Assembly (NCBI GenBank): GCA_017404335.1
Contig: JAFRCN010000004.1
Location: 62,001 to 126,000 of the forward strand
Length of the DNA: 64,000 nucleotides
Direction: 5' to 3'
From: Candidatus Saccharimonadota bacterium
GTDB lineage: Bacteria > Patescibacteriota > Saccharimonadia > Saccharimonadales > Saccharimonadaceae
The notes under the pieces: generated by a model
What the model saw: the letters and a program-made list of their open reading frames with translations, nothing else
The model's database searches: none
What the model was told of the DNA's origin: nothing
Shown: in pieces, positions 1-64,000 of the stretch
Layout of the letters: each line of letters starts with the position of its first letter
Numbering within the stretch: position 1 is the first letter of the stretch
Made by a program: the position numbers and the translations under genes

Positions 1-978
1 CCGGTCTCAAAGGTGCACGGGAGCGAGATGAAAATGCTCCTTTCGCTCGAGGACGAACTGAAAAAGTCAATCATCGGGCAGGACGAGGCGGTCGAGGCGG
101 TGGCGAAGGCGATTCGGCGAGGACGTTCCGGAATTACGGACCCCAAAAGACCGATTGGTTCGTTTCTATTTATGGGCCCGACGGGAGTCGGGAAAACTGA
201 GCTCGCGAGGGTGATTGCGCGGGAAGTGTTTGGTGGAGAAAATGCGCTAATTAAGATTGATATGTCGGAGTTTGGCGAAAAGCATAATGTTTCTAGGCTG
301 GTTGGGGCGCCGGCGGGATATATTGGCTACGATGACGGCGGAAAACTGACCGAAGCGGTAAGGCGGAAGCCCTATTCGGTGATTTTGTTCGACGAGATTG
401 AAAAGGCTCATCCGGATGTGTTTAATTTACTACTCCAGATTCTCGAAGACGGAGTTTTGACCGACGGGCAGGGGAATAAGGTGAAGTTTAATAATACGAT
501 TGTAATTCTGACTTCGAACCTTGGGTCGGCGGATATGTATCGAGAGAGCGAGCTCGGGTTTACGGCGAAGACGGCGAAAGATAAGAAAGCTCTAGAGCAG
601 GAATACGAGGAGAATAAGTCTTATGCGATGAAGGCGCTCAAGAAGGTAATGCGACCGGAGCTAATTAACCGGCTTGATTCGATATTGGTATTCCACGCTT
701 TGACGCGAAAGAATGTTGAAAAAATCTTTGATAATTTAATCGATGATTTAAGGAAGCGGCTTGCGACGAAGGGAATTTCGATTAAAATCGACGAAAAGGC
801 GAAGGACTATCTCATCAACGAGGGGTATGACCCGAAAAACGGGGCGAGACCTTTAAGGCGGAAGATTGAGGAAGACGTCGAATCGCTACTTTCGGAGAAG
901 ATTATTAGCGAGGAGCTAAAGAAGGGCGATATTCCTGTATTAGTATATAATAATAAGAAATTAAGATTGGAGAAATAA
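1..978 (+). CDS. clpC: ClpC/ClpB-type AAA+ unfoldase, C-terminal part (5' end outside window)
   Basis: Partial gene: the frame is open from the first base, and the residues before the first possible start (PVSK, followed by a VHGSE-type linker) are typical of the interior of ClpC, so the true start lies upstream. What remains is the second AAA+ module: the IIGQDEAV motif, Walker A GPTGVGKT at nt 175-198, Walker B ending FDEIEKAHP, the sensor stretch ILTSNLGS and the C-terminal D2-small domain with GARPLRR. ClpC unfolds substrates for the ClpP protease, and clpP follows after a single base, so the two are probably co-transcribed. ClpC and ClpB cannot be fully separated without the N-terminus; the clpP neighbour favours ClpC. 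Confidence 0.93.
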
Positions 979-979
979 G

Positions 980-1561
980 ATGAAAAACTATTTAGTACCG
1001 ACAGTAGTCGAAGAAACCAATAAAGGGGAAAGGGCTTATGATATTTATTCGCGGCTTTTAAATGACCGGATTGTGTTTTTGGGCGAGGAAGTAAATGCAC
1101 ATACGGCGAATCTCGTGATTGCGCAACTACTTTATCTTGCGCATGAAGATTCGAAGAAACCGATTAAACTATATATCAACTCGCCTGGTGGGTCGGTCTA
1201 TGATGGGTTGGCGATTATCGATACGATGAACTTTATTGAACCGGAAGTCGAGACTATTGGAATCGGGCTTCAGGCGAGCATGGGGGCGATGTTACTGAGT
1301 TCGGGTGCGAAGGGGAAGAGATATTGCTTGCCGAATGCGCGGGTGATGATACATCAGCCATCGTCAGGGACTGAGGGGAAGATTACGGACCAGGAGATTA
1401 TGTTAAAAGAAGGGGTGTTTTTAAAGAAGCGCCTGGCGGAGATTTTTGCAAAAAATACGGGTAAGTCGCTCGAGCAGGTCGAGAAAGATATGGACCGAGA
1501 CCATTGGATGAGTGCCGAAGAAGCGGTGAAATACGGGATTATTGACGAGATTATAAAATAG
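980..1561 (+). CDS. clpP: ATP-dependent Clp protease proteolytic subunit
   Basis: 193 aa, the usual ClpP length. The catalytic triad is visible: Ser100 in LQASMGAML, His125 in RVMIHQP and Asp174 in [11 protein letters not shown]. It forms the tetradecameric serine peptidase chamber fed by ClpC, whose gene ends 1 nt upstream. The protein starts directly at the conserved core with almost no propeptide. The TAG stop is immediately followed, in the same frame, by a long open stretch belonging to an unrelated surface-protein fragment (see next entry). Confidence 0.97.
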
Positions 1562-1933
1562 AAACTTTATAAAGTTTTTGAAGTCAATACTACAGCTGAG
1601 TTCTACCTTCTAGGTAAAGCAATCATGAATAACGTAGAGCCAGATCAAAATGCGTCAAATGGCTACGGCCATTACGGGAATAGCGTAACTAACACAGCAG
1701 GTAAAACCGCTACCGTTGCACTTAGAAGTTATCCGAACAACTTCCTCTACTCCGGCTACCTCAGTGGCTCGAGGGCGTACCGTAGAGGTAGTGGCGTGAG
1801 CTATTGGTCGTCTACTGCGAGCGATAACTACTATTCGTACTACCTGAGCCTGAATAGCTCTATCGTCGTCCCAGGTACGAATACCATCGATAAGTACAAC
1901 GGCTTTAGTATTAGGTGCGTCAGTGGCTCCTAG
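1562..1933 (+). pseudogene. Orphan C-terminal fragment of a surface protein (Fib_succ_major-like domain)
   Basis: About 123 open codons follow the clpP stop in the same frame. The first ATG is at 1625 and has no convincing ribosome site. The translation carries YLLGKA, YPNNFLYSGYLSGS, SYWSSTAS and a C-terminal GFSIRCVSGS. These resemble the Fibrobacter succinogenes major paralogous domain, a C-type-lectin-like fold common at the ends of large secreted CPR proteins. No signal peptide or upstream domains are present, so this is best read as the broken-off 3' end of a larger gene, or a donor cassette. The region is rich in Tyr, Ser and Asn codons, as in hypervariable target domains, but no reverse transcriptase is seen in the window. 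Nothing else recognisable lies between 1934 and the tyrS promoter. Confidence 0.6.
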
Positions 1934-2012
1934 TACCGGCGGTTAGTTGGTTTTTCGCTTAGGTTTTCCTGAAACTCGGGGCGGATGATTATAAGATTGA
2001 TAATATATATGG

Positions 2013-2018
2013 TATAAT
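2013..2018 (+). promoter_or_regulatory. -10 element (extended TGG-TATAAT) of tyrS, leaderless
   Basis: TATAAT preceded by TGG. It abuts the first ATG (2019) and lies 6 nt before the second (2025), the spacing at which transcription would begin on the A of the ATG. This decides the tyrS start in favour of 2025. Confidence 0.75.
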
Positions 2019-2024
2019 ATGAGT

Positions 2025-3260
2025 ATGAAATTATCGGAAGAGTTAGTTTATCGGGGGTTTAAGGCGGAGACGACGGTTTCGGATGTCTCTGAGCTAGACG
2101 ATAGGGAGTCGAAGAAGTTTTACTGGGGGGCGGATCCGAGCGCGGATTCTCTGACGATTGGGAATCTTGCGGCTCTCATGATGTGTGCGTGTTTTGTCCG
2201 CCATGGGTACGAGCCGGTGCTGCTCGTTGGTGGAGCGACGGGGCAAATCGGGGACCCGAAGGAAAATGGCGAACGAGAGTTGAAGACGCTTGAAGAGGTT
2301 GAACATAATAAGGAATGCATAAAGAAACAAATTGCCGGAGTGATTAAGACCGATAATGTAAAGATGGTCGATAACTATGATTGGTTTAAGGATATGAAGT
2401 ATCTCGACTTTTTGCGCGAGGTCGGGAAGGCGTTTTCGATGACACAGCTACTCGACCGGCAGTTCGTACAGAAGCGGATTGGCGAAGGCGGGAGTGGGAT
2501 TTCGTATGCGGAGTTTTCGTATACTTTAATTCAGGGGTATGATTTTTTGCATCTATACCGCGAATATGGGGTGTCTTTGCAACTTTGCGGGGCGGACCAA
2601 TACGGGAATTGTACCTCGGGGATACACTTGATTAAACGGCTTTGCGATGCGCGGGCGGACGTTTATTCGACGCCTCTTATCATCGACCCGGTGACGGGGC
2701 GAAAGTTTGGGAAGTCCGAGGGGAATGCGATTTGGCTGGCGTCTTCGGATAATGGGAGCGGAAACTATACTTCGGTGTTTGATTTCTATCAGTTTTGGCT
2801 TAATCAGCCGGACGAGGCGGTAGAGTATTTGATTAAGATTTATACTTTACTAGAAAAAGAGCAGATTGAGGAAATCCTGGCGAAGCACCGCGAACACCCG
2901 GAGGAAAGGTTGGCGCAGAAGGCTCTGGCGCGTGGGGCGACGGAAGTCGTGCATGATAAGGACGTCGCGGAGGCGATTGAGAACTTGACAGCGGTATTGT
3001 TTAGCCGCGAGACAGATTTTAAGGAGTTTTCTGAGGATGAGATTTTGGAGTTTTCGAAGTATTTACCGGTTGAGGAGAAGGGCGTGTTGCTGGTTGATGC
3101 ACTGGTTAATAATGGGCTGGCAGAGTCAAAGAAAAAGGCGCGCGAGTTTATCGCTCAGGGCGCGATTACGATTAACGGCGAAAAAGTGAAGGAAGATATA
3201 GCAGTTTCACAAACCGCGATAATTAAAAAAGGGAAGAATAAGTTTTTGGTTGTTCGCTAA
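2025..3260 (+). CDS. tyrS: Tyrosyl-tRNA synthetase
   Basis: Class Ic synthetase charging tRNA-Tyr, 411 aa from the ATG at 2025. The in-frame ATG two codons earlier touches the -10 box and cannot be on the transcript. Visible are the Rossmann core (VGGATGQIGDP), the tyrosine pocket (ISYAEFSYTLIQGYD, GADQYGN), a KFGKS version of the KMSKS loop and a C-terminal S4 RNA-binding domain from about residue 345. The class I HIGH signature reads TIGN (ADSLTIGNL), so both histidine positions differ from the textbook motif. It is a single gene with its own leaderless promoter. Confidence 0.95.
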   Translation: MKLSEELVYRGFKAETTVSDVSELDDRESKKFYWGADPSADSLTIGNLAALMMCACFVRHGYEPVLLVGGATGQIGDPKENGERELKTLEEVEHNKECIKKQIAGVIKTDNVKMVDNYDWFKDMKYLDFLREVGKAFSMTQLLDRQFVQKRIGEGGSGISYAEFSYTLIQGYDFLHLYREYGVSLQLCGADQYGNCTSGIHLIKRLCDARADVYSTPLIIDPVTGRKFGKSEGNAIWLASSDNGSGNYTSVFDFYQFWLNQPDEAVEYLIKIYTLLEKEQIEEILAKHREHPEERLAQKALARGATEVVHDKDVAEAIENLTAVLFSRETDFKEFSEDEILEFSKYLPVEEKGVLLVDALVNNGLAESKKKAREFIAQGAITINGEKVKEDIAVSQTAIIKKGKNKFLVVR

Positions 3261-3307
3261 AATAGCTAGAAGGAGCAGATTTTACCGTACATATAATATA
3301 TATATAC

Positions 3308-3336
3308 TTGAAAATTGTATTACATTGTAATACAAT
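3308..3336 (+). promoter_or_regulatory. Promoter of the antitoxin-Fic operon
   Basis: A -35 TTGAAA (3308-3313) and a -10 TACAAT (3331-3336) are separated by 17 nt. The -10 ends 6 nt before the ATG at 3343, so the mRNA is predicted to be leaderless. The palindromic operator 3315-3335 fills the spacer and covers most of the -10. Confidence 0.8.
3315..3335. promoter_or_regulatory. Perfect 9-bp inverted repeat operator
   Basis: TTGTATTAC, three bases, then its exact reverse complement GTAATACAA. It lies between the -35 and the end of the -10. This is the expected place and symmetry for autorepression by the ribbon-helix-helix antitoxin encoded directly downstream. Confidence 0.8.
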
Positions 3337-3342
3337 AGAAAT

Positions 3343-3708
3343 ATGAGTACAAGTATAGCTAAAACCAAAACAACTAACAATTTAATTCAGGTGCGAGTAC
3401 CGGCAGATTTAAAAGAGCGGGTAGGGAAGCTTTTTGAGAGTCTAGGTACGAATACGTCTGATGTGATCCGGATGATGCTCCTTAGGGCGGATGAAACGAA
3501 GAGTATTCCGTTTCCGATTCGGTCGGGGGCTTATCCGATTTCGGCGAATGAGCGGATTCGCGAGGTGGTAGCGACATTTGAACTCGAAAATATGTCGCTA
3601 GATGAGCGGGATCTGCAGGAATTACGCGACTATGAGGTTGCTAAAGTTACCACGGAAGAACTTCGTCGAAAGACTATTGCGGAGTATAAAGAAAGGAAAC
3701 ATAAATAA
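3343..3708 (+). CDS. Fusion antitoxin: RelB/DinJ-like RHH domain plus VbhA-type Fic inhibitor
   Basis: 121 aa with two parts. Residues about 12-56 (IQVRVPADLKERV, then SDVIRMMLLRA) form a ribbon-helix-helix DNA-binding domain of RelB/DinJ type. Residues about 68-117 resemble the VbhA antitoxin family: T78-x3-E82-N83 fits the Fic-inhibitory motif [S/T]xxxE[G/N], followed by a DYEVAKVTTEEL stretch like the VbhA tail. The glutamate of that motif is known in class I systems to block ATP binding in the partner Fic protein. The partner fic gene overlaps by one base (TAATG). The gene is probably self-repressed through the palindrome at 3315-3335. The RHH half is clear; the VbhA half is inferred from motif and context. 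Confidence 0.82.
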   Translation: MSTSIAKTKTTNNLIQVRVPADLKERVGKLFESLGTNTSDVIRMMLLRADETKSIPFPIRSGAYPISANERIREVVATFELENMSLDERDLQELRDYEVAKVTTEELRRKTIAEYKERKHK

Positions 3709-4280
3709 TGCAAGACCCATATTGTTATCCAAACTCTAGAGTATTGAAGAATAAACTGAATATACAAGATTTTGATAGATTATGGGAGGCCGAGCGACGT
3801 CTTAGCAAGTATCGTGAGATTGAGCTATTAAACAATGTTATAATAGGTCGATTTGATTTCAAACACCTAAAAAGAATTCATGCGTATTTGTTCCAAGACG
3901 TTTATAGTTGGGCGGGCGAAGTGCGGACGGTAGATATTGCGAAAGGGAATCTGTTTTGCCGAGTTTTCGCGATTGAAGCGGAAGCGGAACGGATTTTTAC
4001 GGAACTACGCCAAGAAAAATATCTTAAAAATCTAAAGGCGGGTGAATTTGCGAAACGGCTAGCTTATTATTTTGCCGAAATAAATGCTTTACATCCTTTT
4101 CGTGAGGGAAACGGACGGACTGAGCGAGAGTTTATTCGCCAATTAGCATACCAAAACGGATATTTTTTGTCTTATGCGGAAATTAGCTCGAAAGAGATGA
4201 TTGAGGCTTCGAAGGCGTCGTTTAAACTCGATTACGAACCGCTAGAAAAAATCATACTTAACCATTTACAGCCGTTGTAA
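3708..4280 (+). CDS. fic: Fic-domain toxin (probable AMP transferase)
   Basis: 190 aa, a single Fic domain. The core motif H129-PFREGNGRTE-R140 matches HxFx(D/E)GNGRxxR, with the catalytic His and the Glu that binds Mg. The beta-hairpin flap is represented by TVDIAKGNLFCR. Fic toxins of this class AMPylate host targets such as topoisomerases. No inhibitory helix is present within the protein, which agrees with a class I arrangement where the antitoxin supplies it in trans. It is translationally coupled to the upstream antitoxin (stop and start share a base). Confidence 0.92.
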   Translation: MQDPYCYPNSRVLKNKLNIQDFDRLWEAERRLSKYREIELLNNVIIGRFDFKHLKRIHAYLFQDVYSWAGEVRTVDIAKGNLFCRVFAIEAEAERIFTELRQEKYLKNLKAGEFAKRLAYYFAEINALHPFREGNGRTEREFIRQLAYQNGYFLSYAEISSKEMIEASKASFKLDYEPLEKIILNHLQPL

Positions 4281-4296
4281 AAACACTAGTTTATGT

Positions 4297-4302
4297 TATA
4301 AT
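4297..4302 (+). promoter_or_regulatory. -10 element (TGT-TATAAT), leaderless
   Basis: Extended -10 ending exactly 6 nt before the ATG at 4309. Confidence 0.75.
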
Positions 4303-4308
4303 TTTGGT

Positions 4309-5424
4309 ATGAAGTATTTGGCGGTGCTGGGAAGACAACCAGAAATATCCATAGCGGAGCTAGAGGCTACCAATTTTTGTACTGATACAAGTCGCCTCGG
4401 AGGGACTATGAAATTGGCGGAGGAAATTGGTTCTAGTCCGCTGGAGTTTTTGAAAAATCTGCCGGAGGGGAAGATTACGCTTGGGGTGAGTGATTATTCT
4501 AAAAATGCGTCGCAGAGGACGGCGGTAAATGAGGCGCTAAAGCTAAAGAAAATTTTAGTTAGGCACGGACGGAGCGTCAGAGTGGTTGAGAATAAAGATG
4601 CTACGCTTAGCACGGCGACGTCTTTACATAACGGGCTTTCAGGGAAGAACCCGCGGAAGGTCGAGTTGATTAAGGTCGAGAATGAATGGTTTAGGGTTAT
4701 CGGAGTGCAAGATATTGAAGCGTACGCTCGGCGCGACCAGGCGAGGCCGGCGAGGGATGCGAAAGTTGGGATGCTTCCGCCGAAGTTGGCGCAGATTTTA
4801 ATCAATCTTTGCGGACCACTGCCAAAAGGTGCTACAATCTTAGACCCATTCTGTGGAACCGGTGTGGTGCTACAGGAAGCTTTACTCATGGGCTATCGAG
4901 CATATGGGACCGACATAAGTGAGCGAATGGTCGAATACGCTAATAAGAACCTGAATTGGTTTGTTTCTTCGCTTTCTCGCTCGCGCCCGTCGTTACGGGG
5001 CTCGCTCGAAACTGCTCCCCGTTGGTCGCAATGCTCAGAAACCAACCAATTTCAGGTTCTGGTTGGTGACGCGACGTCGTTTACTTGGGAACAGCCGATT
5101 GATGCGGTGGCCTGCGAAGGGTATCTTGGAAGACCGTTTTCGAAAATTCCGACAGAGATAGAGCTAAAGGAGCAAAAACAGGAATGCGGAGCGATTTTGC
5201 GCGGGTTTTTAAAGAATTTAGCTTTGCAGGTAAAGTCGGAGACGCCGGTCGTCGTGGCGGCACCGGCATGGCTTCGGGAAAACGGTGATTATTCTAGGCT
5301 CGATATTATTGACGAAATTGAAGATATGGGGTATAATGTTAATAATAAAACGCGCGAGGGGCTTCTTTATCGTCGAGAAGGGCAAGTCGTTGCGAGAGAT
5401 ATATTAATTTTAAGGAAAAAATAG
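4309..5424 (+). CDS. Trm11/TrmG10-like RNA (guanine-N2) methyltransferase with a palindromic in-frame insert
   Basis: 371 aa Rossmann methyltransferase. SAM-binding motif I is DPFCGTG at 179-185, and TDIS at 201-204 holds the acidic ribose-binding residue. The preceding RRDQARPARDAKVGMLPPKLAQ-type signature (141-162) is characteristic of Trm11/TrmG10-type tRNA m2G10 enzymes. Motif IV reads CEGYLG (269-274), where classical N-methyltransferases have (D/N)PPY, so catalytic details may differ. Residues about 213-250 are encoded by a palindromic element (4947-5059) and are absent from the expected fold. rpmA starts at the next base after the stop. Confidence 0.8.
   Translation: MKYLAVLGRQPEISIAELEATNFCTDTSRLGGTMKLAEEIGSSPLEFLKNLPEGKITLGVSDYSKNASQRTAVNEALKLKKILVRHGRSVRVVENKDATLSTATSLHNGLSGKNPRKVELIKVENEWFRVIGVQDIEAYARRDQARPARDAKVGMLPPKLAQILINLCGPLPKGATILDPFCGTGVVLQEALLMGYRAYGTDISERMVEYANKNLNWFVSSLSRSRPSLRGSLETAPRWSQCSETNQFQVLVGDATSFTWEQPIDAVACEGYLGRPFSKIPTEIELKEQKQECGAILRGFLKNLALQVKSETPVVVAAPAWLRENGDYSRLDIIDEIEDMGYNVNNKTREGLLYRREGQVVARDILILRKK
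4947..5059. repeat. Palindromic insert C inside the Trm11-like gene
   Basis: Arms 4947-4968 and 5037-5059 are reverse complements with one gap and one mismatch. The core between them contains CCCGTCGTTACGGGG, a small hairpin, then GCTCGCTCG, and later CCCCGTTGG and ATGCTC. This core aligns with insert D in dusB (30071-30185): GTCGTTAC, GGGCTCG, CCCCGT and ATGCTC occur in the same order. The insert is read in frame without a stop. Confidence 0.8.
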
Positions 5425-5697
5425 ATGTCACATGTTAAAGCTGGCGGTACCGCCAAGAATGTTCATAATAATGCTGGTCAGCGCCTCGGCGTGAAGCGTT
5501 TTGGGGGCCAGAAGGTTAAGAATGGTGAGGTGTTAGTTCGCCAAACCGGCGCGACGAAAATCGCGGGACCTGGTACTTATATGTCGCGCAACTTTACGAT
5601 TCACGCGGCGAAAGACGGAGTCGTTACCTTCGTAAAGACCAAGAAGACACATTTTTCGGGCAAATCTTTACCGAGAGTGCGCGTAGAAGTGCGATAA
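5425..5697 (+). CDS. rpmA: 50S ribosomal protein L27
   Basis: 90 aa with the canonical N-terminal HVKAGGTAKN and the conserved GQRLGVKRFGGQ and VRQTGATKIAGPGTY stretches. The N-terminus of L27 reaches the peptidyl transferase centre. No Prp-cleaved extension is present. The usual partner rplU (L21) is not adjacent. The start is directly abutting the methyltransferase stop, and a terminator follows at 5708-5734. Confidence 0.97.
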   Translation: MSHVKAGGTAKNVHNNAGQRLGVKRFGGQKVKNGEVLVRQTGATKIAGPGTYMSRNFTIHAAKDGVVTFVKTKKTHFSGKSLPRVRVEVR

Positions 5698-5707
5698 CCT
5701 AGTTTAG

Positions 5708-5734
5708 AAAAAGCGGCGAGAAAGTCGCTTTTTT
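5708..5734 (+). terminator. Rho-independent terminator after rpmA
   Basis: AAAAAGCGGC, a 6-nt loop and GTCGCTTTTTT form a 10-bp stem with one G-T pair, ending in a T run. Confidence 0.85.
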
Positions 5735-5750
5735 GGTATATAATATATAC

Positions 5751-6188
5751 ATGAAGATTTTATGGACCGATGGTAGCGCGAACCCGAATCCGGGGCCGGG
5801 GGGATTTGCGGTGATTGAAGTTGAAGATGGGGTCGGGAGACCAGTGCGGCTGGGAAGAGAAGCGAAAAGTTCAAATATTCGGATGGAGGGAATGGCGATG
5901 ATTTCGGCAATAGAATACGCTGGCGAGGAAGGTTGCGAGATTTATTCGGATTCGGAATTTTGGATTAATGTCTTGACGAAGTGGGCGCCGAGCTGGGAAA
6001 AAAGAGGCTGGAAAAAGTCGAACGGAGAGATTAAGAATCTAGAAATAGTACAGAAGCTGTACGGGCTTTATCATCAGTATCCGGTAAAACTAAATTGGGT
6101 CAGAGGACACGTTGGGACGCAGTACAATGAACTCGCGGACGAATGGGCAAACAAAGCGCGAAAGGGTGCGACGATAGATGAAAATTAA
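5751..6188 (+). CDS. rnhA: Ribonuclease HI
   Basis: 145 aa, the usual length. The four carboxylates are visible: D7 in WTDGSANPNPGPGG, E46 in RMEG, D67 in IYSDSEF and D130 in ELADEWANKA; H120 sits in the flexible loop (VRGH). It removes RNA from RNA-DNA hybrids. The start is chosen at 5751 because the -10 TATAAT (5739-5744) ends 6 nt before it. It overlaps the following membrane-protein gene by 11 nt, suggesting coupling. Confidence 0.93.
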   Translation: MKILWTDGSANPNPGPGGFAVIEVEDGVGRPVRLGREAKSSNIRMEGMAMISAIEYAGEEGCEIYSDSEFWINVLTKWAPSWEKRGWKKSNGEIKNLEIVQKLYGLYHQYPVKLNWVRGHVGTQYNELADEWANKARKGATIDEN

Positions 6189-7215
6189 AATTTCTTTTCG
6201 GACAATTTTGTCGATTTTGACGCTAGTTTTGGTTGGATATGTGGTGTATCAAAATTGGCCGGATATTTTGGAGACTTTGGAGCATCTACACGAAACAAAT
6301 TGGTTTATACTTTTACTTTTGATACCGGAGCAGTTGTTTATGTATTATGCTCTTGGTCAAATCTTTTTCTCATACTTAGACAATAAGCGAGAAGTTGCTA
6401 AAATCTCGAAATGGAAGAGATTCAGAATCTCAACGGAACTTAATTTTATTAATCACGCGGTACCGGCGGGGGGGATTGGAGGGTTGGCGTTTTTGACGTT
6501 CCGATTGCGTCCGTTTAATGTAACGGCGGGGCAGTCAAGCTTTCTTTATATCTTTAGGTACGCAATTACGACGGTGATTAATTATTTGCAGGCGTTTTTG
6601 GCGATGCTGGTGTTGTTTGTAATTGGTGGAATTCCAGACGGAGCGGAATGGATTATGATTGTAGCAGTTTTGATGAATTTTGGCGTATTTTTGGTCCTAA
6701 CTTTAGTGATTTTTATTGCGAGTTCGAAAAAGCGGATTGAGTTTTTCGCCAAAGCGATTACAGGATTAATTAATCGGATAGTGAGGTTCTTTACATTTGG
6801 AAAGGTAAAATTTGTGTTAGGTTATAATCGGGTAGAACGTTACATGGATGATATCCATAAAAGTGTAATAACCATGCGAAAGGACAAGCGGAGCTTAGTC
6901 AGACCGACATATTGGGGGATAGCTTATAGCTTTTTTGAGGTGGCGACGTATTGGATTGTGGCGATGGCACTTGGGCGACCGGAGCTTTTGCCGGTAATTA
7001 TGGTAGCTGAGGCGATTGGGTCGGTGTTTGATGGGATTGTGCCGTATGGGCTGTATGAGCTTGGGATGGCGGGGGTAATGATTCTGCTGGGAGTGGAATT
7101 CCCGGTGGCGACGATTATTACGGTTATGACACGGGTTTTTACACTTTTGTTTACAATCCTGACTGGGGTGGTGCCGTATTATCAGACGATTCGGGGGAAG
7201 AATGTCGGAGAATAA
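6178..7215 (+). CDS. Flippase-like integral membrane protein (LPG synthase TM/UPF0104 type)
   Basis: 345 aa with about eight hydrophobic segments (for example 12-24, 43-58, 122-150, 158-185, 240-262, 270-335). Conserved features of the lysylphosphatidylglycerol synthase transmembrane family appear: HAVPAGGIGGLAF near 95-107 and the E-rich SVFDGIVPYGLYELG segment near 283-297. Members move or handle lipid-linked groups, but the substrate here is unknown. It overlaps rnhA upstream (11 nt) and xseA downstream (14 nt). Confidence 0.8.
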   Translation: MKIKISFRTILSILTLVLVGYVVYQNWPDILETLEHLHETNWFILLLLIPEQLFMYYALGQIFFSYLDNKREVAKISKWKRFRISTELNFINHAVPAGGIGGLAFLTFRLRPFNVTAGQSSFLYIFRYAITTVINYLQAFLAMLVLFVIGGIPDGAEWIMIVAVLMNFGVFLVLTLVIFIASSKKRIEFFAKAITGLINRIVRFFTFGKVKFVLGYNRVERYMDDIHKSVITMRKDKRSLVRPTYWGIAYSFFEVATYWIVAMALGRPELLPVIMVAEAIGSVFDGIVPYGLYELGMAGVMILLGVEFPVATIITVMTRVFTLLFTILTGVVPYYQTIRGKNVGE

Positions 7216-8374
7216 TATACCAGCGATGACGCCGACAGAGTTTATCGCGGTTACAAACCAGACTTTGGAATACGCATATTCTTCGGTCGTGCTGACTGGC
7301 GAAGTGGCGAGCTTCAAGATAAACCAAGGAAAGTGGGTGTTTTTTGATTTGAAAGATGAAAGTTCTAGTGTATCTTGTTTTATGACTCTATGGGATCTTC
7401 GGATGCCAATTGAAGATGGGATGAAGGTAATCGTTCGAGGTACGCCGAAGGTGACGAAATGGGGGAAGTTTTCGTTTACGGTCGCGAAGATTCAGCCAGT
7501 CGGAGAGGGGAGTTTAAAGAAGTCGTTCGAGATGTTGAAAAAGAAGCTAGAAGGAGAGGGGTTATTTAATCCGGAGAAAAAACGCGAGATTCCGAAGGGG
7601 CTATCGAGAATTGGGGTGATTTCGTCGACACAGGCGGCAGGATACGCGGATTTCATTAAGATTTTGAACGCGAGATGGGGCGGAATCAAAGTTCTAGTAG
7701 CACATACGCAGGTGCAGGGGATGGATGCACCGGAGCAGATTATTCGGGCGCTTCGATATTTTAATGAGCGGTCGGAAGTTGAGGCGATTGTGATAATTCG
7801 GGGCGGAGGAAGTGCGGACGATTTGTCTTGTTTTAATGACGAGAAGTTGGTGCGGGAGATTGCGGGGTCGAAAATCCCGGTGATGACGGGGATAGGGCAT
7901 GAAGTAGATGAATCACTGGCGGATCTCGCGGCGGATGTAAGAGCGTCAACGCCGTCGAACGCGGCGGAGCTTTTGACTTATGATAAAAAAGTGGAGAATC
8001 GACGGGTAAAAACGGTTATTTTGCAAACTGGAACAAGGATTACAGAAGTAGTTTCCAATTTAAGACGAAATAATACCGAAAAAGTTAGAAGTATTGCAGA
8101 TGGATTAAAACGAAGATTTATTGAGCCTAGGCTTGAAGAGATTCAAGTAAAAATGAGACGAATTATAGAAAAAATAATGCTTGAATTTTCAAAAAGAGAA
8201 GATGATCTAAAACATAGAATAAGGATGTTAGAAATCTTAAATCCGGAAAAGGTTTTGGAGCAAGGATATGCAATTCTCGCTGGTAAAATGTCGCCTGGTG
8301 AAGAAATAGAGATTATAACTTTCGAAAAAGAAATTAAAGCTAAGATAAAGGAGGTTTATGAGCGAAAAAAATAG
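7202..8374 (+). CDS. xseA: Exodeoxyribonuclease VII large subunit
   Basis: 390 aa. An N-terminal OB-fold (about 8-100; LTGEVASFKINQGKWVFFDLKDE) precedes the catalytic domain, which carries GVISSTQAAGYADF, RGGGSADDLSCFNDE and TGIGHEVDESLAD. A coiled-coil tail that binds the small subunit follows. The enzyme degrades single-stranded DNA to oligonucleotides. It starts inside the upstream membrane-protein gene and overlaps xseB by 17 nt. Confidence 0.96.
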   Translation: MSENNIPAMTPTEFIAVTNQTLEYAYSSVVLTGEVASFKINQGKWVFFDLKDESSSVSCFMTLWDLRMPIEDGMKVIVRGTPKVTKWGKFSFTVAKIQPVGEGSLKKSFEMLKKKLEGEGLFNPEKKREIPKGLSRIGVISSTQAAGYADFIKILNARWGGIKVLVAHTQVQGMDAPEQIIRALRYFNERSEVEAIVIIRGGGSADDLSCFNDEKLVREIAGSKIPVMTGIGHEVDESLADLAADVRASTPSNAAELLTYDKKVENRRVKTVILQTGTRITEVVSNLRRNNTEKVRSIADGLKRRFIEPRLEEIQVKMRRIIEKIMLEFSKREDDLKHRIRMLEILNPEKVLEQGYAILAGKMSPGEEIEIITFEKEIKAKIKEVYERKK

Positions 8375-8555
8375 TCTCGATGATAAAATTAAAAAGTTGG
8401 ACGAAAAAGTTGAATGGTTTTATTCGGATGACTTTAAAATTGAAGAAGCGACCAAAAAATATAAGGAAGCAATTACTTTAGCAAAAGAGGTGCAAAGGGG
8501 TTTAGACGAGTTAAAGAATGAGATTGAAGTTTTAAAAGAAGATTTTAGTAAATAG
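8358..8555 (+). CDS. xseB: Exodeoxyribonuclease VII small subunit
   Basis: 65 aa and highly charged, with the helical-hairpin character of XseB (KLDEKVEWFYSDDFKIEEATKKYKEA). The start has a strong site (AAAGGAGG then TTT before ATG) inside the end of xseA. The 17-nt overlap couples its translation to the large subunit. Confidence 0.9.
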   Translation: MSEKNSLDDKIKKLDEKVEWFYSDDFKIEEATKKYKEAITLAKEVQRGLDELKNEIEVLKEDFSK

Positions 8556-8579
8556 GATGAAAGGTGTTATAATAAACTT

Positions 8580-9365
8580 ATGGATAATACACAGATGTCG
8601 CAATTTCAAAATGGAACGACGGGGGCTACCGTGACGCAGATGCCGCCAGTGGCTGGGCAAAGTTCTACGGTCGGGCCTTTGCCGATGGTGCAACAGGTTG
8701 AGGTTAAGCCAGTGCAGAAAAAAGATATTGTAGGATTAATTAAAACGATTGTAATTGTAATTTTGTCTTTGGCACTGGTGACGTTTATTGGTCTGTTTAT
8801 TTGGATGTATATACAATATGGCGACGCGAGGGCGGATGTCGAGGGAGAGATTAATCTTGCGGTGGCATCGGCAAAAGACGAACAATCTACAAAAATGGAA
8901 GCGGAGTTTCTAGAGAGGGAGAAATATCCATACAAGACTTTTTCGGGACCGGTGGATTATGGGCAGCTTAGTTTCGAATATCCGAAGACTTGGAGTCTCT
9001 ATATTGAGGCTGACGCTTCTAGAGGTGGAGATTATAAAGCCTATATGAATCCGGGACAAGTTGATCCGATCGCCAATACGACGGTGAATGCGCTTAGGGT
9101 AACTGTTCTAGATAAGGCTTTCGATACTGTGGTGGAAGGCTACCAGAAGGAGTTAAACAAGAAAGACGCGACGCTTTCGATGGAGTCGGTGACGATTAAT
9201 GGGGTGACGGCGAATCGATATACTGGAGTGATTCCAGGGACGCAATTCCAAGGCTATATTGTGGTAATTAAGATTCGTGATAAGACTGCGATTTTACAAA
9301 CCGACTCGGTGCTTTTCGCAGATGATTTTAACAAACTAATTGAGACCATTAAGTTTAACGCGTAA
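8580..9365 (+). CDS. Membrane-anchored protein of unknown function
   Basis: 261 aa. Residues 1-45 are rich in Gln, Thr, Pro and Val and probably cytoplasmic; one transmembrane helix spans about 50-78 (LIKTIVIVILSLALVTFIGL). An outside domain of about 170 residues follows, with FEYPKTWSLYIEAD, reminiscent of the PsbP-like folds seen in many CPR surface proteins. I do not recognise a specific function. It is leaderless: the -10 TATAAT at 8568-8573 ends 6 nt before the ATG. Confidence 0.75.
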   Translation: MDNTQMSQFQNGTTGATVTQMPPVAGQSSTVGPLPMVQQVEVKPVQKKDIVGLIKTIVIVILSLALVTFIGLFIWMYIQYGDARADVEGEINLAVASAKDEQSTKMEAEFLEREKYPYKTFSGPVDYGQLSFEYPKTWSLYIEADASRGGDYKAYMNPGQVDPIANTTVNALRVTVLDKAFDTVVEGYQKELNKKDATLSMESVTINGVTANRYTGVIPGTQFQGYIVVIKIRDKTAILQTDSVLFADDFNKLIETIKFNA

Positions 9366-9383
9366 TTTCTTGCTAAAATTTGT

Positions 9384-9389
9384 TATAAT
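9384..9389 (+). promoter_or_regulatory. -10 element (TGT-TATAAT) of glyS, leaderless
   Basis: Extended -10 ending 6 nt before the glyS ATG at 9396. Confidence 0.75.
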
Positions 9390-9395
9390 AGTTTC

Positions 9396-10742
9396 ATGGA
9401 AGAAATTGTTAGCTTGTGTAAGAGGCGGGGGTTTATATTTCCGGGTTCGGAAGTTTACGGGGGATTTGCAGGGACGTGGGATTTTGGGCCGCTCGGAGTA
9501 ATGTTAAAAAGAAATATCATGAATGAGTGGTGGAAGTTCTTCGTTGACTCGAGAGACGAGATTTTTGGGGTTGATGCAGCGATTTTGATGAATCCGAAGG
9601 TCTGGGAGGCCTCGGGGCATACTGCGACTTTTGCGGATCCATTGGTAGAATGTAAGAAATGTCACGGACGATTTCGAGCAGATAAAATCGCAGAGGGGAT
9701 AAACGAGTCGGTCACGACGGAAGAATTTTTGAATTTGCATGTTAAATGCCCGACCTGTGGCGAAGAGGATTGGGGACCAATTCGGAAGTTTAATATGATG
9801 TTTACAACGCACGTCGGGGCGGTTTTGCCGGAAGATTTGTCGGATGCTGGGTCGAAGGAGTTAGCAGAAAAATCGGTTGCGTATCTTCGTCCGGAAACGG
9901 CGCAAGGGATTTTTACGAATTATAAAAATGTAGTAGATACGATTTATCCGGATTTACCTTTCGGGCTAGCGCAACAAGGAAAATCTTTCCGAAACGAGAT
10001 TTCGCCAAGAGATTTTATCTTACGAGATAGAGAGTGTTCGCAGATGGAGATTGAATACTTCGTGCGACCGGATGAATGGGAAAAAGAATTTGAGAAGATG
10101 GTTGAACTTAATGATAAGTTTTTGACGGAAAAGATGGGGCTATCTAAATATCGACATCTAGAAGTAGCGGAAAAAGACCGGGCGCATTATTCAAAACGAA
10201 CGATTGACTACATGTTTGAATATCCGAATGGCGAGGAGGAGCTGATGGGGCTAGCTTACCGGACGGATTTTGATTTGTCGAATATTCAGCGGGCGACGGG
10301 GAAATCAATGGAATATCGTGATAAAAGGACTGGAGAAAGTTTTGTTCCGCATGTCATCGAGCCGTCGATTGGGGTAGAGAGGTTGGTTCTTGCGGTCTTA
10401 TCGACGGCGTACTTTGAGGAGGAACTGTCGGGAGGGGAAAAACGTACGGTTCTGAGATTACCGGAAAACTTAGCGCCGTATAAGTTTTGTGTTTCGCCGC
10501 TTCTTAAGAATAAGCCTGAACTAGTTGAAAAGGCGCGAGAAGTTTATGATGGGTTGCGCGAAAAATATACTTTTGTGACTTGGGATGATTCGGGGAATAT
10601 CGGGAAGAGGTATCGTAAACAAGATGAAATTGGGACGCCAAAATGTATTGTTGTAGATTTTACAACACTTGAAGACAATACAGTTACGGTTAGAGATAGA
10701 GACACGACGGAACAAATTCGGGTAGAAATTGATAAGCTTTAA
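9396..10742 (+). CDS. glyS: Glycyl-tRNA synthetase (dimeric alpha2 type)
   Basis: 448 aa class II synthetase of the single-chain bacterial/eukaryotic type, not the alpha2beta2 form. Visible are the N-terminal SLCKRRGFIFPGSEVYGGFAG, a zinc-type pair CKKC/CPTC (about 86 and 121), motif 2 with FRNEISPRDFILRDREC, motif 3 with EPSIGVERL and a C-terminal anticodon-binding domain (LAPYKFCVSPL onward). It is driven by its own leaderless promoter. Confidence 0.96.
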   Translation: MEEIVSLCKRRGFIFPGSEVYGGFAGTWDFGPLGVMLKRNIMNEWWKFFVDSRDEIFGVDAAILMNPKVWEASGHTATFADPLVECKKCHGRFRADKIAEGINESVTTEEFLNLHVKCPTCGEEDWGPIRKFNMMFTTHVGAVLPEDLSDAGSKELAEKSVAYLRPETAQGIFTNYKNVVDTIYPDLPFGLAQQGKSFRNEISPRDFILRDRECSQMEIEYFVRPDEWEKEFEKMVELNDKFLTEKMGLSKYRHLEVAEKDRAHYSKRTIDYMFEYPNGEEELMGLAYRTDFDLSNIQRATGKSMEYRDKRTGESFVPHVIEPSIGVERLVLAVLSTAYFEEELSGGEKRTVLRLPENLAPYKFCVSPLLKNKPELVEKAREVYDGLREKYTFVTWDDSGNIGKRYRKQDEIGTPKCIVVDFTTLEDNTVTVRDRDTTEQIRVEIDKL

Positions 10743-10774
10743 TGTTATAATTAAAATAATAAAAGGAGGAAGAG

Positions 10775-11356
10775 ATGGCAGAAGATGTCAAAAAGAATAA
10801 CAAAGGATTAATAGTCGGAATTTGCTGTGGCGTCGTTGCGTTGATTGTTGCGGTCGTATTGATTGTGATTTTCGTAGTCAAGCCGGGCGGGTTAGGCGGA
10901 GGTCTTTCGGACGCATATTTTGTTTCGGACGATACGAAATATGTATTGACACTTGAGTCGGAGCAGGCCTCGTTTGAGGAGGAAGAGTATGCACCAGTTA
11001 AGTCGCATATGGTATACTATTATTCTGGTGAAAAAATTACAGGAATGTCGGTGTTCTATGAATATGCTGATGAAGCTGCGGCTAAATTGGCTTATGACCA
11101 TATAGGTGATGAAGCAAAGGCGGAAGCTGCAGAAATTAAACTTCAGGGTAAGTATGTTGAGATTATCATGAAAGAAGAATCATATTCAGACGTTACCGCT
11201 GAAGAGGTAAAACAGCAAATTGAGTTCATGGAAATGCTAAAGAATATGAACTATGACGATGGGACGAGCGATGATGTGATTGAGTTTGATGATGGCGAAG
11301 AAACGATTGATGATACTGATATTTACAACGAGGAAGGAGAAGAGGAGGATTTTTAA
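10775..11356 (+). CDS. Single-pass membrane protein with acidic tail
   Basis: 193 aa. A lysine-containing N-terminus precedes one transmembrane helix (about 12-36, LIVGICCGVVALIVAVVLIV). The outside domain ends in a strongly acidic tail (DDVIEFDDGEETIDDTD and a Glu-rich end). Cys residues inside the helix do not form a clear lipobox. Function unknown. The start is supported by AAAGGAGG 7 nt upstream, with a possible -10 TATAAT at 10744. A terminator follows. Confidence 0.75.
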   Translation: MAEDVKKNNKGLIVGICCGVVALIVAVVLIVIFVVKPGGLGGGLSDAYFVSDDTKYVLTLESEQASFEEEEYAPVKSHMVYYYSGEKITGMSVFYEYADEAAAKLAYDHIGDEAKAEAAEIKLQGKYVEIIMKEESYSDVTAEEVKQQIEFMEMLKNMNYDDGTSDDVIEFDDGEETIDDTDIYNEEGEEEDF

Positions 11357-11369
11357 GACTCTGATTAAA

Positions 11370-11401
11370 AAAAATACGGTACGTTTCGTACCGTATTTTT
11401 T
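11370..11401. terminator. Bidirectional terminator between the membrane protein and ppa
   Basis: AAAAATACGGTACG, a TTT loop and the exact complement CGTACCGTATTTTT. The flanking A and T runs let it serve both convergent genes. Confidence 0.9.
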
Positions 11402-11407
11402 GTGGTT

Positions 11408-12019
11408 TTAGTTTTTTAGGGCTTTTTTGGCGGATTCGACGACGTTTTTGACTGCACTTTCGGCGCCTTTTTTGAGCCTTAATTCCGGATGAGCATCGAG
11501 ATAGCGCTCGATAGAGGCCTTAATAACTTTCTTGGCTGACTTTATGTCTTCGAAGGCTTTGACTTCGGTCGTGCCGGGTTTCTTTAGATCTTTGTAATGA
11601 TTGAAATGATACTCGATTTGTTTTAGAGTTTGCGCCGGTAGATCTTCGAGCGTATTATAGGCGTCGCCGTTATTGCGGTCGTCTTCGGGGACGCAGATGA
11701 TTTTGTCGTCGACCTCTCCGCCGTCGACGAATTTCATGACGCCGAGAATCTTAGCCTTCATCCAAATTCCAGTAGTTAAAGGTTGATCGGTAATCATGAG
11801 AACATCTAGCTCGTCGCCGTCTTCGTCGAGAGTCTGTGGAATGAAGCCGTAGTTGCAGGGCTTCGCAAAAGCCATCGGCTCAACGCGGTCAAGCATAAAA
11901 CAGGCGTGCTCGCGGTCCCATTCGATTTTGTGGTTAGAGCCGGTTGGGATTTCGATCACGACGTTTAACTCGCCTTTTTCGTAGTCGCCTGGTGTTAGAA
12001 CTTTGTTAAAATCTGCCAT
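11408..12019 (-). CDS. ppa: Inorganic pyrophosphatase (family I)
   Basis: 203 aa. The family I signature DGDELDV lies at 67-73 with metal ligands D67, D69 and D72; E23, K31 and the CNYGFIP segment (55-61) complete the site. It hydrolyses pyrophosphate from biosynthetic reactions. The C-terminus carries an extra Lys/Ala-rich helix (about 180-203). Ribosome site AAGGAG lies 5 nt before the ATG; the -10 TATAAT on the minus strand lies about 25 nt further up (near 12045). Confidence 0.96.
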   Translation of the reverse strand: MADFNKVLTPGDYEKGELNVVIEIPTGSNHKIEWDREHACFMLDRVEPMAFAKPCNYGFIPQTLDEDGDELDVLMITDQPLTTGIWMKAKILGVMKFVDGGEVDDKIICVPEDDRNNGDAYNTLEDLPAQTLKQIEYHFNHYKDLKKPGTTEVKAFEDIKSAKKVIKASIERYLDAHPELRLKKGAESAVKNVVESAKKALKN

Positions 12020-12039
12020 AATATCTCCTTAGTTTATTT

Positions 12040-12714
12040 TTACTTATTATAACATATAAATGCAGTAAACTTAGGGAGGTAGGAGTCGAGATTTTTAACA
12101 CGGGAGGCGACTTCGAGGGGGGAGGTGAGGAGGAGGCGGAGGAGTTTGATTTCGTTGGCGGTAAAATCGCCGGAGGGGTGCTCGAAGAAGGCGTTTTCGA
12201 GCTGGTCGTAGGCGTAGGTTTTTTCGGGACTTAGTTTCTCGCCGAATTTGTCGCGATGGAGATTAAGCTCGGAGCCGAGGAGTTTGTTGAGATTTAAGGT
12301 GAACCAGGTCTCGACTAAGGGCTGGCTGATATTTCGATCTAAAGCGGAAAGGCTACTTTTAGCTAGAGTAAAGAATTCGGGGCTTTCGATGGACTCGGCG
12401 GAGCGGTCGATGGCTTTTAGAATTTTTGAAGCGAGTTCGACGCTAGTTAAATCGAGGAGAATATTTGAATAGTAAGCTGTCATTCTGGCACTAGTGATAA
12501 TACCAAGGTCAGATTTGCCAAGATGGATGTTTAGCTCGGAAAGGGAAAAGAGTTCGATACCGCCGGCGAGTTTGGATTTTTCTTTTCTGACGCCTCTCGC
12601 AATGGCGGAGATTTTGCCGGCTGGAGTGATGAGGCTTAAAATACGGTCGGCTTCGCCATAATTAGTCCGACGAAGGACGAGAGCGGAAGTTTTTAGATCT
12701 TTAGGTGTATGCAT
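12040..12714 (-). CDS. recO: DNA repair protein RecO
   Basis: 224 aa. The N-terminal OB-fold carries TSALVLRRTNYGEADRILSL, followed by an all-helical C-terminal domain; no zinc-binding Cys cluster is present. RecO loads RecA onto SSB-coated DNA together with RecR. Its start overlaps the response-regulator gene by 14 nt, so it is the last gene of the kinase-regulator-recO unit. Its end contains the ppa -10 region. Confidence 0.88.
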   Translation of the reverse strand: MHTPKDLKTSALVLRRTNYGEADRILSLITPAGKISAIARGVRKEKSKLAGGIELFSLSELNIHLGKSDLGIITSARMTAYYSNILLDLTSVELASKILKAIDRSAESIESPEFFTLAKSSLSALDRNISQPLVETWFTLNLNKLLGSELNLHRDKFGEKLSPEKTYAYDQLENAFFEHPSGDFTANEIKLLRLLLTSPLEVASRVKNLDSYLPKFTAFICYNK

Positions 12715-13042
12715 TGGCGAGCCTTTCGATATCTTCTGGGAGCATGGTGGATTTATCGAGAATTTTAATAATATTATAATTATTTAAATTATATTTTTTT
12801 AAATCTAAAGAGGAAATTATCACGATGGGGATTTTAGATAAGTCGGGATAACTTGCAAGTTCGTTTAGAAAGGTAAAGCCATCGGGGCCGTCGAGGAGAA
12901 TGTCGAGAAAAATGAGGTTTGGAGGAGTTTCGTCGATAGAATTAATTGCGTCGATGGCGTTTGAAAAAATATTGGTTTCGGAATTAGTCGCGCTAGCGAT
13001 GCATTCCGCCATAATTTCGTCGTCGTCGATAACAAAAATCAT
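12701..13042 (-). CDS. Single-domain response regulator
   Basis: 113 aa receiver domain only: acidic pocket D6-D8, phospho-acceptor D47 in IFLDILLDG, a VVISS segment (switch Ser/Thr) and a late Lys near KILDK. There is no output domain, so it must act by protein contact or as a phosphate relay. It overlaps the upstream kinase by 4 nt and recO by 14 nt. Confidence 0.88.
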   Translation of the reverse strand: MIFVIDDDEIMAECIASATNSETNIFSNAIDAINSIDETPPNLIFLDILLDGPDGFTFLNELASYPDLSKIPIVIISSLDLKKYNLNNYNIIKILDKSTMLPEDIERLANAYT

Positions 13043-13710
13043 AGTAAGCTCGCTTGCTTAGAAATCGGAAGGTCAATATAGAAGCTGGTACCGTCGCGGT
13101 GGCGGGTGGCGCCGACGGTCGCGTTCATATAGCGAGAAAACTTAGTCGCGATATAGAGGCCTAGCCCGGTCGAGTCGGGGCGCATTGAAACGGAAGTTGG
13201 CTCGACTAGATTACCGGATTTAAGATCACGCCAGATTTTAGTAGGGAGGGCGGGACCGAAGTCGCGGATATCGACGCGGATTCGATTTTTTGAATCGGAA
13301 ATCGAGAGGATGGTTTTTGTTTCTTCGGTAGAGTAGCGAATAGCATTAACGAGAAAATTATAAATAATACTCGAAAGTAAGTCGCGGTTTGCCGTGACGA
13401 GGGGGGATTTGTTTTTGTATTTTAGGTTAAGACCACGTTTATGATATGAGAATAGATAATCCATTTCGCGTTTGATTTCATCGCAGAGAGCGCGAATCGC
13501 GATGGGTTCCATTTCGAAGAGTCCGTCTTCGAGACGAGCGAGTTTCGCGAGGTCGTTGACTTGTTTTAGGGCGCGTTCGGAGACGCTAATCATTTCGGCG
13601 CGGAGGTGATTGGATTTTTTGTCGTCGGACGTTGGAAAAGCCAAAGCGAGCTGACGCAAAGTTGCGAGTGGCGCCTTTAACTCATGCGCAAGAACTGTGT
13701 TTACCTCCAT
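13039..13710 (-). CDS. Soluble minimal sensor histidine kinase
   Basis: 223 aa. It starts almost at the HisKA box (H9 in AHELKAPLATLRQL) and continues into a HATPase_c domain: N box IIYNFLVNAIRYS, G1 DIRDFGPALP and G2 STGLGLYIATKFS. There are no sensory or transmembrane segments, so the input must come from a partner or from the cytoplasm. The -10 at 13719-13724 (minus strand) leaves only 8 nt before the ATG, so the transcript is nearly leaderless. It shares a palindromic promoter region with the divergent ABC transporter. Confidence 0.9.
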   Translation of the reverse strand: MEVNTVLAHELKAPLATLRQLALAFPTSDDKKSNHLRAEMISVSERALKQVNDLAKLARLEDGLFEMEPIAIRALCDEIKREMDYLFSYHKRGLNLKYKNKSPLVTANRDLLSSIIYNFLVNAIRYSTEETKTILSISDSKNRIRVDIRDFGPALPTKIWRDLKSGNLVEPTSVSMRPDSTGLGLYIATKFSRYMNATVGATRHRDGTSFYIDLPISKQASLL

Positions 13711-13718
13711 ATATATTT

Positions 13719-13736
13719 ATTATAGCATGCTATAAT
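13719..13736. promoter_or_regulatory. Palindromic back-to-back divergent promoters
   Basis: An 18-bp perfect palindrome, ATTATAGCATGCTATAAT, is made of two facing -10 boxes: TATAAT at 13731-13736 for the ABC transporter (6 nt to its ATG) and the complement at 13719-13724 for the kinase (8 nt to its ATG). Both cannot be occupied at once. Confidence 0.8.
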
Positions 13737-13742
13737 GGTAAT

Positions 13743-15518
13743 ATGTCGAAGAAGAAAGGGAATGCTCGTAGGGTATTACATTATTTTTGGCAAGCTTTGA
13801 TGCAACACAAAGTGCGAACATTTTTGCTTCTAGTTTTGATACCGGTTTATGTGTTCGTGGCGGATATTTTATTGCCAAAAGGAACGAGCGAGATTATCGG
13901 GAGGCTATCTGAGGGAGATTTTGAGATTGCGAATTATACGGGGATTTTGATTTTAACTTTAGCTCCTGTATTATTTAATAACTTGTTTTTAGTTAGAATT
14001 TTGGATTGGTTAGATTGGTCGCTAGATGCAAAGGGTGGAGAATATTTGTCGAGCCTGGCGTTTAACGCGGTAATAAATCAATCGATGACGTTTCATGCGA
14101 ATCATTTTTCGGGTTCTTTGACTTCGCAGGCGAATAAACTGCCGGGGGCGTTTATTGATTTGAAGTCGAATTTTGTGTGGGACATTTATCCGCTAATCCT
14201 AATAGTTGCGTTTTCGATTATCTCGGCGGGATTTGTTTCGCCGGTGTTTGCAGGAATATTGCTAGGCTTTACGGTAGTGTATGTTACGATTGCGGTGGTG
14301 ACGTTTTATAAAACGCGTGATGTGGATGAAAAATTTGCGACGGCAGAAAATAAACAAACGGGACAACTGGCGGACTCGATTACTAATGTACTAAGTGTTA
14401 AATCTTATGCAAGGGAGAGTTTTGAGCGAGCGAGGTTTCGACGGGCAACTAAGCGAACGCATGATGCGACGTTTGGAGTCGCAAAAGTGTCGATGTGGCG
14501 AAACTTTATGCTAAATTCGGTTGGGAGTGTAACTTTTGTGGCGATATTGGTCTTAATTATTATGAGCCACGATTTGTTTGGACTTTCGATTGCGAGTGTA
14601 GTATTTTTATATTCGATTTCTAGCTCGCTAATTTCGGAGATTTGGCGAGTTAACCATATCCTTCGGGTGATGAACCGAGCGTTTGGCAACGCTAAAGAAA
14701 TGGTGGAGATTTTGGATTTGCCTTATATAGTTGACGATAAAACTGACGTGCCATTAAGAGTGTCGGACGGGGCTTTGGATATTTCTCACATTACGTTTAA
14801 GCATGAAAATGAAAAGACTCCGCTGTTTGAAGATTTTTCGCTTAAGGTTTCGGCGGGAGAGAGTATGGGGCTAGTCGGGATATCGGGTTCGGGTAAAACG
14901 ACTTTAACTAAATTGATTTTGAGATTTGATGATGTAACATCGGGAGCGATTTATATCGACGGAAAAGATATTCGAGATGTAACACAAAAGAGCCTACGCG
15001 AAGCGATTTCGTATGTGCCGCAAGAGTCGTCGCTATTCCATCGTTCGATTTATGAGAATATATTGTATGGACGACCAGAGGCTTCTTCGGAGGAGGTTTA
15101 TTGGGCAGCAAAACTAGCGAATGCGGATGAGTTTATTTCTAAATTGCCGGACGGGTATGAGACTATGGTTGGGGAGAGAGGAGTAAAACTGTCGGGAGGG
15201 CAGAGGCAAAGAATTGCGATAGCGAGGGCGATACTAAAAGATGCGCCGATTCTAGTTTTAGATGAGGCAACTTCGGCCTTAGATTCGGAATCTGAGGCTC
15301 TGATTCAAGAAGCTTTGGCGAATTTGATGAAGGGGAGAACGTCGATCGTCGTAGCGCATCGATTATCGACGATTGCGGGGCTTGATAAAATCGTAGTATT
15401 GGACGACGGGAAGATTGTTGAACAAGGGACGCATAAGGAATTATTAGCAAAGAAAGGGGAATACGCGAAGCTGTGGTCTAGACAAAGCGGAGCTTTTCTA
15501 GACCCTGACAGGGGATAA
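13743..15518 (+). CDS. ABC exporter, fused permease and ATPase
   Basis: 591 aa from the ATG at 13743. A six-helix ABC_membrane domain (about 10-310) precedes a nucleotide-binding domain with Walker A GISGSGKTT, signature LSGGQRQRIAIARAIL, Walker B ILVLDEATSALD and the H-loop AHRLST. It forms a homodimeric or heterodimeric exporter of the MsbA/MdlB type; the substrate is unknown. An upstream in-frame ATG at 13632 lies before the promoter and is rejected. The last residues (after RQSGAFL) come from palindrome A. Confidence 0.92.
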   Translation: MSKKKGNARRVLHYFWQALMQHKVRTFLLLVLIPVYVFVADILLPKGTSEIIGRLSEGDFEIANYTGILILTLAPVLFNNLFLVRILDWLDWSLDAKGGEYLSSLAFNAVINQSMTFHANHFSGSLTSQANKLPGAFIDLKSNFVWDIYPLILIVAFSIISAGFVSPVFAGILLGFTVVYVTIAVVTFYKTRDVDEKFATAENKQTGQLADSITNVLSVKSYARESFERARFRRATKRTHDATFGVAKVSMWRNFMLNSVGSVTFVAILVLIIMSHDLFGLSIASVVFLYSISSSLISEIWRVNHILRVMNRAFGNAKEMVEILDLPYIVDDKTDVPLRVSDGALDISHITFKHENEKTPLFEDFSLKVSAGESMGLVGISGSGKTTLTKLILRFDDVTSGAIYIDGKDIRDVTQKSLREAISYVPQESSLFHRSIYENILYGRPEASSEEVYWAAKLANADEFISKLPDGYETMVGERGVKLSGGQRQRIAIARAILKDAPILVLDEATSALDSESEALIQEALANLMKGRTSIVVAHRLSTIAGLDKIVVLDDGKIVEQGTHKELLAKKGEYAKLWSRQSGAFLDPDRG

Positions 15519-15640
15519 AGATATTTTGGCGTGCCCTTCGGGCACGCTCCGGGCCGCTCTGGCCAAGTCCTCATGTCCCTTAGGGCAGTCAAAATATCTT
15601 TATCCCTTGAATGCTGTCAGGAAGATATGGTTTGTCTAGA
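15477..15640. repeat. Palindromic insert A between the convergent ABC exporter and rarA genes
   Basis: The inner arms GGGATAAAGATATTTTG (15512-15528) and its exact complement (15590-15606) flank the core. The inversion extends outward in patches: CCTGACAG (15504-15511) against CTGTCAGG (15614-15621), and TCTAGACAAA (15477-15486) against TTTGTCTAGA (15631-15640). The end of the exporter gene therefore carries an inverted, partly degraded copy of the end of rarA. The core holds two hairpins, GTGCCC-TTC-GGGCAC and TGTCCC/GGGCA, separated by CTCCGGGCCGCTCTGGCC. It nearly matches the core of insert B in rsmA. It may also act as terminator for both genes. Confidence 0.88.
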
Positions 15641-16755
15641 TGGAAGCCGGCTTCCCACTTTTGGCCTTTGCCGTAGCCAAGGTCTTTCATGAGTTTGGTT
15701 GGGGCGTTGCGAAGCCAAGTCGGGACGGGTTCACCGCGAGTCTTCCGAGCGAGGTCGAGGGCTTTATACCAGGCGTCGGTGGTTTTGCGGGATTTTTTCG
15801 AAAGGGCAAGGGCGACGGTCGTATGAGCGAGCATGAGACCGGATTCGGGCATGCCGACGCGCTCGACGGCTTGAAAACAGGCGGTCGCGAGACTTAATGC
15901 GCCATTTCCGGCGAGGCCGATATCTTCGGAGGCGAAAATAACCATGCGTCTCGCGATAAACTTCGGGTCTTCGCCGGCTTCGACCATGCGAGCGAGATAG
16001 TATAGGGCGGCGTCGACGTCGGAGCCACGCATAGATTTAATAAAAGCCGAGATAGTATCGTAATGATTGTCGCCTTTTTTGTCGTAGCCGGGAAGTTTTT
16101 TGCCGGCGGCCTCCTCGGCAACTTTTTTGTCAATTTTCGGAGCGAGCGAGGCGGCAAGTTCTAAATCTCCGAGAGCGGATCTGGCATCACCGCCTGAAAT
16201 TTCGGCGATATAATCTAGAGCGTCTTTAGTAATTTTGATTTTTTCACTTTTGCAGGCGCGATTTAAGACTTCCAAGATGGCGGATTTGCTGAGGGGGCTC
16301 ACGACGACGACGCGGGAGCGGGAAAGGAGAGGGGAGATGACTTCGAAACTCGGGTTTTCGGTGGTGGCGCCGATTAGAGTGATGAGGCCGGATTCGACGT
16401 GGGGAAGAAAGGCGTCTTGCTGGGCTTTGTTGAAACGATGGATTTCGTCGACGAAGAGAACGGTTCTAGTTTTTAAATTCCAGTTGACCTTTGCGCGGGC
16501 GACGACTTCTTCGACGTCTTTTTTGCCGGCAGTGACGGCGGAGATTTCGACGAAGTCGGCGTTAAATTCTTTGGCTAGAATTCGCGCGAGGGTGGTTTTG
16601 CCTGTCCCGGGAGGACCCCAAAAAATTAAATTGACCGGTTCGGCTTTTTTCGCGATTTCGGTTAAAATCTTTCCTTCGCCGATAATTTCTTCTTGGCCAA
16701 CAACTTCGTCTAAAGATTTCGGTCGCATTCTCTCCGCCAGTGGAACTCTGTTCAT
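15589..16755 (-). CDS. rarA: Replication-associated recombination ATPase RarA/MgsA
   Basis: 388 aa AAA+ ATPase of the clamp-loader clade: Walker A GPPGTGKT at 47-54, Walker B VLFVDEIHRF, sensor 1 IGATTENPSF, and the C-terminal MgsA domain (GSDVDAALYYLARMVEAGEDPKFIARR). It acts at stalled forks. It is leaderless: TGG-TATAAT on the minus strand ends 6 nt before the ATG. The final residues PDSIQGIKIF look native, implying the neighbouring exporter received the inverted copy in palindrome A. Confidence 0.95.
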   Translation of the reverse strand: MNRVPLAERMRPKSLDEVVGQEEIIGEGKILTEIAKKAEPVNLIFWGPPGTGKTTLARILAKEFNADFVEISAVTAGKKDVEEVVARAKVNWNLKTRTVLFVDEIHRFNKAQQDAFLPHVESGLITLIGATTENPSFEVISPLLSRSRVVVVSPLSKSAILEVLNRACKSEKIKITKDALDYIAEISGGDARSALGDLELAASLAPKIDKKVAEEAAGKKLPGYDKKGDNHYDTISAFIKSMRGSDVDAALYYLARMVEAGEDPKFIARRMVIFASEDIGLAGNGALSLATACFQAVERVGMPESGLMLAHTTVALALSKKSRKTTDAWYKALDLARKTRGEPVPTWLRNAPTKLMKDLGYGKGQKWEAGFHLDKPYLPDSIQGIKIF

Positions 16756-16886
16756 AAGATTATTATACCATTGAATTGATTGACTTTTGTCTGTTCGTCA
16801 AAAGTATAAAAATATAATTTCAAAAAAAGCTTTACAAATTATTATTATTTATGGTAAAATTAAATTAATAATAAAAGGAGTATAAA

Positions 16887-17327
16887 ATGTCGAATTATGA
16901 GGCATTACAACTATATAACAGTTTAAGCTCAAGCGGAAGCTCTTACGGCTCGACGGCGCAGGGAATCGGAATTTGGAGCATTATTGCTTTGGTTCTCTCG
17001 ATTGTTGGCGGAATTCTGGTCTACTTCCTGTTTGTGAAGCAGAAAGCTGAACCGAAGGGTAAGTTCTTGAAATGGCTAAAGGATTTCTTGACTTTCAAGA
17101 TTATGTGGATTGAGCCGATTTTGAAGGTAGTTTATTATATCTTAACTATCTTCGTCATCCTCTATTCGTTCACTTTCTTGGCACTTGGCGGTTACGGAAT
17201 CTTGCCGTTCTTCCTTTGCTTAATTCTCGGGCCGGTCGTAGTAAGGCTTGGGTATGAGATGACAATGATGTTCATCATGATTTGGCGAAATACTCGAGAC
17301 ATTGCTGACAATACGAAGAAAAAATAG
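16887..17327 (+). CDS. Multi-pass membrane protein, DUF4282-like
   Basis: 146 aa. A Ser/Gly-rich N-terminus is followed by a transmembrane helix (about 27-50), a basic loop, and a two-helix region with FLTFKIMWIEPILKVVYYI that resembles DUF4282 proteins. Function unknown. Ribosome site AAAGGAG lies 6 nt upstream. The 130-nt gap before it holds an AT-rich promoter region and a small inverted repeat (ACTTTTG/CAAAAGT near 16783-16807). Confidence 0.7.
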   Translation: MSNYEALQLYNSLSSSGSSYGSTAQGIGIWSIIALVLSIVGGILVYFLFVKQKAEPKGKFLKWLKDFLTFKIMWIEPILKVVYYILTIFVILYSFTFLALGGYGILPFFLCLILGPVVVRLGYEMTMMFIMIWRNTRDIADNTKKK

Positions 17328-17345
17328 GTTTTCGGAATAAACAAG

Positions 17346-17372
17346 AATCTCCTGCGAAAGTGGGGGATTTTT
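17346..17372 (+). terminator. Terminator after the DUF4282-like gene
   Basis: AATCTCC and GGGGATT pair imperfectly around a GCGAAAGTG loop, followed by TTTTT. Confidence 0.65.
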
Positions 17373-17411
17373 GTTGTGTTTATACTTATTTTTGTGTGAT
17401 ATAATATAAAA

Positions 17412-18017
17412 ATGAATTGGAGGAAGTTTTGCGATGATTTTGTTTTGGCGGGGAAGGGGATTTTGCTCGCGACGAAAGAAAAACGGTTTTGGTACGGGTT
17501 TGTGCCGAGTTTTTTGTTATTTGGGATATTGATAAATCTTCTATCTGCGGGATTTTCTAAATTTGAATTAATGGGGGCGCTAGGGTTTCCTGGATGCTTA
17601 AGAATAATTGGCGATGCTTTTTTAAACATTTTTGGAATAAATAAAATCTTTCTAGATTGGTTGCCGGTTTTCTTTTTGTGTCTTCTCCAAGGGATTTTGA
17701 TTGGGTTAATCGTTTTGCTCTGGCAAAAAAAGCGCGAAAATGACGCCGACAATCTCGGTAAAGCGGGGATAATTACGGGGCTAATTGCGCTCGGCGCTGG
17801 TTGTCCGACTTGCGGGACGACGCTTCTCACTCCGCTACTTGGCGCGATTTTTTCGACCGGCGGGCTTGCGTTGACCGGAGTGATTTCGACGCTCGTGACA
17901 GTATTGGCTATTATGATTGCTGTACTTTCTTTAAAACGATTAGGTGTTGAGACTTATGTTATAATTGTAAATGAAAAATATATGAAAAAGAAGGAGGCGC
18001 GTGAAAAAAGCGTTTAG
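17412..18017 (+). CDS. Membrane protein with an intramembrane CPTC motif (possible DsbA redox partner)
   Basis: 201 aa with about five hydrophobic segments (28-48, 55-75, 83-105, 117-130/135-150, 155-174). The motif GAGCPTCGTT at 128-137 places a thioredoxin-like CxxC beside a helix. The downstream gene encodes a DsbA-like thiol oxidoreductase and overlaps by 17 nt, so a role in reoxidising or supplying electrons to it is plausible, but no DsbB or VKOR signature is seen. Leaderless: TGA-TATAAT (17400-17405) ends 6 nt before the ATG. Confidence 0.65.
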   Translation: MNWRKFCDDFVLAGKGILLATKEKRFWYGFVPSFLLFGILINLLSAGFSKFELMGALGFPGCLRIIGDAFLNIFGINKIFLDWLPVFFLCLLQGILIGLIVLLWQKKRENDADNLGKAGIITGLIALGAGCPTCGTTLLTPLLGAIFSTGGLALTGVISTLVTVLAIMIAVLSLKRLGVETYVIIVNEKYMKKKEAREKSV

Positions 18018-18690
18018 AGTAGTCGGTGTTTTATTGGTTTTTGGGTTACTGGTTGCGGCGATTGTTGCGAGCATGAATGCGAAGACGGCGATTTCTGATA
18101 TGGTTTGGGATGAGGCGACGACAATGGGAAGTCTCGACGCGAAAAATTATTATATTACCTATTCTGATTTGATGTGTCCTTATTGTATTGCTTTTGAGAG
18201 CGCGACGATTGAACATAAAGATGAATTTGAAAAATACCTTGAAGAAAATGACATTCTCTATGAAGTTCGGGTTTCGGATTTCCTCTATGAATACGGTGAA
18301 GCGCGCGCGATTAATTCTCGTTATTCTGCCGAAGCGGTTTATTGTGCAAAAAACGAGGGGAAGTTTTGGGACTATTACGATTTAGCCGTGACAACACTTT
18401 GGAATGATTACTATAAAGATGCTGGTAAAGGCGCTTTTTCTAAGGTAAATAGTTTTGAGAAGGATTACTGGATTTCGCTGGGTAAGAAGGTGGGGCTCGG
18501 TGAGACATTCGAAAACTGCGTCAAAAACGATGAAACTCTAGATGCGATTAAGGCTAACGCGGCAAAAACCGCCCGCCTTGTCAACGGCATGCCGTATTTT
18601 AAGTTCAATAGCTTTACATCCTCTGGTTTTGATCCTTCGGGAAGTTGGGACTACGCTCTCATGTATCTCGACGCCGGGTTAGGCAAATAA
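18001..18690 (+). CDS. Membrane-anchored DsbA-like thiol-disulfide oxidoreductase
   Basis: 229 aa. An N-terminal anchor or signal helix (about 5-25) is followed by a thioredoxin_4/DsbA fold with active site CPYC at 59-62 and cis-proline loop NGMPYFKF near 195-202. It probably forms disulfides in exported proteins; several Cys-paired surface proteins occur in this window. The start is GTG, preceded by GAAGGAGG. It overlaps hisS tail to tail by 12 nt. Confidence 0.88.
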   Translation: MKKAFRVVGVLLVFGLLVAAIVASMNAKTAISDMVWDEATTMGSLDAKNYYITYSDLMCPYCIAFESATIEHKDEFEKYLEENDILYEVRVSDFLYEYGEARAINSRYSAEAVYCAKNEGKFWDYYDLAVTTLWNDYYKDAGKGAFSKVNSFEKDYWISLGKKVGLGETFENCVKNDETLDAIKANAAKTARLVNGMPYFKFNSFTSSGFDPSGSWDYALMYLDAGLGK

Positions 18691-19980
18691 TTCTTTAATC
18701 TCGTATTGTCCGGACTTAGCTTCGTTTTCGCCGATGATGATGGCTTTTTGTGAAATTTTGGCAGCGTAGTTTAATTTATCGCCAAGCCTTTTATTAGAGA
18801 AAATTATTGTAGCGGAATTACCGTCTCTTCTTAAATCCGTTGCGACCTTCATGGAAAATTCTATCTCATTTTCGGAGATTGGGACTATTACATAGTCGAC
18901 CGGCTTCTCTATAACTTGACTTTTTAACAAATTATTTTCAGTTAGAACATAAAATAACCTAGTTAGTCCAATTGAGCCTCCGACCCCTGGTAGTTTCTGT
19001 TCCGTAAAATAGCCAGCGAGATTATCATAGCGTCCTCCACCCGAGACCGAACCAAGCCCCGGATGCTCAGGCAAATTAAACTCGAACACTGTTCCGGTAT
19101 AGTAGTCTAGACCGCGAACGATTTTCATGTCCCCGACGGCTTTTACCTCTGTTTTTACGGTAATTTCCGACGCGCCTACATTAGCTTCGATGAGGGTTAG
19201 AATCTTGCCTAACTCATAGATGCCTTCTTTAAATAGCTCGTCGGAGATATCGAGGCTGTTTAGTTGAGGAATTACCTCGTCTTTTTTGCCACGGATGTTC
19301 ATAAAGCTGACAATTTTATTGGTTTCATCTTCGGATAAACCGATTTCAGAGAAGGCAGATAAGGTTTTTTCTTCGGGAACTTTTTCGGAGTGGTCGATGA
19401 TGCTAAAGATGTCGCGGGATTTCGTTTCTAGACCCAGTCCCCGGATTAGCCCGTTGAGGATTTTTCGGTTGCTAATACGGGCGACGACGGGGGTGTTTAA
19501 CTCGAAATTCGAAAAAGTATCCATTAAGGTTAAGATAACTTCGGCGTCGTATTCCAGGGGTAATTCGCTACGCGAGATAATATCGACATCGGCCTGATAA
19601 AACTCGCGGAAACGGCCCTTTTGCGCTCTTTCGCCACGGAAGTTTCGCCCGATTTGGGTCACTTTAAACGGAAAAGCTAAGTCGTTTTCGTGTTCAACTA
19701 CATAGCGAGCTAGGGGGACAGTATGATCGAAGCGGAGGGCTTGGTCGGAATCGTCCGCGGTTTCGGCGGTTTTAAAGACTCGGTAAACTTGTTTCTCGGT
19801 ATCGCCGCCAGCTTTTGCGAAGAGAATTTCCGTTCGGTCGATGGTCGGAGTTTCGATTTTGAGAAATCCGTGACGCCGATAGGTCTCGCTGATTGCGGTT
19901 TTTAGTCTATCAAAAGTCGCTTGCGCTTCGGGCAGAAGTTCTTGCATACCCGAAATTGGCGCCGTATTTATCTTTTTCAT
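18679..19980 (-). CDS. hisS: Histidyl-tRNA synthetase
   Basis: 433 aa class II synthetase: motif 1 region with YRRHGFLKIETP, motif 2 FRGERAQKGRFREFYQAD, the HisA motif GLDYYTGTVFEF and SGGRYDNLAGYF, and a C-terminal anticodon-binding domain. TGA-TATAAT on the minus strand lies 7 nt before the ATG. Its 3' end overlaps the convergent DsbA-like gene, leaving no room for a separate terminator. Confidence 0.97.
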   Translation of the reverse strand: MKKINTAPISGMQELLPEAQATFDRLKTAISETYRRHGFLKIETPTIDRTEILFAKAGGDTEKQVYRVFKTAETADDSDQALRFDHTVPLARYVVEHENDLAFPFKVTQIGRNFRGERAQKGRFREFYQADVDIISRSELPLEYDAEVILTLMDTFSNFELNTPVVARISNRKILNGLIRGLGLETKSRDIFSIIDHSEKVPEEKTLSAFSEIGLSEDETNKIVSFMNIRGKKDEVIPQLNSLDISDELFKEGIYELGKILTLIEANVGASEITVKTEVKAVGDMKIVRGLDYYTGTVFEFNLPEHPGLGSVSGGGRYDNLAGYFTEQKLPGVGGSIGLTRLFYVLTENNLLKSQVIEKPVDYVIVPISENEIEFSMKVATDLRRDGNSATIIFSNKRLGDKLNYAAKISQKAIIIGENEAKSGQYEIKELFA

Positions 19981-20005
19981 ACTTTTAATTATATCACAAG
20001 TGTGC

Positions 20006-20011
20006 TATAAT
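20006..20011 (+). promoter_or_regulatory. -10 element of the tRNA cluster
   Basis: TGC-TATAAT, 8 nt before the first base of tRNA-Phe. The divergent hisS promoter lies about 15 nt away. Confidence 0.75.
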
Positions 20012-20019
20012 ATCTGCAT

Positions 20020-20095
20020 GGTTCTGTAGCTCAGTTGGTAGAGCAGAGGCCTGAAGAGCCTTGTGTCGCTGGTTCAAGTCCAGCCGGAACCACCA
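20020..20095 (+). tRNA. tRNA-Phe (GAA)
   Basis: A full cloverleaf: acceptor GGTTCTG/CGGAACC, D arm GCTC/GAGC, anticodon stem GAGGC/GCCTT with loop CTGAAGA (anticodon GAA), T arm GCTGG/CCAGC with TTCAAGT. The 3' CCA is encoded. Confidence 0.97.
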
Positions 20096-20105
20096 TTAAC
20101 AATAT

Positions 20106-20182
20106 GGGTCAGTAGCTCAGCTGGTTAGAGCACGGGCCTTTTAAGCCCGGTGTCGTGGGTTCAAGCCCCACCTGACTCACCA
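20106..20182 (+). tRNA. tRNA-Lys (TTT)
   Basis: Acceptor GGGTCAG/CTGACTC, anticodon stem CGGGC/GCCCG with loop CTTTTAA (anticodon TTT), T arm GTGGG/CCCAC. CCA is encoded. Confidence 0.97.
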
Positions 20183-20183
20183 A

Positions 20184-20260
20184 GGACGATTAGCTCAGTT
20201 GGCTAGAGCGTTTCTTTGACGTAGAAAAGGTCAGAGGTTCAAGTCCTCTATCGTCCACCA
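20184..20260 (+). tRNA. tRNA-Val (GAC)
   Basis: Acceptor GGACGAT/ATCGTCC, anticodon stem TTTCT/AGAAA with loop TTGACGT (anticodon GAC), T arm AGAGG/CCTCT. CCA is encoded. It begins two bases after tRNA-Lys. Confidence 0.97.
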
Positions 20261-20263
20261 TTG

Positions 20264-20300
20264 AAAATCGCCGTTTATTGAGGCGGTTTTTTGTTTTTTT
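20264..20300 (+). terminator. Terminator of the tRNA cluster
   Basis: ATCGCC and GGCGGT pair around a 9-nt loop, followed by a run of T. Confidence 0.8.
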
Positions 20301-20366
20301 GGTATATATAATATATTTCTACTTTGTCAAGTTATATTATGACATGAAAAATATGAAAAATCAATG

Positions 20367-20394
20367 TTGACATGGAAAATGGCTATGGTAAAAT
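20367..20394 (+). promoter_or_regulatory. Promoter of a free-standing structured RNA
   Basis: -35 TTGACA (20367-20372), 16-nt spacer, -10 TAAAAT (20389-20394). It predicts a start near 20401, exactly where the first RNA hairpin begins. Confidence 0.75.
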
Positions 20395-20400
20395 AGAGTT

Positions 20401-20522
20401 AGGTTCGGGTCGAGGTTGAGAGCGACCGGAACCTGGAGATGTGTAGGGTGGAGTTTGGAGTCGTTTTGACTAAACCGCCTAGAAAAGAAAATGAATTGAG
20501 ACATTAGGGGTGTCTCTTTTTT
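20401..20522 (+). ncRNA. Unidentified structured RNA of about 120 nt with own promoter and terminator
   Basis: Hairpin 1 (20401-20434): AGGTTC/GAACCT and GGTCG/CGACC with one mismatch. Hairpin 2 (about 20445-20480): GGTGG/CCGCC and GTTTGGAGTC/GACTAAAC closing a GTTTT loop. A terminator GAGACA/TGTCTC (20498-20516) with a long T run follows. The region has no good coding potential. It does not show the GGTCAGG/GGAAGGAAGCAGCC core of SRP RNA, nor tmRNA or RNase P signatures. It might be an attenuated leader of the G5-domain gene, but that gene has its own -10 at 20548. Confidence 0.65.
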
Positions 20523-20560
20523 ATTATGAATTTTGGAGTATTTGTAGTATAATTATGGGT

Positions 20561-21646
20561 ATGAAGCTTTATAAAAAGCTTAATTTGATGTGGATTATAA
20601 CTTTGACGCTTGTTTTGGTTTTTGGGGCGATTATTTTTGCTTTAGGTATTAGAAACGTGAATGCGGAAGACGGAGATGCGGAGGAGGATTTTACTATTGA
20701 GATGATTCGCGAGGGGGCGAAGTATGTGACGATTTTCGACGATGGTGAGAAACTTACGGTTAAGTCGGGGGCAAAGACGGTGGGTGGGGTTTTAGGGAAG
20801 GCGGAGATTATCTTAAATGAAGGAGATATCGTTGAACCGGGGCTAGAGACGGAAATCGATATGGATAATTACTATATTAATATATATCGGGCAAGGCCGG
20901 TTTTACTTCGGGACGGAAAAATGACGAAATATGTAATGGTAGCGGGGTATGACGCGAGGACGTTTATCAAGCAGGCGGGGTTGACTTTGTATGATGGTGA
21001 TGAGGTAAAAATGGTGCCGAACGCGAATTTTCTTGAGACGGGAGTAGCGGAAGTTTATGAGATTACTAGGAATGGCGGGCGGACGATTACCGAGGAGGTT
21101 GAAATTCCGTTCGGCGAGACGACGATTAAGGATTATAACTTAGCGCCGGGGACGACGGAGGTAAGGCAACTCGGCGAAGTGGGGATGAAAGAGGTGCTTT
21201 ATAATGTTTTGTATGTAGACGGGGTGGAGGTTTCGCGAGAATATATTTCGGAAGAAGTGAGGCGCGAGCCGGTAGACCGGGTAGTCGCGGTCGGGGCGAG
21301 TAAGATTGAGCAAAGGCCGTTGACGCCGTCGATGGGGCGAAATCGTTATACGGTGACTTTGGCGGATGGTCGCGTGGTGGAAAGGCAGGAGACGTATTAT
21401 GACTTACCAATGTCGGGAGTGATGGGATTTTGCGGAGGAGGAAGCTACTCGGTCCGGGCGGATGGAGCGAAGATAGATCAAGACGGGTATGTTTTAGTTG
21501 CGGCGAACCTTTCTAGATATCCGAGGTGTTCGGTGGTTGAGACGTCGTTGGGGCTGGGGAAGGTTTATGATACGGGGACGTTTGCGGTTGCTAACCCAGA
21601 GCAATTTGATCTTGCGACAGATTGGACCAATAGAAATGGTCGATAA
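20561..21646 (+). CDS. Secreted DUF348/G5/3D-domain cell-wall protein (YabE/RpfB-like)
   Basis: 361 aa. A transmembrane or signal segment (about 8-28) precedes two DUF348-type repeats (KLTVKSGAKTVGGVLGKA and ITRARP/KQAGLTLYDGD-like), a G5 domain (EVGMKEVLYNVLYVDGVEVSRE to VDRVVAVG) and a C-terminal 3D domain with the Asp-containing GKVYDTGTFA and FDLATDWTN. The 3D domain suggests murein lytic activity. The start is set by TATAAT (20548-20553), 7 nt before this ATG; an earlier in-frame ATG at 20510 lies before the promoter. It overlaps rsmA by 11 nt. Confidence 0.85.
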   Translation: MKLYKKLNLMWIITLTLVLVFGAIIFALGIRNVNAEDGDAEEDFTIEMIREGAKYVTIFDDGEKLTVKSGAKTVGGVLGKAEIILNEGDIVEPGLETEIDMDNYYINIYRARPVLLRDGKMTKYVMVAGYDARTFIKQAGLTLYDGDEVKMVPNANFLETGVAEVYEITRNGGRTITEEVEIPFGETTIKDYNLAPGTTEVRQLGEVGMKEVLYNVLYVDGVEVSREYISEEVRREPVDRVVAVGASKIEQRPLTPSMGRNRYTVTLADGRVVERQETYYDLPMSGVMGFCGGGSYSVRADGAKIDQDGYVLVAANLSRYPRCSVVETSLGLGKVYDTGTFAVANPEQFDLATDWTNRNGR

Positions 21647-22451
21647 GGCTTTGGGGCAGCACTGGTTGTACAACCGCGAGGTCCTAGACTATATAGCAAG
21701 TGAAGCCAAGGGTGTGGCGTGTCCTTCGGACACGCTCCGGGCCGCTCTGGCCAAGTCTTCATGTTCCGCAGGACACATCACACCCTTGGCCTCACTTGCT
21801 TTAGAGATAGGGCCGGGGTTGGGGACATTGACTGCTTCGCTGCTTAGGCGATTTGAGAAAGTGGTGGCGGTGGAGTTTGACGCTAAATTGGCGCGGAATT
21901 TGCCGGGGTCGTTTCCGGGGAAGAATCTCGAGGTCGTGAATGCGGATTTTTTGAAGTTTGACCTCGCGAAGATGCCGGAGGATTATGTAATTGCGGGAAA
22001 TATTCCGTATTATATTACAAGTCCGATTATTGAGAAGATTTTGACGGCGGGGAGGTTGCCGAAACGGGCGGTATTGTTGATTCAAAAAGAAGTCGCGGAG
22101 CGGATTGCGGACGAAAAAGAGACGGGATTGTCGTTGTTTGTGAAAAATCGAGCTTCGGTGCGACTTGGGCCGGTCGTGTTAAAGGGAGAATTTACACCGC
22201 CGCCGAAGGTGGATTCGCAGGTAATTATTTTGGAGCCGTTTTTGGACGGGCCAAAATACCCGGATGAATTATTTAAGTTAATTAGAGCTGCTTTCACGGC
22301 ACCGAGGAAGAAGCTGATACATAACTTAAGTCAGTTGAAATCAAAAGAGGAATTAGGGGAGATTTTTGGGAAGTTAGGAATTAGTTTAAACGCTAGACCG
22401 GCCGACCTACATTTAGATGATTATTATAGACTTTATTGTGATATAATGTAG
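21636..22451 (+). CDS. rsmA: 16S rRNA dimethyladenosine transferase with a palindromic in-frame insert
   Basis: 271 aa. It methylates the two adenines near the 3' end of 16S rRNA. The KsgA signature ALGQHWL opens the protein at the ATG chosen here; a longer frame reaching back to 21498 would run through the upstream gene. Motif I is LEIGPGLGTL and motif IV NIPYYITSPI. Between LDYIASEA and LALEIGPG, where the family has only a short linker, about 23 extra residues come from palindrome B. The serS promoter lies in its last codons. Confidence 0.93.
   Translation: MVDKALGQHWLYNREVLDYIASEAKGVACPSDTLRAALAKSSCSAGHITPLASLALEIGPGLGTLTASLLRRFEKVVAVEFDAKLARNLPGSFPGKNLEVVNADFLKFDLAKMPEDYVIAGNIPYYITSPIIEKILTAGRLPKRAVLLIQKEVAERIADEKETGLSLFVKNRASVRLGPVVLKGEFTPPPKVDSQVIILEPFLDGPKYPDELFKLIRAAFTAPRKKLIHNLSQLKSKEELGEIFGKLGISLNARPADLHLDDYYRLYCDIM
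21695..21800. repeat. Palindromic insert B inside rsmA
   Basis: Arms 21695-21716 and 21779-21800 are reverse complements at 21 of 22 positions. The core 21717-21778 has hairpin 1 GTGTCC-TTC-GGACAC, linker CTCCGGGCCGCTCTGGCC and hairpin 2 TGTTCC/GGACA. Against insert A the core differs mainly at paired positions: C-G in A becomes T-A in B in hairpin 1, and the same exchange appears in hairpin 2. It is read through in frame in rsmA. Confidence 0.9.
22442..22447 (+). promoter_or_regulatory. -10 element (TGA-TATAAT) of serS inside the rsmA end
   Basis: Ends 6 nt before the serS ATG at 22454; embedded in the final codons of rsmA. Confidence 0.75.
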
Positions 22452-22453
22452 AT

Positions 22454-23698
22454 ATGTTAGATGTGAAGTTTATTCGAGAGAATTTTGATTTGGTCGAAAA
22501 ATCGACGAAAGAAAAAGGCTATAAAATCGATATCAAGGAGGTATTAAAAGCAGACGACGAGCGGAGGGAAGTTTTGGCGGAGGTTGAGGAACTAAGGGCG
22601 AGGCGAAATGAAGTTGCGAAAAAAATGAAAGGCGGGAAGCCGGCTCCGGAACTCATCGCTGAAGGGAAGAAAATTAAGGAAGAACTCGCGGAAAAAGAGG
22701 CTGAACTTGACAAATTCGAGAAAGTGTGCTATAATGGATTGAAGAGTATTCCTAACATCATCTTTGAGGATGTGCCACTTGGGGGAGAAGAATGTTCGGT
22801 TGAAGTGAAAAAATGGGGTAAAAACCACGAAAAAGGGGTTGACCATTTAGATTATGCAGTTTTGCGCGATTGGGTGGATTTTGAGCGCGGGGCGAAAGTC
22901 GCGGGGGCGAAGTTTTATTATCTTAAGGGAGAGATGGCACTACTTGAGAATGCGCTTTTGCAGTATGGTTTGTCTAAAGTCTTGGAACATGGTTTTACTT
23001 ATATGACGGTGCCGGACATGGTTTCGTCGAGGGTTTTAGAGGGGTGCGGGTTTAATCCGCGGACTTCCGACCAGTCTGATGAATACTACATCGAGGGTGA
23101 AGACCTTGCGATGATTGCGACGGCAGAAATGCCTTTGACGGGCTATCATATGGATGAAATTATTGATGAAGACAAATTACCACTATTTTATGCGGGTTAT
23201 TCGGCGTGTTTTCGGAAAGAGGCGGGGACGTACGGTAAATATACGCGTGGATTATTTAGAGTACATCAGTTTAATAAGCTAGAGATGTATGTGTTTTGTT
23301 TGCCGGAGCAGTCGAAAGAGATGCATGAGAAAATTCTTGCGATAGAGGAAGATATCTGGCAGGGGCTTGGGATACCGTATCACGTGATTAATATCGCGGC
23401 GGGAGACCTTGGAGCGCCAGCGGCGAAAAAATACGACATGGAATATTGGTCGCCGGTCAATCAAAAGTATCAGGAGATTACTTCGTGTTCGAACTGTACG
23501 GATTTTCAGGCGCGAGCTTGTAATGTCCGGGTGAGACGAAAAGACGGGCGGGTAGAGTTTGTACATACGTTGAACGGGACGGCGATTCCGCTCGCAAGGG
23601 CGTTAGTGGTCCTGCTTGAAAATTATGCCGAGGAAGGCGGCAAGTTTAAGATACCGAAGGTTTTGAGACCGTACTTAAATAATAAGGAGGAATTATAA
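22454..23698 (+). CDS. serS: Seryl-tRNA synthetase
   Basis: 414 aa. An N-terminal antiparallel coiled-coil arm (about 30-100, rich in Glu/Lys) binds the long variable arm of tRNA-Ser. The class II core has motif 2 CFRKEAGTYGKYTRGLFRVHQF and motif 3 NGTAIPLARALVVLLEN. Own leaderless promoter; hpf follows with no gap. Confidence 0.97.
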   Translation: MLDVKFIRENFDLVEKSTKEKGYKIDIKEVLKADDERREVLAEVEELRARRNEVAKKMKGGKPAPELIAEGKKIKEELAEKEAELDKFEKVCYNGLKSIPNIIFEDVPLGGEECSVEVKKWGKNHEKGVDHLDYAVLRDWVDFERGAKVAGAKFYYLKGEMALLENALLQYGLSKVLEHGFTYMTVPDMVSSRVLEGCGFNPRTSDQSDEYYIEGEDLAMIATAEMPLTGYHMDEIIDEDKLPLFYAGYSACFRKEAGTYGKYTRGLFRVHQFNKLEMYVFCLPEQSKEMHEKILAIEEDIWQGLGIPYHVINIAAGDLGAPAAKKYDMEYWSPVNQKYQEITSCSNCTDFQARACNVRVRRKDGRVEFVHTLNGTAIPLARALVVLLENYAEEGGKFKIPKVLRPYLNNKEEL

Positions 23699-24055
23699 AT
23701 GATAGATAAAATAGAGGTGAGCGGAAACGGGTTTAAGGTAGAAGATTCGTTTCGAAAATATGTAGAAAAAAGGCTAGGGAAGCTCGATCGGTATCTACCG
23801 AGGGGGTCGAAAAAAGACGTAGTTGCGAAGGTAGTGGTCACGGAAATTGGCAAGGCGAAGGCGGAAAAATATGAAATCTCGGCGGCGATGGAAATTCCGG
23901 GCGGGAAGGTGATTGCGGCTAGAGATGAATGCTCAAATGTGTTTGCGGGAGCGGACTTGGTTGAGGCGAAACTGGCGGGACAGATTCGACGGTATAAGCT
24001 AGAGGTCCAGCCACATCGACGAAAGCTAAAAAGCCTCTTTTTAAAGAAGGGATAA
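23699..24055 (+). CDS. hpf: Ribosome hibernation factor, short HPF/YfiA type
   Basis: 118 aa with the beta-alpha-beta-beta-beta-alpha pattern of the HPF/RaiA family and a basic C-terminus (RRYKLEVQPHRRKLKSLFLKKG). It lacks the dimerising C-terminal domain of long HPF. It binds the 30S decoding channel during inactivity. It starts directly after serS with AAGGAGG upstream, so it is probably expressed in the same operon. Confidence 0.88.
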   Translation: MIDKIEVSGNGFKVEDSFRKYVEKRLGKLDRYLPRGSKKDVVAKVVVTEIGKAKAEKYEISAAMEIPGGKVIAARDECSNVFAGADLVEAKLAGQIRRYKLEVQPHRRKLKSLFLKKG

Positions 24056-24086
24056 TATGATACAATAGGGGGAAATTGGAGTTAAT

Positions 24087-26822
24087 ATGGCGAAAAAAGA
24101 AAAGAAGCCGAGCGATAAGCTCGCGGATAAGACGGCGCTGACGAAGTTTTTGCAAGGGGTGTTTGGCGATGCGCAAAAGCGGATTTTGAAACGACTTTGG
24201 CACCGCGCGCAAGATATTGGTAAATTAGAGCCGAAATATGAAAAGATGAGCGACGAGGAGCTTGCTTCGCAGACGGAAGTTTTTCGGAAGCGGATTGATA
24301 AGGCTTTGAAACAAGCGCGAGCGGAAGAGGGGATTAAGACCGAGGCGAAAAAGCATGGCGCGAAGAGGAAAAAGCCGCTAGATGATACGAAGATTTTAAA
24401 CGATATTTTGCCAGAGGCGTTTGCGGTCGCGAGAGAGGCGTCGAAAAGGATTTTGGGGCTTCGGCCGTATGATGTACAGTTAATCGGGGGGATGGTGCTC
24501 CATGAAGGCGCGGTGGCGGAGATGAAGACGGGCGAGGGTAAGACGCTTGTCGCGATGCTCCCGGCGTATCTTAATGGTCTAACCGGGCGAGGGGTGCACG
24601 TTGTTACAGTAAACGATTATCTTGCGCAACGCGATGCGGGCTGGAATGGGCCAATTTACGATTTTCTCGGGCTTTCGGTTGGGGTGATTATCAATAACGC
24701 TTCGTTTATTTATGATTCAGAGTATGAGAATGAAGAACACGAAGATGAGAGATTTCGCCATCTGAAGCCTTGTACGAGAAAAGAGGCGTATAACGCGGAT
24801 ATTACCTATGGGACGAATAATGAATTCGGGTTTGATTATCTGCGCGACAATATGACTTCGGAGGTGCAGTATTTGCGTCAAAGGGAGCTTAATTTCGCGA
24901 TTGTTGACGAGGTTGACTCGATTTTAATCGATGAAGCGAGGACGCCTCTAATTATTTCGGCGCCGGCGGGAGACAATCCGGAGTCTTATTACCAATTTGC
25001 GAAGGTGGCTTCGAGATTGGTGCCGGAAGATTACATTCTAGACGAAAAGCGGCGCTCGGTAACCTTGACGGACAAGGGGATTGAGAAAATTCAAGAGATT
25101 TTGGGGGTAGATAATCTTTATTCGACGAAGAATACGCGGCTAGTTTATCATCTTGAGCAGGCGCTTCGCGCGGAAGTGATTTTTAAGCGAGACAAAGATT
25201 ACGTTGTAACGAATTCGGGTGAAGTGATTATCGTCGATGAGCATACGGGGCGGTTGATGCAGGGGCGGCGCTATAACGAGGGCTTGCATCAGGCGATTGA
25301 GGCGAAGGAAGGCGTGGTAGTTAAGCAGGAGTCGATGACGCTCGCGACGATTTCCTTCCAGAATTTCTTTAGGCTTTATAAGAAATTATCAGGTATGACC
25401 GGGACGGCGTTTACTGAGGCGGAGGAGTTCCAACAGATTTACGCGCTTGATGTAATTCAGATTCCGCCGAATCGACCGATTGCCAGGGTAGATAAGGATG
25501 ATTTGATCTATAAGACTAAGGCGGGTAAGTTGAAGGCGATTGCGACGGAGATTCAGAAATATCACGAAAAGGGTCAGCCGGTGTTGGTTGGTTCAGATTC
25601 AATTGCGAACAACGAAGAAATTGCGCGGTATTTGGACCAATTTGGCTTGCCGTATGAGATTTTGAACGCGAAAAATAACGAGCGCGAGGCGGCGATTATC
25701 GCGAAAGCGGGCGAAAAAGGCGCGATTACCCTCGCGACAAACATGGCAGGGCGTGGTACGGATATTAAACTTGGTGAAGGTGTGAAGGAGCTCGGCGGGC
25801 TAGTCGTAATTGGGTCGGCAAGGCATGATTCGAGGCGGGTCGACAACCAGCTGCGCGGTCGTGGCGGGCGTCAAGGCGACCCTGGGACGACGCAATTCTT
25901 CGTGTCTTGTGAAGATGATTTAATGCGGATTTTCCAGGGGGATAGAGTGAAGATGTTGATGACGAGACTTGGAGTCGACGAAGATACGCCGATTCAGACC
26001 AAGGCGATTTCGAAGACGTTGGAGGCGGCGCAGAAGCGAATCGAAGGGTTTAATTTCGATTCGCGGAAAAACGTCGTGCAATACGACAATGTGATTAATC
26101 GACATCGTAAGGTAGTCTACTTAATGCGTCGGAAAATTCTCGAAGGGGAGGAGATTTATCCGGAAATTAAGCGACTAATGAAAGACGAAGTTAAAATGCT
26201 GACCGAATTCTCGTCGCGGGTAAATAAGAATTTCGAGGCGGAATTTAAGGCGGTATTTGATTTTGATGAAGATTTGATTCGCGGAATTGGTTTAATGCGG
26301 AAGGAAAAAGAGCGCGAGAAATTGGCGCTTGAGGCGGTTGAAGAGGCTTACCATAAGAAAGAGCTGGAATTTGGCGAGGACACCATGCGAAAAGTCGAGC
26401 GAGAAGTTTATCTTAAAGTACTTGATACTTTATGGATGCAACATCTCGAGAATATGCAACATCTGCGCGAGGGGATTCATTGGCGCTCGGTTGGGCAGAG
26501 AGACCCTCTAGTTGAATATCGGTCTGAGTCGCAGAAGCTGTTTGATGGATTACAGAGAAACCTGCGCGAAGAAGTTTTGAAGATTCTGCTTTCGATTACG
26601 CCGGCAGAAGCGCGGGCGGATAACGTGACAGACGGTGAAGAGTACGAGTCGGAGCTTACGAAGATGGCAGAGGGGCAGGTCGAGAAGGGCGTGAACGAAA
26701 TTTCGAGAGGCGACAAGAACCTAGATAGCGAGTTTAAAAAAGTGACCCCAAAGAGGTCGGCAACGAAAGCGGTAAAGAAGTCGAAGAATAAAAAGAAGAA
26801 ATCGAAAGGAAAGCGGAAATAA
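24087..26822 (+). CDS. secA: Preprotein translocase ATPase SecA
   Basis: 911 aa. Visible are the nucleotide-binding domain 1 with MKTGEGKTL, DEAD-type VDEVDSILIDEARTPLIIS, the preprotein cross-linking domain, NBD2 with TNMAGRGTDIKLGEGV and GRGGRQGDPG, and the helical scaffold. The C-terminus lacks the SecB/zinc-binding CxCxnCH module and ends in a Lys/Arg-rich tail (about 890-911). An insertion rich in Lys and Ala (about 72-98) precedes ILPEAFAVAREASKR. Expression may start at the TACAAT near 24061. Confidence 0.97.
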   Translation: MAKKEKKPSDKLADKTALTKFLQGVFGDAQKRILKRLWHRAQDIGKLEPKYEKMSDEELASQTEVFRKRIDKALKQARAEEGIKTEAKKHGAKRKKPLDDTKILNDILPEAFAVAREASKRILGLRPYDVQLIGGMVLHEGAVAEMKTGEGKTLVAMLPAYLNGLTGRGVHVVTVNDYLAQRDAGWNGPIYDFLGLSVGVIINNASFIYDSEYENEEHEDERFRHLKPCTRKEAYNADITYGTNNEFGFDYLRDNMTSEVQYLRQRELNFAIVDEVDSILIDEARTPLIISAPAGDNPESYYQFAKVASRLVPEDYILDEKRRSVTLTDKGIEKIQEILGVDNLYSTKNTRLVYHLEQALRAEVIFKRDKDYVVTNSGEVIIVDEHTGRLMQGRRYNEGLHQAIEAKEGVVVKQESMTLATISFQNFFRLYKKLSGMTGTAFTEAEEFQQIYALDVIQIPPNRPIARVDKDDLIYKTKAGKLKAIATEIQKYHEKGQPVLVGSDSIANNEEIARYLDQFGLPYEILNAKNNEREAAIIAKAGEKGAITLATNMAGRGTDIKLGEGVKELGGLVVIGSARHDSRRVDNQLRGRGGRQGDPGTTQFFVSCEDDLMRIFQGDRVKMLMTRLGVDEDTPIQTKAISKTLEAAQKRIEGFNFDSRKNVVQYDNVINRHRKVVYLMRRKILEGEEIYPEIKRLMKDEVKMLTEFSSRVNKNFEAEFKAVFDFDEDLIRGIGLMRKEKEREKLALEAVEEAYHKKELEFGEDTMRKVEREVYLKVLDTLWMQHLENMQHLREGIHWRSVGQRDPLVEYRSESQKLFDGLQRNLREEVLKILLSITPAEARADNVTDGEEYESELTKMAEGQVEKGVNEISRGDKNLDSEFKKVTPKRSATKAVKKSKNKKKKSKGKRK

Positions 26823-26865
26823 TCCGATAATACTATTATATCATAAACACTAAAAAAGTCAATAC

Positions 26866-28137
26866 ATGAAGCATTCAATAGAGGAAATTAGACTAAGAAA
26901 CGGGGCGAGGGGACTTTTAATCGACGTGCCGGGGGCGAGCGTGATGTCGACGAGGATTCAATTTCGGGCGGGGATGTTGTATGCGAAAAACAAGGAAGTT
27001 TACGAGATTCCGCACATTGTCGAACACTTAGCATTCGGGGCGAATGCGAAATACAAAGACGAGCAGGCGTTCGAGGCGGAGTTTACGAAAAACGGAGCGT
27101 ATCACAATGCTTGGACTTCGGATATTTCGGTGTGTTATGAGACGGAGTGTGCGGATTTTGAGTGGGAGAGGATTATGGAACTTCAGCGGGTCTCGATTAC
27201 GGAGCCGAAGTTTAACGACGAGGAATTAAAGTCCGAGAAGGCGAACGTGCGGTCGGAGTTGACGGGCTATATGAATGATTACTATCGGCTGTTATGGCCG
27301 AGAGTGCAACAGGCGGTTGGCGAGGAAGTTTTAGATTTACCGGAACGGATTAAAACAATTCCAAATATAGAGCTGAAGGATATTAGAGAGCATTATCGGC
27401 GGACACATACGGCGAAGAATATGATGTTTATTATCGCTGGGAAAATCCGGGGGCGAAAGCATAAGATTATTCGGATGCTTGAAGGGTGGAATTTAAAAGA
27501 AGGGGAGAAGTTCGAGATACCCATGAGTGAATTGCATGCTTCGGAGGCAATTTCGATTCGAAGGAAAGATGCTTCGAACATTACGTTTGGGTTTTCGTTG
27601 GTGACGCCGAGGCATTTAGAGCCGGACGAGGTGTTTGCAATGAATTGTTTAAACCATATTTTAAACGGGACGACGAATTCGAAGATTTTTGGCGCGGCGA
27701 GGAAACGGGGCTTGGTCTACGGGATGGGGTCGTCGATTGCGAGTAATGCGAATAGTTCGTATTGGGATTTTGACGGGGAAGTGAATATTGAGAATGCGGA
27801 GGCGTTGTTTGAGTTGATTCAGACGGAGCTGATGAAGACTTTGAATGGCGACGTGTTAGACATGGATTTTCTGGCGGCGAAATCGTATGCCTTAGGGCGG
27901 TTTCAGATGGGGGCGCAGACGGTCGGGCAGATTGCGGATTATTACGCCGAGGGATATTTTACAAACGAGACGATTGAAAAATATGATAATATGCCGAATT
28001 TGATCAAGGGAATTGATAAGTTTAAGATGATTGAGCTCGCGAGGGAGTTTGCGGGAGCAGGGATCAAAGGCTTCGCCGCCGTTTCGAGCGTTGAAAAGGC
28101 GTTTATTTCTAGCTTAGAGTCGAGATTAAATTTTTGA
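26866..28137 (+). CDS. M16 family zinc metallopeptidase
   Basis: 423 aa. The inverted zinc motif HxxEH is present at 50-54 (HIVEH), with the downstream acidic stretch expected to supply the third ligand (about residue 130). The second half has the inactive M16_C-like fold (FGAARKRGLVYGMGSSIASNANSSYWDF). Likely a peptide-degrading enzyme; substrate unknown. Convergent with murD, overlapping by 29 nt. Confidence 0.9.
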   Translation: MKHSIEEIRLRNGARGLLIDVPGASVMSTRIQFRAGMLYAKNKEVYEIPHIVEHLAFGANAKYKDEQAFEAEFTKNGAYHNAWTSDISVCYETECADFEWERIMELQRVSITEPKFNDEELKSEKANVRSELTGYMNDYYRLLWPRVQQAVGEEVLDLPERIKTIPNIELKDIREHYRRTHTAKNMMFIIAGKIRGRKHKIIRMLEGWNLKEGEKFEIPMSELHASEAISIRRKDASNITFGFSLVTPRHLEPDEVFAMNCLNHILNGTTNSKIFGAARKRGLVYGMGSSIASNANSSYWDFDGEVNIENAEALFELIQTELMKTLNGDVLDMDFLAAKSYALGRFQMGAQTVGQIADYYAEGYFTNETIEKYDNMPNLIKGIDKFKMIELAREFAGAGIKGFAAVSSVEKAFISSLESRLNF

Positions 28138-29377
28138 ATTGGTCGCCACGGTCGTAGACGTCTTTGAACATGTCGAAAGAGGCGGCGGAGGGGGACATCA
28201 GGACGAGGGAGGGGGAGAGTTTTTCGGCTTCTTGTTTGGCGGTCTTTACAGCTTCTTGCAGGGATTCGGTAATGATGAAACGCGGGTCGGCGTATCTTTT
28301 TGCTAGCTCGTGGCCGGATTCGCCTAGGAGGATGATTTTTTTGATGTTGTCAGATTTTAAAATTTCGTAAATTTCGGGGAGGTCGGCATTGTCGGTCTTG
28401 TCACGACCACCGACAATCATAACGAGGTTGTCGTCTGGGAAAGCTTCAATAGCGACGCGGGTCGAGGCGGGGTTGGTCGAGAAATTGTCGTCGTAGTATT
28501 TAACGCCGTTTAGCTCGCGGAGAAATTCGAGGCGGTGCGGAAGACCTTTGAAGTTTTTGAGACCTTCTTTAATCTTGGTTTTATGCCCAGATAAATATTC
28601 ATCCCATGAGATATTTAAGAAGGCGGAAACGGCGGTCAGAGCGGCGACGGCGTTGTCGCGATTGTGGCGGCCGGGGATGGTAATGGAATTTAAAATGTCT
28701 TCCGGAACGTCGTCTCGAGGATAGGGAAATTTCTTAGCGGGAGATTTCTCGGCGATTTTGATGGAATCGGGATTGTTTTTATAATAAACCATCGAATCAT
28801 TTGGGGATTGGAAGCGGCCGATGTTGGCCTTGGCGTTTAGATAATCTTCCATGCCGTCGTGGACGTTGAGGTGGTCGGGTTCGATAGTGCCAACTACGGC
28901 GACTACAGGGGATTTTTCCATGTCCCAGAGTTGAAAACTAGACATTTCGTAGACGACGACGGAGTTTTCGGTTAAATTATCGAGAGCCTCGATAGAGGGG
29001 TTACCGATATTGCCGACGAGGTAAGTGTCGAATCCTTCGGCGTCGAGGAGAGATTTAATGAATGAGCAGGTCGTGCCTTTGCCTTTGGTGGCGGTGACGC
29101 CGATAATCGGACAGGGGCAATGGTCGAAAAAGTAGCGGGTCATGGAGGAAAATTTGGCTTTGTTTTCAGAAATATTTGGTAAATCTTTACGAAAAATAGT
29201 CAGCGGAGGAACAGAGGGGGAGCGGAGAATTATATCATAGGATGAATAATCTTTGTTGGCGATTTCGTCGAGAGTGAAGTTCTCGAAGATGTCGAATGAG
29301 ACATCTTTAAAATGCGATTTAAAATATTTTTCGGCGGCTTTTCCTTCCTTGCCGTAACCTAATAGCGCTATATTCAT
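28109..29377 (-). CDS. murD: UDP-N-acetylmuramoyl-L-alanine:D-glutamate ligase
   Basis: 422 aa Mur ligase adding D-Glu to the peptidoglycan precursor. The ATP loop is GVTATKGKGTTCSF; the central domain has GNIGNPSIEAL and EMSSFQLW, and the C-terminal domain NFSTNPASTRVAIEAF and VGGRDKTDN. Leaderless: TGG-TATAAT on the minus strand ends 6 nt before the ATG. The last codons overlap the opposite M16 gene by 29 nt. Confidence 0.96.
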   Translation of the reverse strand: MNIALLGYGKEGKAAEKYFKSHFKDVSFDIFENFTLDEIANKDYSSYDIILRSPSVPPLTIFRKDLPNISENKAKFSSMTRYFFDHCPCPIIGVTATKGKGTTCSFIKSLLDAEGFDTYLVGNIGNPSIEALDNLTENSVVVYEMSSFQLWDMEKSPVVAVVGTIEPDHLNVHDGMEDYLNAKANIGRFQSPNDSMVYYKNNPDSIKIAEKSPAKKFPYPRDDVPEDILNSITIPGRHNRDNAVAALTAVSAFLNISWDEYLSGHKTKIKEGLKNFKGLPHRLEFLRELNGVKYYDDNFSTNPASTRVAIEAFPDDNLVMIVGGRDKTDNADLPEIYEILKSDNIKKIILLGESGHELAKRYADPRFIITESLQEAVKTAKQEAEKLSPSLVLMSPSAASFDMFKDVYDRGDQFKNLISTLS

Positions 29378-29430
29378 ATGTTAATTATACCATTCTATTT
29401 CGTCGCAACGCGATTAAATAGCTATAAACA

Positions 29431-29464
29431 AAAATTGAATTGGATTTCACTCCAATTCAATTTT
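29431..29464. terminator. Perfect 14-bp terminator hairpin
   Basis: AAAATTGAATTGGA, 6-nt loop, exact complement. On the minus strand it is followed by TTTTTG and so terminates the 85-aa gene just before murD begins. Confidence 0.88.
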
Positions 29465-29477
29465 ATTGCTAGCTTTT

Positions 29478-29735
29478 TTAAGCTAGTTGTGTGAGGTGCC
29501 AGGAGAGGTTTCTCGAATCGAATTCGAGTCGGACCTGTTCCCGACCAACAAGCACGTCGAAAATGTGGACCGCAACTCCGCCAACGAATTTAATCGTGGT
29601 GCGAAGGAGCTCGTTCACTTCCGTCTCGCTTTCGCCTTTGCGGCGGAAAGTGAGAGGTTGGCAGGGCGTCATTTCGTAGCCGAAAAGCGCCATGACCTCG
29701 ACTTGCTCGGTTTTTTGTTTGTTAAAGTTTTTCAT
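29478..29735 (-). CDS. Small conserved-looking protein, 85 aa, function unknown
   Basis: Frame MKNFNKQKTEQVEVMALFG opens after a strong AAGGAG 6 nt before the ATG. The protein is mixed alpha/beta in appearance, with CQPLTFRRKGESE and a hydrophobic FVGGVAVHIFDVLVG strand-like stretch; no membrane helix, no motif I can name. A dedicated promoter, a long structured leader and a perfect terminator support a real gene. An opposite-strand frame over the same region lacks such signals and is rejected. Confidence 0.7.
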   Translation of the reverse strand: MKNFNKQKTEQVEVMALFGYEMTPCQPLTFRRKGESETEVNELLRTTIKFVGGVAVHIFDVLVGREQVRLEFDSRNLSWHLTQLA

Positions 29736-29868
29736 AAAAGACTCCTTAAATTTAATTTTAGAGTCATTTATGTGAGCCTGATTTATTGGCTCCTAGCACA
29801 GGGCATAAATGACGATACCGAGTGCCTTAAACTTTTCTCATAGCTAGGGACCGAAGTATAGCATGAGT
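29736..29868 (-). promoter_or_regulatory. Structured 5' leader of the 85-aa gene
   Basis: The minus-strand promoter TGG-TATAAT (29875-29880) predicts a start near 29868 and a leader of about 133 nt. Hairpin 1 pairs 29859-29867 with 29837-29846 (9 bp, one bulge). Hairpin 2 pairs 29804-29813 with 29763-29772, ten perfect pairs, CATAAATGAC/GTCATTTATG, enclosing a smaller GAGCC/GGCTC stem (29774-29778 and 29788-29792). Most genes here have no leader at all, so this one is a candidate cis-regulatory RNA. Confidence 0.65.
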
Positions 29869-29924
29869 ACTTTTATTATACCATTAAATCCTTCTACTTT
29901 CGCTCGTTCGTGTTTTTTATATAC

Positions 29925-30977
29925 TCACTCGCTGAAAGTAGAAGGATTTAAGATAATTTTTCTAGCTTCAGCAACTGAATGAGTCTCCATGAGTTTAGCT
30001 CTAATGTCGGAGGCACCTGGAAAATTATTAATGTAGATTTTGAAAAAGTGCTTTAGAGGTTCATAAGGTAGAACGTTTAGATACTGCTTCTCGGAACGCT
30101 CCCTCGCTCCTGTCGTTACAGGGCTCGGTCGCTCCGTATTTTCCCCGTCGGAAAATATGCTCCTCGAAGCAATATCTAAACGTTCTTGATAAAGCCCAAG
30201 ATGTAGCTTTAATAATTCGATTAACTCGTCTCTTGTGGGGGTGTGAGAGGTGAAGCAGTAGGGGTTTTGGAAGACGCCGCGGCCGATCATGAAGCCGTCG
30301 ATTTCGGGGTATTTTTCGTGTAATTCGAGAGCATGGGCGCGATTTTTGATGTCGCCGTTAATGATTAACTTCGTTTCGGGACTGATTTGGTCGCGGAGGG
30401 CGAGGATTTCAGGGATGAGCTCGTAATGGGCGGGGACTTTGCTCATCTCTTTTTTAGTACGGAGGTGGACGGTCAGGGCGGCGGGGTGTTCGTTTAGTAA
30501 AATCGGGAGCCAGTCGCGAAATTCGTCGGGAGAGGACCAGCCGAGGCGGGTTTTAATCGAGACGGGGAGATTGGTAGAATTTTTTGTATTTCTAAAACAT
30601 TCGACGGCGAGATCGGGAGTTTTAATCATGGCAGAGCCACCGCCGGCGCGGTTGACGTTTTTGTCGGGACAGCCAAAATTGAGGTCGATACCAGAGAAGC
30701 CAAGGGATTCAAGCGCGTCGGAAATTACCGTAAAATGCTCAGGATTCTTGCCCCAAATTTGCGCGATAATCGGAGAATCAGTAGGGGCGATTTTGAGGCG
30801 CTCAAGGGCATTCGCGCGGCCTTTTTCGGAGGCATAAGAAGAGACGTTAGTAAATTCCGTGAAAAAAAGATCCGGGCGACCGGCATGAGCCACGACTTGG
30901 CGAAACATAATATCAGTCACGCCTTCCATCGGGGCGAGAATTAAAAACGGTTTTGGTAAATTTTGCCAAATATTCAT
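29925..30977 (-). CDS. dusB: tRNA-dihydrouridine synthase with a palindromic in-frame insert
   Basis: 350 aa from the ATG at 30977; a longer frame to 31013 runs back through the promoter (TAAAAT at 30985-30990, 7 nt before this ATG). FMN-binding TIM barrel with LAPMEGVTD, catalytic Cys in NFGCPDKNV, KTRLGW, and GDIKN and GRGVFQNPY. Between YQERLDIAS and NVLPYEPLKHFFKI about 30 residues rich in Ser, Arg and Glu come from palindrome D. Which Dus subfamily it belongs to (A/B/C) is a guess. Confidence 0.9.
   Translation of the reverse strand: MNIWQNLPKPFLILAPMEGVTDIMFRQVVAHAGRPDLFFTEFTNVSSYASEKGRANALERLKIAPTDSPIIAQIWGKNPEHFTVISDALESLGFSGIDLNFGCPDKNVNRAGGGSAMIKTPDLAVECFRNTKNSTNLPVSIKTRLGWSSPDEFRDWLPILLNEHPAALTVHLRTKKEMSKVPAHYELIPEILALRDQISPETKLIINGDIKNRAHALELHEKYPEIDGFMIGRGVFQNPYCFTSHTPTRDELIELLKLHLGLYQERLDIASRSIFSDGENTERPSPVTTGARERSEKQYLNVLPYEPLKHFFKIYINNFPGASDIRAKLMETHSVAEARKIILNPSTFSE
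30071..30185. repeat. Palindromic insert D inside dusB
   Basis: Arms 30071-30090 and 30166-30185 match as reverse complements at 19 of 20 positions. The core contains CCTGT-CGTT-ACAGG, then GGGCTCGGTCGCTCCG, then TTTTCC-CCGTC-GGAAAA. In plus orientation it aligns with insert C: CTCGCTC, GTCGTTAC, GGGCTCG, CCCCGT and ATGCTC in the same order. The element lies in opposite orientation relative to its gene compared with insert C, and is still free of stops in frame. Confidence 0.85.
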
Positions 30978-31020
30978 CGAGCATATTTTACCATATTTAC
31001 CTCTGTAAAGCAAGCTATGA

Positions 31021-31026
31021 TATAAT
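31021..31026 (+). promoter_or_regulatory. -10 element (TGA-TATAAT) of prfB, leaderless
   Basis: Ends 6 nt before the prfB ATG at 31033; divergent from the dusB promoter about 30 bp away. Confidence 0.75.
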
Positions 31027-31032
31027 GGAGCT

Positions 31033-32106
31033 ATGCAAGATTTAACGAAGCGACTTACTGAATTAAAAGATGATTTTTTAAAGGTTTACGAGAAATTGGG
31101 GATTTCGGAGAAGCTGGGGAAGGTCGCGGAATTAGAAAAAGAAGTGGCGGAGCCAGAGATTTGGCGGGATGTGAAACTCGCGACGGAGAAAAATCAGGAA
31201 CTTGCGCGACTAAACGAAGAGGTGCAACCTTGGGAGCTTTTGAAGACCCAGATTGAAGATTTGGAAGAACTGCTTGCGATGTCGGACGAGAGTTTGAAGA
31301 GTGAATTTACAGAGCAAATTTCGGCGATGGAGGGGGAGCTTTTGGAACTTAAAAAAGCTTTGCGATTTCAAGGGGCGTATGATGCGAAAAATGCGATTAT
31401 TAGGATTACTTCGGGCGCCGGAGGGACGGAGGCGATGGACTGGGCGGGGATGCTAGAGCGGATGTATCTACGGTTTTTTGAGAAGAAAGGCTTTAAGGCG
31501 AGCTTAATCGAACGGGTTGCGGGTGAGGAGGCGGGGATAAAGACCGCGGTATATGAAGTTACGGGGGTCAATGCTTATGGGTTTTTGAAATCGGAGCATG
31601 GAGTGCACCGGCTAGTCAGGCTTTCGCCATTTAATGCGAATAATTTACGACAGACTTCGTTTGCTTTGGTTGAGATTCTGCCGGTGATTAAGGCAGACAC
31701 GGAAGTTTTGATTGATGAAAAAGATTTAAGAATCGACGTTTATCATTCGGGCGGGCACGGCGGACAGAGCGTTAATACGACGAATTCGGCGGTAAGGATT
31801 ACGCATCTACCGACTGGGACGGTTGTGGCGATTCAAAATGAGCGGTCGCAATTACAGAATAAGGAAAAGGCGATGGAAATTTTGCGTGGAAAGTTGGTAC
31901 AGATGCAACTAGAACAACATGCGTCGACGATCTCGGAGCTTCGGGCGGGGGAGTCGGCGGGATGGGGACAGCAGATTCGGAATTATGTGTTGCAACCATA
32001 TAAATTGGTTAAGGATACGCGAACTGGGTTCGAATCGACGGAGCCGGATAAAATCTTAGACGGCGAGATCGACGAGTTTATTGAGGCGTATTTGGAGAAT
32101 AATTAA
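31033..32106 (+). CDS. prfB: Peptide chain release factor 2
   Basis: 357 aa. The RF2-specific tripeptide SPF sits at 198-200 and the catalytic GGQ at 243-245. It recognises UGA and UAA. No programmed +1 frameshift site is present: the frame is continuous from the ATG, unlike prfB in many bacteria. Its presence agrees with UGA being a true stop codon here. Confidence 0.96.
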   Translation: MQDLTKRLTELKDDFLKVYEKLGISEKLGKVAELEKEVAEPEIWRDVKLATEKNQELARLNEEVQPWELLKTQIEDLEELLAMSDESLKSEFTEQISAMEGELLELKKALRFQGAYDAKNAIIRITSGAGGTEAMDWAGMLERMYLRFFEKKGFKASLIERVAGEEAGIKTAVYEVTGVNAYGFLKSEHGVHRLVRLSPFNANNLRQTSFALVEILPVIKADTEVLIDEKDLRIDVYHSGGHGGQSVNTTNSAVRITHLPTGTVVAIQNERSQLQNKEKAMEILRGKLVQMQLEQHASTISELRAGESAGWGQQIRNYVLQPYKLVKDTRTGFESTEPDKILDGEIDEFIEAYLENN

Positions 32107-32181
32107 GCATTAGTTTATAGTCGGGGTTGACTTTTTGCGAAGAATTAGATTTTTTTTGTGGCTTTATTAAAATGGTTATGA

Positions 32182-32267
32182 TTGACAAAAGGGGATGGAA
32201 GTGATATCCTATAGATAAGAATAAAAATGGAAGGCCGAGGGGCCAGGGAGAATAAAGGTCAATTTTT
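32182..32267 (+). promoter_or_regulatory. Promoter and leader of the polysaccharide locus
   Basis: TTGACA (32182-32187), 17-nt spacer, TATCCT (32205-32210) preceded by TGA. About 50 nt of leader follow, with a GGCC-GAGG-GGCC hairpin and AGGGAG before the first ATG. Confidence 0.65.
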
Positions 32268-33005
32268 ATGCGTCGTGGGGAGTTGCGACTTAGTAATGGT
32301 ATAGATTTTACGACGACGAGGCGGTATGAGAAATTACATACGGCGAGATTTTTGACTTTTGGAGCTTTTAAACGGGGATTTGATTTGGTAGCGGGGGCGA
32401 CGATGCTGGTGGGGCTTTCGCCGGTGTTTTTGATTGTGGCAATTGCGATTAAAATTGATAGCCCGGGGCCGGTATTTTTTAAGCAGAAACGGACGGGGAA
32501 AAACGGGAAAGAGTTTAAAATGTATAAATTCCGGAGTATGGTGGCGGATAATGACGTGCGCGATAAATCGTGTGAGGATAAGTACACGCGAGTCGGGAAG
32601 AAACTCCGGCAGACATCAATTGATGAATTACCGCAGTTGATTAACGTTGTAAAGGGGCAGATGTCGTTTATCGGGCCGAGGCCGTGGATTGTGGAATATT
32701 GGGATAATATGACGGAGGAGGAGCAGGGGCGCGCGAAGGTCCGGCCGGGGATTACAGGACTCGCGGCGGCGAAGGGGCGAAATGGGCTCTCGGTGTTTGA
32801 GAAAATTGGATATGATCTTGAATATGTGAAACATTATTCGCTGTTTATGGATGTGAAGGTGATTGCGCTTACCGTGAAGACGGTGTTGACGCGGGAGGGG
32901 GCGTCGTCGAATAAGGGGGCAATTCACAACGAGCTAGAGGCTTTGAAACTTAGGGATTACGATAAACCGGCGCAGAGGGCGAGGAATAAAGGGCGGGAGA
33001 AATAA
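32268..33005 (+). CDS. Initiating undecaprenyl-phosphate sugar transferase
   Basis: 245 aa bacterial sugar transferase (WcaJ/RfbP C-terminal type). One membrane segment (about 33-58, FDLVAGATMLVGLSPVFLIV) precedes the catalytic DSPGPVFFKQKRTGKNGKEFKMYKFRSM, TSIDELPQL and GPRPW motifs. It attaches the first sugar phosphate to the lipid carrier, and so opens the surface polysaccharide locus. It has no N-terminal four-helix domain. The Arg/Lys-rich tail is unusual but low in information. Confidence 0.93.
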   Translation: MRRGELRLSNGIDFTTTRRYEKLHTARFLTFGAFKRGFDLVAGATMLVGLSPVFLIVAIAIKIDSPGPVFFKQKRTGKNGKEFKMYKFRSMVADNDVRDKSCEDKYTRVGKKLRQTSIDELPQLINVVKGQMSFIGPRPWIVEYWDNMTEEEQGRAKVRPGITGLAAAKGRNGLSVFEKIGYDLEYVKHYSLFMDVKVIALTVKTVLTREGASSNKGAIHNELEALKLRDYDKPAQRARNKGREK

Positions 33006-33092
33006 AAAATTTTATTTGCTGAATTTGTGAAAAATCTGCAAAAAATTAAAATAAAGTATTGAATTATTATTTTTTTATGGTAGAATAGAAGT

Positions 33093-34424
33093 ATGTTAGT
33101 GGATTTTAGTTTTAAAAATGTGGGAAGTTTTAAAAATACCCAAAATTTTACTATGTTAAGGGACACCAGTTTAGAATTGGAAAAGGCCTCGATTGTTGGG
33201 GATTTCTTGCCTAACGAAGGGCTTAATCGTGTAAGTGCTTTTTATGGAGCAAATGCTTCAGGCAAAACAATTTTTCTTGAAGCTATTATGGTGCTTAGCC
33301 AATTTGTGGTACTTGGTAGGGTGGAGGATATTAGCTTTGTGAATCATGAAGATGACTCTGCTTTCAGAATTATTTATATATATAACAATAAGAAATACGA
33401 TTATTCTATTGCGTCGGATGGCGAGAGGGTGAAACATGAGAAGTTAAACATCTACCATTCGAATCAGCCTACCTTAATTTTTGAGTATTCTTCGGAGCCA
33501 CGAGATATTAAGTTTGGTGGTATGATTTCTAAAGAAGAAGCAACTGCGATAGATTATAATTCGCAAAAAGAGCCTAACCGGCCGGTATTGCATTTATTAA
33601 AAGATTCTGATGTTGAAGACATAAAGGATGCTTTTAATTTCTTTAAAAAAGGAATAGTAGGAAAAGAGATGCCGACTTTGACGAGCAAATCCGTAGAAAG
33701 AAGATTGCGAAAAGTGGTTGAAAAGGATCCTAAAGTGCGAGAATTTTGTAATCAAATTTTGCCGGCTGCGGATTTTGGGATAAAGAATGTGGCACTTATC
33801 GATGAACATTTAGTCCTTAATGATAAAGAATTAAGTATCTTAACTAACACTTTTATTGAGCTGAGTGAGGTGAATGGGAAACATTTAGATGAAAACGTAA
33901 AGCAGAAATTAAGGGAGAATATTTCGAATGATATAAAACGAGCGAGCTTTACGCATGCGATCAAAAATGATTTAGTAAATATGGATTTTTCAGATGAGTC
34001 TAGTGGTACAGTGATGGCGAGTAGTATATTTTTGGATTTGAAGAAAGTGTTGGATGATGGAGCTGTATTTGTTGTCGATGAAATTGACTGTAGTATACAC
34101 CCAACTCTGGTGGTTCAGCTAATCAATGTTTTTAATCATGAAGAGACTAATCCCAAAGGGGCACAGCTGATTTTTACGACTCACGATGTTTCAATTCTGG
34201 ATTCATCTATTTATGGTGAGAATATTTTGGATAGAGATCAGGTATGGTTTGTTGAAAAGAATGATGCGGGAGAGTCGAGTTTGTATCCTTTAACTCAGAT
34301 TGGCGGAGTACGAAAAGATGATAACTTATACCGTAAGTATATTGTGGGGCGGTATGGTGCAGTGCCAAAGGTTTCTTTGTTTTATGAAATAAAGAAATAT
34401 TGGGAGGACAAGAAGGATGAATGA
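33093..34424 (+). CDS. AbiLi-like AAA ATPase of a two-gene defence system
   Basis: 443 aa ABC/SMC-type ATPase of the AAA_15/OLD group: Walker A GANASGKT at 52-59, signature-like SSGTVMASS, Walker B AVFVVDEIDCSIHP and H-loop FTTHDVSILD. The next gene, overlapping by 8 nt, is RloB-like; this pair is the AbiL architecture, an abortive-infection system. Leaderless: TGG-TAGAAT ends 6 nt before the ATG. It sits as a cargo between two polysaccharide genes and has no sequence relation to them. Confidence 0.87.
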   Translation: MLVDFSFKNVGSFKNTQNFTMLRDTSLELEKASIVGDFLPNEGLNRVSAFYGANASGKTIFLEAIMVLSQFVVLGRVEDISFVNHEDDSAFRIIYIYNNKKYDYSIASDGERVKHEKLNIYHSNQPTLIFEYSSEPRDIKFGGMISKEEATAIDYNSQKEPNRPVLHLLKDSDVEDIKDAFNFFKKGIVGKEMPTLTSKSVERRLRKVVEKDPKVREFCNQILPAADFGIKNVALIDEHLVLNDKELSILTNTFIELSEVNGKHLDENVKQKLRENISNDIKRASFTHAIKNDLVNMDFSDESSGTVMASSIFLDLKKVLDDGAVFVVDEIDCSIHPTLVVQLINVFNHEETNPKGAQLIFTTHDVSILDSSIYGENILDRDQVWFVEKNDAGESSLYPLTQIGGVRKDDNLYRKYIVGRYGAVPKVSLFYEIKKYWEDKKDE

Positions 34425-35031
34425 CTTGCCGATTGGGCGGGGAAGAATGTCGGAGGGATATCGGCGAGAAGCCAAACGGTTTAAGATTATTACTGACGGG
34501 TTAAAAACTGAAGAAGGATATTTTGTAAGGTTAAACGAATTGTCGTTTGATACAGTCGAGACTGTAACTAAAAAAGGGTTTTCGCTTGACGAGATGTTGG
34601 AGGAAGCCAAAAAAATTAAGGTTTTTGGAGCAGATTATGATGAGGTGTGTATAGTATTAGATATAGACGATAGATTAAAAGGTAAGCGCTCAAAACGAAA
34701 TTTGGTAAGCTTCTTGGGCGACGCCGAAAATGCGGGAGTGCCTGTATATTTGTCAAATGAGAGTTTTGAGGTGTGGCTTCTTGCGCATAAAATGATTGTG
34801 CCTAAACGTGCATGGAAGCGTGAAGAAGCGATGAAGCTGGCGATTTCGAGTGGGCTTTTGGATGGTGAAAGGCACAAAAATGTGGTTTTTGAAGAAATTA
34901 ATTCTAACAGCGTGCGAAGAGCGTTGATAGAAAATGATAGATTAAGAAAAGTATACGGAAATAATTTGTTAAAATCTAAGCCAATGACTGACGTAGATAA
35001 GATTGTGAGAAAGATAGAATTGCTCGATTAG
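34417..35031 (+). CDS. RloB/AbiLii-like nuclease partner
   Basis: 204 aa. RloB features: RFKIITDGLKTEEGYF near the N-terminus (conserved Glu), the acidic IVLDIDDRLKGKRSK near 77-90 and SNESFEVWLLAH near 110-121, together suggesting a Toprim-like metal site. In AbiL-type systems the ATPase senses infection and the partner is the effector; that division is inferred. Its start lies within the end of the ATPase gene. Confidence 0.85.
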   Translation: MNDLPIGRGRMSEGYRREAKRFKIITDGLKTEEGYFVRLNELSFDTVETVTKKGFSLDEMLEEAKKIKVFGADYDEVCIVLDIDDRLKGKRSKRNLVSFLGDAENAGVPVYLSNESFEVWLLAHKMIVPKRAWKREEAMKLAISSGLLDGERHKNVVFEEINSNSVRRALIENDRLRKVYGNNLLKSKPMTDVDKIVRKIELLD

Positions 35032-35086
35032 CTCTAGACCTGAGATTATATATTGTAATTGTCGTTGGTTATGGGGTTACGGTTAG

Positions 35087-35236
35087 TTGACACGGGAGGG
35101 GATTTGAGGTATAATAATATCTAATAGCGGAAGCTCGGCGGGCTCGTCGGATTGCTATAGGATTTAGCAAAGGCTCGGGCGGGACTTAAGTCGGGTGGTT
35201 CGCTGTGTGGATATAAATAAAAGATAAAATAATAAG
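35087..35236 (+). promoter_or_regulatory. Consensus promoter and long leader of the glycosyltransferase operon
   Basis: TTGACA (35087-35092), 17-nt spacer, TATAAT (35110-35115). The start near 35122 leaves about 115 nt of G-rich leader with GCTA/TAGC (near 35153-35168), a GACTTAAGTC palindrome (near 35186) and repeated GGCTCG blocks. It has no coding potential. This is the strongest textbook promoter in the locus. Confidence 0.7.
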
Positions 35237-36358
35237 ATGGATAAAGTGGGTAAAAAGGTCTTGTTTGTTGCGACGGTTGATTCGCATATCGAGCTGTTTC
35301 ATTTGCCGTATCTAAAAATGTTTCACGATAAGGGCTGGGAGGTTCATGTGGCGACCGATACTGGAAAAAAGATTGAGTATTGCGACAAGAAGATTAAGTT
35401 GCCGATAAAACGGAGCCCTTTCAAATTAGTTAGTAATTATAAAGCCATGCGAAAACTACGAGAAGTAATGAAGAAGGAGGGGTATAGTATTGTGCATTGC
35501 CATACGCCGATGGGCGGAGTTGTGGCGAGGATGGCTGGTTGTAAGTTGAGACGTCAAGGGCAACGGATGATTTATACGGCGCATGGGTTTCATTTTTATA
35601 AGGGTGCGCCGGTACATTATTGGTTGATGTTTTATCCGGTAGAATGGTATTTGGCTAAATACACCGACACACTGATTACGATCAATAATGAGGACTATGC
35701 TAGGGCGAAAAAGAGGTTTGGCAAGCGATGCCATGATATTCAATACGTGCCGGGAGTGGGGGTGGATGAAAAAAGATTTAAGAAACAAATGACGGGGCAG
35801 GAGAAAAAAGCATTAAAAAGAAGTTTGGGGCTTAAAGCAAGTGATAGGGTGTTGATATGTGTGGGGCGATTAGACAAAAACAAGAACCAAGGATTTTTGA
35901 TTCAAATTATGAGGAGGCTGGTTGACGAAGATAGTAAATACCATTTGCTACTAGTGGGGCCCGATGAAATAGACGGCGAATATCAAAAAATGGTGTCGAA
36001 ATTATGTCTGGAGGGGAATGTACATTTTCTAGGATTACGAAAGGATATTCCGGAGTTATTGCAAATATCCAATGTGGCCGTGTCATCTAGTAAAAGAGAA
36101 GGTTTACCGGTGAATCTAATTGAAGCCGCAATGTTGGGGTTGCCGCTCGTGGCAACGGATTGTCGAGGCAATCGTGATATATGCGGAGCTAAAGGAGAGA
36201 ATGCAATTGTAGGAGAGAAAAATGAGCAGGAGTTTATACGAGAGGTAGAGAAAGCAGAAAAGGTATATTCAAATAGAGACCGTAGAGTGTATGCAGCGAA
36301 TTACGGCATGAAAAATGTATGTGAAATTATGCAAACGATATACGGAGGTATCGCATGA
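35237..36358 (+). CDS. Glycosyltransferase family 4 (EpsD-like)
   Basis: 373 aa GT-B enzyme. The N-terminal domain has HCHTPMGGVVARMA and TAHGFHFYKGAP; the C-terminal domain has CVGRLDKNKNQGFLI and the nucleotide-sugar motif SSSKREGLPVNLIEAAMLG with the conserved Glu pair. It transfers a sugar from a nucleotide donor to the growing lipid-linked unit at the inner membrane face. It overlaps the polymerase gene by 4 nt. Confidence 0.93.
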   Translation: MDKVGKKVLFVATVDSHIELFHLPYLKMFHDKGWEVHVATDTGKKIEYCDKKIKLPIKRSPFKLVSNYKAMRKLREVMKKEGYSIVHCHTPMGGVVARMAGCKLRRQGQRMIYTAHGFHFYKGAPVHYWLMFYPVEWYLAKYTDTLITINNEDYARAKKRFGKRCHDIQYVPGVGVDEKRFKKQMTGQEKKALKRSLGLKASDRVLICVGRLDKNKNQGFLIQIMRRLVDEDSKYHLLLVGPDEIDGEYQKMVSKLCLEGNVHFLGLRKDIPELLQISNVAVSSSKREGLPVNLIEAAMLGLPLVATDCRGNRDICGAKGENAIVGEKNEQEFIREVEKAEKVYSNRDRRVYAANYGMKNVCEIMQTIYGGIA

Positions 36359-37386
36359 GTGATTTCGGAAGTCTTGTTTTTTACGTTTTCTCCTTCTTAA
36401 TCTCCGCCATCCTTTATAATTTTTATTGTAAGCACAACCGAAAAATTTTCCTGTTCGTCGCGGCCCTAATCCCAATTCTGATTGGCGGCTTAAGATTTAA
36501 TGTTGGGACTGATTATTCGAGCTATTATAACTACTATATGCATGGAAGTTTCGTTGATCCGGGTTTTTATTTGATTTCGTCTATCGCCAGGATGTTTGAT
36601 AATTGCCAAGTCATGTTCTTTATATATAATGCCCTAACTTTGCTATTTGTGTTTTTGGGTATTGGAAATATGAAGAAAGAATGTAGACCTATCGCTTATT
36701 TGTGTTTCCTATTCTTGTTTTTCACCACAAGTTTTAATGCGATGCGGCAGATGCTAGCGGTTAGCATTGTTTTCTTCTCATATAAATATGCTATGAATAA
36801 GAAAATACTATCTTTTGTCATCTTAACACTAATTGCATCACTTTTCCATATTACGGCAATTTTTGGTCTGATAATATACCCATTGCTACGCATAAAACGG
36901 AGAGCAATTAAGGTTGCTGCCTCAGTTGCTGTGTTGTGCGTAGCGATTGGGTGCCAGGGCGTCATTGGCGGCATTTCAGAATTAAGCGCTTTTGAGCATT
37001 TCTCTATGTATCAAAATTATAATGGGTCTGGCTTTTCCAACGCCTCTTTCTTTTTCGAGCTATTAGTATTAGCGTATTTGGCAAGTTTTTATAGGCAGAT
37101 AGCCAAGAAAGATGAATCATTCGCAGGGTATTTCTTTGTTTACTTTGTTGGTGTAATTCTTCTTTTGACTGGATTTTATAGCCCATTCGTGAAGCGTATT
37201 GCTTTATATTTTACCATATCCAGTATTACGCTATTGCCAGTTATTCCATTTTCGTGCAAAAACGGCAAGGATAAGATGCTCAATCAAGTGATTATAGTAG
37301 CTTTTATCATGAGTAGGTTCATTGTTCAGTCTTTTTTACTGGGCCAGGCAGACATAATACCTTATAACTGTGTGGGGTTGTGGTGA
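36355..37386 (+). CDS. EpsG-family polysaccharide polymerase-like membrane protein
   Basis: 343 aa with about ten hydrophobic segments. GGLRFNVGTDYSSYYNYY near 42-59 is the EpsG signature, and FFTTSFNAMRQMLAVSIVFFS near 121-141 the second conserved block. Such proteins polymerise repeat units on the outer face. ATGA overlap with the GT4 gene and TGATG overlap with the GT2 gene. Confidence 0.88.
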   Translation: MSDFGSLVFYVFSFLISAILYNFYCKHNRKIFLFVAALIPILIGGLRFNVGTDYSSYYNYYMHGSFVDPGFYLISSIARMFDNCQVMFFIYNALTLLFVFLGIGNMKKECRPIAYLCFLFLFFTTSFNAMRQMLAVSIVFFSYKYAMNKKILSFVILTLIASLFHITAIFGLIIYPLLRIKRRAIKVAASVAVLCVAIGCQGVIGGISELSAFEHFSMYQNYNGSGFSNASFFFELLVLAYLASFYRQIAKKDESFAGYFFVYFVGVILLLTGFYSPFVKRIALYFTISSITLLPVIPFSCKNGKDKMLNQVIIVAFIMSRFIVQSFLLGQADIIPYNCVGLW

Positions 37387-38189
37387 TGGCAAAAATAGAT
37401 ATAATTATGGGGATATATAATTGCGAGGACTATCTTGCGGATAGTATCAATTCAATTCTGGGTCAAACTTTTACTGATTGGCGGTTAATTATGTGCGACG
37501 ATGGCAGTACTGATTCGTCTTTAAAAATTGCACGAGAGTATGAAAAGAAGTACCCGACGAAAATAGTTGTTCTGAAAAACAAGCGGAATATGGGGCTAAA
37601 CTATACACTGAATAATTGTTTGAGGCTTGCCGATGCTGAATATGTTGCAAGGATGGATGGCGATGATTTATCAAACCCTTGCAGGCTAGAAAAAGAATTG
37701 GATTTCCTTGCCAAGAATAAAGAGTATGCTTTTGTCTCGACTGCCGTTGAGACTTACGATAAAAAAGGGGTCTGGGGAGAACTATATTACAAAGAAAATC
37801 CCGACCGATATGATTTTCTCAAGATAAATCCATTTGCTCATCCTGCCGTAATGATAAGACGTGAAGCGCTAAAAGATGTGGGTTATTATTCGGTAGATAA
37901 AAGATTGATTAGGGTAGAGGATTTTCATTTGTGGTTTAAGCTATATGCTAAAGGTTATAAGGGTCACAACCTTCAAGAAATCCTATATTCTTATCGAGAT
38001 GATCGCAACGCAACATTACGTAGGTCTTGGACGAATAGAAGAAATGAGTACTTTGTGCGGAAGATTGGATATAAAATGTTAAATATGCCAAGGCATCTAA
38101 GGTTCTATAAATACCGTCCGATAATATTAGCTCTATTACCAAAATCTGTATGTGAAAAATTACACAGAAATAGACTAAGGAGGAAATAG
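37386..38189 (+). CDS. Glycosyltransferase family 2
   Basis: 267 aa GT-A enzyme: IIMGIYNCEDYLADSINSILGQT, CDDGSTDSS (first Asp pair) and RMDGDDLSNP (metal-binding DxD). No transmembrane segment. Start at ATG 37386, overlapping the epsG-like stop; two in-frame GTG codons just before it are less likely. Confidence 0.93.
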   Translation: MAKIDIIMGIYNCEDYLADSINSILGQTFTDWRLIMCDDGSTDSSLKIAREYEKKYPTKIVVLKNKRNMGLNYTLNNCLRLADAEYVARMDGDDLSNPCRLEKELDFLAKNKEYAFVSTAVETYDKKGVWGELYYKENPDRYDFLKINPFAHPAVMIRREALKDVGYYSVDKRLIRVEDFHLWFKLYAKGYKGHNLQEILYSYRDDRNATLRRSWTNRRNEYFVRKIGYKMLNMPRHLRFYKYRPIILALLPKSVCEKLHRNRLRRK

Positions 38190-38191
38190 TC

Positions 38192-38986
38192 ATGAAGAAA
38201 ATCAGCATGCAAGAAAGACGAAAGATTTTACTAAACATGTTAGCGTATATCGATAATTTATGCAGATCTAACGGTATTAAGTATTCATTGATTGGTGGAT
38301 CATTGATTGGCGCTGTTCGTCATAATGGGTTTATTCCGTGGGACGATGATATAGATATCATTCTAATGCCAAAAGATTATGAAAGATTACTAAAAATAAT
38401 TGATAAGGGCGGGAAATATAGCCTATTGAAACCAAACCAGAAGGGTTATAATTATCCTTTTAAAAAACTCGTGGATAAAAAAACTGTTATTCTTGGAGAC
38501 AGAAGCGGTGGAGATGGTTATGGTGTATTTATAGATATTCTCTCGTATCATTATGTTTCAAATAATGCACTAGCTCGGCGATGGGAGTTCTTCAGGCAAA
38601 TGACATACAAGAAGCTCCTAGGCTTTTGCACCACAGACACTGGAAAGATTGCCGGTATGAGCTCTTTTCGCAAAGCCATAATATATGTTTGCAAGAAGGT
38701 TTTTTCTGTAAAATGGGTTTTGAGGAGATACATAAGGTGCTGTCAAAAGAACAAGGCAACTAATTATATCGTAAGTAACTGGCCTATATATGGTTTTAAG
38801 AAAGAAACTCAGAACGCTAAGTCCCTTAATCATTATATGGATGGTAATTTTGAAGGTCAAAAAGTCATGATATGTAGTGATTATGACGATGTGCTGCGTA
38901 CTTCTTTCGGTGATTATATGGAGCTGCCACCAGTTGAAAAGCGCAAAAGCACACACATAGGAGTGGCATATTGGAGGAGTAAATAA
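38192..38986 (+). CDS. LicD-family phosphotransferase
   Basis: 264 aa. The LicD signature GGSLIGAVRHNGFIPWDDDIDI (two parts: GGSLIGAVRHNG and IPWDDDID) gives a nucleotidyltransferase-like active site. LicD proteins move phosphocholine or other phospho-substituents from a CDP donor onto surface glycans. A CDP-alcohol-type cytidylyltransferase lies downstream in the same operon. Phosphocholine itself is not shown: no choline kinase or transporter is in the window. Confidence 0.92.
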   Translation: MKKISMQERRKILLNMLAYIDNLCRSNGIKYSLIGGSLIGAVRHNGFIPWDDDIDIILMPKDYERLLKIIDKGGKYSLLKPNQKGYNYPFKKLVDKKTVILGDRSGGDGYGVFIDILSYHYVSNNALARRWEFFRQMTYKKLLGFCTTDTGKIAGMSSFRKAIIYVCKKVFSVKWVLRRYIRCCQKNKATNYIVSNWPIYGFKKETQNAKSLNHYMDGNFEGQKVMICSDYDDVLRTSFGDYMELPPVEKRKSTHIGVAYWRSK

Positions 38987-39918
38987 TGCAGTCCAAGATA
39001 AAGATTGCCTTTCTTGTCATTGCTCATAGCAACGAGGGACAGCTCAATCTATTCATCAATCAACTTTTAGAATATGACAATAGTTATGTATTCGTGCATT
39101 TAGATAAAAAGAGCACTTTAGAAAAAGACCAAATTTTGAGCCACGAACGAGTAATCATACTTGAGGAAAGAGTCAATGTTTCTTGGGGGGACTATTCTTA
39201 TATAAAAGTTGTAAAAATGCTACTAAACTATGCGAGTGAATATGCCGATTTTGATTACTACTCGCTGCATTCAGGGGTCGACCTAATGATAAAACCAGTA
39301 CAAGCGTTGGTCGATTTTCTAAAAAAGGACGGAAGGGATGCCTACTTAGAGGTTGAAAAGATGCCGATTAGTGGCACTAAGCGATGTGGTCATATGGAAA
39401 GAATAGGCTTGTATTATCCGAGGTTTATGCGAAAGAAATATCGTTATAAAAGCTTTATGCGGTATCTGCGCTCGGCATATATGTCAACATATAAATACCT
39501 AGTATTCCCTAAACTCGATGATAGTATATATTGGTTTGGCTCGAGTTTTTTCACGATAAGTAAGAAAATGCTAGGTGATTATTATGCTTTTCTCTCGAGT
39601 AATGCAGATTACGATAAACACTTTTACAATTCATTGTGCGGGGATGAGATATACTTTAATACAATTTTCATGAATTCTAGAAATTGCGATATTGCCAGAG
39701 ATAATAATCTGTTCTTCATAAAATGGAGCACCGTAGAAGTATATGCCGGCTCACCTCACACTCTTACAATGGCGGACAAAAAATCCCTATTGTATTGCAA
39801 TGCATTCTTTGCTAGAAAATTCAATGAAGACGTAGACAATCGCATCATACAGTTTTTTGCAAAAAAATCAAAATGTTCGGAAATGGCAGAAGGGAGGACT
39901 AGGCGTGCTGAAGCGTAA
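38986..39918 (+). CDS. GT14-like (core-2/I-branching) glycosyltransferase
   Basis: 310 aa. AFLVIAHSNEGQLNLFINQLL, VFVHLDKKS, VSWGDYSYIKVVKMLL, YYSLHSGVDLMIKP and the KWST stretch are typical of the Branch family of N-acetylglucosaminyl- or xylosyltransferases. It begins one base before the end of licD. Confidence 0.88.
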   Translation: MQSKIKIAFLVIAHSNEGQLNLFINQLLEYDNSYVFVHLDKKSTLEKDQILSHERVIILEERVNVSWGDYSYIKVVKMLLNYASEYADFDYYSLHSGVDLMIKPVQALVDFLKKDGRDAYLEVEKMPISGTKRCGHMERIGLYYPRFMRKKYRYKSFMRYLRSAYMSTYKYLVFPKLDDSIYWFGSSFFTISKKMLGDYYAFLSSNADYDKHFYNSLCGDEIYFNTIFMNSRNCDIARDNNLFFIKWSTVEVYAGSPHTLTMADKKSLLYCNAFFARKFNEDVDNRIIQFFAKKSKCSEMAEGRTRRAEA

Positions 39919-41398
39919 AACTACGTTGTTAAACATGATATCAGCCCTCTTTCTACAAGTGGCCTTGATGTTGAATGGATTTATCATACCAAAATTGATC
40001 CTGGATGCGTTTGGGTCTGACGTGAATGGGTTGGTGGCATCTATAACCCAGTTCTTGCAGTATATTGCCTTGATTGAAGGAGGTATTACTGGCGTAATTA
40101 CGGCGAAGCTTTATAGACCACTAACCGAAAACGATAGTGCAAAAATCAGTGCCATATTGAACTCGGCCCAAAGATTTTACAGAAGAATAGGCTACATCTT
40201 CATAATCTATGCTGTGGCTTTAGCTATTATTTATCCGTTAGCATTCAATACGGGGTTTAGTTTTATCTATGTGGCGTCGTTGGTTTTGATACTGTCGATT
40301 TATCTGATTATTCAATATATGCTATCACTGACATACAAAACTCTATTAACTGCCGATAAGAAAATATACGTCGTGTCCTTTACGCAAGCATTAATCAGAA
40401 TTGCGGAAATCGTGTTGGCCGTTTTGGCAATTAAAATTTACCCTGAAATTCATTTCTTGAAGATACTGACTGGCGCGATTTTTATTGTTCAGCCCATCGT
40501 GTATACGCGCTACGTAAACAAGCATTATAATATCGATAAAAAAGTGGTTGCGGACAATGCTTTGATAAAAGGGCGTTGGAATGGATTTGCGATCAATACG
40601 GCGGCATTTATCCATAATAGCACCGATATCGCGGTGCTAACAATCTTTACTAATTTAGCTACAGTATCGATTTATAGCGTTTACGCATTGGTAACTAGCG
40701 GTATCAAAAATATCATTAACTCGTTGGTTTCTAGCTTGAATCCGACGCTTGGACATGCTTACGCGCGGAAGGATTTTGTTGATCTAAAACAGAAGATTGA
40801 CCTATACGAGTATATCGTGTTTGCGCTAGTGTTCTTTGTATTCGGAGTGGCTGGGCTGCTAATTACGCCCTTTGTGATGATTTACACTGCGGGGCTGACT
40901 GATGCAGATTATTTTCAACCACTATTTGGCGTACTGCTAGTGATTGCCGAAGCGCTTTATCTACTAAAGTTCCCTCATCTTAATCTAGCTTATTCGGCGG
41001 ATAAATTTAAGGAAATTTCAAAACCGGCTTTTATCGAAGCGGGGCTAAACATTATTATCTCTGTGGCGTTAGTGCCGTTTTTGGGAATTATTGGTGTGGC
41101 CATCGGCACGATTGCGGCAATGGCCTATCGGCTGATATTCCATGTGTATTATACTTCAAAAATTGTACCAAGATGGCGGCAGTGGTTTTTCTACCGAAAA
41201 CTAATTATTTTTGTAATAGCAACCGAAATTGGGATTATGGTTTCTCTAACACTACCACTGCCGGAAAACACGATTTTTAGCTGGCTTTGGCATGCAGCAG
41301 CGTATTCCATAATTATCGGCATTCCGTTAGTGGTGGTTAGTTTGGTATTTTTCCGACCAGAGCTTAAATATTTTAAACATTATCTAAAAAGGAGATAA
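39905..41398 (+). CDS. Polysaccharide flippase (Wzx-like, MATE/MVF clan)
   Basis: 497 aa with about 12-14 membrane helices. The N-terminal LLNMISALFLQVALMLNGFIIPKLIL and GSDVNGLVASITQFLQYIALIEGGI are typical of oligosaccharide flippases. The GTG start at 39905 is chosen for GGGAGGA at 39892-39898; longer versions begin deep in the previous gene. Overlap of 14 nt with the GT14 gene. Confidence 0.9.
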   Translation: MLKRKTTLLNMISALFLQVALMLNGFIIPKLILDAFGSDVNGLVASITQFLQYIALIEGGITGVITAKLYRPLTENDSAKISAILNSAQRFYRRIGYIFIIYAVALAIIYPLAFNTGFSFIYVASLVLILSIYLIIQYMLSLTYKTLLTADKKIYVVSFTQALIRIAEIVLAVLAIKIYPEIHFLKILTGAIFIVQPIVYTRYVNKHYNIDKKVVADNALIKGRWNGFAINTAAFIHNSTDIAVLTIFTNLATVSIYSVYALVTSGIKNIINSLVSSLNPTLGHAYARKDFVDLKQKIDLYEYIVFALVFFVFGVAGLLITPFVMIYTAGLTDADYFQPLFGVLLVIAEALYLLKFPHLNLAYSADKFKEISKPAFIEAGLNIIISVALVPFLGIIGVAIGTIAAMAYRLIFHVYYTSKIVPRWRQWFFYRKLIIFVIATEIGIMVSLTLPLPENTIFSWLWHAAAYSIIIGIPLVVVSLVFFRPELKYFKHYLKRR

Positions 41399-41400
41399 GC

Positions 41401-42129
41401 ATGAAAAAAATAGCAATCATATTAGCGGGTGGTGTAGGAAATCGGACTGGGCAGGATATTCCAAAACAATTTTTAAATGTAGATGATAAGCCGATTATTA
41501 TTTACACTCTAGAAGCATTTCAGAAAAACCCAGCGATTGATGAAATTGAAGTAGTATGTAGGGAGGGGTGGCATGATATTTTGTGGGCGTATGCGAAGCA
41601 ATTTAATATCGACAAGCTAAAATATGTGATTACTGGAGGTGAAAGTTCGCAGGAATCAATCAAGCTGGGAGTATTTAATCTGGAGGGGGTACTAGAGAAA
41701 GACGATATTGTAATTATTCATGACGGAGTGAGGCCATTGGTAGATGAAGAGGTACTGCTAGATGTGGTGGCGGTATGCGAAAAATATGGTAATGCGGTGA
41801 CTTCGCTGCCTTATAATGAGCAGATTTTTGTGGTGAATGAAAGTGATTCTGCGACAACGAATGAATATGTGCCGCGAGATACCTTGCGCAGAGTATCGAC
41901 ACCGCAAGCATATAAATTCGGCGAAATTGACGAAGCCTATCATTATGCTTTTGATAATAATTTCGGGATTGGTAATTCGACCTACGCTAACACTTTAATG
42001 GTGGATCTTGGCAAAACTTTACACTTTGCAGCGGGGTCAGATAAGAATATTAAAATTACCACTCGTGATGATATTGAGATATTTAAGGCTTATATTAAGG
42101 CCGATAAAGACAATGATTGGTTAAAATAA
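41401..42129 (+). CDS. IspD/TarI-family cytidylyltransferase
   Basis: 242 aa. The CTP-binding signature ILAGGVGNRTGQDIPKQFL opens the protein; IIHDGVRPLVDEE and DTLRRVSTPQAY follow. In an isoprenoid pathway it would be IspD, but its place between a flippase, LicD and an epimerase/dehydratase argues for a TarI-like enzyme making a CDP-activated alcohol for surface decoration. AAGGAGATAAGC precedes the ATG. Confidence 0.88.
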   Translation: MKKIAIILAGGVGNRTGQDIPKQFLNVDDKPIIIYTLEAFQKNPAIDEIEVVCREGWHDILWAYAKQFNIDKLKYVITGGESSQESIKLGVFNLEGVLEKDDIVIIHDGVRPLVDEEVLLDVVAVCEKYGNAVTSLPYNEQIFVVNESDSATTNEYVPRDTLRRVSTPQAYKFGEIDEAYHYAFDNNFGIGNSTYANTLMVDLGKTLHFAAGSDKNIKITTRDDIEIFKAYIKADKDNDWLK

Positions 42130-42130
42130 G

Positions 42131-43186
42131 ATGCAAGACATGAAACAGTTGTATTTGGAAGATATTAAAAAGACAATCGAATCGTTCGTTACTATTGAAT
42201 CGATAAAGAACTGGACTTTTTTCATAACTGGTGCGAATGGATTAATCGGAAGTTTTCTGATTGATATATTGATGTACTTGAACGCGAATAATGATTCAAA
42301 TATCACGATAATCGCTAACTCACGTAGTAAAGAAAAACTAGAAAAGCGGTTTCCTGATTATGTATCAGATAAACATTTCAAGTATTACATCGGCGATATT
42401 AATAAACCTATTAATTGTGACGAAAAGGTCGATTTTATCGTAAACTGTGCAAGCAATACTCATCCCGTAGGATATGCGACTGACCCAATTGGGACTATCA
42501 TGACAAATATCCAAGGGACGGCGAATGTACTGGATTTTGCGACGAAATGCAAAACCGCTAAAACTATATTTTTATCGAGCGTAGAGATCTATGGTGAGAA
42601 TATTTATAATATAGAACGGTTTAAAGAAGATGAGATGGGGTATATTAATTGCAATTCTTTGCGAGCTGGATATAATGAAGCAAAAAGATGCGGAGAGACG
42701 CTGTGCCAAGCATATATCGAAAAAAATGGGATTGATGTTTCGATTCTGAGGTTACCGAGGACTTATGGACCGACGATGAAAATGGATGATTCAAAGGCTT
42801 TGTCGCAGTTTATTTTGAAGGCGGCGGCTGGCGAGGATATTGTTTTGAAGAGCCGAGGCGAACAGTATTTTTCGTATTTATATGTGGCGGATGTGGTAGG
42901 TGGGATATTGAAATGTCTAGTGGCGGGGAAGTGTGGCGAGGCGTATAACCTTGGAAATATCGAGTCTGATATTAGGTTGAAGGATTTAGCTGAGATGGTG
43001 GCGGAGATTGCAGGAGTGAAGGTGGTATATGATTTACCTGACGAAAAAGAAGCAAAGGGGTTCTCAAAAGCAACAGTCGCAAGATTGGATTATTCGAAGG
43101 CAGAGCATGAACTTGAGTTTCATCCTCGAGTCGACATTGAAAACGGTGTACGAAGAACGATTGCGGTTTTACGTGAAAAACGATAG
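42131..43186 (+). CDS. NAD-dependent epimerase/dehydratase (extended SDR)
   Basis: 351 aa. Rossmann GxxGxxG as TGANGLIGS (33-41) and the catalytic YNEAK (YxxxK) with the upstream LSSVEIYG. Likely acts on a nucleotide-activated sugar or alcohol together with the preceding cytidylyltransferase; the pairing recurs in teichoic-acid-type loci. It is the last gene of the polysaccharide operon before the accessory island. Confidence 0.9.
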   Translation: MQDMKQLYLEDIKKTIESFVTIESIKNWTFFITGANGLIGSFLIDILMYLNANNDSNITIIANSRSKEKLEKRFPDYVSDKHFKYYIGDINKPINCDEKVDFIVNCASNTHPVGYATDPIGTIMTNIQGTANVLDFATKCKTAKTIFLSSVEIYGENIYNIERFKEDEMGYINCNSLRAGYNEAKRCGETLCQAYIEKNGIDVSILRLPRTYGPTMKMDDSKALSQFILKAAAGEDIVLKSRGEQYFSYLYVADVVGGILKCLVAGKCGEAYNLGNIESDIRLKDLAEMVAEIAGVKVVYDLPDEKEAKGFSKATVARLDYSKAEHELEFHPRVDIENGVRRTIAVLREKR

Positions 43187-43200
43187 CGTTTTTAGGGCTA

Positions 43201-43256
43201 GCATAAGCGAGGGGTAGGGGGTTGTAATATCTGGGATGGTGTGGTAAGTTTGGCGT
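43201..43256 (+). promoter_or_regulatory. Conserved 56-bp promoter repeat, copy 1
   Basis: Begins GCATAAGCG, then GGGGTAGGGGGTTG. -35 TTGTAA (43222-43227), 17-nt spacer, -10 TAAGTT (43245-43250), 6 nt to the ATG. It shares 44 of 56 positions with copy 2 (44407-44462), with identical spacing. Confidence 0.75.
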
Positions 43257-43649
43257 ATGAAAAAGAATGGAAGAAATGGGAGGATTATTATCCCTGCCAA
43301 CAGGAAGCCTTGGCCTCACGAGCTGAGGACTGCAAGGATGCTTGCCGTTGCTGGATACTGTGTTGAGTTTTTGTCTGAAAAAAATTTGCACGCTCCAGAT
43401 ATCCTTTTGAATGGTGTAGAATATGAGATCAAATCTCCAGAAACTGGAAAAACGTCTTCATTGGAGCAATCAATCAGAACAGGACTTAAGCAATGCCCGA
43501 ATGTGATTATCGACTCTTCACGCATGAAAATGCATGATGACCGAGTATGTAGGTTTCTTATAAAAAAATGCCGTGAGCAGAAACAGATTAAGAAAATGAT
43601 TCTCGTGACGAAAACTGGCAACATAATTGACATTTTTGAGCTATTCTGA
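43257..43649 (+). CDS. PD-(D/E)XK nuclease-like protein (CdiA-CT tRNase type), copy 1
   Basis: 130 aa. PHE (20-22), D48 in APDILLNG and E57-I-K59 form the PD-(D/E)XK pattern found in contact-dependent-inhibition tRNase toxins. It has no delivery domain, no signal peptide and no recognisable immunity gene next to it. It has the same motif order as the second copy at 44463, though the sequences have diverged. Leaderless by promoter spacing. A toxin role is inferred from family; a free-standing housekeeping nuclease is possible. Confidence 0.72.
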   Translation: MKKNGRNGRIIIPANRKPWPHELRTARMLAVAGYCVEFLSEKNLHAPDILLNGVEYEIKSPETGKTSSLEQSIRTGLKQCPNVIIDSSRMKMHDDRVCRFLIKKCREQKQIKKMILVTKTGNIIDIFELF

Positions 43650-43714
43650 TAGTATTATAAGTAACGAAGTCCTTGCAGGGCGCAGTATGCACTTAGCGCG
43701 AGGACTTCTTTTTT
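43627..43714 (+). ncRNA. Promoter-driven short hairpin RNA after nuclease copy 1
   Basis: TTGACA (43627-43632), 17 nt and TAGTAT (43650-43655) lie in the 3' end of the nuclease gene. From about 43662 a compact hairpin follows: GAAGTCCT (43666-43673) with AGGACTTC (43701-43708), enclosing GCGC/GCGC, then a T run. It could be simply the gene terminator; the good promoter just before it suggests a separate RNA of about 50 nt. Confidence 0.5.
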
Positions 43715-43739
43715 GTTATTTATGATAAGATGGAATAGT

Positions 43740-44267
43740 ATGTCACATGTTTCGAAAAATAATCGTAAAAATGTTTGGAAGATTATTTCCGTATTGTTAG
43801 TGATTGTTTGGATGGTGATGATTTTTGTGATGTCGAATTTTCCGGCGGAGGTGTCGGATAGGCAAAGTGGCGTAGTAGTGGAGCTGACGAAAAAGATTTT
43901 TAATATCTCGACTGAGCAATCGGAGTTATTAGACAATTTGACGACTATTGTGCGGAAGTGTGGGCACGCTTTTGAGTATTTTGTGTTGGGCGTATTGCTG
44001 CTGAATATGCTTCGGCAGTTTTGGTCCGCGAAGCGTAAGGGCGGGTGGGCGAGGTATTGGTATTTGGCGGTGGTTGGTGCATCCATCTATGCAGTGACGG
44101 ATGAGGTGCACCAGGCTTTTGTGCCGGGGCGTTCGTGCGAGCTGCGTGATGTCATAATTGACACCGTGGCTGCTGGTGTGGGGGTGGGAGTGGTGATGCT
44201 AATTAGGCGATGGCGGAAGGCCTTCAGCAATCGGGAAGATAAACAATTAATTGATGGTGTAGCATGA
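43740..44267 (+). CDS. VanZ-like membrane protein
   Basis: 175 aa with four membrane segments (about 12-34, 68-88, 101-121, 135-153). The VanZ-family residues appear in KCGHAFEYFVLG and DEVHQAFVPGRSCELRDVIIDTVAAGVG. The family gives low teicoplanin resistance in enterococci, but its members are widespread and of unclear function. Start at 43740 is set by TAAGAT (43726-43731), 8 nt upstream; an earlier ATG precedes the promoter. Confidence 0.85.
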   Translation: MSHVSKNNRKNVWKIISVLLVIVWMVMIFVMSNFPAEVSDRQSGVVVELTKKIFNISTEQSELLDNLTTIVRKCGHAFEYFVLGVLLLNMLRQFWSAKRKGGWARYWYLAVVGASIYAVTDEVHQAFVPGRSCELRDVIIDTVAAGVGVGVVMLIRRWRKAFSNREDKQLIDGVA

Positions 44268-44270
44268 TTT

Positions 44271-44377
44271 CGGTTGGGCGTGTTTTTGGGGAAATACGTC
44301 TAACCGTAAAAACAAGAAAAGTTCGCCCCTGTCGAATTACGGTTAAGCGTATATTGACAAAAATACGTCTAACCGTA
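44271..44377. repeat. Four alternating copies of an ACGTCTAACCGTA motif
   Basis: Copies at 44292-44308 and 44361-44377 are identical over 17 bp (AAATACGTCTAACCGTA). Inverted copies lie at 44337-44352 (TTACGGTTAAGCGTAT) and, more weakly, 44271-44283 (CGGTTGGGCGTGT). Neighbours can pair as two hairpins. Nothing codes here. They may be operator sites of the island or remnants of a mobile element. Confidence 0.7.
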
Positions 44378-44406
44378 GGATTTGATTACTTTGCTAATGA
44401 TTTTTT

Positions 44407-44462
44407 GCATAAGCGTGGGGTAGGGGGTTGAAGATTTTGGGGTGATGTGGTAGGTTCGTTGT
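44407..44462 (+). promoter_or_regulatory. Conserved 56-bp promoter repeat, copy 2
   Basis: -35 TTGAAG (44428-44433), 17-nt spacer, -10 TAGGTT (44451-44456), 6 nt to the ATG. A third partial copy of the G-rich block (GCGTAAGCG, GGGGTGGGGGTTGAAG) lies at 44966-44991 ahead of the ORF6N gene. Confidence 0.75.
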
Positions 44463-44876
44463 ATGAAAACAATAGAGTTGAAACAGGTGCCGAAGAATCG
44501 GCAAGGGGGTTTTCATAAAAACGGCATCCGTTTAGAGCCACATGAGGAACGGACTGCGGAGTTTCTTACATTGTATGGTTTTAATATTGAAGTAATACGA
44601 CCGATGAATACGCCGGAGGTACATAATCCTGATATTCTGATGAGCGGTACGATTTGGGAAATGAAGGCGCCAGAGTCTTCAAATCTTAAGACAATTAAGA
44701 AAAGAATACATGAGACATCAGAGCAGCCTAATCATCTCGTGCTTGATTTACGGAAGACTAGAAAGGATTATGAAAAAGTTGAGAGAGATGCGATTCGGCG
44801 TTTTCAAACAAACGCAGACTTAAGAAGAATGATCCTAATTACAAATGAGAAGAAAATACTAGATTTTAAAAAGTAA
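44463..44876 (+). CDS. PD-(D/E)XK nuclease-like protein (CdiA-CT tRNase type), copy 2
   Basis: 137 aa. PHE (26-28), D57 in NPDILMSG, E66-M-K68, then a basic helical segment with RKTRKDYEK and a final hydrophobic strand RRMILITNEKKIL. Same motif order as copy 1. No immunity gene, no secretion signal. Its promoter repeat implies co-regulation with copy 1. Confidence 0.75.
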   Translation: MKTIELKQVPKNRQGGFHKNGIRLEPHEERTAEFLTLYGFNIEVIRPMNTPEVHNPDILMSGTIWEMKAPESSNLKTIKKRIHETSEQPNHLVLDLRKTRKDYEKVERDAIRRFQTNADLRRMILITNEKKILDFKK

Positions 44877-44882
44877 CTGTGG

Positions 44883-44945
44883 TATAATGATGAGTATTGA
44901 GGGCGACCCCGTGGTTAAGTCCGCGAGGCCAAGCCCTCTTTTTTG
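44883..44945 (+). ncRNA. Promoter-driven short hairpin RNA after nuclease copy 2
   Basis: TGG-TATAAT (44883-44888) directly follows the nuclease stop. Transcription from about 44895 would give a RNA of about 50 nt folding as GAGGGC (44899-44904) with GCCCTC (44933-44938), an inner CGTGG/CCGCG stem, and a TTTTTT tail. It mirrors the arrangement after copy 1. A plain terminator is the alternative reading. Confidence 0.5.
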
Positions 44946-44965
44946 TGTTTTTATTTTTGTTTTTA

Positions 44966-44991
44966 GCGTAAGCGTGGGGTGGGGGTTGAAG
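44966..44991 (+). promoter_or_regulatory. G-rich promoter repeat, partial copy 3
   Basis: GCGTAAGCG, then GGGGTGGGGGTTGAAG, as in copies 1 and 2, but the downstream half is not conserved and no clear -10 follows. About 50 nt before the ORF6N start. Confidence 0.55.
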
Positions 44992-45040
44992 TATTTTTTA
45001 AACTATGATAGAAGTCTCTACAAGATAAATGGGAGATTTT

Positions 45041-46126
45041 ATGGTTAAAAAAGATAAGGAGAGTGATAAAAGCGAATCATCTGCAATTATTAGTGAGTCG
45101 ATGATCCGGGATAAGATATATACAATTCGTGGACAGCGGGTAATGTTGGATGCGGATTTGGCAGTAATATATGGGTACGAGACTAAGGCATTTAATTGAC
45201 AGGTAAAGAACAACATCGAAAAATTCGAAGGGGAGGATTTTATGTTTCAATTGACACGTAATGAAGTGCGAAGCCTTTTGAGGTGCAAAAATTGCACCTC
45301 ACGAAATGTCGCACTGTTTAGCGGCAATGAAGGTGGTACTCGATATTTACCATACGCTTTTACCGAACAAGGAATCTACATGCTAATGACGGTACTACGA
45401 GGAGAGCTTGCAACAAAGCAAAGTAGAGCGTTAATCAGAATGTTTAAGCAAATGAAGGATTATGTTTTAGATAATCAGGAAAAATTGGACTATCGGAGCA
45501 ATCTTCAACTTGCATTAAAAGAGATTGGCGATTTACAAAGTATAAAAAAGTTAAATAATGATATCATCCGAATAGACAATCAGATTTCTGATGTTAATGA
45601 GAGACTTAATAATACCGTTACTAAATCTGAGATTTCACCGATTTTGCTAGATTTTAAGAATGGTGTAATACAAAAGGAATTTGTGATTATGGGTGGTGAA
45701 CTATTAAAAGCAACAGATGTGTATACTGATTTGTATGCTAGTGCGAAGAAAAGCATTTATCTAATCGATAATTACATTAGCATCAAGACGCTCCGACATT
45801 TTTGTAAAGTAAAAGATGGCGTTGAAATAACGGTGTTTAGTGACAATTTAGGGAACTATCTACACTCTAGCGATTTAGAAGATTTTAAGAAAGAATTTCC
45901 ACGAATTAACTTGAATTTTATCAGGTCAGAAAATGCAATACACGACAGGTTTATTATATTAGACTACAAAGAAAAAGACGAGAAAATTTATGTGTGTGGC
46001 GCTTCAGAAAAGGACGCTGGGAAAAAACTGACGACGATAAAACTTTTTGACGATCCTGGGTTGGCAAGCATAGTACATGATGTGGTGAAAAGACTTAAGA
46101 TTAATCCGAGTTTACAGTTGGAGTAG
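45041..46126 (+). pseudogene. ORF6N-domain protein with PLD-like C-terminus, broken by an in-frame TGA
   Basis: The frame opens at ATG 45041 (GGGAG upstream) and encodes a typical ORF6N start (IYTIRGQRVMLDADLAVIYGYETKAFN), hits TGA at 45197-45199, and continues in the same frame with QVKNNIEKFEGEDFMFQLTRNE. A restart is possible at ATG 45242 behind GGGGAGG, giving 294 aa. The C-terminal half has a PLD/TIR-neighbour-like domain with IHDRFIILDY (H-D-R variant of HxK). ORF6N proteins are phage- or mobile-element-linked DNA-binding proteins. A single base change explains the stop. Confidence 0.78.
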
Positions 46127-46225
46127 ATTATGTTTAAGCTTGAATTTTTGGGGAAAATGGGGTATAATTTGTCAGCATTTGAGCGATTTTATTCGTTCGA
46201 CGGATTGTGATATTATATATAATAT

Positions 46226-47431
46226 ATGAAGACCCTGTTTAGAGTTTTGAGAGTTCTGTTATTGGTCGCGCAGGCGGTCGTGGCGGGGATTTTGGTGTTT
46301 TCGCTTGTACGGATGAATATTTTGGGGTCAAGATGGATTGTACTAATCATCGCGGGGCTAGTCGGGGTGTTTATGCTCTGTGCGCTGGGGCTAATGCTAG
46401 CCTATCGGGCGGAGAAAAAGAAGGCAAGAATCGACGGAGAAAATGGGGTGCCGAAGATAAAAACCGGGATAATAATTACTAGAGTTGCTTGCGGAGTTTT
46501 GTCTATTGCGTCGATTGTTGAGTGCGTGTTTCTATATCAATATACTGAGTCGATTAACCATCTTTTTGACAAGATTTCGGTAGCCGCGCCGGAAGGTGAG
46601 GAAAAGGAGGAAGCTGGCGAGTTCGAAAAGCCGTTTATTGTTTATATTTCGGGGAGCGATTCGCGCGAGAATGTTGAAGACCCGACAGCGCGCTCGGATG
46701 TCAATATCGTAGCCGTAGTTAATCCAAAGAAGGGGAAAATTCTACTCGCGTCGGTACCGCGCGATACTTATGTGCAACTACATGGTACGGAAGGACTAAA
46801 GGACAAGTTGACGCACGCGGGGCTTAGGATGTATTATGACGCCGATATGAGTAAACTGACAATGGAAGATTATTTGGGGATTAAGATTGATTATACGGTA
46901 AAGGTGAGTTTTGATACGGTGGTGAGTGTGGTTGATGAACTTGGTGGGGTGGAGATATTTTCAGATACAGCGTTAAATCTTAAAGTGGAGAAAAAGAATA
47001 AAACGTGCCATATAATATATGGTTTACAAACGGTGGATGGGGATTGCGCGCTGAGGTTTTCGCGTGAACGGAAGTCATATTATCGAGGCGATAAGCATCG
47101 AGGCGAAAACCAGCAGGAAGTTTTGACCGGTATTATCAACAAGCTGTCGAGCTCGCGAGATTATGTTTTAAAACTCCCGACGATTTTGGAAATTGCGGCG
47201 GATTCGTTTGAAACTTCGTTTAGTCGAGACGAGATTACGACGCTGATTCGGAAGCAACTTGAGGAATCGATTGCTTGGCAAGTCGAGTCGGTTTCGGTAG
47301 ATGGAGAAGGACAACTATTGCCAACCTATACCTATCCGGAGATGGAGCTTTATGTGATGATTGCGGACGAGGAATCACTTGCGGGAGTGAAGAGCAGAAT
47401 AAACGAATACTTAGAGACTGACAAAAAATAA
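46226..47431 (+). CDS. LytR-CpsA-Psr (LCP) family phosphotransferase
   Basis: 401 aa. Two or three N-terminal membrane helices (about 5-28, 36-58, 80-100) precede an LCP domain: IVYISGSDSRENVEDPTARSDVN, LLASVPRDTYVQL and a late RFSRERKSYYRGDKHRGENQQ with catalytic Arg residues. LCP enzymes attach lipid-linked glycopolymers to peptidoglycan, which fits the surface polysaccharide locus upstream and the kinase downstream. AT-rich promoter with TATAAT immediately before the ATG. Confidence 0.94.
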   Translation: MKTLFRVLRVLLLVAQAVVAGILVFSLVRMNILGSRWIVLIIAGLVGVFMLCALGLMLAYRAEKKKARIDGENGVPKIKTGIIITRVACGVLSIASIVECVFLYQYTESINHLFDKISVAAPEGEEKEEAGEFEKPFIVYISGSDSRENVEDPTARSDVNIVAVVNPKKGKILLASVPRDTYVQLHGTEGLKDKLTHAGLRMYYDADMSKLTMEDYLGIKIDYTVKVSFDTVVSVVDELGGVEIFSDTALNLKVEKKNKTCHIIYGLQTVDGDCALRFSRERKSYYRGDKHRGENQQEVLTGIINKLSSSRDYVLKLPTILEIAADSFETSFSRDEITTLIRKQLEESIAWQVESVSVDGEGQLLPTYTYPEMELYVMIADEESLAGVKSRINEYLETDKK

Positions 47432-47491
47432 GCATAAAAAATACCATTTTTTGAATTTTGTGCTATAATAGGGAAAAAGAAAAGCATATCT

Positions 47492-48859
47492 ATGGAAGAA
47501 ATAAATATTAAAGATTTTGTGGTTTATTTAAAGCGCTATATTTTGGCGTTCATTATTACGATTGCGGTTGCGGTGGCTGGGGCGGCGGTTTACGACACCA
47601 CGTTTAAAAAACCGATTTACCAAGCGCAGACGACGATTGTTGTAGCAAAGTCTGGCGACGCTGAGGCGAGTGTGGCGACGACTTTAAACGATATTAATGC
47701 GAGTCAGAAGTTAGTGGCAACTTATAGTGAGATTGCAAAAAGTGAGTTAGTCTTAAATAAAGTAATTGATAATTTGAGTTTACGAATTCATACGAAAGAT
47801 TTAAGTAAAAGAATTACGATTAAACCGGTTGACGATACCTCGATTATTAGTATTACGGTTAAGGATTTAGAGGCTAATTCTTCGGCGACGATTGCGAATG
47901 AGATTGCAAAAGTTTTTTCGGAAGAAATTGGAAACATTTACAAGGATAGAACTTATAATGTAAGTCAGCTTAGCGTTGCAGTAGCGCCAAGCGCGCCTTC
48001 GAATAATACTTTGACGCGTGATTTAATTTTGGCGGTAGCGGTGGCGATTCTAGCGGTCGGTGGGTTTGCTTTTCTTAGATTTTATCTTGACGATACGGTT
48101 AAACATCGTGACGATGTGGAGAAAATATTTAAATTACCGGTTGCGGGTAGCATCTCGAAGAGTGATATGAAGATGAAAACTAGTGAGCTGATGGTCGCTA
48201 AATACCCGAAATCGATTGTTTCGGAAAACATTAAGAGTTTAAGAACGAATCTTCAATTTACGGCGGTGGATAAGAATTTAAAAACTATTTTAGTGACTAG
48301 TACGAACGCAGAAGAAGGGAAAAGCTTTGTAGCATCGAATCTTGCGATTTCGTTCGCGCAGGCAGATAAAAGAGTGCTTCTAGTGGATTGTGATTTAAGA
48401 AAAGGCCGCGTGCATCGACTGTTCAAGCTATTCAATAATGGTGGGTTGTCTAACCTTTTGACTGATAATCTGAAAAATTTTGCTAGTTATATTCGTCCGA
48501 CCAATATTAATAATTTAGACGTTATTACTTGCGGGACTTACCCACCGAACCCGAGTGAGCTTTTGGCTTCGCAAAAAAATCGAAGGTTGATTTCGGCGCT
48601 CAGGAAGTATTACGATATTATTATATTTGATGGCGCTCCGGTTGGAGGATTGGCGGACTCGGTAATTCTTTCGAGCTTTGTGGACGAGACTTTGATCGTG
48701 GTAAAAGATGGTAATACTTCGCGGAACGACTTAATGGCGGTGCGGGATTCGCTCGAGAAAGTTGGAGCGAAGATTGCCGGTGTGGTGTTTAATATAGTAA
48801 GTCATAAATCATCGAAATATTATTATTACGCTAGCGATTCCGAGCAAGATATTAAATGA
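47492..48859 (+). CDS. Wzz-type chain-length regulator fused to a BY-kinase (CpsC-CpsD)
   Basis: 455 aa. Wzz domain with two membrane helices (about 17-35 and 172-192) and the periplasmic part between, then a tyrosine kinase of BY type: Walker A-like STNAEEGKS, LLVDCDLRKGRVH (Walker A') and IIIFDGAPVGG (Walker B). The C-terminus has a Tyr cluster (KYYYYAS), the usual autophosphorylation site. In Firmicutes these are two proteins; here they are joined. -10 TATAAT at 47464-47469 with a 22-nt leader. Confidence 0.93.
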   Translation: MEEINIKDFVVYLKRYILAFIITIAVAVAGAAVYDTTFKKPIYQAQTTIVVAKSGDAEASVATTLNDINASQKLVATYSEIAKSELVLNKVIDNLSLRIHTKDLSKRITIKPVDDTSIISITVKDLEANSSATIANEIAKVFSEEIGNIYKDRTYNVSQLSVAVAPSAPSNNTLTRDLILAVAVAILAVGGFAFLRFYLDDTVKHRDDVEKIFKLPVAGSISKSDMKMKTSELMVAKYPKSIVSENIKSLRTNLQFTAVDKNLKTILVTSTNAEEGKSFVASNLAISFAQADKRVLLVDCDLRKGRVHRLFKLFNNGGLSNLLTDNLKNFASYIRPTNINNLDVITCGTYPPNPSELLASQKNRRLISALRKYYDIIIFDGAPVGGLADSVILSSFVDETLIVVKDGNTSRNDLMAVRDSLEKVGAKIAGVVFNIVSHKSSKYYYYASDSEQDIK

Positions 48860-49566
48860 TAGATATACACTCGCATATTATTCCGGGAGTCGACGATGGG
48901 GCGGAGACTTTGGTTGATAGTGTGGAAATTATAAGGGAGTTAGCATCTCAAGGGGTGACGGATATTATTGCGACGCCACACTTCGTCGAGGGGTCGGTTT
49001 ATGAATCGCCGAGGGAGAAGAATAAAGAACTTTTTAGGGAACTTCTTCAGCTACTTAAGGAGCGTGAAGTCGACGTAAACCTTTATCTAGGAAATGAAAT
49101 TTATATTACGGAGCGAATTGATCAACTAATCAAGGACGGGATGGTTTCGACCTTAGCGGATAGCAAGTATATTTTAGTTGAACTTCCGTTAAATGGCGAG
49201 TATTCGAATTATGAAGATATTTTAGAAAGTTTAGGGTATTTCGGGTATCAAGTGATTCTGGCACATCCAGAGAGGTATGGGATTTTTCAGGAAGATTATT
49301 CCAGGCTAATGAATCTATGCGAGATGGGGATTTTACTACAATGTAATATCGGAAGCGTGATAGGAAAATATGGAAAAGACGTCAAAAAACAAGTCAAAAG
49401 ATTGATGAAGGAAAAGAGAGTGTTTTGTTTTGGGAGCGACATGCACCATGCGCGGGGTAAGAACGAGATTGTTCGGGCGATGAAAAAAATGCGAAAGTAT
49501 TATAACGATAGTGAACTAGAGCGGGTTTTGGTAAAAAATCCGCGAAGCATCTTGAAAAATTCTTAA
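48856..49566 (+). CDS. PHP-type tyrosine phosphatase CpsB/CapC
   Basis: 236 aa. Metal-binding DIHSHIIPGVDDG at the N-terminus, TPHF, EIYI and AHPERY, and a late FGSDMHHARG. It removes phosphate from the BY-kinase encoded just upstream (ATGA overlap), setting capsule chain length or export. Confidence 0.94.
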   Translation: MIDIHSHIIPGVDDGAETLVDSVEIIRELASQGVTDIIATPHFVEGSVYESPREKNKELFRELLQLLKEREVDVNLYLGNEIYITERIDQLIKDGMVSTLADSKYILVELPLNGEYSNYEDILESLGYFGYQVILAHPERYGIFQEDYSRLMNLCEMGILLQCNIGSVIGKYGKDVKKQVKRLMKEKRVFCFGSDMHHARGKNEIVRAMKKMRKYYNDSELERVLVKNPRSILKNS

Positions 49567-49574
49567 AGGTGTGC

Positions 49575-49764
49575 TATAATGGAAGGGTTATACCTAGACG
49601 AAAGGATAGGTCCGCTTCTTGAATTGCGGAAACCGGCCTATAAGTCTAGTTTTAATCGTGCGTTTTGCTTGGTGTACAGAGGCAAAACTCACAAAAAAGC
49701 GCTTATAGGGCGCGTGGAGAAAACCTAGAATCATCTAGGGGTAAAATTAAAGGAAAGGAATAGG
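49575..49764 (+). promoter_or_regulatory. Promoter and structured leader of the ribosomal operon
   Basis: TGC-TATAAT (49575-49580), start near 49587, leader about 178 nt. Domain 1: CTAGAC (49594-49599) with GTCTAG (49644-49649), ATAGG/CCTAT and TCCGC/GCGGA nested inside. Domain 2: GTTTTGC (49662-49668) with GCAAAAC (49682-49688). Domain 3: CCTAGA (49724-49729) with TCTAGG (49734-49739). CCTAGA occurs twice and TCTAG twice, so 5' and 3' domains can exchange partners. A ribosomal-protein-binding autoregulatory leader is likely; the ligand is unknown. Confidence 0.75.
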
Positions 49765-50385
49765 ATGCAAGTCATTCTCGGCACCAAAATTGGTATGACC
49801 CAGATTATCGGCGAAGATGGTGTAGTTACTCCGGTGACTATTCTGCAAGCCGGTCCGTGCGCAGTGACTCAGATAAAAACTGTCGAAACCGACGGTTATA
49901 ATGCTGTGCAAGTGGGCTACGGTCAGGGTAAGAATCTGAGCAAGTCGGTTTCCGGCCACGTAAAAAAGGCTGGTGAAAATATTAATCCTAAAGTCTTGAA
50001 GGAGTTTCGCGTTGAGGCGGTTCCGGAAGGCATGAAGCTTGGGGATACCCTGACGGTCGAAAGTTTCAAGTTAGGGGATAAGGTTGCAGTGACTGGTACG
50101 AGTAAAGGTAAGGGGTATGCTGGTACGGTAAAGCGCTGGAACTTTAACGAATCTCGCAATACACATGGTTTTAAGGGCGACATTCGTAAAGTTGGTTCGA
50201 TTGGTTCGATGTATCCGCAGAAAGTTTGGAAAGGTAAGAAAATGCCTGGACGAATGGGACACGATACGGTTACGGTTAAGAATTTAATAGTAGCTTATAT
50301 CGATGCGGAAAATAATCTAATCGGCCTAAAGGGCGCAGTGCCTGGCCCGCGCAAAGGAATCGTAAGCGTAGAGGGAAAGGAGTAA
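49765..50385 (+). CDS. rplC: 50S ribosomal protein L3
   Basis: 206 aa. ILGTKIGMTQI, VTGTSKGKGYAGTVKRWNF and KMPGRMGHDTVTVKN are canonical. First gene of the operon here; rpsJ (S10), which usually precedes it, is absent from this locus. AAAGGAAAGG before the ATG. Confidence 0.98.
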   Translation: MQVILGTKIGMTQIIGEDGVVTPVTILQAGPCAVTQIKTVETDGYNAVQVGYGQGKNLSKSVSGHVKKAGENINPKVLKEFRVEAVPEGMKLGDTLTVESFKLGDKVAVTGTSKGKGYAGTVKRWNFNESRNTHGFKGDIRKVGSIGSMYPQKVWKGKKMPGRMGHDTVTVKNLIVAYIDAENNLIGLKGAVPGPRKGIVSVEGKE

Positions 50386-50386
50386 T

Positions 50387-50983
50387 ATGGCTTTAAATAA
50401 AGATATTTTCGGTTTAACTGTAGAAAATCATGAACTCGTAAAACTCGCTTACGATGCATATCTGGCTAATTCGCGTAGTTCGCACGCTAAAACTTTGAAG
50501 CGGGGTGAAGTATCTGGCGGTGGCAAGAAACCTTGGAAGCAAAAAGGGACTGGTCGCGCGCGATTTGGTTCGACGAGGAACCCGATTTGGCGTCATGGTG
50601 GCGTGGCATTTGGGCGAACGGGCGAAGAAAACTTTACCAAGAAGATTTCGAAGTCTTCGAAACTGCTCGCGGTAAGGCAAGCTTTGTCAATGAAAAATGC
50701 AGATAAGGCGGTGTTTACTTTAGCTAAGGACGTTAAATTGACTGGGAAGACTAAGGACGCAGCGAAAGTACTCAAGGATATGAAACTAGAAGGCAAGAAT
50801 GTACTCGCGGTCGCGGCGGAGAAGACTCCGGAAGTTCTACGTTCGACGAATAATCTTCCGAATGTAAAATTAGTACGCGCGACTTATCTAAATGTATTCG
50901 ATATCATGAATGCGGACGCGGTAGTATTTTCGGAAGCGGCTTTGAAGGCTACGGAAAAATGGCTTTTAGGAGAGGAGAAGTAA
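50387..50983 (+). CDS. rplD: 50S ribosomal protein L4
   Basis: 198 aa. RGEVSGGGKKPWKQKGTGRARFGSTRNPIWRHGG-type loop (in parts KKPWKQKGTGRAR and RHGGVAFG) enters the exit tunnel. In other bacteria L4 represses its own operon by binding the leader. One base after rplC. Confidence 0.98.
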   Translation: MALNKDIFGLTVENHELVKLAYDAYLANSRSSHAKTLKRGEVSGGGKKPWKQKGTGRARFGSTRNPIWRHGGVAFGRTGEENFTKKISKSSKLLAVRQALSMKNADKAVFTLAKDVKLTGKTKDAAKVLKDMKLEGKNVLAVAAEKTPEVLRSTNNLPNVKLVRATYLNVFDIMNADAVVFSEAALKATEKWLLGEEK

Positions 50984-50984
50984 G

Positions 50985-51386
50985 ATGGCGGAAAAGAAGA
51001 GTGATATTAAGTTGAATATTTTAGAGCCGAGAGCGACTGAAAAGAGCTATCTCGAGCAGACGAACCGAATCTACGTTTTTCCGGTAAAGAAGACTATGGG
51101 GAAGCAAGAAATTGCGAAGATGGTCGAGGAAGAATTTAAGGTTACGGTGACGGATGTGCGAACTTTGATTCGCAACGGTAAAAAGACGAAGTTTAGCAAA
51201 GGTAAGCACGCATATCCTGGGATTACACATCGACAGGATAAAAAGTTTGCTTACGTTAGATTAAAGCAAGGTGATTCGATTCGTGTATTCGATGAGCCTG
51301 AAGATAATAAAACCAGCGCAAAGGAAGCCCCGAAGGCTGAGAAAGCTAAAAAGGCGGACAAGAATGCAGGTAAGGAGAATAAATAA
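50985..51386 (+). CDS. rplW: 50S ribosomal protein L23
   Basis: 133 aa, about 35 longer than usual. Core with EPRATEKSYLEQ and FPVKKTMGKQEIAKMVEEEF; the extra C-terminus is Lys/Ala/Glu-rich (KEAPKAEKAKKADKNAGKE). It sits at the tunnel exit near the SecA/SRP docking site. Confidence 0.95.
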   Translation: MAEKKSDIKLNILEPRATEKSYLEQTNRIYVFPVKKTMGKQEIAKMVEEEFKVTVTDVRTLIRNGKKTKFSKGKHAYPGITHRQDKKFAYVRLKQGDSIRVFDEPEDNKTSAKEAPKAEKAKKADKNAGKENK

Positions 51387-52222
51387 TGGCAATTAAAGCA
51401 TATCGCCCGATTACACCGGCGCAACGTCAAAAGACGACCGAAGATTACGATCAGATTACGACGAACAAGCCGATGAAATCGTTACTTGCGGCGAAGAAAC
51501 AACAGGCTGGAAAGAACAACCAGGGCCGAATTACGGTGAGGCATCGCGGGGGCGGAGTTAAGAGACACTATCGTATTGTGACTTATAAGCTCCCAACGAA
51601 TTTGACATTTACCGTAGAGGAAATCGAGTATGACCCGAATCGTTCGGCTCGAATTGCTCGGGTGAAGGACGAAAACGGAGTATATTATTATGTACTCGCG
51701 GATACGAAGATGACTAAAGGAACGACGTTTAAGACGGGAAATGAAATCGAGGTCGAGGATTCTTCGAGAATGCCGCTCGAGAACATTCCGGTCGGTACGT
51801 TTGTTTACGCGGTCGAGTTAACGCCGGGTAAAGGCGCGCAGATGGTCCGCGCGGCTGGGGCTTCGGCGCAGTTAATGGCAAAAGAGAATGGTTACGCTAC
51901 GCTGAAGATGCCGTCTGGCGAAGTGCGCAAAGTTTTGACAACTTGCGAAGCTTCGATCGGAACGGTTTCGAACGTTCAACACCAAAACGTGAAGATTGGC
52001 GCCGCGGGTCGAAAGCGCCGTAAGGGTATTCGCCCGACGGTGAGAGGTGTTGTAATGAACGCGACGGACCACCCGCACGGTGGTGGTGACGGTGGTCGTC
52101 ACGGTTCGGGTAAAGCGCCGAGGACGCCTTGGGGTCAACTTACGCTTGGATACCGTACTCGTCATAATAAGAAAACTAATAAAATGATCGTGCGCAGTCG
52201 CCACGAAGGAAAGAGGAAATAA
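51386..52222 (+). CDS. rplB: 50S ribosomal protein L2
   Basis: 278 aa. [53 protein letters not shown] with the conserved His of the PTC region, and the basic end. Overlaps rplW and rpsS by one base each. Confidence 0.98.
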
Positions 52223-52515
52223 TGTCGAGGAGTCTTAAGAAAGGTCTATTCGTAGACTATAAACTCGCGAAAAAAGTTGCCGCACTTTCCAGCGAAGATC
52301 GCACCGTAATTAAAACTTGGGCGCGTCAGTCGACGATTTCTCCGGAGATGGTCGGTCGAACAATTGCCGTGCATAACGGTAAAGTTCACGTCCCGGTATT
52401 TATTTCGGAAAATATGGTGGGTCACAAGCTTGGTGAATTTGCGCCAACTCGTAAATTTAAGCGCCATGGTGGTAAGAAAGCAGCGGAAGCAGCGGCGGCG
52501 AAAGGAAAGGCGTAA
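52222..52515 (+). CDS. rpsS: 30S ribosomal protein S19
   Basis: 97 aa. [33 protein letters not shown] and [19 protein letters not shown]. Ala/Lys-rich tail. Confidence 0.98.
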
Positions 52516-52518
52516 AAT

Positions 52519-52920
52519 ATGGCAGATACTTATTTTGCACATGCATACGAAAAAGGAATCGACTCTATGCCGAGGAAGACTAGTATAGTCGCTTCGCTGG
52601 TTAGGGATCGATACGTGGCGGATGCGGTAGTGATTTTGGAAAATACGCCGAGAAGGGCTGCCCGGGCAGTTTTGAAGGCGGTAGAGAGCGCAAATGCGAA
52701 TTTACTCAATAATTCGAAGGTTTCGATTGATCCGAAAACTGTTCGGATTGCGAGAATTTTTGTAACGAGCGGGACTCGGATTCGTCGGTATGTGCCGGCG
52801 TCGCGTGGTCGTGCGCTTCCATATGAGAAGATTAGTAGCAATATATTCGTCGAGGTCGCCGGCGAAGAGAAAGTAAAGAAAGCTGCCGAGAAAAAGGCAG
52901 AAGCGAAGGAGAAAAAGTAA
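52519..52920 (+). CDS. rplV: 50S ribosomal protein L22
   Basis: 133 aa. An N-terminal extension of about 16 residues precedes RKTSIVASLVRDRYVADAV; TPRRAARAVLKAVESANAN and RRYVPASRGRALPYEK are typical. Glu/Lys-rich tail of about 20 residues. Confidence 0.96.
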   Translation: MADTYFAHAYEKGIDSMPRKTSIVASLVRDRYVADAVVILENTPRRAARAVLKAVESANANLLNNSKVSIDPKTVRIARIFVTSGTRIRRYVPASRGRALPYEKISSNIFVEVAGEEKVKKAAEKKAEAKEKK

Positions 52921-52921
52921 T

Positions 52922-53548
52922 ATGGGTCAAAAGGTTAATCCCATCTCTTACCGTCTCCAAGTCAGCAAGGACTGGTCTTCGAAATGGTTTGTCCGTAAGA
53001 GTGACTTTAAGCGCTGGCTTGTCGAAGACGACAAAATTCGCAATTTAATCGAGGAACGCTATAAAGCTCGTCCGACGGTTGCGCGAATTAATATTGAACG
53101 CTCCGCAAATCTTACGACGATTACGATTGCAACGGCTAAAGCTGGCGCGGTAATCGGTAAGCAAGGCGCGGGCATTAACGAGCTGAAAGCTCAGCTCGAA
53201 AAAATCGTCGAAGGTCCGATTCGGATTAACGTCGAAGAAGTAAGAAAACCAGAGCTTAACGCGAAATTGGTTGCGGAGAATATCGGTTTTCAGCTTGGTA
53301 AACGGATGAATTTCCGACGAGCAGTCAAGATGGCGCTTCAGTCGTCGATGAATGCGGGCGCGAAGGGGGTTCGTATTGAGGTTGCTGGGCGTCTAAATGG
53401 CGCGGAAATGAGCCGACGCGAAAAGTTTATTGAGGGTTCGGTTCCTCTACACACTTTGCGCGCGGATATCGATTTCTATTGCCATCATGCGCCGACAATT
53501 GCCGGAATTGTGGGGGTAAAGGTCTGGATTTATAAGGGGGAGAAATAA
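52922..53548 (+). CDS. rpsC: 30S ribosomal protein S3
   Basis: 208 aa. MGQKVNPISYRLQVSKDWSS, KH domain with GAVIGKQGAGINELKAQLE, and GRLNGAEMSRRE. It lines the mRNA entry channel. Confidence 0.98.
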   Translation: MGQKVNPISYRLQVSKDWSSKWFVRKSDFKRWLVEDDKIRNLIEERYKARPTVARINIERSANLTTITIATAKAGAVIGKQGAGINELKAQLEKIVEGPIRINVEEVRKPELNAKLVAENIGFQLGKRMNFRRAVKMALQSSMNAGAKGVRIEVAGRLNGAEMSRREKFIEGSVPLHTLRADIDFYCHHAPTIAGIVGVKVWIYKGEK

Positions 53549-53550
53549 TC

Positions 53551-53970
53551 ATGGCTATTTTACTTCCAAAGAAAACTGCGCACCGCAAGGTCCGCAAGGG
53601 CAAAAACGAAGGCGTCGCGACGCGCTGTAATACGGTAGCGTTTGGCGACTACGGGCTAATGTCGCTTGATAACGAGCGGATTAACTCGCGTCAGATTGAG
53701 GCGGCTCGCCAGGCGATTACGCGTTATATTAAGCGTGGTGGTAAAATCTGGATTCGGATTTTCCCGCATACGCCGGTGACCAAGAAGCCGTTAGATGTAA
53801 AAATGGGTTCGGGGAAGGGTGAACCGCAGTTTTATGTTGCTAAGGTTAAGGCCGGTACGGTGATGTTTGAAATTGCCGACGTAACCGACGAGCAGGCGAA
53901 AGAAGCTTTGCGTTTGGCGTCGCACAAATTGCCGGTCAAATGTAAAATTATAAAGAAAGAGGAGTTCTAA
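53551..53970 (+). CDS. rplP: 50S ribosomal protein L16
   Basis: 139 aa. [50 protein letters not shown] and [15 protein letters not shown]. The next gene is rpsQ after 1 nt; rpmC (L29), which normally lies here, is missing. Confidence 0.98.
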
Positions 53971-53971
53971 G

Positions 53972-54340
53972 ATGGCACACACTTTAATTGGGACTGTGAC
54001 TTCCGATAAGCGCGATAAGACCATTACCGTCTCCATCGTGAATCGGGAAACACATCCGTTGTACCGAAAACAATACACTAAAACTCGTAAATACACCGCT
54101 CACGACGAAAAGAACGAAGCAAAAATGGGCGACCGAGTTGAGATTGTGCAGGTTGCACCGATTTCGAAGACAAAGTCGTTTAAGCTGGTTCGAATTATCG
54201 AAAGATCGCGTGGGACAGTTGAGCTTAAAGAAGATGTAAACACCGTCGCGGAAGAGAAAAAGGTCGGCGCGGACGAAGCGGTAAGACAGGCTCGGGTTGC
54301 TGAAAAGAAAGCCGAGAAGTCTGAAGGGGAGGAAGCGTAA
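53972..54340 (+). CDS. rpsQ: 30S ribosomal protein S17
   Basis: 122 aa, about 35 longer than usual. Core with [35 protein letters not shown] and [21 protein letters not shown]; the extension is charged ([20 protein letters not shown]). Confidence 0.96.
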
Positions 54341-54708
54341 TGATTCAACAAGAAACAAGACTCAAAGTTGCGGATAACTCGGGCGCGAAAGAGCTTGGCG
54401 TGATTCGCGTACTGGGCGGAACTAGGGCGAGGTATGCTCGGGTTGGCGACATCGTCACCTGCTCGGTCAAAGACGCTTCGCCGACCGGTAACGTCAAGAA
54501 AAAGGCGGTCGTAAAGGCGGTAATTGTCCGAACGGTAGCGCCGATTCGACGCCCGGATGGTTCGACGATTCGTTTCGACGAAAACGCGGCGGTACTTGTC
54601 AACGAAGATAAAACTCCTAAGGGAACACGTGTGTTCGGACCGATTCCTAGGGAGCTTCGTGATGCAGGATTTACCAAGATTATTAGCTTAGCTCCGGAGG
54701 TACTCTAA
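54340..54708 (+). CDS. rplN: 50S ribosomal protein L14
   Basis: 122 aa. [60 protein letters not shown] in parts, and GPIPRELRD. Overlaps rpsQ by one base. Confidence 0.98.
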
Positions 54709-54709
54709 T

Positions 54710-55024
54710 ATGGCACAGAATTTAAAGATTAACGATAAAGTTTTAGTAATTTCTGGTAGCCATAAGGGTACGGAAGCTAAGATTGCGAAAGTTGATCCGA
54801 AAGCCGGGAAGGCTTACCTAGAAGGGGTTGGATTAGTCGAACGACATCTAAGGAAATCCTATCTTAATCCGGCTGGCGGTAAGAAAACCGTTCATCTCGG
54901 GATTGATTTATCGAATTTGAAGTTAGTTGAGGGGGCGAAATTCGTGAAGTCTTCTGTGAAAAAAGTTGACAAAGAGGATAAGAAAGCTAAGAAAGCTAAG
55001 AAAGCTAAGAAAGGAGCTAAATAA
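54710..55024 (+). CDS. rplX: 50S ribosomal protein L24
   Basis: 104 aa. KOW domain with KINDKVLVISGSHKGTEAKI and VERHLRKSYLNPAGGK. The tail KKAKKAKKAKKGAK is encoded by a perfect 9-bp tandem repeat (AAGAAAGCT, 54980-55013). Confidence 0.96.
   Translation: MAQNLKINDKVLVISGSHKGTEAKIAKVDPKAGKAYLEGVGLVERHLRKSYLNPAGGKKTVHLGIDLSNLKLVEGAKFVKSSVKKVDKEDKKAKKAKKAKKGAK
54980..55013 (+). repeat. 9-bp tandem repeat in the rplX tail
   Basis: Three full copies of AAGAAAGCT plus a partial fourth, encoding Lys-Lys-Ala. It merges into the rplE ribosome site (AAAGGAG). Confidence 0.9.
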
Positions 55025-55671
55025 TGGCGGAAAAGAAAACGGCTGCTAAAGCGACCAAGACTACGACCAAAACTGCAAATTCTGCGGTTAAAACTACGAA
55101 GTCTAGCGCTAAAGCACAACCACGCCTAAAGGCTCTCTATAATTCAGAGCTAAAGGCGAAACTTTTAAAAGAGCTTGGGCTCAAGAATATCAATCAAGTT
55201 CCGGAACTTAAGAAAGTGATTGTTTCGGCTGGGGTTGGTAAAAAGCGCGAGGACAAGAAGTATACCGAGACCGTAGAGTTAACGCTTGCGAAAATTACGG
55301 GTCAGGCAGCGACTTCGCGCCTTGCGAAAAAGTCGATTGCGACCTTTAAGATTCGAAAAGGCATGGGGGCGCCGGTAGGCTATCTCACGACTTTACGAAA
55401 CGACAAGATGTATGAATTCGTTGATCGGTTGATTAATATTGCATTACCACACGTGCGGGATTTTCACGGCGTGTCGCGTAAAGCTTTTGATGCGCAAGGA
55501 AATTACAACTTAGGGCTAAGAGAGCAAACAGTATTCCCGGAGATTACTTTTGAGGATGCTTCGGTTCTTCATGGTCTTGAGGTTACGTTTATAATTAAAA
55601 ATGGTTCAAAGGAAGGAAGCACTAAATTGCTAGAACTCTTCGGAATGCCGTTTGAAAAGGAGAATAAATAG
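55024..55671 (+). CDS. rplE: 50S ribosomal protein L5
   Basis: 215 aa. A Lys/Thr/Ala-rich N-terminal extension of about 36 residues precedes the L5 core (KLLKELGLKNINQVPELKKVIVSAGVG, RKGMGAPVGYLTTLR, LPHVRDFHGVSRKAFD in parts). The extension is probably disordered and surface-exposed. Confidence 0.96.
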   Translation: MAEKKTAAKATKTTTKTANSAVKTTKSSAKAQPRLKALYNSELKAKLLKELGLKNINQVPELKKVIVSAGVGKKREDKKYTETVELTLAKITGQAATSRLAKKSIATFKIRKGMGAPVGYLTTLRNDKMYEFVDRLINIALPHVRDFHGVSRKAFDAQGNYNLGLREQTVFPEITFEDASVLHGLEVTFIIKNGSKEGSTKLLELFGMPFEKENK

Positions 55672-55941
55672 ATGGCTAAGAAATCTGCAGTTCTCCGCGA
55701 TGAAAAGCGGCAAAAAATGTATGACAAATATAAAGATAAGCGCGCAGCGTTAAAAGCGGCGGGGGATTTGGAGGGACTCCAGAAGCTTCCGCGAAATAGC
55801 TCGCCGACGAGGCTTAAAAATCGAGATCTTCTCGATGGGCGTCCGCGAGGTTACATGCGCCGATTTGGTTTGTCTCGTATTAACTTCCGGGAAAAAGCTT
55901 CGAAAGGCGAAATTCCTGGTGTAACTAAGAGTAGCTGGTAG
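55672..55941 (+). CDS. rpsN: 30S ribosomal protein S14 (zinc-free long form)
   Basis: 89 aa, with [32 protein letters not shown]. The CxxC zinc pairs of the short form are absent. Confidence 0.97.
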
Positions 55942-55957
55942 GAGAAAGGAGAGAAAT

Positions 55958-56359
55958 ATGTCATTACAATCTACAGACCAAGTTGCTGACCTAATTACGC
56001 GAATTCGTAACGCGGTAATGGTAGGCAAGAACGAAATTCTCGTCCCGACTTCTAAATTGAAGGCTGGGGTGGTAGAGGTTTTAGCGAAAAATGGCTATGT
56101 GTCTAGCTTTGAGGTGGTCGACGGGGCGCCGAGGGGAACGTTAAAAGTCGTCATCAATGAGCCGGGAACTATCGCTAAGATTAACGATATTTCGAAGGTT
56201 TCTAAGCCGGGCCGAAGAGTTTATTCTTCCGCTGAGGATTTACCGACGATTAAGTCTGGGCGGGGGATGGTGATCGTTTCGACTTCGAAAGGTCTCATGA
56301 CTGGTCGTGAAGCGAAGAAAAATCGTCTTGGTGGCGAAATCTTAGTGAAAGTTTGGTAA
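55958..56359 (+). CDS. rpsH: 30S ribosomal protein S8
   Basis: 133 aa. DLITRIRNAVMVGKNEILVPTSKLK and STSKGLMTGREAKKNRLGGEILVKVW are canonical. The usual next gene rplF is displaced by 2.4 kb. The stop codon lies inside the left arm of palindrome F. Confidence 0.98.
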   Translation: MSLQSTDQVADLITRIRNAVMVGKNEILVPTSKLKAGVVEVLAKNGYVSSFEVVDGAPRGTLKVVINEPGTIAKINDISKVSKPGRRVYSSAEDLPTIKSGRGMVIVSTSKGLMTGREAKKNRLGGEILVKVW

Positions 56360-56529
56360 AAAATATCAGATTTTAAAGCTTGGACTTGTCCGCTTGTAAT
56401 TTTTACAACGTAAGTCAAGAAAAAATGTCCTTATATTTGGGACATTTTTTCATTGTTAAGTTGTAAAAATTACGCGGACAAATCTGGTCTAAATCTCATT
56501 CATGCTTTAAAATCTGATATTTTTTACCA
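56354..56529. repeat. Palindromic element F at the break in the ribosomal operon
   Basis: The left arm (56354-56409) contains the end of rpsH; the right arm (56460-56529) repeats it inverted, with the stretch TGGTAAAAAATATCAG and AATTTTTACAAC matching and a 14-nt length difference. The core AAAAAATGTCC/GGGACATTTTTT (about 56420-56451) is a strong hairpin with A and T runs, able to terminate both ways. Same arms-plus-hairpin design as inserts A-E, but the core sequence is different. Confidence 0.85.
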
Positions 56530-56555
56530 TGTTTTTATCCACAAAACGCTTATCG

Positions 56556-56584
56556 TTGCATTTTTGAAATTGATTTGTTAAGAT
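56556..56584 (+). promoter_or_regulatory. Promoter of the VWA adhesin gene
   Basis: TTGCAT (56556-56561), 17-nt spacer, TAAGAT (56579-56584). A leader of about 70 nt ends in AAAGGAG before the ATG at 56663. No other gene lies in 56530-56662. Confidence 0.6.
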
Positions 56585-56662
56585 GAGGGCATTAATAGCA
56601 GTTTAAAAATCGAGGGTGTGGTGAACTTATTGTTTATTCGATTGAGTAAAGGAGAATAAAGG

Positions 56663-58729
56663 ATGAGAAAATTGTTCGGTAAGACCAGCAAGGTCTTACA
56701 AATTTTCTTGGCCATAATATTAACTTTACCTATAACTGTTACTATCCCGGTAAGTGCAGTGGATGGCCCCACTGTACAAAACCCGGCGCTAAAGGTGTTA
56801 GATAACGGTGCGAGCCTGTCGAAGACGGTGGAGGCAGTCGAAGGCTACGCAAATAGGTGGAAAATAACGCTAAGGATAGAGTCCCCAGTTATAAAGACCA
56901 CATCCGATACGATTTTGGTGATTGACCGCTCGGGTAGTATGAGCGGCAATAAGCTAAGCTCGGCGAAGTCGGCGGCTGCTACTCTGGCTCAAGAATTATT
57001 GCCAGAGGGAAATGAGCTAAATAGGATTGCGGTTTTGTCGTTCGGAGAAGATGCTACGACGAATGTTGGTTTTTCTTATGATTATGGCGTTGTTCGAAAT
57101 GCCATAAATGGGATTACGGCGGGAGGCGGAACGCACACACAAGCCGGAATGTATAAGGCTGCGGAACTCATAAGCACTTCGACGGCAGACCACAAAAATA
57201 TAATTTTGCTATCTGACGGAGAGCCGACGTTTAGTTACGGGATAGATAGTCCGGAAGATTATTTGGTTAAATTTTCCGAAAACAGTTATGGGGTGGGTAT
57301 GTATGAAACGAGTTCTGATATTCCAGTGACGGCTTTTCGATATGGTAGTAGAGTTGGGAATGGTTCAAACATCCGTACGAGGTTTGAGACTGGGTGTCTT
57401 TGGACTCAATTATGTTATTATAACCACGGGAACTCAGCGATTTCTGAAGCAGGGTTTTATAAAGAGAGTGGGGCGGGCAGTTTATACACGATAGCGTTAA
57501 ACGTGAATGATGAAGGAAGAGAAGTTTTAAGGAAGATGGCTACACCTGGGAAGTATTATACTGCTAGCCCAAGTGAGCTAGAGGTGATTTTTAAGGAAAT
57601 TGCCGGCAGATTATCGTCGGTGATTTATTCGGCGAGCGTATATGATGAAATGGGAGATGGAGTGGAAGCTAAAGTCAACACGGGGCATGCTAGTAGCCTA
57701 GGCTGGTCGCCAAAATTGGAGTTTGATGAGAAGCTAGAGAAATACGTAGCAGAGTATAGCTACGAAATTACAGTGAATCAAGAAATATTGGAGGCTGAGA
57801 ATGAGAACGGATTTTACAAGGCAAACAAGCGGGCAGTTTTAACGTACAACGAAGGAGAAAGGGCGGAGTTTCCAGTACCAAGAATTAAACCATATGTAGT
57901 TAAGGTGAATAAGGAGTTGGTTGGACAGGAATGTGTGGAATGTGTCTTTGGTTTTGAGCTAATTCGTCCGAATGATAGTAGGCTGTACTTTGAAGCAAAG
58001 GCCGGCGAAATACATAATATAGTCGAAGAATTCCCATATGGTAAGTATTCGGTAGTCGAAACGGTGACAAAGAATAATCCGGTTAAATTAAATGAGTATC
58101 TTACAGAATATGTCGGAGGTGATTTTGTAATTGATGTAAACCGTCTAGAATTTCATGAGGTGAAAATAAAAAATGTTTATGAAACAGTCGATATCCTGGC
58201 GACGAAAAAGTGGAACGATGCGAAAGATAAAGACAATTTGAGGAAGGATTATGATTTATTTGTAGCGGTAAAAGAGGAGGAAAGATATGTTGATTTCGCG
58301 AAAATTGGGACTGAAACCGAGCAGATATTTAGATTCGAGTCTTTGCCGAAGAATCGCGATGGTCAAGAAATACAATATTCGATCGAGGAGGCGGAAAATT
58401 GTGATAGAACAGAGGATGAGTTAATCTGTGAGACTTTTGATGGGGACGAGAATTATAAGGTGAAAATAGACGGCATGACGATTACGAATATTCATATTCC
58501 AAAAACAATTGAAGTAAATGATGGAGGATTCGGCGGGGTGACGGTTCCGCTTCGTCCTGAAACGGGAGTAAGACCTAACACAAAAACCAGCCAAAAGATG
58601 GATGCGGATGTAAGTTCGGGAGAGAATAAAGGTGTGGCTAGACAAGAAAGCTTTGGGACTCTAGCTATTGTATCTGTTGGTGCGCTAGTTATGGTGATTA
58701 TGTGGGGAGTGAGCAGGCGAAGGGCGTAG
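56663..58729 (+). CDS. Secreted VWA / Cna-B-type surface adhesin
   Basis: 688 aa. Signal peptide (about 1-32, cleavage after VSA). VWA domain from about 80 with MIDAS D88-R-S90-G-S92, TAGGGTHTQAGM and ILLSDGEPTF. A Cys pair (TGCLWTQLCYY) lies within it. Two Cna-B/SpaA-like domains follow (about 410-510 and 510-620), with more paired Cys. The end has PLRPETG, a spacer, one membrane helix and RRRA: a loosely LPxTG-like anchor, though the spacing (about 60 residues) is atypical. It resembles pilus-tip adhesins of Gram-positives and may bind the host bacterium. Inserted between rpsH and rplF. Confidence 0.88.
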   Translation: MRKLFGKTSKVLQIFLAIILTLPITVTIPVSAVDGPTVQNPALKVLDNGASLSKTVEAVEGYANRWKITLRIESPVIKTTSDTILVIDRSGSMSGNKLSSAKSAAATLAQELLPEGNELNRIAVLSFGEDATTNVGFSYDYGVVRNAINGITAGGGTHTQAGMYKAAELISTSTADHKNIILLSDGEPTFSYGIDSPEDYLVKFSENSYGVGMYETSSDIPVTAFRYGSRVGNGSNIRTRFETGCLWTQLCYYNHGNSAISEAGFYKESGAGSLYTIALNVNDEGREVLRKMATPGKYYTASPSELEVIFKEIAGRLSSVIYSASVYDEMGDGVEAKVNTGHASSLGWSPKLEFDEKLEKYVAEYSYEITVNQEILEAENENGFYKANKRAVLTYNEGERAEFPVPRIKPYVVKVNKELVGQECVECVFGFELIRPNDSRLYFEAKAGEIHNIVEEFPYGKYSVVETVTKNNPVKLNEYLTEYVGGDFVIDVNRLEFHEVKIKNVYETVDILATKKWNDAKDKDNLRKDYDLFVAVKEEERYVDFAKIGTETEQIFRFESLPKNRDGQEIQYSIEEAENCDRTEDELICETFDGDENYKVKIDGMTITNIHIPKTIEVNDGGFGGVTVPLRPETGVRPNTKTSQKMDADVSSGENKGVARQESFGTLAIVSVGALVMVIMWGVSRRRA

Positions 58730-58743
58730 AAGTATCACTATGG

Positions 58744-58784
58744 ACCAAAAATCCCTCGGAAGCGGGGGATTTTTGGTTTACTTT
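58744..58784 (+). terminator. Terminator after the adhesin gene
   Basis: ACCAAAAATCCC and GGGATTTTTGGT form a 12-bp perfect stem around a short loop, followed by TTTACTTTTT. It isolates the adhesin from rplF. Confidence 0.85.
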
Positions 58785-58796
58785 TTAGGGAAAGTA

Positions 58797-58833
58797 TGGT
58801 ATAATGGTAAGGATATTAACATAAAGGAGACAA
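58797..58833 (+). promoter_or_regulatory. New promoter for the second half of the ribosomal operon
   Basis: TGG-TATAAT at about 58798-58803, then about 30 nt with AAAGGAG before the rplF ATG. Needed because the adhesin block, with terminators at both ends, separates rplF from the L3 promoter. Confidence 0.75.
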
Positions 58834-59370
58834 ATGAGTCGAATCGGAAAACAGCCCATCGAAATTCCGGCGGGAGTGACAATCACGGTCGGCGACAAAG
58901 AGATTACTGTCGCAGGCCCGAAGGGTCAGCTCATCGTCCCGGTACAACCGAAAACTAAGACTTCGGTTGAGGGCACTACGGTTACGGTCACCCGTGAGGA
59001 TGACGAACCAAAATCTCGTGCTTGGCACGGCTTACAACGCGCATTGCTTAATAATGCCGTAGTAGGCGTGACTAAAGGTTATGAGAAAAAACTAGAAATT
59101 AACGGCGTAGGTTTTCGTCTATCTGGTGGTGGACAGGAAATCGAAATGGCGCTTGGGTTTTCGCACCCGGTAAAATACAAAGCGCCGGAGGGTGTACAAC
59201 TTGCAACTAATAAGATGGAAATAACGGTTTCCGGGATTGACAAGCAAAAGGTTGGTCAAGTTGCAGCGGAAATTCGCGCCCTGAAGAAGCCTGAGCCTTA
59301 CAAAGGTAAAGGTATTAAATATGTCGACGAAGTAATAATTCGAAAGGCAGGAAAGGCGGGTAAGAAATAA
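58834..59370 (+). CDS. rplF: 50S ribosomal protein L6
   Basis: 178 aa. SRIGKQPIEIPAGV, HGLQRALLNNAVVGVTKGYEKKLEINGVGFR in parts, and EPYKGKGIKYVDEVI. First gene after the adhesin block. Confidence 0.98.
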   Translation: MSRIGKQPIEIPAGVTITVGDKEITVAGPKGQLIVPVQPKTKTSVEGTTVTVTREDDEPKSRAWHGLQRALLNNAVVGVTKGYEKKLEINGVGFRLSGGGQEIEMALGFSHPVKYKAPEGVQLATNKMEITVSGIDKQKVGQVAAEIRALKKPEPYKGKGIKYVDEVIIRKAGKAGKK

Positions 59371-59699
59371 TGAAAAGTATTTTTAGAGCAAAAAGAACGC
59401 GCGCCAAGATTCATGGCACGGCAGAACGCCCGCGACTCACGGTTCATTTTAGCAATCAACACATTGTTGCGCAGGTAGTTGACGACGACAAGAAGACGAC
59501 TTTGTGCTATGCGACTACGGTTGGTAGTAAAATGACTGGCACTAAGACGGAAAAAGCAGCGAAGATTGGTGCAGAAATTGCGAAAAAAGCAAAAGCTGTG
59601 AAAGTTTCCAAGGTCGTATTCGATCGTGGTTCTAAATTATATGCTGGCAGAATGAGCGCTCTGGCTGACGCTGCTCGCAAGGAAGGATTGGAGTTTTAA
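59370..59699 (+). CDS. rplR: 50S ribosomal protein L18
   Basis: 109 aa. RAKRTRAKIHGTAERPRLTVHFSNQHIVAQVVDD and VVFDRGSKLYAGRMSALADAARKEGLEF. It binds 5S rRNA. Confidence 0.97.
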   Translation: MKSIFRAKRTRAKIHGTAERPRLTVHFSNQHIVAQVVDDDKKTTLCYATTVGSKMTGTKTEKAAKIGAEIAKKAKAVKVSKVVFDRGSKLYAGRMSALADAARKEGLEF

Positions 59700-59701
59700 T
59701 T

Positions 59702-60385
59702 ATGCCAGAAACTGAAAAGAAAGCCCCGAAGGTAATTAATAAGTCCGGTACTTTAAAAATGACGGACGAGACGGCGGCGAAAAAAGAAGTCCGGGATATT
59801 TCCGGTCGTAGAATGGAGCGCCGAAATCGACGCGATCGCGTGCGTGCGGATGCTGGCCCGAAAGAGTTTGACGAGATAACCATCTCGGTGGATAGAGTTT
59901 CGAGAACGGTAGCTGGCGGTCGCAGAATGCGATTTAAAGCTTTAGTTGCAATGGGAAATCATAAAAATAAAGTTGGAATTGGTGTAGCTAAAGGCAACGA
60001 CGTAACGACGGCGGTAGCGAAGGCTGGACGCAAGGCGAAGAAGTCGATGATTACGTTTAATATGGACGGTGAGACGATTTGCCATGAAACGCGGACAAAG
60101 GTCACTGGAGCGGACGTTTTAATGAAACCGGCGGCGCCTGGTACTGGGATTATCGCGGGCGGTACGGTACGTTCGATTATGGGCCTGACTGGGGTGAAGA
60201 ACTTGATTTCGAAGTCGCTCGGTTCGACTAATAAAGTTAACATTGCGTATGCGGTGATTGAAGGTTTGAAACAACAGGTCCCGAGGAAAGAATGGACGGG
60301 AGTAAAGTCGGATAAGAAGGAAGAGAAAGTAGCTAAAGCGGAAAAGAAGACTACCAAGAAGTCCACTAAGAAGGAGGACAAGTAA
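59702..60385 (+). CDS. rpsE: 30S ribosomal protein S5
   Basis: 227 aa. An N-terminal extension of about 50 residues (charged) and a Lys-rich tail surround the S5 core (EITISVDRVSRTVAGGRRMRF, VGIGVAKGNDVTTAVAKA, GTGIIAGGTVRSIMGLTGVKN). The next gene is rplO; rpmD (L30) is missing, as is general in CPR bacteria. Confidence 0.97.
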   Translation: MPETEKKAPKVINKSGTLKMTDETAAKKEVRDISGRRMERRNRRDRVRADAGPKEFDEITISVDRVSRTVAGGRRMRFKALVAMGNHKNKVGIGVAKGNDVTTAVAKAGRKAKKSMITFNMDGETICHETRTKVTGADVLMKPAAPGTGIIAGGTVRSIMGLTGVKNLISKSLGSTNKVNIAYAVIEGLKQQVPRKEWTGVKSDKKEEKVAKAEKKTTKKSTKKEDK

Positions 60386-60849
60386 TGAAATACAATGATT
60401 TAGTAGTAGAGAAAAACACGAGACCTTCTCGAAAAGGTCGTGGTATTTCGGCTGGGCAGGGTAAGACGGCTGGACGTGGAACGAAGGGTCAGAAAGCTCG
60501 AACCGGTCATTCTAAAATGCCGGCTGGGTTTATGGGTGGACAACGGGCAATTATGCAGGCGGTTCCGAAACTCAAAGGCTTTAAGTCTTTCCATACCAAG
60601 GCGGAGGTTGTCTATACGGATAGATTAAACGAATTATCTGGAAAAGTTGATAACTATAAGTTAGCGGAAGCTTCGCTTGTTTCGTCGCCGTTTGTGAAGG
60701 TGAAAGTGATTACCCGAGGCGAATTAACGGCTAAAATTGACTTAGAGACACAATTTGCTTCGAAGTCGGCAATTGAAGCGATTAAAAAAGCTGGTGGAAG
60801 TTTTAAAAAAGTTGCAATAATTGCAAAACCCAAAAAAGAAGCTGAATAA
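60385..60849 (+). CDS. rplO: 50S ribosomal protein L15
   Basis: 154 aa. RKGRGISAGQGKTAGRGTKGQKAR and GFMGGQRAIMQAVPKLKGFKS. Last gene of the operon here; secY does not follow. Confidence 0.97.
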   Translation: MKYNDLVVEKNTRPSRKGRGISAGQGKTAGRGTKGQKARTGHSKMPAGFMGGQRAIMQAVPKLKGFKSFHTKAEVVYTDRLNELSGKVDNYKLAEASLVSSPFVKVKVITRGELTAKIDLETQFASKSAIEAIKKAGGSFKKVAIIAKPKKEAE

Positions 60850-60860
60850 AAGCTTAAAAA

Positions 60861-60897
60861 ATCAAAAATAGTCTCCAAATAAGAGACTATTTTTGAT
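60861..60897. terminator. Terminator of the ribosomal operon
   Basis: ATCAAAAATAGTCTC, a 7-nt loop and the exact 15-nt complement. Its last base overlaps the TGA-TATAAT (60897-60902) of the FKBP gene. Confidence 0.9.
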
Positions 60898-60927
60898 ATA
60901 ATAGAGAAAATAAGTAGTGGAGTTTTT

Positions 60928-61656
60928 ATGGAAGAAAAAGAGTTAAAGACAAGCGTAAAGCAGAGAATTATTATTGCTCTGATTGCGATTGTAATGGTGG
61001 GTTCAATGATTGCAGGGTATGCAATAATTATTATGAATGGTGGGAAATCTAGTGGTTCTACTTTGGGGGCGGAGGGGGAAGTTGACGAGGCGAAGATAGC
61101 GGAATATGAAGAAGCGTATAACGCGAAGGTGAAAGAGTTTCAAGAAATATCGAAAGCGGATTTTGATAAGTTCGTTTCTTATCGTTCGGAGGTAAAGGCC
61201 TACAACGAAACCGCGGCGAATACTAGCGGGGTAGAAACGAAAGACTTATTAAAGGGTTCGGGTAAGAAATTAGAAGAAGGTGATACGGATTATTTGGCTT
61301 ACTATATTGGTTTTTGTGCGGATGAGTCGATTTTTGATTCGTCGTTTGACAACAATGATAATCCAAAAGGTTTCACTAGGGCGCTTAATGCCAGCATGGG
61401 TTTAATTGAGGGGTGGAATGTAGGTGTGGTTGGAATGAGGCTTGGCGGGGTTAGAGAAATTACGGTACCTGGAGAATTGGCTTATGGAGATTCGACGGAA
61501 ATTTGTGGTGGGTATAATAAACCTTTGAAATTTATCATTATGGCGGTTGCGAATGAAGACCCACTGAAGAAGATTACAAGCGAACTAGAAACGGCGAATA
61601 TGCGACTTCAATACGCTTACTACGGGATGGACTACGATAGTTTGGGCGAAGAATAA
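60928..61656 (+). CDS. Membrane-anchored FKBP-type peptidyl-prolyl isomerase
   Basis: 242 aa. One N-terminal helix (about 13-36), a charged helical linker (45-95), then an FKBP fold with YYIGFCADESIFDSSFD, EGWNVGVVGMRLGGVREITVPGELAYG and PLKFIIMAV. Likely folds exported proteins at the cell surface. GTGGAG lies 8 nt before the ATG. Confidence 0.88.
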   Translation: MEEKELKTSVKQRIIIALIAIVMVGSMIAGYAIIIMNGGKSSGSTLGAEGEVDEAKIAEYEEAYNAKVKEFQEISKADFDKFVSYRSEVKAYNETAANTSGVETKDLLKGSGKKLEEGDTDYLAYYIGFCADESIFDSSFDNNDNPKGFTRALNASMGLIEGWNVGVVGMRLGGVREITVPGELAYGDSTEICGGYNKPLKFIIMAVANEDPLKKITSELETANMRLQYAYYGMDYDSLGEE

Positions 61657-61699
61657 GAGGAGGTTGAAAAATAAAATGAGGTGTGGTATATAGGGGAAT

Positions 61700-63208
61700 A
61701 TGGCGAAAACGTTTTTCTTCTATGATTTAGAGACTTCGGGTTTAAAACCGCGCGAAGACAGGATTATGCAGTTCGCGGGGCAGAGGACTTCGATGGATTT
61801 AGAGCCGATTGGGGAGCCGATTAATGTCTTGATTAAGCTGACGAATGACGCTTTGGTTTCGCCGGGGGCGATTATGGTGACAAAGATTACTCCGCAAGAA
61901 ACTCTAAGGGATGGAATTTCTGAAGCGGAGTTTTGCAAATTCGTCATGGAAGAGGTGTTTGTGCCGGAGACGATTGCGGTTGGGTTTAACACGGTTAGAT
62001 TTGACGACGAGTTTATGCGGGCTTGTCTTTGGCGGAATTTTTATGATCCGTATGAATGGGAATGGAAAGATATGCGATCGAGATGGGATATGCTCGATGT
62101 GGTAAGGATGACGCGGGCGCTACGGCCGGAAGGAATAGAATGGCCGTTTACGGAAGATGGAAAAGCAACGAATCGGTTAGAATTAATTACGAAGTTGAAT
62201 GGGATTTCGCATGAGCATGCACACGATGCTTTGTCGGATGTTTATGCGACGATTGCGGTAGCAAAATTAATTCGTGAGAAACAACCTGAGCTTTTTAACT
62301 TCTTGTTCTTGATTCGAGGGAAAAATGAAGTTAAAAAATATGTTAATTTGGAAAACAAAAAGCCGTTTGTCTACAGTTCGGGTAGATACTCTTCCGAATT
62401 TAATAAAACTACGGTGGCGTTTCCGCTGGCAAGTTCTAGAAATGGAAACATATTAGTTTACGATTTGAGATATAACTTAGAAGTATTCTTGGCTGAGCCT
62501 GCTTTTTCTTCAGCGGGACTTGAATTTTCAAGCACGTCATACACTGGTGCGCCGAGAGAACCGTCCCTTCGGGACGAACCTCTCGGGCACGTCAGGAATA
62601 TACGTGTTGAAAATTCAAATCAAGATATGCTTCAGAAAAAGCAGACTTCAGCCAATCATCCTAAGATATTTCCAATTGTAAAGGAATTATGCTTCAATAA
62701 ATGTCCAGCGGTGGCGCCGTTTACGGTTTTGGATAAGGATAATGGATGGGGGAAGATTGGGCTGTCGAAAGATATTGTAATGAAGAATTTGGAGGTCTTA
62801 TTAAAGCATCCGGACTTCGCGGAGAGGCAGAGAAGCGAATATGAGAATCGTCCGGAATTTCCGAAGGCGCCGGAGCCAGAGATGGCGCTCTACGATGGGT
62901 TTCTAGATGATACGGATAGAATAAAAGTCTCGGCAGTGAGAAATGCGGAAGCGAATAAACTGGCGGATTTTCATCCAGACTTTCATGACCAGAGATTGCC
63001 GGAATTATTATTACACTATAAGGGGAGAAATTTTCCGGAGTCTTTGTCAGAATCTGAGGCTTCTGAATATGAAAAATATCGGAAAGCGAGACTAGAACGA
63101 CTTGCACCGAGTTTCTTAAAGGAACTTTCGGAAGTTTATGGTCGGGATGAATATATCGGAGAGGAATTAAAACTGTATTTTGAGAGTCTTTTTGACACAG
63201 ATTATTAA
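61700..63208 (+). CDS. sbcB: Exodeoxyribonuclease I with a palindromic in-frame insert
   Basis: 502 aa DEDDh 3'-5' exonuclease: FFYDLETSG (D and E of ExoI), VGFNTVRFDDEFM (ExoII) and HEHAHDALSDVYATI (ExoIII, H and D), followed by the SH3-like and helical domains (WGKIGLSKDIVMKNLEVLL, YDGFLDDTDR). Residues about 265-318 come from palindrome E and separate LEVFLAEPA from the HPKIFPIVKELCFNKCPAVAP segment, which is normally close by. Likely functional if the loop is on the surface. Confidence 0.92.
   Translation: MAKTFFFYDLETSGLKPREDRIMQFAGQRTSMDLEPIGEPINVLIKLTNDALVSPGAIMVTKITPQETLRDGISEAEFCKFVMEEVFVPETIAVGFNTVRFDDEFMRACLWRNFYDPYEWEWKDMRSRWDMLDVVRMTRALRPEGIEWPFTEDGKATNRLELITKLNGISHEHAHDALSDVYATIAVAKLIREKQPELFNFLFLIRGKNEVKKYVNLENKKPFVYSSGRYSSEFNKTTVAFPLASSRNGNILVYDLRYNLEVFLAEPAFSSAGLEFSSTSYTGAPREPSLRDEPLGHVRNIRVENSNQDMLQKKQTSANHPKIFPIVKELCFNKCPAVAPFTVLDKDNGWGKIGLSKDIVMKNLEVLLKHPDFAERQRSEYENRPEFPKAPEPEMALYDGFLDDTDRIKVSAVRNAEANKLADFHPDFHDQRLPELLLHYKGRNFPESLSESEASEYEKYRKARLERLAPSFLKELSEVYGRDEYIGEELKLYFESLFDTDY
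62491..62653. repeat. Palindromic insert E inside sbcB
   Basis: Arms of about 46 and 52 nt (62491-62536 and 62602-62653) match in blocks: GGCTGA, CTGCTTTTTCT, TTGAATTTTCAA and CACGT with small gaps. The core is one long nested hairpin: GTGC/GCAC, CCGAGAG/CTCTCGG and CGTCCC-TTC-GGGACG. The CCCTTCGGG apex is shared with insert A. The insert is stop-free in frame. Confidence 0.85.
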
Positions 63209-63216
63209 ACTTATGG

Positions 63217-63222
63217 TATAAT
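63217..63222 (+). promoter_or_regulatory. -10 element (TGG-TATAAT) of ldh, leaderless
   Basis: Ends 6 nt before the ATG at 63229. Confidence 0.75.
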
Positions 63223-63228
63223 TTTAGT

Positions 63229-64000
63229 ATGGACAATAATAAAATCATGATTGTCGGCACGGGGAATGTGGGCGCAAGTATCGCTTTCGCGCTCTTAAAT
63301 CAACGGACCGCGGTAAACGAAATTGTTTTAACGGATATTATTGCGAAGGATGCGGAGGGGGAAGCGATGGATCTTCGCGATGCGCTGGCGGTTGCCCCGA
63401 GCTATGTAAAGATTTCTAATGGAACGTATAAAGACGCGAAAGATTGCGATGTGGTAGTAATCACGGCTGGGGCGGCGCAAAAACCGGGTGAAACGAGAAT
63501 GGAGCTTTTAAAGAAGAACGTGAATATTCTGAAGGGTATGATTGAGCAGATTATGGCGAGCGGGTTCGACGGGATTTTCTTAGTAGTATCAAACCCGATG
63601 GATGTTTTGACTTATTTTACTTTAAAGTTTTCGGGTTTACCTACGGAAAGAGTGATTGGCTCGGGGACGGTGCTTGATTCGGCAAGATTAAGATCAAGGC
63701 TAGCTAGTTTCTTAAATGTTAATCCGAAATCGGTGCATGCTTATCAAATTGGTGAGCATGGAGATTCGGAATTGTCACTTTATTCCTTAGCGGATGTAGG
63801 TGGACAGAAGGTAACCGAGCTTCTTCCGCGTGAAACCCTAGAAGGAATTTCGGATTATGTTCGGAACGAAGCATATCAAATTATCGAAAAGAAGGGGGCG
63901 ACGTATTACGGAATTGCGACTTGCGTAGTTTCGATATTAAATTGTATTTTAAATGATGAAAATAGAGTACTTCCAGTTTCTTCTTATGATTCTTTCTCTG
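63229..64000 (+). CDS. ldh: L-lactate dehydrogenase (3' end outside window)
   Basis: At least 257 aa, open to the last base. NAD-binding IMIVGTGNVGASIAFAL, active-site loop AGAAQKPGETRMELL (Gln at the position that separates lactate from malate dehydrogenase, which has Arg), VVSNPMDVLTYF, and the catalytic His in GEHGDSE. It regenerates NAD from pyruvate, in line with a fermentative cell. Leaderless promoter as above. Confidence 0.94.
   Translation, partial: MDNNKIMIVGTGNVGASIAFALLNQRTAVNEIVLTDIIAKDAEGEAMDLRDALAVAPSYVKISNGTYKDAKDCDVVVITAGAAQKPGETRMELLKKNVNILKGMIEQIMASGFDGIFLVVSNPMDVLTYFTLKFSGLPTERVIGSGTVLDSARLRSRLASFLNVNPKSVHAYQIGEHGDSELSLYSLADVGGQKVTELLPRETLEGISDYVRNEAYQIIEKKGATYYGIATCVVSILNCILNDENRVLPVSSYDSFS

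Follow-up and report, generated by a model that had tools for sequence, protein, structure and literature searches.

Why does rsmA in this Saccharibacteria genome carry a palindrome inside its reading frame, and what would keep such a palindrome paired? The gene, which encodes 16S rRNA adenine dimethyltransferase, lies at 21636 to 22451 (+ strand; PF00398, E 1.5e-39) of the window, by which we mean the whole stretch of 64,000 nucleotides that was analyzed. Base-by-base alignment of the arms places a GC-rich core between near-perfect inverted arms at 21699 to 21797, the − strand being the one thought to fold, and the palindrome folds more stably than shuffled sequence (z of −8.5 for the + strand and −9.9 for the − strand), in agreement with a preliminary description that had reported an in-frame palindrome in rsmA. 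R1, a covariance model built from 80 hairpin copies, matches it at 21703 to 21792 on the − strand (91.4 bits). Based on this match and the arm alignment, the copy has a left stem half at 21703 to 21730 and a right stem half at 21765 to 21792, each of 28 bases and neither assigned a strand; between them lies a conserved 34-nt head of type A at 21731 to 21764 (− strand), delimited in alignment A1 of the copies.

The AF2 model of RsmA with the insert has a mean pLDDT of 87, with values below 50 for insert residues 26 to 45, which is consistent with a disordered, tolerated loop. Most orthologues are without the insert residues and the genome contains 10 copies of the element, an outcome that favors an insert. 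This RsmA exceeds the shortest orthologues by 25 residues, and that of the sole other species sharing the insert does so by 28; as the linker is also of variable length within the genus, the previously given gain of about 23 residues can be taken as approximate only. Between the rsmA copies of two species, 6 of the 8 changed pairs are compensatory.

The window holds a second copy between two convergent genes, at 15509 to 15609 on the − strand (inverted arms; R1 match at 15514 to 15604, 73.0 bits), with a 34-nt type A head at 15543 to 15576 (− strand) that was located by core match and arm alignment. The 22-base core of the rsmA copy recurs without mismatch at 15546 to 15567, where chance would predict no match, and the paired C/G to T/A exchanges described between the two copies are real. 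An ABC transporter gene (13632 to 15518, + strand; PF00005, PF00664) ends in the left arm and a rarA/mgsA-like AAA+ ATPase gene (15589 to 16755, − strand; PF12002) in the right arm, the stop codons of both being contained in the hairpin arms. Further out, the unstranded segments 15477 to 15495 and 15622 to 15640 are 79% complementary in an inverted-arm comparison and may be an extension of this palindrome.

Both copies belong to a dispersed family. The window genome contains 10 copies, of which six are in frame (in rsmA, tsaD, gatA, a femX-like gene, a glycosyltransferase gene, and an O-antigen-ligase-like gene) and four are intergenic, mostly at gene 3′ ends. Core matches were found in 64 of 174 species of the same genus, and many Bifidobacterium species also have the element. 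A search across Saccharibacteria with a covariance model, as had been suggested, yielded 9 to 23 R1 copies in each of seven genomes; five Bifidobacterium genomes have 6 to 61. When the genomes of ~85,000 species were scanned, the matches listed came from Saccharibacteria, Bifidobacterium, and one probable chance hit, and they included one Bifidobacterium-group record assigned only to Bifidobacteriaceae. Other Patescibacteria families have rare single copies whose heads look alike by eye (L310, L311, and L312); one of these hairpins follows mutS, one follows gatB, and one is inserted in frame within valS, close to the L094 site. No copy was detected by R1 in 245 other Actinomycetota genomes sampled, and absences are provisional because filters were stricter in both wide searches and only a small number of candidates was scored in each genome.

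The Rfam 15 covariance models gave no convincing match; a single miRNA-family match to L096, under the gathering score, is taken as chance, and assignment to a known RNA family was rejected. Exact cores are absent from IMG/VR, and blastn found no match in phages with two queries or in plasmids with one Bifidobacterium query; a viral or plasmid vector was accordingly rejected. No earlier description in Saccharibacteria or Bifidobacterium was found in the literature searched, outside subscription journals and preprints, and the family is apparently undescribed so far.

An alignment of all 80 copies needs no gaps across its 90 columns (a 28-base stem half, the 34-nt head, and a second 28-base stem half), with 94.5% of stem cells paired and 999 double changes versus 296 in shuffles. 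Across this alignment the stem sequence varies freely and the inner head is near-invariant, the latter partly as a selection effect because the copies were chosen by their heads. What had been described as separate small hairpins 1 and 2 is better read as one structure, a long stem topped by a structured head, which probably folds on the strand complementary to that read previously. Within one genome, the arms of nonorthologous copies are unrelated in sequence; orthologous copies differ mainly by compensatory changes. The arms are locus specific because they diverge at their sites with pairing kept, and such paired exchanges argue that the constraint lies on a folded strand and not solely on the peptide.

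In Bifidobacterium, the stem is 28 to 29 bp long in 38 of 56 copies, the ends (CC|G...C|TC) are conserved, and the arms show base preferences specific to position. Many of these copies lie near gene 3′ ends, and many form divergent pairs, often with unlike heads, either type A (34 nt) or type B (31 nt). Close pairs (e.g., in G178 and G177) are nearly always ordered − then +, with one same-orientation pair in G181. The ~40- to 110-bp linkers between divergent hairpins (L370 to L383) are rich in GTTACG/CGTAAC-like words. Both filled and empty sites exist at the Bifidobacterium prfA-prmC locus, where one species has a type B head and its relatives type A. Further head types, labeled B to E, occur in Saccharibacteria at the gatA and tsaD sites.

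These empty and filled sites, together with paralogous whole hairpins (see below), suggest mobility. We read the feature in the window, with a probability of about one-half, as one copy of a nonautonomous mobile hairpin that is recognized as a folded single strand by a putative trans-acting enzyme. The mobile unit would be the whole hairpin of ~95 to 105 bp (longer in one subfamily), consisting of a structured head and a self-complementary stem. It occupies numerous positions on the chromosome in a single Saccharibacteria genus, is rare in other Patescibacteria, and is found in Bifidobacterium as well. The relevant fold most likely forms on one strand, the complement of CACGCTCCGGGCC, and is predicted to comprise the stem, an asymmetric bulge (R)UAA/UGAA, an inner helix G(A)CUUGGCC/GGCC..GAGC, and a loop (W)GAGC. 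The enzyme would read the shape of head and stem and not the stem sequence, and then insert the folded strand. Landings in frame in a tolerant loop would survive and be translated as a flexible, Ala/Ser-rich stretch, and other landings in genes would be lost; after insertion the stem would drift with its pairing kept. Directly observed are the structure and distribution of the copies, their numbers, their landing in frame, the sites with and without an element, and the paralogous whole hairpins; what we infer is movement by a dedicated enzyme, the identity of the strand, that single-stranded DNA and not RNA is involved, and the reason for lasting pairing. A consideration against this reading is that, for an element that is purely selfish, pairing would not be expected to last in a copy that stays in place, unless the copies are young, functional, or maintained by conversion. 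Only tentatively do we suggest a new kind of mobile element recognized through the fold of a single strand alone, with a constant head and a free-sequence stem of ruler length that long stays paired, moved by a class of enzyme so far not known for acting on hairpins of this sort, and transferred between Bifidobacterium and epibiotic Saccharibacteria.

Pairs of the G·U and A·C type give hints as to which strand folds. Counted on the strand complementary to that of the preliminary description, the G·U:A·C ratio is 96:22 in Bifidobacterium. For Saccharibacteria it is 18:4 for copies in genes antisense to the model strand and 12:3 for copies between genes; copies in genes along the model strand show no bias (7:6), in small numbers. 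Most of the Bifidobacterium excess comes from the inner stem (the outer 14 pairs give 14:10), for which reason we weigh the bias as moderate, and its P values are optimistic since related copies were counted as independent. The outer arms of Saccharibacteria copies keep the strand bias (19:5). As the bias is also present in antisense genes, mRNA folding is insufficient as its cause, and a DNA strand that folds, or else a separate RNA, would account for it better.

The main rival of the mobile-hairpin reading is upkeep by template switching, in which quasi-palindrome correction during replication would restore one arm from the other with no selection, the head being kept by origin or conversion. 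We consider it the less likely of the two, yet it accounts for the compensatory changes at orthologous sites and for the similar numbers of G·U and A·C pairs in the outer Bifidobacterium stem, and it has been proposed for the coding palindromes of Nematomorpha mitochondria (PMC6649704). In some tsaD copies, moreover, the right arm is complementary to host bases beyond the outer end of the hairpin, as outward correction would give, and template switching may thus have lengthened the arm to a limited degree. Left unexplained are the stem length of 28 to 29 bp, the conserved ends, the position-specific base preferences, the conserved head, and the strand bias of the Saccharibacteria outer arms. 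Palindromes that stay paired within coding sequence allow selection and template switching to be tested directly against each other.

A functional RNA is a further, rather unlikely explanation: the model strand would be transcribed and the hairpin RNA selected as a binding site, a processing site, or a small RNA, with mobility being secondary. The G·U bias on one strand, the invariant unpaired residues in the head, and the many Bifidobacterium copies near gene 3′ ends would all suit such an RNA. However, no Rfam family was matched, and 30 in-gene Saccharibacteria copies sit in host genes read against the model strand, which would call for a separate transcript at each.

Long open frames contain 50 of the 103 distinct Saccharibacteria copies, in both orientations. 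The host genes include rsmA, gatA, and tsaD; others, identified from their protein sequences and not from annotation, are ileS, valS, leuS, lysS, der, and lepA, as well as priA, uvrB, tgt, queA, murB, rluB, and tlyA. All in-gene copies that were read are in frame and free of stops. Where the host gene runs along the model strand, the phase is the same in 18 of 20 copies; where it runs in the opposite direction, nearly all type A copies likewise agree in phase. Given open frames and one favored phase per orientation, the inserts are very probably translated, which would place some 30 extra residues in many essential enzymes of minimal genomes with the enzymes unbroken. The earlier view that selection acts on a folded strand and not on the peptide thus holds in part: pairing is kept by paired exchanges, but the peptide is constrained too. 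A single gatA site bears an insert in ~44 of the 174 members of the genus, in every case in frame, and the gap lengths in insert-free homologues are multiples of three. Five or more head types (A to E) are represented among these gatA inserts (L212 to L241 and L250), and that of G138 (L250) appears to be of double length. We give very little credence to removal of the insert from the RNA in the manner of an intron, or to its being skipped by the ribosome as in byp; strong hairpins within essential genes would be in keeping with it, and Magnusiomyces yeast mitochondria have translationally bypassed palindromic elements (as reported in PMC6649704), but removal or bypass needs neither frame, openness, a favored phase, nor gatA gaps in multiples of three, and was rejected because the reading frame is conserved.

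The preliminary description had given each locus its own host-derived arms. Of 17 short tsaD homologues, 15 have AAxxGD or a close equivalent at the loop, one is a single residue shorter, and one is eight longer; the genes with a type A copy are longer than this empty site by 102 nt, which covers the core together with both arms. In addition, five or more copies located at unrelated sites have a ~130-bp hairpin in common, arms included, in a single genome, as its shared contig series indicates. In G061, loci L031, L060, L072, L099, L102, and L103 form a subfamily with arms of ~45 to 55 bp starting near CATTAACTTAAGCATGCCCAACAA; its hairpins are common to unrelated sites, with paired changes between them in the outermost bases of the stem. 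That a small core copies neighboring host sequence into an inverted second arm upon insertion would fit the unrelated arms of nonorthologous copies and the gatA gain of ~26 to 27 residues (about the core and one arm, and not decisive since the gatA linker varies in length), but it is highly improbable and was rejected in view of the tsaD gain, the whole hairpins shared between unrelated sites, and the fixed length and positional preferences of Bifidobacterium arms. As far as tested, the arms do not appear to be host derived, and at most their outermost bases may take up host sequence.

Profile searches of element-rich genomes for Y1/RAYT and reverse transcriptases did not reveal a mobilizing enzyme. 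PF01797 (Y1/RAYT) is absent from the window genome and from nine Bifidobacterium genomes, and is present in 8 of 174 genus members. The reverse transcriptase profile PF00078 found nothing in G152, G159, G174, G175, G177, G181, and G182, drafts that may be incomplete. Y1/RAYT or a genome-borne reverse transcriptase is therefore unlikely as a general mobilizer, and movement driven by a reverse transcriptase (as a retron, group II intron, or diversity-generating retroelement product) was rejected, several element-rich genomes being without one. The window genome itself (686 kb) has four RVT_1 genes (G000:C1:15433, C2:2407, C5:1814, and C5:71565), possibly of diversity-generating retroelements. 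Clustered loci (L364 to L369), searched for an autonomous copy, contain only apparent housekeeping genes.

The near-identical head in Saccharibacteria and Bifidobacterium, with none in the 245 other Actinomycetota, is a possible molecular trace of contact in the animal gut. The R1 model is a ready probe both for such contact and for the question of selection versus template switching.

How does the family compare with known systems? In integrons, attC sites are likewise recognized in the form of a folded single strand, and the sequence of their stem is variable. They conserve the stem ends (R boxes) and vary the loop, whereas the hairpin element conserves the head and varies the stem; no conserved GTTRRRY was found at Bifidobacterium stem ends, which have CC/TC instead. 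Like miniature inverted-repeat elements (MITEs), the element is short, nonautonomous, and dispersed, with inverted repeats, but its arms are not common to all copies, the CC/TC ends are conserved in Bifidobacterium, no target-site duplication could be recognized, and no related transposase was found. In the mitochondria of Nematomorpha, long inverted repeats are kept paired inside translated genes (PMC6649704). The arms of those palindromes encode conserved protein and share no head, whereas a conserved head and dispersed copies mark the present family as an element.

Bacterial interspersed mosaic elements (BIMEs) consist of palindromes arranged as oppositely oriented pairs with linkers (PMC2817692). 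The present hairpins resemble REP/BIME in being short and, in Bifidobacterium, intergenic and arranged in opposite-orientation pairs with linkers; they differ in their free stem sequence and in the many Saccharibacteria copies within genes, and assignment to REP/RAYT was rejected because element-rich genomes are without Y1 (PF01797). Rickettsia palindromic elements (RPEs) are dispersed palindromic units of ~100 to 150 bp in several families that insert in frame in unrelated metabolic genes and yield translational fusions (PMC10969869), and the likeness to them proposed previously is well founded, as our element, too, inserts in frame in unrelated protein genes (50/103 copies). The host phyla differ, and the hairpin element occurs in two phyla, with a constant head and free stem sequence. 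Repeat identity is reported to be lost over time in RPEs (PMC6649704); the Saccharibacteria and Bifidobacterium hairpins, on the other hand, keep their pairing by compensatory change, which sets them apart from RPEs as described. The family thus works like RPEs and is laid out like BIMEs in Bifidobacterium, and we file it under neither, because the RAYT test fails and because RPE arms reportedly decay, whereas these arms keep pairing.

Follow-up and report, generated by a model that had tools for sequence, protein, structure and literature searches.

A palindromic in-frame insert in dusB belongs to a dispersed Saccharibacteria family whose cores follow the GC-skew strand

Selfish palindromes carried inside genes are already known in Rickettsia and Wolbachia. 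Rickettsia palindromic elements (RPE) measure 105-146 bp and occupy conserved genes, in frame, as well as intergenic regions (PMC2229807); different RPE groups can be found at nearby places in orthologues (PMC3767692), and their repeats reportedly become less alike with time (PMC6649704). Template switching has been documented as a process that homogenises the arms of inverted repeats and inverts their spacers in coding DNA (PMC8604942), and that creates and maintains hairpins with compensatory changes in their stems (PMC8794818).

We describe here a palindromic insert, designated D, in the dusB gene of a Saccharibacteria genome (G000; 686 kb, six contigs). The window, i.e. the whole stretch of 64,000 nucleotides that was analysed, corresponds to positions 62001-126000 of its contig C2. 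D and its relatives recall RPE and their Wolbachia counterpart (PMC2229807, PMC3767692): in-frame palindromes apparently translated with their hosts, conserved host genes (QueA in both), several families and nearby placement. Their taxonomic range is different. A scan with an exact IUPAC pattern of the D core, with one genome per species, returned 56 stretches, all 56 from Candidatus Saccharibacteria (by their titles mostly ruminant-gut metagenome assemblies) and none from Rickettsiales. A strong GC-skew polarity was observed in the elements described here. Unlike RPE, which are said to lose repeat identity (PMC6649704), they have stems that covary from one orthologue to another; 105 of 106 copies lie in ORFs, RPE being found between genes too (PMC2229807). 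The elements work like RPE, without sequence kinship outside Saccharibacteria within reach of the exact pattern.

Other known systems were also compared. The coding palindromes of Nematomorpha mitochondria are likewise inverted repeats kept in genes with both arms coding, and template switching has been proposed there; these repeats are perfect and reach 284 bp, whereas a conserved mobile core lies here between imperfect arms (PMC6649704). Arm homogenisation, spacer inversion in coding DNA and compensatory stem changes (PMC8604942, PMC8794818) liken the present elements to products of template switching, which is a mutation mechanism and not an element, and which may act on the D family. REP sequences are small palindromic repeats too, but measure 20-40 bp and are extragenic by name (PMC3733652), and the Y1 transposase of the REP/RAYT pair is missing in 39 of 40 genomes of the genus. 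Of the two terminal hallmarks of MITEs, the elements have inverted arms, and no consistent target-site duplication was seen by eye, the loops being too variable. No earlier account in Saccharibacteria, Patescibacteria or CPR was recognisable by title or abstract opening, in a search that mostly covered journals other than subscription ones.

D is a 117-nt segment of dusB whose ends (30070-30095 and 30161-30186, 26 nt each) are 88% complementary and enclose 65 nt (Table 1). The predicted fold comprises a closed stem, P1, and two internal hairpins, P2 and P3, forming a three-way junction. Folding of the D strand gives -65.6 kcal/mol when modelled as RNA (shuffled mean -32.3) and -35 when modelled as DNA (shuffled mean -14.2), values equalled by none of the shuffles in either case. 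A related insert is absent from the corresponding loop in 27 of 30 dusB orthologues of the genus (those fetched first), and the dusB genes of G003 and G006 carry another core subtype at this position. D is confirmed as a genuine insert, a palindrome of about 100-150 bp with dispersed copies.

Table 1. Coordinates of the inserts, their parts and their host ORFs in the window
Feature	Position	Strand	Basis and remarks
Insert D, entire palindromic element (arms and core) in dusB	30070..30186	-	inverted repeat; RNA fold z -9.5, DNA fold z -8.0; in-frame in dusB
81-nt core of D (family F1)	30088..30168	-	8 other full-length copies in own genome; HMM match
5' arm of D (core orientation)	30166..30186	-	site-specific; pairs with 30070-30090
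3' arm of D (core orientation)	30070..30090	-	site-specific; pairs with 30166-30186
P2, internal hairpin of D, covarying stem	30137..30157	-	fold; covariation
P3, internal hairpin of D	30098..30132	-	fold; covariation
dusB ORF, contains D and reads through it	29925..31013	-	NCBIfam DusB E 4e-40, under curated cut-off
Insert C (sister family S2) in methyltransferase ORF of the + strand	4947..5059	-	arms 4947-4967 and 5038-5059; fold; S2 HMM match 5055-4952 minus
Methyltransferase ORF, contains C	4309..5424	+	name from reading of translation
Further palindromic in-gene insert, other core, ORF read as rsmA	21689..21806		42-nt arms, 86% complementary; fold -81.4
Further palindromic in-gene insert, other core, exonuclease ORF read as sbcB-like	62496..62647		31-nt arms, 74% complementary; fold -81.1

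Full-length 81-nt cores number nine in this genome, D included, the other eight being 83-96% identical to D; weaker or partial matches are also present. With a covariance model of the core (E<=1e-3), matches were obtained in 103 of 118 genomes of the genus, at 0 to 29 matches per genome, and a blast search of a 60-genome set gave matches in 11 genomes, all inside the genus. Ten copies were found in G003. The D-family (F1) set used below contains 106 distinct copies that scored 34 bits or more with the HMM, drawn from the strongest model matches and their surroundings. Carriage by phage or plasmid was rejected, since searches of phages, plasmids and viral contigs gave no match. Two F1 cores (L214 4001-4114, in ileS of G007, and L208 4001-4114) contain about 33 additional nucleotides, which in L214 form a hairpin-like stretch in the P3 region.

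To describe polarity, leading and lagging strands were assigned from GC skew alone, the local G-rich strand being taken as leading; as a general rule, leading strands are G-rich. Skew is positive on the + strand throughout the stretches of contigs C2, C4 and C6 of G000 (up to about +0.28), and where genes lie on both strands, third-codon-position skews agree nearly always. It is negative in C3 and C6 and positive in C2 of G003. In G000 the skew does not change sign around dnaA, so that 'lagging' denotes here an assignment by skew, the origin not being placed. F1 cores were on the lagging strand in 92 cases, on the leading strand in 11 and ambiguous in 3 (n=106), and 19 of 23 host-gene clusters had mainly lagging cores (P 0.003). 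Insert C gave a match to the HMM of D-type cores on the minus strand (5037-4976, E 3e-6), as did D itself, and belongs to a subfamily sister to that of D. For this family, S2, the distribution was 28 lagging, 1 leading and 1 ambiguous, the S2 HMM having been built from 17 weak F1-HMM matches, most of which are included in the 30 counted.

Core orientation relative to the host gene is sense in 87 of 106 copies and antisense in 19. For genes on the lagging strand (80 copies), 77 cores were lagging, i.e. sense, and 3 leading; for genes on the leading strand (23 copies), 15 were lagging, i.e. antisense, and 8 leading, i.e. sense. These 8 of 23 indicate that the sense orientation is also preferred. 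At the argS site, all eight copies are lagging: in G007, where argS is carried by the opposite skew strand, the core is antisense, and in the seven other copies it is sense. Both core orientations occur in queA and in tatD, apparently at one site in each gene. Cores thus follow the chromosomal GC-skew strand (the C-rich, presumably lagging one), gene direction mattering less. The sequence-only reading had observed that the C and D cores lie on one genome strand and their host genes on opposite ones, which holds, and had seen in this shared orientation a sign of stop-free adaptation; orientation tracks the GC-skew strand instead. When both strands are folded as ssDNA, the more stable hairpin is that of the core strand in 98 of 106 copies, by 2.5 kcal/mol on average, so that with the usual polarity the weaker hairpin lies on the lagging-strand template.

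We consider it probable that D is a selfish, non-autonomous, RPE-like translated palindrome of ~115-120 nt, whose spread or retention is coupled to replication and in which stem pairing is maintained at the DNA level. Such an element would enter conserved housekeeping genes in frame, at places encoding tolerant loops of the protein, and then be translated. The strand rule would reflect spread or survival coupled to the replication fork, on the lagging strand. Stems would stay paired because hairpins are corrected in the DNA itself; the probable agent is template switching by the polymerase, which could also flip the core between its arms. Genes may serve as refuges, since random deletion of the hairpin there would destroy the frame. 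A stronger version, which we put forward tentatively, sees mobile DNA hairpins governed by the fork throughout: fork direction would set polarity at entry, the core would flip in place when gene polarity changes, and template switching would rewrite the stems, so that covariation of the RNA kind would arise without RNA function. With model matches in 103 of 118 genomes, several families, empty and filled sites in many species and a clear polarity, the mechanism is testable in this genus.

Each full-length copy of G000 is bordered by arms that pair with each other and are unlike those at most other sites. Across the 106 F1 copies, a copy's own arms pair at -24.9 kcal/mol on average, against -10.4 when arms are swapped between sites; in 23 copies from several genomes the means are -26.3 and -10.5, and all 23 adopt the three-way shape. 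This site specificity, next to cores that remain 83-96% alike, is what would be expected if arms were made at each insertion: the core would land, its TTC/GAA ends would snap back and the polymerase would copy the flanking gene, yielding an inverted duplicate of the target. Inserts of another family in trmD point in the same direction, native conserved codons (KFA) being found in their 5' arm and mirrored in the 3' arm. However, the copies in obg and in the P-type ATPase gene of G000 have the same arms around the core and those of nifS are similar, hence arms are able to move with the core; sequences of the inner arm, like the position of one bulge, also reappear at different sites, and in most genes the empty loops are too variable for a native arm to be told. 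We therefore regard this origin of the arms as unlikely. Its strict form, in which every arm is an inverted copy of its target, is weakened by arms common to several genes and by arms homologous between orthologues.

Returning to the replication-coupled palindrome, we examined stem pairing in three alignments of 6, 17 and 7 orthologous or related copies. Cells compatible with pairing in the named structure made up 95.9, 97.9 and 98.1% of the total, respectively, and cells altered on both sides numbered 42, 63 and 26, against shuffled means of 13.8, 15.6 and 8.6 (0 of 500 shuffles each). The signal was lost on sliding the partner, and the three stems of the D family covary. When orthologues were compared in pairs, both-sided stem changes exceeded one-sided ones for flanks at least 5% different (379 vs 209 in the 15-25% bin), these pairs sharing sequences and hence not being independent. 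The eight closest pairs (flanks less than 5% different) gave 8 one-sided and 0 both-sided changes. This argues against stem changes all being double at birth; compensation in steps is just as possible. These data fit a mutation on one side whose partner is later repaired, via selection or template switching.

Such strong covariation, with conserved junctions, would ordinarily suggest a structured RNA domain under host selection, that is an mRNA hairpin regulating or timing expression, whose covariation expresses RNA function. One G-U pair of the core is almost invariant, G-U exceeds A-C among the mismatches of the alignments (29 vs 14), and the cores are mostly in sense, as an mRNA function would have it. 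Yet the same core is used antisense in 19 of 106 copies, and the insert is absent in many orthologues. The arms show no wobble preference on the mRNA strand: when wobble was disallowed, G-T and A-C single mismatches numbered 16 and 11 in the sense copies (P 0.44), and 6 and 1 in the antisense ones. The two wobble tests lean differently by method, an mRNA-strand signature is not clear, and mRNA-level selection was not retained on this ground. Rfam hits above the gathering score were tRNAs only, in a search of the window and of loci L139, L149 and L150, a set that includes D and six other F1 copies. An RNA domain appears to us rather improbable; strong stem covariation is not necessarily proof of RNA function.

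The selfish palindrome also has to be reconciled with the proteins that contain it. Among F1 copies, 105 of 106 lie in frame in a stop-free ORF of at least 130 codons. The earlier view of a mobile element living inside genes is borne out in this respect; relative to the ~88% of bases that lie under ORFs, the enrichment is not significant when assessed by host cluster. Cores are read in four frames: + offset 1 (53 copies), + offset 0 (34), - offset 1 (10) and - offset 0 (8). As survivorship would have it, none of the 106 uses the + offset 2 frame, in which both the D core and the consensus contain a stop. The - offset 2 frame is open and is also used by none. With four frames in use and the closed one never, it is the nucleotides that are conserved and no single peptide. 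That the insert is translated through seems the simplest reading. It might instead be spliced out or bypassed, in the manner of an intron or of yeast mitochondrial byp, with arms acting as splice or hop signals, as the long stem joining both flanks and the conserved nature of the hosts could suggest; an excised element would need neither a long stop-free frame nor avoidance of the closed one (0/106), and we give this very little credence.

Hosts named by NCBIfam include DusB, ArgS, P-type ATPase, ObgE, QueA, TrmD, IleS (loci L101-L130), LeuS, ValS, an RlmD-like methylase, TatD, TsaD, NifS, MiaA, DNA polymerase I, TruB, MnmA, a RarA-type ATPase, a FemX-like enzyme and oligoribonuclease. For DusB, P-type ATPase, RlmD-like, TatD, NifS, RarA and FemX, the best-scoring model falls under its curated cut-off, a general P-type ATPase model passing its own. 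Conserved Saccharibacteria proteins, among them aminoacyl-tRNA synthetases and tRNA-modifying enzymes, thus contain element-derived segments. By inspection, F1 hosts look rich in genes for tRNA aminoacylation and modification.

It had been proposed from the sequence that the core is adapted to be stop-free from both strands, with comparison to shuffled sequences as the check. Five of the six frames of the D core are stop-free and the sixth contains TAA. Dinucleotide shuffles of D have 2.75 open frames on average (P of at least 5 open, 0.028), and random 81-mers of the window 2.2; for the family consensus core, the same probability is 0.067. The excess of the D core is therefore marginal, with one sequence family behind the figure. 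Because the used frame has to be open, the test was restricted to the five unused frames. In a set of 27 sequences from trmD and ileS, each an insert or long loop of at least 75 nt (several kinds, not every long loop being confirmed as a hairpin, and the rsmA insert being left out), 51 unused frames were open vs 46.4 expected from shuffles keeping the used frame open. The stop-free argument therefore fails this check as a general property, and a special adaptation is unnecessary.

Sites are reused between genomes. One loop in trmD and one in ileS are empty in some genomes and filled with unrelated cores in others, and three sites of argS are empty or filled across genomes. Parsimony on a tree built from a three-protein concatenation, with empty and filled sites scored by eye, required 7 steps for 12 carriers of 25 genomes in trmD (25 of 30, without G024, G030, G013 and G032, which have long loops, and G060, which is remnant-like), 7 steps for 10 carriers of 26 in ileS (26 of 30, without G034, G030, G024 and G021) and 8 steps for 9 carriers of 25 at argS site c (25 of 30), where F1 alone has 4 carriers and 4 steps. 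Repeated gain or loss of inserts, or their transfer from one species to another, must be common. A single vertically inherited insertion per site was rejected, carriers being scattered on the species tree and on the argS-flank tree, the latter built from saturated DNA and possibly wrong. With positions and families turning over between species, and copy number ranging from none to 29 model matches inside one genus, it is barely credible that the elements are a chromosome-organising strand-biased signal with an incidental hairpin shape, despite their very strong strand polarity; known strand signals, such as KOPS and Chi, are far shorter.

As to how the palindromes move, no consistent target-site duplication was visible by eye at the inspected loci, whose loops are too variable. 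The search for a partner enzyme covered the Y1_Tnp and RVT_1 profiles. Of 40 genomes of the genus, one had a Y1 transposase (PF01797), and G000 had none; reverse transcriptases were found in 26 of the 40 and not in G003 despite its 10 copies. This distribution does not support either enzyme as partner. Four RVT_1 genes, with open frames of ~410-440 aa, are present on contigs C1, C2 and C5 of G000. In trmD of G060 (L097), a short loop resembles a left arm and the start of another core family, and is likely a partly deleted insert. The rsmA insert of the window shares, by eye, a motif with the trmD inserts of G062 and G035.

What the first reader, a model, noticed from the sequence alone, without database searches (positions are those of the whole stretch)
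43201..44945. Two nuclease-like genes in identical cassettes: shared promoter repeat in front, hairpin RNA behind
Both PD-(D/E)XK (CdiA-CT-like) genes start exactly 56 bp after GCATAAGCG with the same -35, spacer, -10 and 6-nt gap, and both are followed by a promoter and a compact hairpin RNA of about 50 nt. No protein immunity gene is present. If the hairpin RNA neutralises the nuclease or its mRNA, this is an undescribed toxin-RNA arrangement; otherwise the RNAs are just terminators.
Basis: partly seen in the sequence, partly recalled or inferred. Interest (0 to 1): 0.74.

Follow-up and report, generated by a model that had tools for sequence, protein, structure and literature searches.

The report
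Nuclease genes each paired with RNA
In tiny gut Saccharibacteria, small toxin-like nuclease genes come again and again with a matching hairpin RNA gene right behind them that has its own promoter, which looks like a so far undescribed kind of toxin held in check by an RNA instead of a protein, although the neutralisation itself still has to be shown at the bench.

Summary
Both 130/137-aa genes are intact CdiA_C-type PD-(D/E)XK nucleases. Each starts 56 nt after GCATAAGCG, and each is followed within about 20-25 nt of its stop by a promoter and a 40-43-nt hairpin RNA. Comparison with relatives turns it into a strong finding. About 150 stand-alone nucleases from Saccharimonadales genomes show the same layout: strict -10 + hairpin + T-run in 101/150, against 20/302 control genes. 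The RNAs form several families that co-vary with the nuclease (Mantel r 0.56, 0/2000 permutations; flanking DNA 0.03). Stems are kept by compensatory changes (13/16 and 13/15 pairs) while certain unpaired bases are invariant. RNAs occur on the opposite strand, in tandem, and without any nuclease. The window's own genome holds a cassette whose nuclease is deleted to 20 codons while RNA and promoter are intact. There is no immunity gene, Rfam match, coding frame or general antisense match. Best reading: a toxin-antitoxin system with a probable tRNase toxin (fold of a known CDI tRNase, Z 13.8) bound and blocked by a cognate RNA from a separate, stronger promoter. It works like type III systems but lacks their defining layout. 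Neutralisation, RNA expression and tRNA cleavage are inferred.

The parts
43201..43256 (+). promoter region of nuclease 1: GCATAAGCG, G-rich stretch, -35 TTGTAA 43222-43227, -10 TAAGTT 43245-43250, 6 nt to ATG (probably leaderless mRNA)
   Evidence: read from sequence
43257..43649 (+). nuclease 1, 130 aa, CdiA_C PD-(D/E)XK fold, putative toxin of RNA family A
   Evidence: PF18451 E 6e-10; catalytic columns invariant in alignment A5
43627..43655 (+). promoter of RNA 1: TTGACA, 17 nt, TAGTAT preceded by TG; the -35 lies inside the nuclease gene
43666..43708 (+). RNA 1, family A structured RNA; T run follows
   Evidence: model R1 60.8 bits, E 3.9e-12 (a member of the training alignment); covariation
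44407..44462 (+). promoter region of nuclease 2: GCATAAGCG, G-rich stretch, -35 TTGAAG 44428-44433, -10 TAGGTT 44451-44456, 6 nt to ATG
44463..44876 (+). nuclease 2, 137 aa, CdiA_C PD-(D/E)XK fold, putative toxin of RNA family B
   Evidence: PF18451 E 3.2e-12; AlphaFold2 pLDDT 90.5, matches 4g6v_A Z 13.8
44880..44888 (+). extended -10 (TGgTATAAT) of RNA 2
44898..44939 (+). RNA 2, family B structured RNA with conserved unpaired GA / CCAA; T run follows
   Evidence: model R2 58.0 bits, E 2.1e-11 (a member of the training alignment); covariation

Best explanation
Each cassette is a toxin-antitoxin pair. The toxin is a small intracellular PD-(D/E)XK nuclease, probably a tRNase, made from a weak leaderless promoter. 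The antitoxin is a compact structured RNA of about 45 nt, made in excess from its own stronger promoter just behind (or convergent with) the toxin gene and ending in its own terminator. The RNA binds its cognate nuclease directly, probably in the RNA-binding cleft as a substrate mimic; conserved unpaired bases in the asymmetric internal loop and hairpin loop give specificity. When transcription stops (for example in phage infection) or the cassette is lost, the RNA disappears faster than the protein and the nuclease arrests translation. Shown here: the conserved pairing, RNA structure, promoter signals, orphan RNAs, intact active site and fold. Inferred: expression, binding, neutralisation, tRNA as target, and the trigger.
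For: Conserved layout at 101/150 nuclease genes against 20/302 controls, Fisher p 2e-42; several control hits are themselves RNAs of this kind. RNA families follow the nuclease tree: Mantel r 0.56, 0/2000 permutations, flank control 0.03. Compensatory changes at 13/16, 13/15 and 9/12 pairs, with 0/500 shuffles for the two tested, while unpaired bases in family B are conserved. Searching by RNA finds the nuclease: 45/60 RNA loci lie within 120 nt of one, 41 on the same strand downstream and 4 convergent. Orphan RNAs without nuclease, 14/60, most of them with -10 and spacing kept. Own genome: nuclease deleted in frame to 20 codons, RNA identical to that of an intact relative, second RNA added. 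Tandem RNAs. RNA -10 closer to consensus than toxin -10, 0.60 vs 1.57 mismatches. Catalytic E28, D57, E66, K68 invariant. Fold match to a CDI tRNase whose target is the tRNA-Ala acceptor stem (PMC9086364). No immunity gene.
Against: No expression or binding data. A few nucleases show no recognisable RNA (for example L025, L069, L098, L126). The -10 comparison is biased because RNAs were selected for a recognisable -10. No known RNA antitoxin acts on a PD-(D/E)XK toxin among the papers found. The RNA families are too diverse to prove common descent of all of them. Orphan RNAs could be remnants not yet lost.
Confidence: 0.72

Rival explanations
1. The hairpins are ordinary intrinsic (sometimes bidirectional) terminators of the nuclease genes and the -10 boxes are incidental.
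For: Nearly every RNA ends in a stem plus T run, and behind a gene is the normal place for a terminator.
Against: Family-specific sequence that tracks the nuclease clade, conserved unpaired bases, opposite-strand copies whose promoter flips with them, tandem copies, orphans with promoter, and only 20/302 in controls.
Confidence: 0.07
2. The RNA is a working part of the nuclease (guide, scaffold or activator in an RNP effector), not an inhibitor.
For: Cognate co-variation is also expected for an RNP; PD-(D/E)XK domains occur in RNA-dependent effectors (own knowledge).
Against: No variable guide segment within a family; many RNAs persist without nuclease, whereas nucleases without RNA are rare; the closest fold relatives are active tRNases by themselves (PMC9086364).
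Confidence: 0.11
3. Type I-like control: the RNA base-pairs with the nuclease mRNA.
For: RNA 1 has some complementarity to nuclease 1 mRNA at 43323-43338 (I5; z about -2).
Against: No excess of complementarity to the own mRNA over other nuclease mRNAs: mean z -0.01 for the start region, 0.01 for the coding region; not conserved in position among close relatives; RNAs are tightly self-folded.
Confidence: 0.05
4. Selfish mobile element: the nuclease and RNA move together and the RNA serves mobility or homing.
For: Cassettes sit in unrelated flanks (flank Mantel r 0.03).
Against: No conserved partner gene found; none found in phage, plasmid or viral collections; a nuclease-less remnant keeps only promoter and RNA. 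Cassette ends were not examined for a target site.
Confidence: 0.05

Closest known systems
Type III toxin-antitoxin systems (ToxIN, CptIN, TenpIN)
   Same: toxic nuclease paired with a small structured cognate RNA; several RNA families, each with its own toxin clade; RNA thought to sit on the protein
   Different: there the RNA is a tandem repeat array upstream, co-transcribed with the toxin from one promoter with a terminator between, and the toxin is ToxN-like (PMC5086642); here mostly a single RNA unit downstream or convergent, own promoter, PD-(D/E)XK CdiA_C toxin
AbiF with RCd22 RNA of Clostridioides difficile
   Same: non-coding RNA neutralises the toxin in cis and in trans by direct binding (PMC12373285)
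   Different: Abi_2/AbiD/F protein, two RNA motifs in front of the gene
AvcID
   Same: RNA antitoxin that binds and inhibits the toxin and decays when transcription stops (PMC10511110)
   Different: toxin is a deoxycytidylate deaminase
CDI toxins of the PD-(D/E)XK class, nearest solved structure PDB 4g6v
   Same: fold and catalytic motif (Z 13.8, 117 aligned residues, rmsd 2.7); that relative cleaves the tRNA-Ala acceptor stem (PMC9086364)
   Different: stand-alone 130-137-aa gene without delivery domains and without a CdiI immunity protein
Type I toxin-antitoxin systems
   Same: small RNA gene next to a toxin gene
   Different: no conserved complementarity to the toxin mRNA; toxin is a nuclease, not a small hydrophobic peptide

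Membership tests
Type III toxin-antitoxin | RNA antitoxin inhibits the toxin protein by direct binding | not testable with these tools
   needs experiment; co-variation with the protein agrees with it
Type III toxin-antitoxin | antitoxin RNA upstream, co-transcribed with the toxin from one promoter, terminator between | tested here: not met
   RNA downstream or convergent with its own -10
Type III toxin-antitoxin | antitoxin is an array of tandem repeats | tested here: not met
   single unit at most loci; a few tandem cases L022, L164, L178, L188
Type III toxin-antitoxin | toxin has the ToxN/CptN/TenpN fold | tested here: inconclusive
   model matches PD-(D/E)XK CDI toxins, Z 13.8; no ToxN-like chain among the listed rows, but absence from that list is no exclusion
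CdiA_C (PF18451) nuclease domain | profile match above curated cut-off and D..ExK motif | tested here: met
Contact-dependent inhibition system | toxin carried at the end of a large CdiA exported by CdiB | tested here: not met
   stand-alone ORFs of 130-137 aa
Contact-dependent inhibition system | immunity protein gene next to the toxin | tested here: not met
   most frequent flank family in 17 of 130 loci, and it is a surface-protein-like ORF
Type I toxin-antitoxin | RNA complementary to toxin mRNA | tested here: not met
Known Rfam family | match to a covariance model | tested here: not met
   no match at gathering threshold or up to E 1

The most novel reading that the evidence does not exclude
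A large, diversified class of toxin-antitoxin (or defence) systems in Saccharibacteria in which CDI-type tRNases are neutralised by independently transcribed single-unit RNAs that mimic part of the tRNA substrate, with orphan RNAs acting as immunity against other cassettes.
Probability: 0.4. Interest if true: 0.93.

Novelty: new variant of a known kind. Interest (0 to 1): 0.86.

Why it matters
RNA-neutralised protein toxins are few and were defined by repeat arrays in front of ToxN-like genes. This would add a different toxin fold, gene order and expression logic, with the nuclease found in about a quarter of sampled Saccharimonadales genomes (111/392) and up to 12 copies in a 0.7-Mb genome. 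It offers a naturally co-evolved set of more than 100 RNA-protein pairs for studying specificity, a candidate defence or stability system for reduced-genome epibionts, and RNA families that can be tested at once in E. coli.

Tried and rejected
Rfam: no match. PADLOC and NCBIfam: no useful match. Phages, plasmids and IMG/VR: no relative of nuclease 2. Antisense pairing: rejected as a general rule, although two single loci (window nuclease 1, L017) show more complementarity than average. Hidden peptide in the RNA: rejected, since lengths are not multiples of three and no frame is open throughout a family, although RNA 2 happens to lie in a 53-codon ORF. Immunity protein: none conserved. Family D alignment: the automatic consensus fold recovered only the inner stem, probably because two subtypes align badly. 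Hairpin-loop motif YYGNAY: enriched (60/107 vs 30 in shuffles) but not universal, so not used as a defining feature. Papers: none found that describe this.

Full report
Setting. The window lies in a 686-kb, six-contig genome. The closest relative of nuclease 2 found in a named collection, 65% identical, is in a Candidatus Saccharibacteria bacterium from sheep duodenum. The finding covers two genes of 130 and 137 aa, both matching CdiA_C PF18451 above the curated cut-off, with a VanZ-like gene between them.

The observation. GCATAAGCG at 43201 and 44407 is followed 56 nt on by an ATG in both cases; -35, 17-nt spacer, -10 and 6-nt gap agree. The 21-mer core occurs only here in the genome. Behind gene 1 there is TTGACA-17-TAGTAT and a hairpin at 43666-43708; behind gene 2 TGgTATAAT and a hairpin at 44898-44939, both more stable than shuffled sequence.

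Relatives. Stand-alone CdiA_C genes are common in the order: 30 of 60 close genomes and 111 of 392 sampled Saccharimonadales, with up to 12 in one genome. In a phylum-wide sample only one match above the cut-off lay outside the order. About 150 distinct loci were collected. Inspection of their 3' flanks showed the same layout nearly everywhere: stop codon, -10 box, about 9 nt, then a 38-50-nt hairpin ending in T. With a strict rule 101/150 have it, against 20/302 neighbouring control genes, some of which are themselves RNAs of this kind. A looser rule finds it at 135/154 in the forward direction plus 10 only in reverse, but this looser count contains some chance hits.

RNA families. Printed along the nuclease tree, the RNAs fall into families that change with the protein clade. 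RNA distance and protein distance correlate (Mantel r 0.56, none of 2000 permutations), while the 45 nt just beyond the RNA do not (r 0.03). So nuclease and RNA are inherited as a unit in unrelated surroundings. In family A (that of window RNA 1) 13 of 16 pairs, in family B (window RNA 2) 13 of 15 and in family F 9 of 12 show changes on both sides that keep the pair. For A and B the count exceeds all 500 shuffles, and sliding the partner destroys it. In family B the unpaired GA on one side is invariant and the CCAA on the other is nearly so while the stems vary, which is how a protein-binding RNA looks and not how a mere terminator looks.

Reverse search. Covariance models of families A and B were run over 147 genomes of the genus. 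Of 60 RNA loci fetched, 41 lie directly downstream of a nuclease (intact or remnant) on the same strand, 4 are convergent with it, 14 have no nuclease within 120 nt (13 of them none in the fetched stretch), and 1 is a rearranged case. By my count from the locus lists, 44 of the 60 loci were not used to build the models, and 29 of these have an adjacent nuclease. Most orphans keep a -10 at the usual distance. Tandem RNAs occur: three in a row at L022 (two of family A by model, one of family D by eye), A+A+B at L178/L214, two B units 4 nt apart at L188.

A natural deletion in the same genome. On contig 5 of the window's genome (L035 2190-2400, minus strand) a family-C cassette has lost almost the whole nuclease: the open frame is MKKGKIIPNGVVLE joined to ILDFEK and a stop, 20 codons instead of about 129. 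The promoter in front, the -10 behind and the RNA are intact; the RNA is identical to that of an intact relative (L095). A family-F RNA with its own TATAAT follows directly, also without a nuclease. This is the pattern expected when a toxin is lost and its antitoxin kept.

The protein. In 72 aligned nucleases E28, D57, E66 and K68 are invariant, a complete PD-(D/E)XK site. The AlphaFold2 model of nuclease 2 (pLDDT 90.5) has one significant Foldseek match, 4g6v_A, a CDI toxin domain (E 5e-8; Z 13.8 by VIA-align 2); the profile search finds the same entry. That relative cleaves the acceptor stem of tRNA-Ala, and the second-ranked structure is a T-loop tRNase (PMC9086364). A tRNase activity is therefore likely but not shown.

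What does not fit other readings. There is no conserved neighbour that could be an immunity protein. The RNAs are not coding. They are not complementary to their own mRNA beyond chance on average. They are not in Rfam. The nuclease mRNAs look leaderless with poorer -10 boxes than the RNAs (with the caveat that RNAs were chosen by their -10); a GGGGTTG element marks 27/150 nuclease promoters where about 0.6 is expected.

Mechanism proposed. Weak toxin promoter, stronger RNA promoter, small stable RNA with conserved unpaired bases, intact nuclease: the RNA most likely occupies the nuclease's RNA-binding cleft. A tRNA-like decoy would be the simplest form, but no test of tRNA mimicry was made. 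Release by transcription stop, as in AvcID (PMC10511110) and ToxIN, is an analogy.

Comparison. Type III systems are the nearest kind in function, but their defining layout (upstream repeat array, one promoter, terminator between; PMC5086642) was tested and is not met. The AbiF-RCd22 pair (PMC12373285) shows that RNA antitoxins exist outside the ToxN group. I therefore call this a new variant of RNA-antitoxin systems, not a member of type III.

Limits. All evidence is comparative. Expression, binding, toxicity and target are untested. A handful of nucleases lack a recognisable RNA. The literature search covered only open-access papers, without the bioRxiv library.

Noticed in passing
L035 2190-2400 (contig 5 of the window's genome), minus strand: Family-C cassette with the nuclease deleted in frame to 20 codons, RNA intact, and a family-F RNA directly behind.
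   Followed up: yes
window 44960-44997: Third, diverged copy of the G-rich promoter repeat directly behind RNA 2, in front of an ORF6N-domain gene.
   Followed up: partly
window 45029-46126: ORF6N gene is interrupted by an in-frame TGA at about 45197; pseudogene or sequencing error.
   Followed up: no
window 44267-44377: Two copies of a palindrome-like repeat (TTACGGTTAGACGTATTT or its complement) with a TTGACA-16-TAGGAT promoter-like site inside, between the VanZ gene and nuclease 2; looks like an operator.
   Followed up: no
L188, L106, L084: Two RNA units a few nucleotides apart, apparently in one transcript, reminiscent of the repeat arrays of type III antitoxins.
   Followed up: partly
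L023: CdiA_C domain at the end of a larger phage-head-like protein, without a downstream RNA of this kind.
   Followed up: no
genome G226 (L078-L086): Twelve CdiA_C matches in one 0.7-Mb genome, with several different RNA families behind them.
   Followed up: partly

Follow-up and report, generated by a model that had tools for sequence, protein, structure and literature searches.

The window analysed here is a stretch of 64,000 nucleotides corresponding to positions 62001-126000 of contig 2, from a source genome of 686 kb in six contigs. It carries the ribosomal genes from rplC to rplO (49765 to 60849), and this run of genes is interrupted only between rpsH and rplF, a pair that forms one of the most conserved gene neighbourhoods in bacteria. 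In the window, rpsH (uS8; 55958..56359, + strand) is the upstream edge of a variable locus whose downstream edge is rplF (uL6; 58834..59370, + strand). The two genes are separated by a spacer of 2474 bp with one open reading frame (ORF) inside (56663..58729, + strand), which encodes a sortase-type surface protein of 688 aa with VWA and Cna-B domains, hereafter termed the adhesin. Elsewhere in the ribosomal run, the space between rplP and rpsQ measures 2 bp (53970-53972) and leaves no room for rpmC, and rpsE and rplO have no rpmD between them. Beyond the genus, the rplP-rpsQ spacing at some loci is 200-320 bp.

The adhesin carries a hydrophobic signal at its N-terminus, a VWA domain (56909..57223, + strand; residues 83-187; Pfam PF13519, 1.5e-17), a GBS104-like tip-pilin Ig domain (57626..57889, + strand; residues 322-409; PF21426, 7e-8) and a Cna_B domain (58199..58489, + strand; residues 513-609; PF05738, 1.2e-6), and every one of these matches exceeds the curated cut-offs. 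The MIDAS of the VWA domain is intact, with its DxSxS motif (DRSGS, residues 88-92), T157 and D185 all kept in relatives. The protein ends in a sorting-signal-like tail (58553..58726, + strand; residues 631-688) composed of RPETG, a linker of approximately 25 residues, a transmembrane segment and RRRA. Among solved proteins, phmmer searches returned the minor fimbrial subunit Mfa5 (2e-20) and SpaC (1e-3), both across the VWA part, and the best solved relative of the Cna-B part is, by sequence, a collagen adhesin. A single-sequence AlphaFold prediction of the fold reached a pLDDT of only 31 and was set aside.

No pilus operon, consisting of a backbone pilin and a pilin-polymerising sortase, lies beside the adhesin, which is the sole gene between rpsH and rplF. 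Sortase genes are present in all 100 genomes of the genus that we considered, and in the source genome they reside outside the locus, at C6:174736 and C2:154002. In one part of the genus (G021, G022, G030, G067, G081, G091 and G098) a small sortase gene is found roughly 3-5 kb 3′ of rplF. The adhesin is probably exported, transcribed from its own promoter and attached by a sortase encoded elsewhere. Its MIDAS-bearing VWA domain probably binds another cell or surface, and the partner may plausibly be a host cell. Relatives of the adhesin occur in 19 of the 100 genus genomes, in eight of these through short, mostly Cna-B matches only. The ten strong relatives are 42-48% identical, and most are located between or adjoining rpsH and rplF. 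The exception is a relative in G021 (C8:7390-9354, 43% identical), which lies off the junction, and the junction of that genome is empty.

Immediately 3′ of the rpsH stop codon is an imperfect palindrome of about 175-181 bp (56357..56533, + strand; -87.8 kcal/mol, z -15), a feature absent from the initial annotation. Its inner perfect stem, AAAAAATGTCC/GGACATTTTTT (56420-56450, + strand), together with a T-run, resembles the core of a bidirectional terminator. The promoter of the adhesin (56546..56584, + strand) comprises the box ACGCTTATCGTTG, a -35 element TTGCAT (56556-56561), a 17-nt spacer and an extended -10 element TGTTAAGAT. Its core, TTGCAT-17-TAAGAT (with TAAGAT at 56579-56584), falls below detection by the pattern scan, yet is found at the same position in other species. 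The pattern scan identified an intrinsic terminator 3′ of the adhesin (58741..58780, + strand) and the promoter and leader of rplF (58777..58833, + strand), with TTTACT-17-TATAAT (58777-58805), an extended -10 element TATGGTATAAT and the leader GATATTAACATAAAGGAG. The initial annotation had described a secreted, adhesin-like protein of 688 aa whose gene has a promoter and a terminator of its own. The signal, the VWA, Ig and Cna-B domains and the elements listed above agree with that description. It had also named base composition as a check; at a GC content of 0.43, compared with 0.437 for the window, the adhesin bears no foreign signature, and a distant donor is not indicated.

We located rpsH and rplF in 100 genomes of the window's genus, one genome per species, and treated a gap as assessable where the two genes are close together, in order and on one contig. 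The gap exceeds 500 bp in 55 of the 64 assessable species, with a median of 4.2 kb and a maximum of 54.8 kb, and the remaining nine gaps measure 21-171 bp. The block from rplC to rpsH, used as a control, is nearly constant (5237-5662 bp in 55 genus genomes), and the other ribosomal junctions in the genus loci reach at most 266 bp; the break is therefore confined to one junction. As the genomes are apparently mostly metagenome-assembled, an artefact of assembly or binning has to be considered. However, the break affects 55 separate species at only this junction and with ordered flanks, and family genomes in a single contig (G168, G172, G302 and G243) are open as well, so that an artefact is hardly credible.

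In other genera of the same family, by counts that for all genomes outside the genus were tallied by eye from tables, gaps of more than 500 bp occur in 30 of the 68 assessable genomes with two matches, representing eight genera and ranging from 0.57 to 35 kb, and 22 more genomes are contiguous. Elsewhere in the order and class, all gaps in approximately 104 genomes from other families measure 273 bp or less, and for Patescibacteria outside the class no listed single-contig rpsH-rplF pair is separated by more than about 170 bp. The tight rpsH-rplF arrangement is thus ancestral, and its opening is a trait of the family that is strongest in the window's genus. The opposite polarity, in which the open arrangement is ancestral to Saccharibacteria and was lost elsewhere, would fit the open junctions in some other genera of the family. 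It is very improbable given that the cargo varies between genera and that all sampled relatives from the order, class and phylum with both genes on one contig are tight. The initial annotation had proposed an insertion of adhesin DNA between rpsH and rplF and had suggested examining synteny across the phylum, where the same arrangement in all Saccharibacteria would speak for an ancestral state. The arrangement is not shared by all, and with 2474 bp in the window against a maximum of 273 bp outside the family the restriction to a lineage holds. What had been taken for a single insertion of one adhesin is instead one state of a locus that is variable throughout the genus. Relatives identified through rplF are labelled Candidatus Saccharibacteria, and several come from goat gut.

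The regulatory elements that frame the junction are widely retained. Of 52 filled loci, 34 have a terminator-like hairpin 3′ of rpsH, against a frequency of 2% in mononucleotide shuffles. An extended -10 element lies within 70 nt of rplF at 53 of 56 loci, filled and empty alike, against 6.5% in shuffles. At the empty site L110, for example, the rplF promoter reads TTGACA-17-TATAAT. The suggestion that rplF gained a new promoter does not survive this comparison, as nearly all congeners carry the same promoter and leader whether or not the site is filled. Since a terminator-like hairpin follows rpsH and rplF has a promoter of its own, the spc operon contains a transcription-unit boundary at rpsH-rplF. 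The hairpin also makes ribosomal read-through into the adhesin unlikely, as far as can be predicted. The box ACGCTTATCGTTG precedes other surface genes at rpsH-rplF loci, a variant of it is located upstream of an unrelated surface ORF in L100, and in G000, G003 and G010 the copy at the locus is the sole exact one. Very large palindromes also occur in L100 and L155, within the first 220 bases past rpsH (z about -10 to -14), and are unrelated in sequence to that of the window.

We examined the cargo of 61 loci, namely 60 fetched gaps and the window, with five gaps covered in part where they exceed the 20-kb stretch. Sortase-type surface genes alone are carried by 21 loci, exopolysaccharide (EPS)- or capsule-type genes alone by nine, and both by six, giving totals of 27 loci with sortase-type surface proteins and 15 with EPS-type genes. 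Three loci encode arginine deiminase, ornithine carbamoyltransferase and an antiporter, 13 contain other genes, and nine are empty (L108, L110, L140, L143-L147 and L154). The surface label denotes a sequence pattern, specifically P-x-T-G followed by a hydrophobic stretch and then a basic tail. This sorting-signal pattern is present in 36 of 253 gap ORFs and in none of 184 ORFs from flanking DNA (p 1e-9, an optimistic value because near-related loci are treated as independent). Of the coding DNA in the cargo, 91% runs in the same direction as the ribosomal genes, and in surface-only loci this share is 100%.

An EPS/capsule-type cluster (32268..49566, + strand) is also present in the window, directly upstream of rplC, and its last genes encode LCP, Wzz/CpsD-like and CpsB proteins. 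Many congeners instead carry a cluster that closes with these genes inside the rpsH-rplF gap, with CpsB adjoining rplF; among 75 genomes searched, only that of the window has CpsB adjoining rplC. Within this EPS region we noted by eye an AAA-type ATPase and a RloB-like ORF (33093-35031) that resemble a defence-type pair, and two similar small ORFs (43257-43649 and 44463-44876) that resemble nuclease domains of the contact-dependent-inhibition type.

Some cargo genes have no relation to the surface or to a host, including rpoB/rpoC/leuS in L124 and L126 and a queuine transferase in L155, and for this reason some insertions may be neutral rearrangements. In the L124 gap, rpoB and leuS are identified by Pfam, and L124 and L126 probably contain rpoC too, an apparent rearrangement of core genes into the junction. 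The cargo of other genera of the family differs as well: one has metabolic-looking genes in the same junction, and another has, in L247 (599-8817), WXG100-like small ORFs, a 1525-aa FtsK/SpoIIIE-type ATPase and an 84-aa ubiquitin-like ORF, a composition that suggests a type VII secretion locus. A general account in terms of neutral decay can be built on such cases. According to this account, the internal promoter made linkage of the operon halves dispensable, the junction gathers any rearranged gene, and surface genes are merely common in variable DNA. The core genes in two loci, the differing cargo of other genera and the congeners in which the operon halves are far apart or on separate contigs are all compatible with it. 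The enrichment of sorting-signal proteins in the gaps relative to flanking DNA, the co-direction of the cargo and the common promoter box ahead of different surface ORFs count against it, however, and we consider neutral decay a somewhat unlikely explanation for the locus as a whole.

Cargo turnover is seen among relatives. On a tree of rpsH and rplF from 54 loci, cargo class changes at least 25 times, compared with an average of 30 for shuffled labels, and a count as low was reached in three of 200 shuffles. Cargo class is slightly clustered and is therefore partly inherited, yet labile. Of the sisters L145 and L148, the former is empty and the latter has 1.1 kb ahead of the same leader. L129 and L130 have ends that are 88-92% identical, whereas identity falls to 67% in their shared EPS tail genes and their middle parts differ. 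Apart from promoter motifs, we saw no direct repeats, target duplications or att repeats at the loci, and no integrase, transposase or recombinase among the part of the cargo proteins that was scanned. A site-specific mobile element or phage that targets the 3′ end of rpsH and delivers cargo there would account for the single fixed site, and the large palindromes at the end of rpsH in G000, G085 and G027 might be seen as its trace. That reading is quite improbable in view of the missing recombination genes and repeats, which also led us to reject an integrative element as the source. The window palindrome is present in a single copy in its genome and has no homologue in the gaps of other species, and it was rejected as a MITE or other mobile element; a phage origin of the adhesin was rejected because viral contigs (IMG/VR) and phage records contain no relatives. 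Partly from the absence of repeats and recombinases, we infer that exchange probably takes place by homologous recombination through the ribosomal flanks.

Constant flanks with differing cargo in relatives, and empty sites in close relatives, are the marks of an insertion hot spot, and both are found here. We therefore consider it likely that rpsH-rplF is a fixed hypervariable locus at which surface genes are exchanged throughout the genus. The position of the locus, its variability, its restriction to the family, the conserved rplF promoter, the enrichment of surface genes and the turnover of cargo support this reading directly. The terminator of rpsH and the conserved promoter of rplF would permit foreign genes to be tolerated without cutting the expression of ribosomal proteins. 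Different species would have filled the junction with outward-facing genes (sortase-type adhesins, capsule/EPS genes and arginine-deiminase genes), mostly in the ribosomal orientation, the resident of the window's genome being the VWA-CnaB protein. The conserved ribosomal genes on either side might serve as the sites of exchange, for instance after natural transformation, and selection for interaction with a host or environment could maintain the variability. Saccharibacteria are naturally transformable with homologous flanks of approximately 1 kb (PMC10633639).

Members of the genus are tiny Saccharibacteria and probably epibionts on other bacteria. Among the genes that are essential or important to epibiotic growth in a cultured Saccharibacterium are EPS, glycan-binding surface and arginine-deiminase genes, and the cargo classes of the junction match these gene types (PMC10633639). 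A stronger proposal, which we hold only tentatively, is that the junction is a dedicated expression site for surface genes, a terminator-promoter frame into which cassettes for adhesins, capsule or arginine catabolism are swapped by transformation with the ribosomal genes as homology arms. If so, it would provide a simple means of switching host or surface specificity. As the junction is enriched for gene kinds reported to matter in epibiotic growth, it yields a small number of candidate determinants of host range, which for uncultured Saccharibacteria could be read at one place per genome. Intact ribosomal operons are also not a safe assumption for binning or for marker sets. We found no description of a ribosomal-operon hot spot or of Saccharibacteria sortase adhesins among the open-licence PMC papers that we searched.

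The adhesin resembles the sortase-pilus tip adhesins GBS104 and SpaC, as well as Mfa5, in its VWA domain with MIDAS, GBS104-like Ig domain, Cna-B domain and C-terminal sorting-type tail. Unlike GBS104 and SpaC, it has no adjoining pilin and sortase genes, and its PETG is located about 25 residues from the membrane segment. The locus is similar to published ribosomal-cluster insertions in that non-ribosomal genes reside within the same conserved cluster. Those described are, however, mostly single events between operons that involve small or metabolic gene sets, whereas rpsH-rplF is a junction within the spc operon that has been reused genus-wide. The pneumococcal cps locus, located between dexB and aliA, is a hypervariable surface locus flanked by conserved genes. 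The two loci share fixed core-gene edges and interchangeable polysaccharide or surface gene sets, and flank recombination would be common to both if it operates at rpsH-rplF as proposed. In contrast to cps, the rpsH-rplF locus is bounded on both sides by genes of the spc ribosomal-protein operon, and a single slot takes adhesins made of protein, clusters of the capsule type and genes for arginine deiminase.
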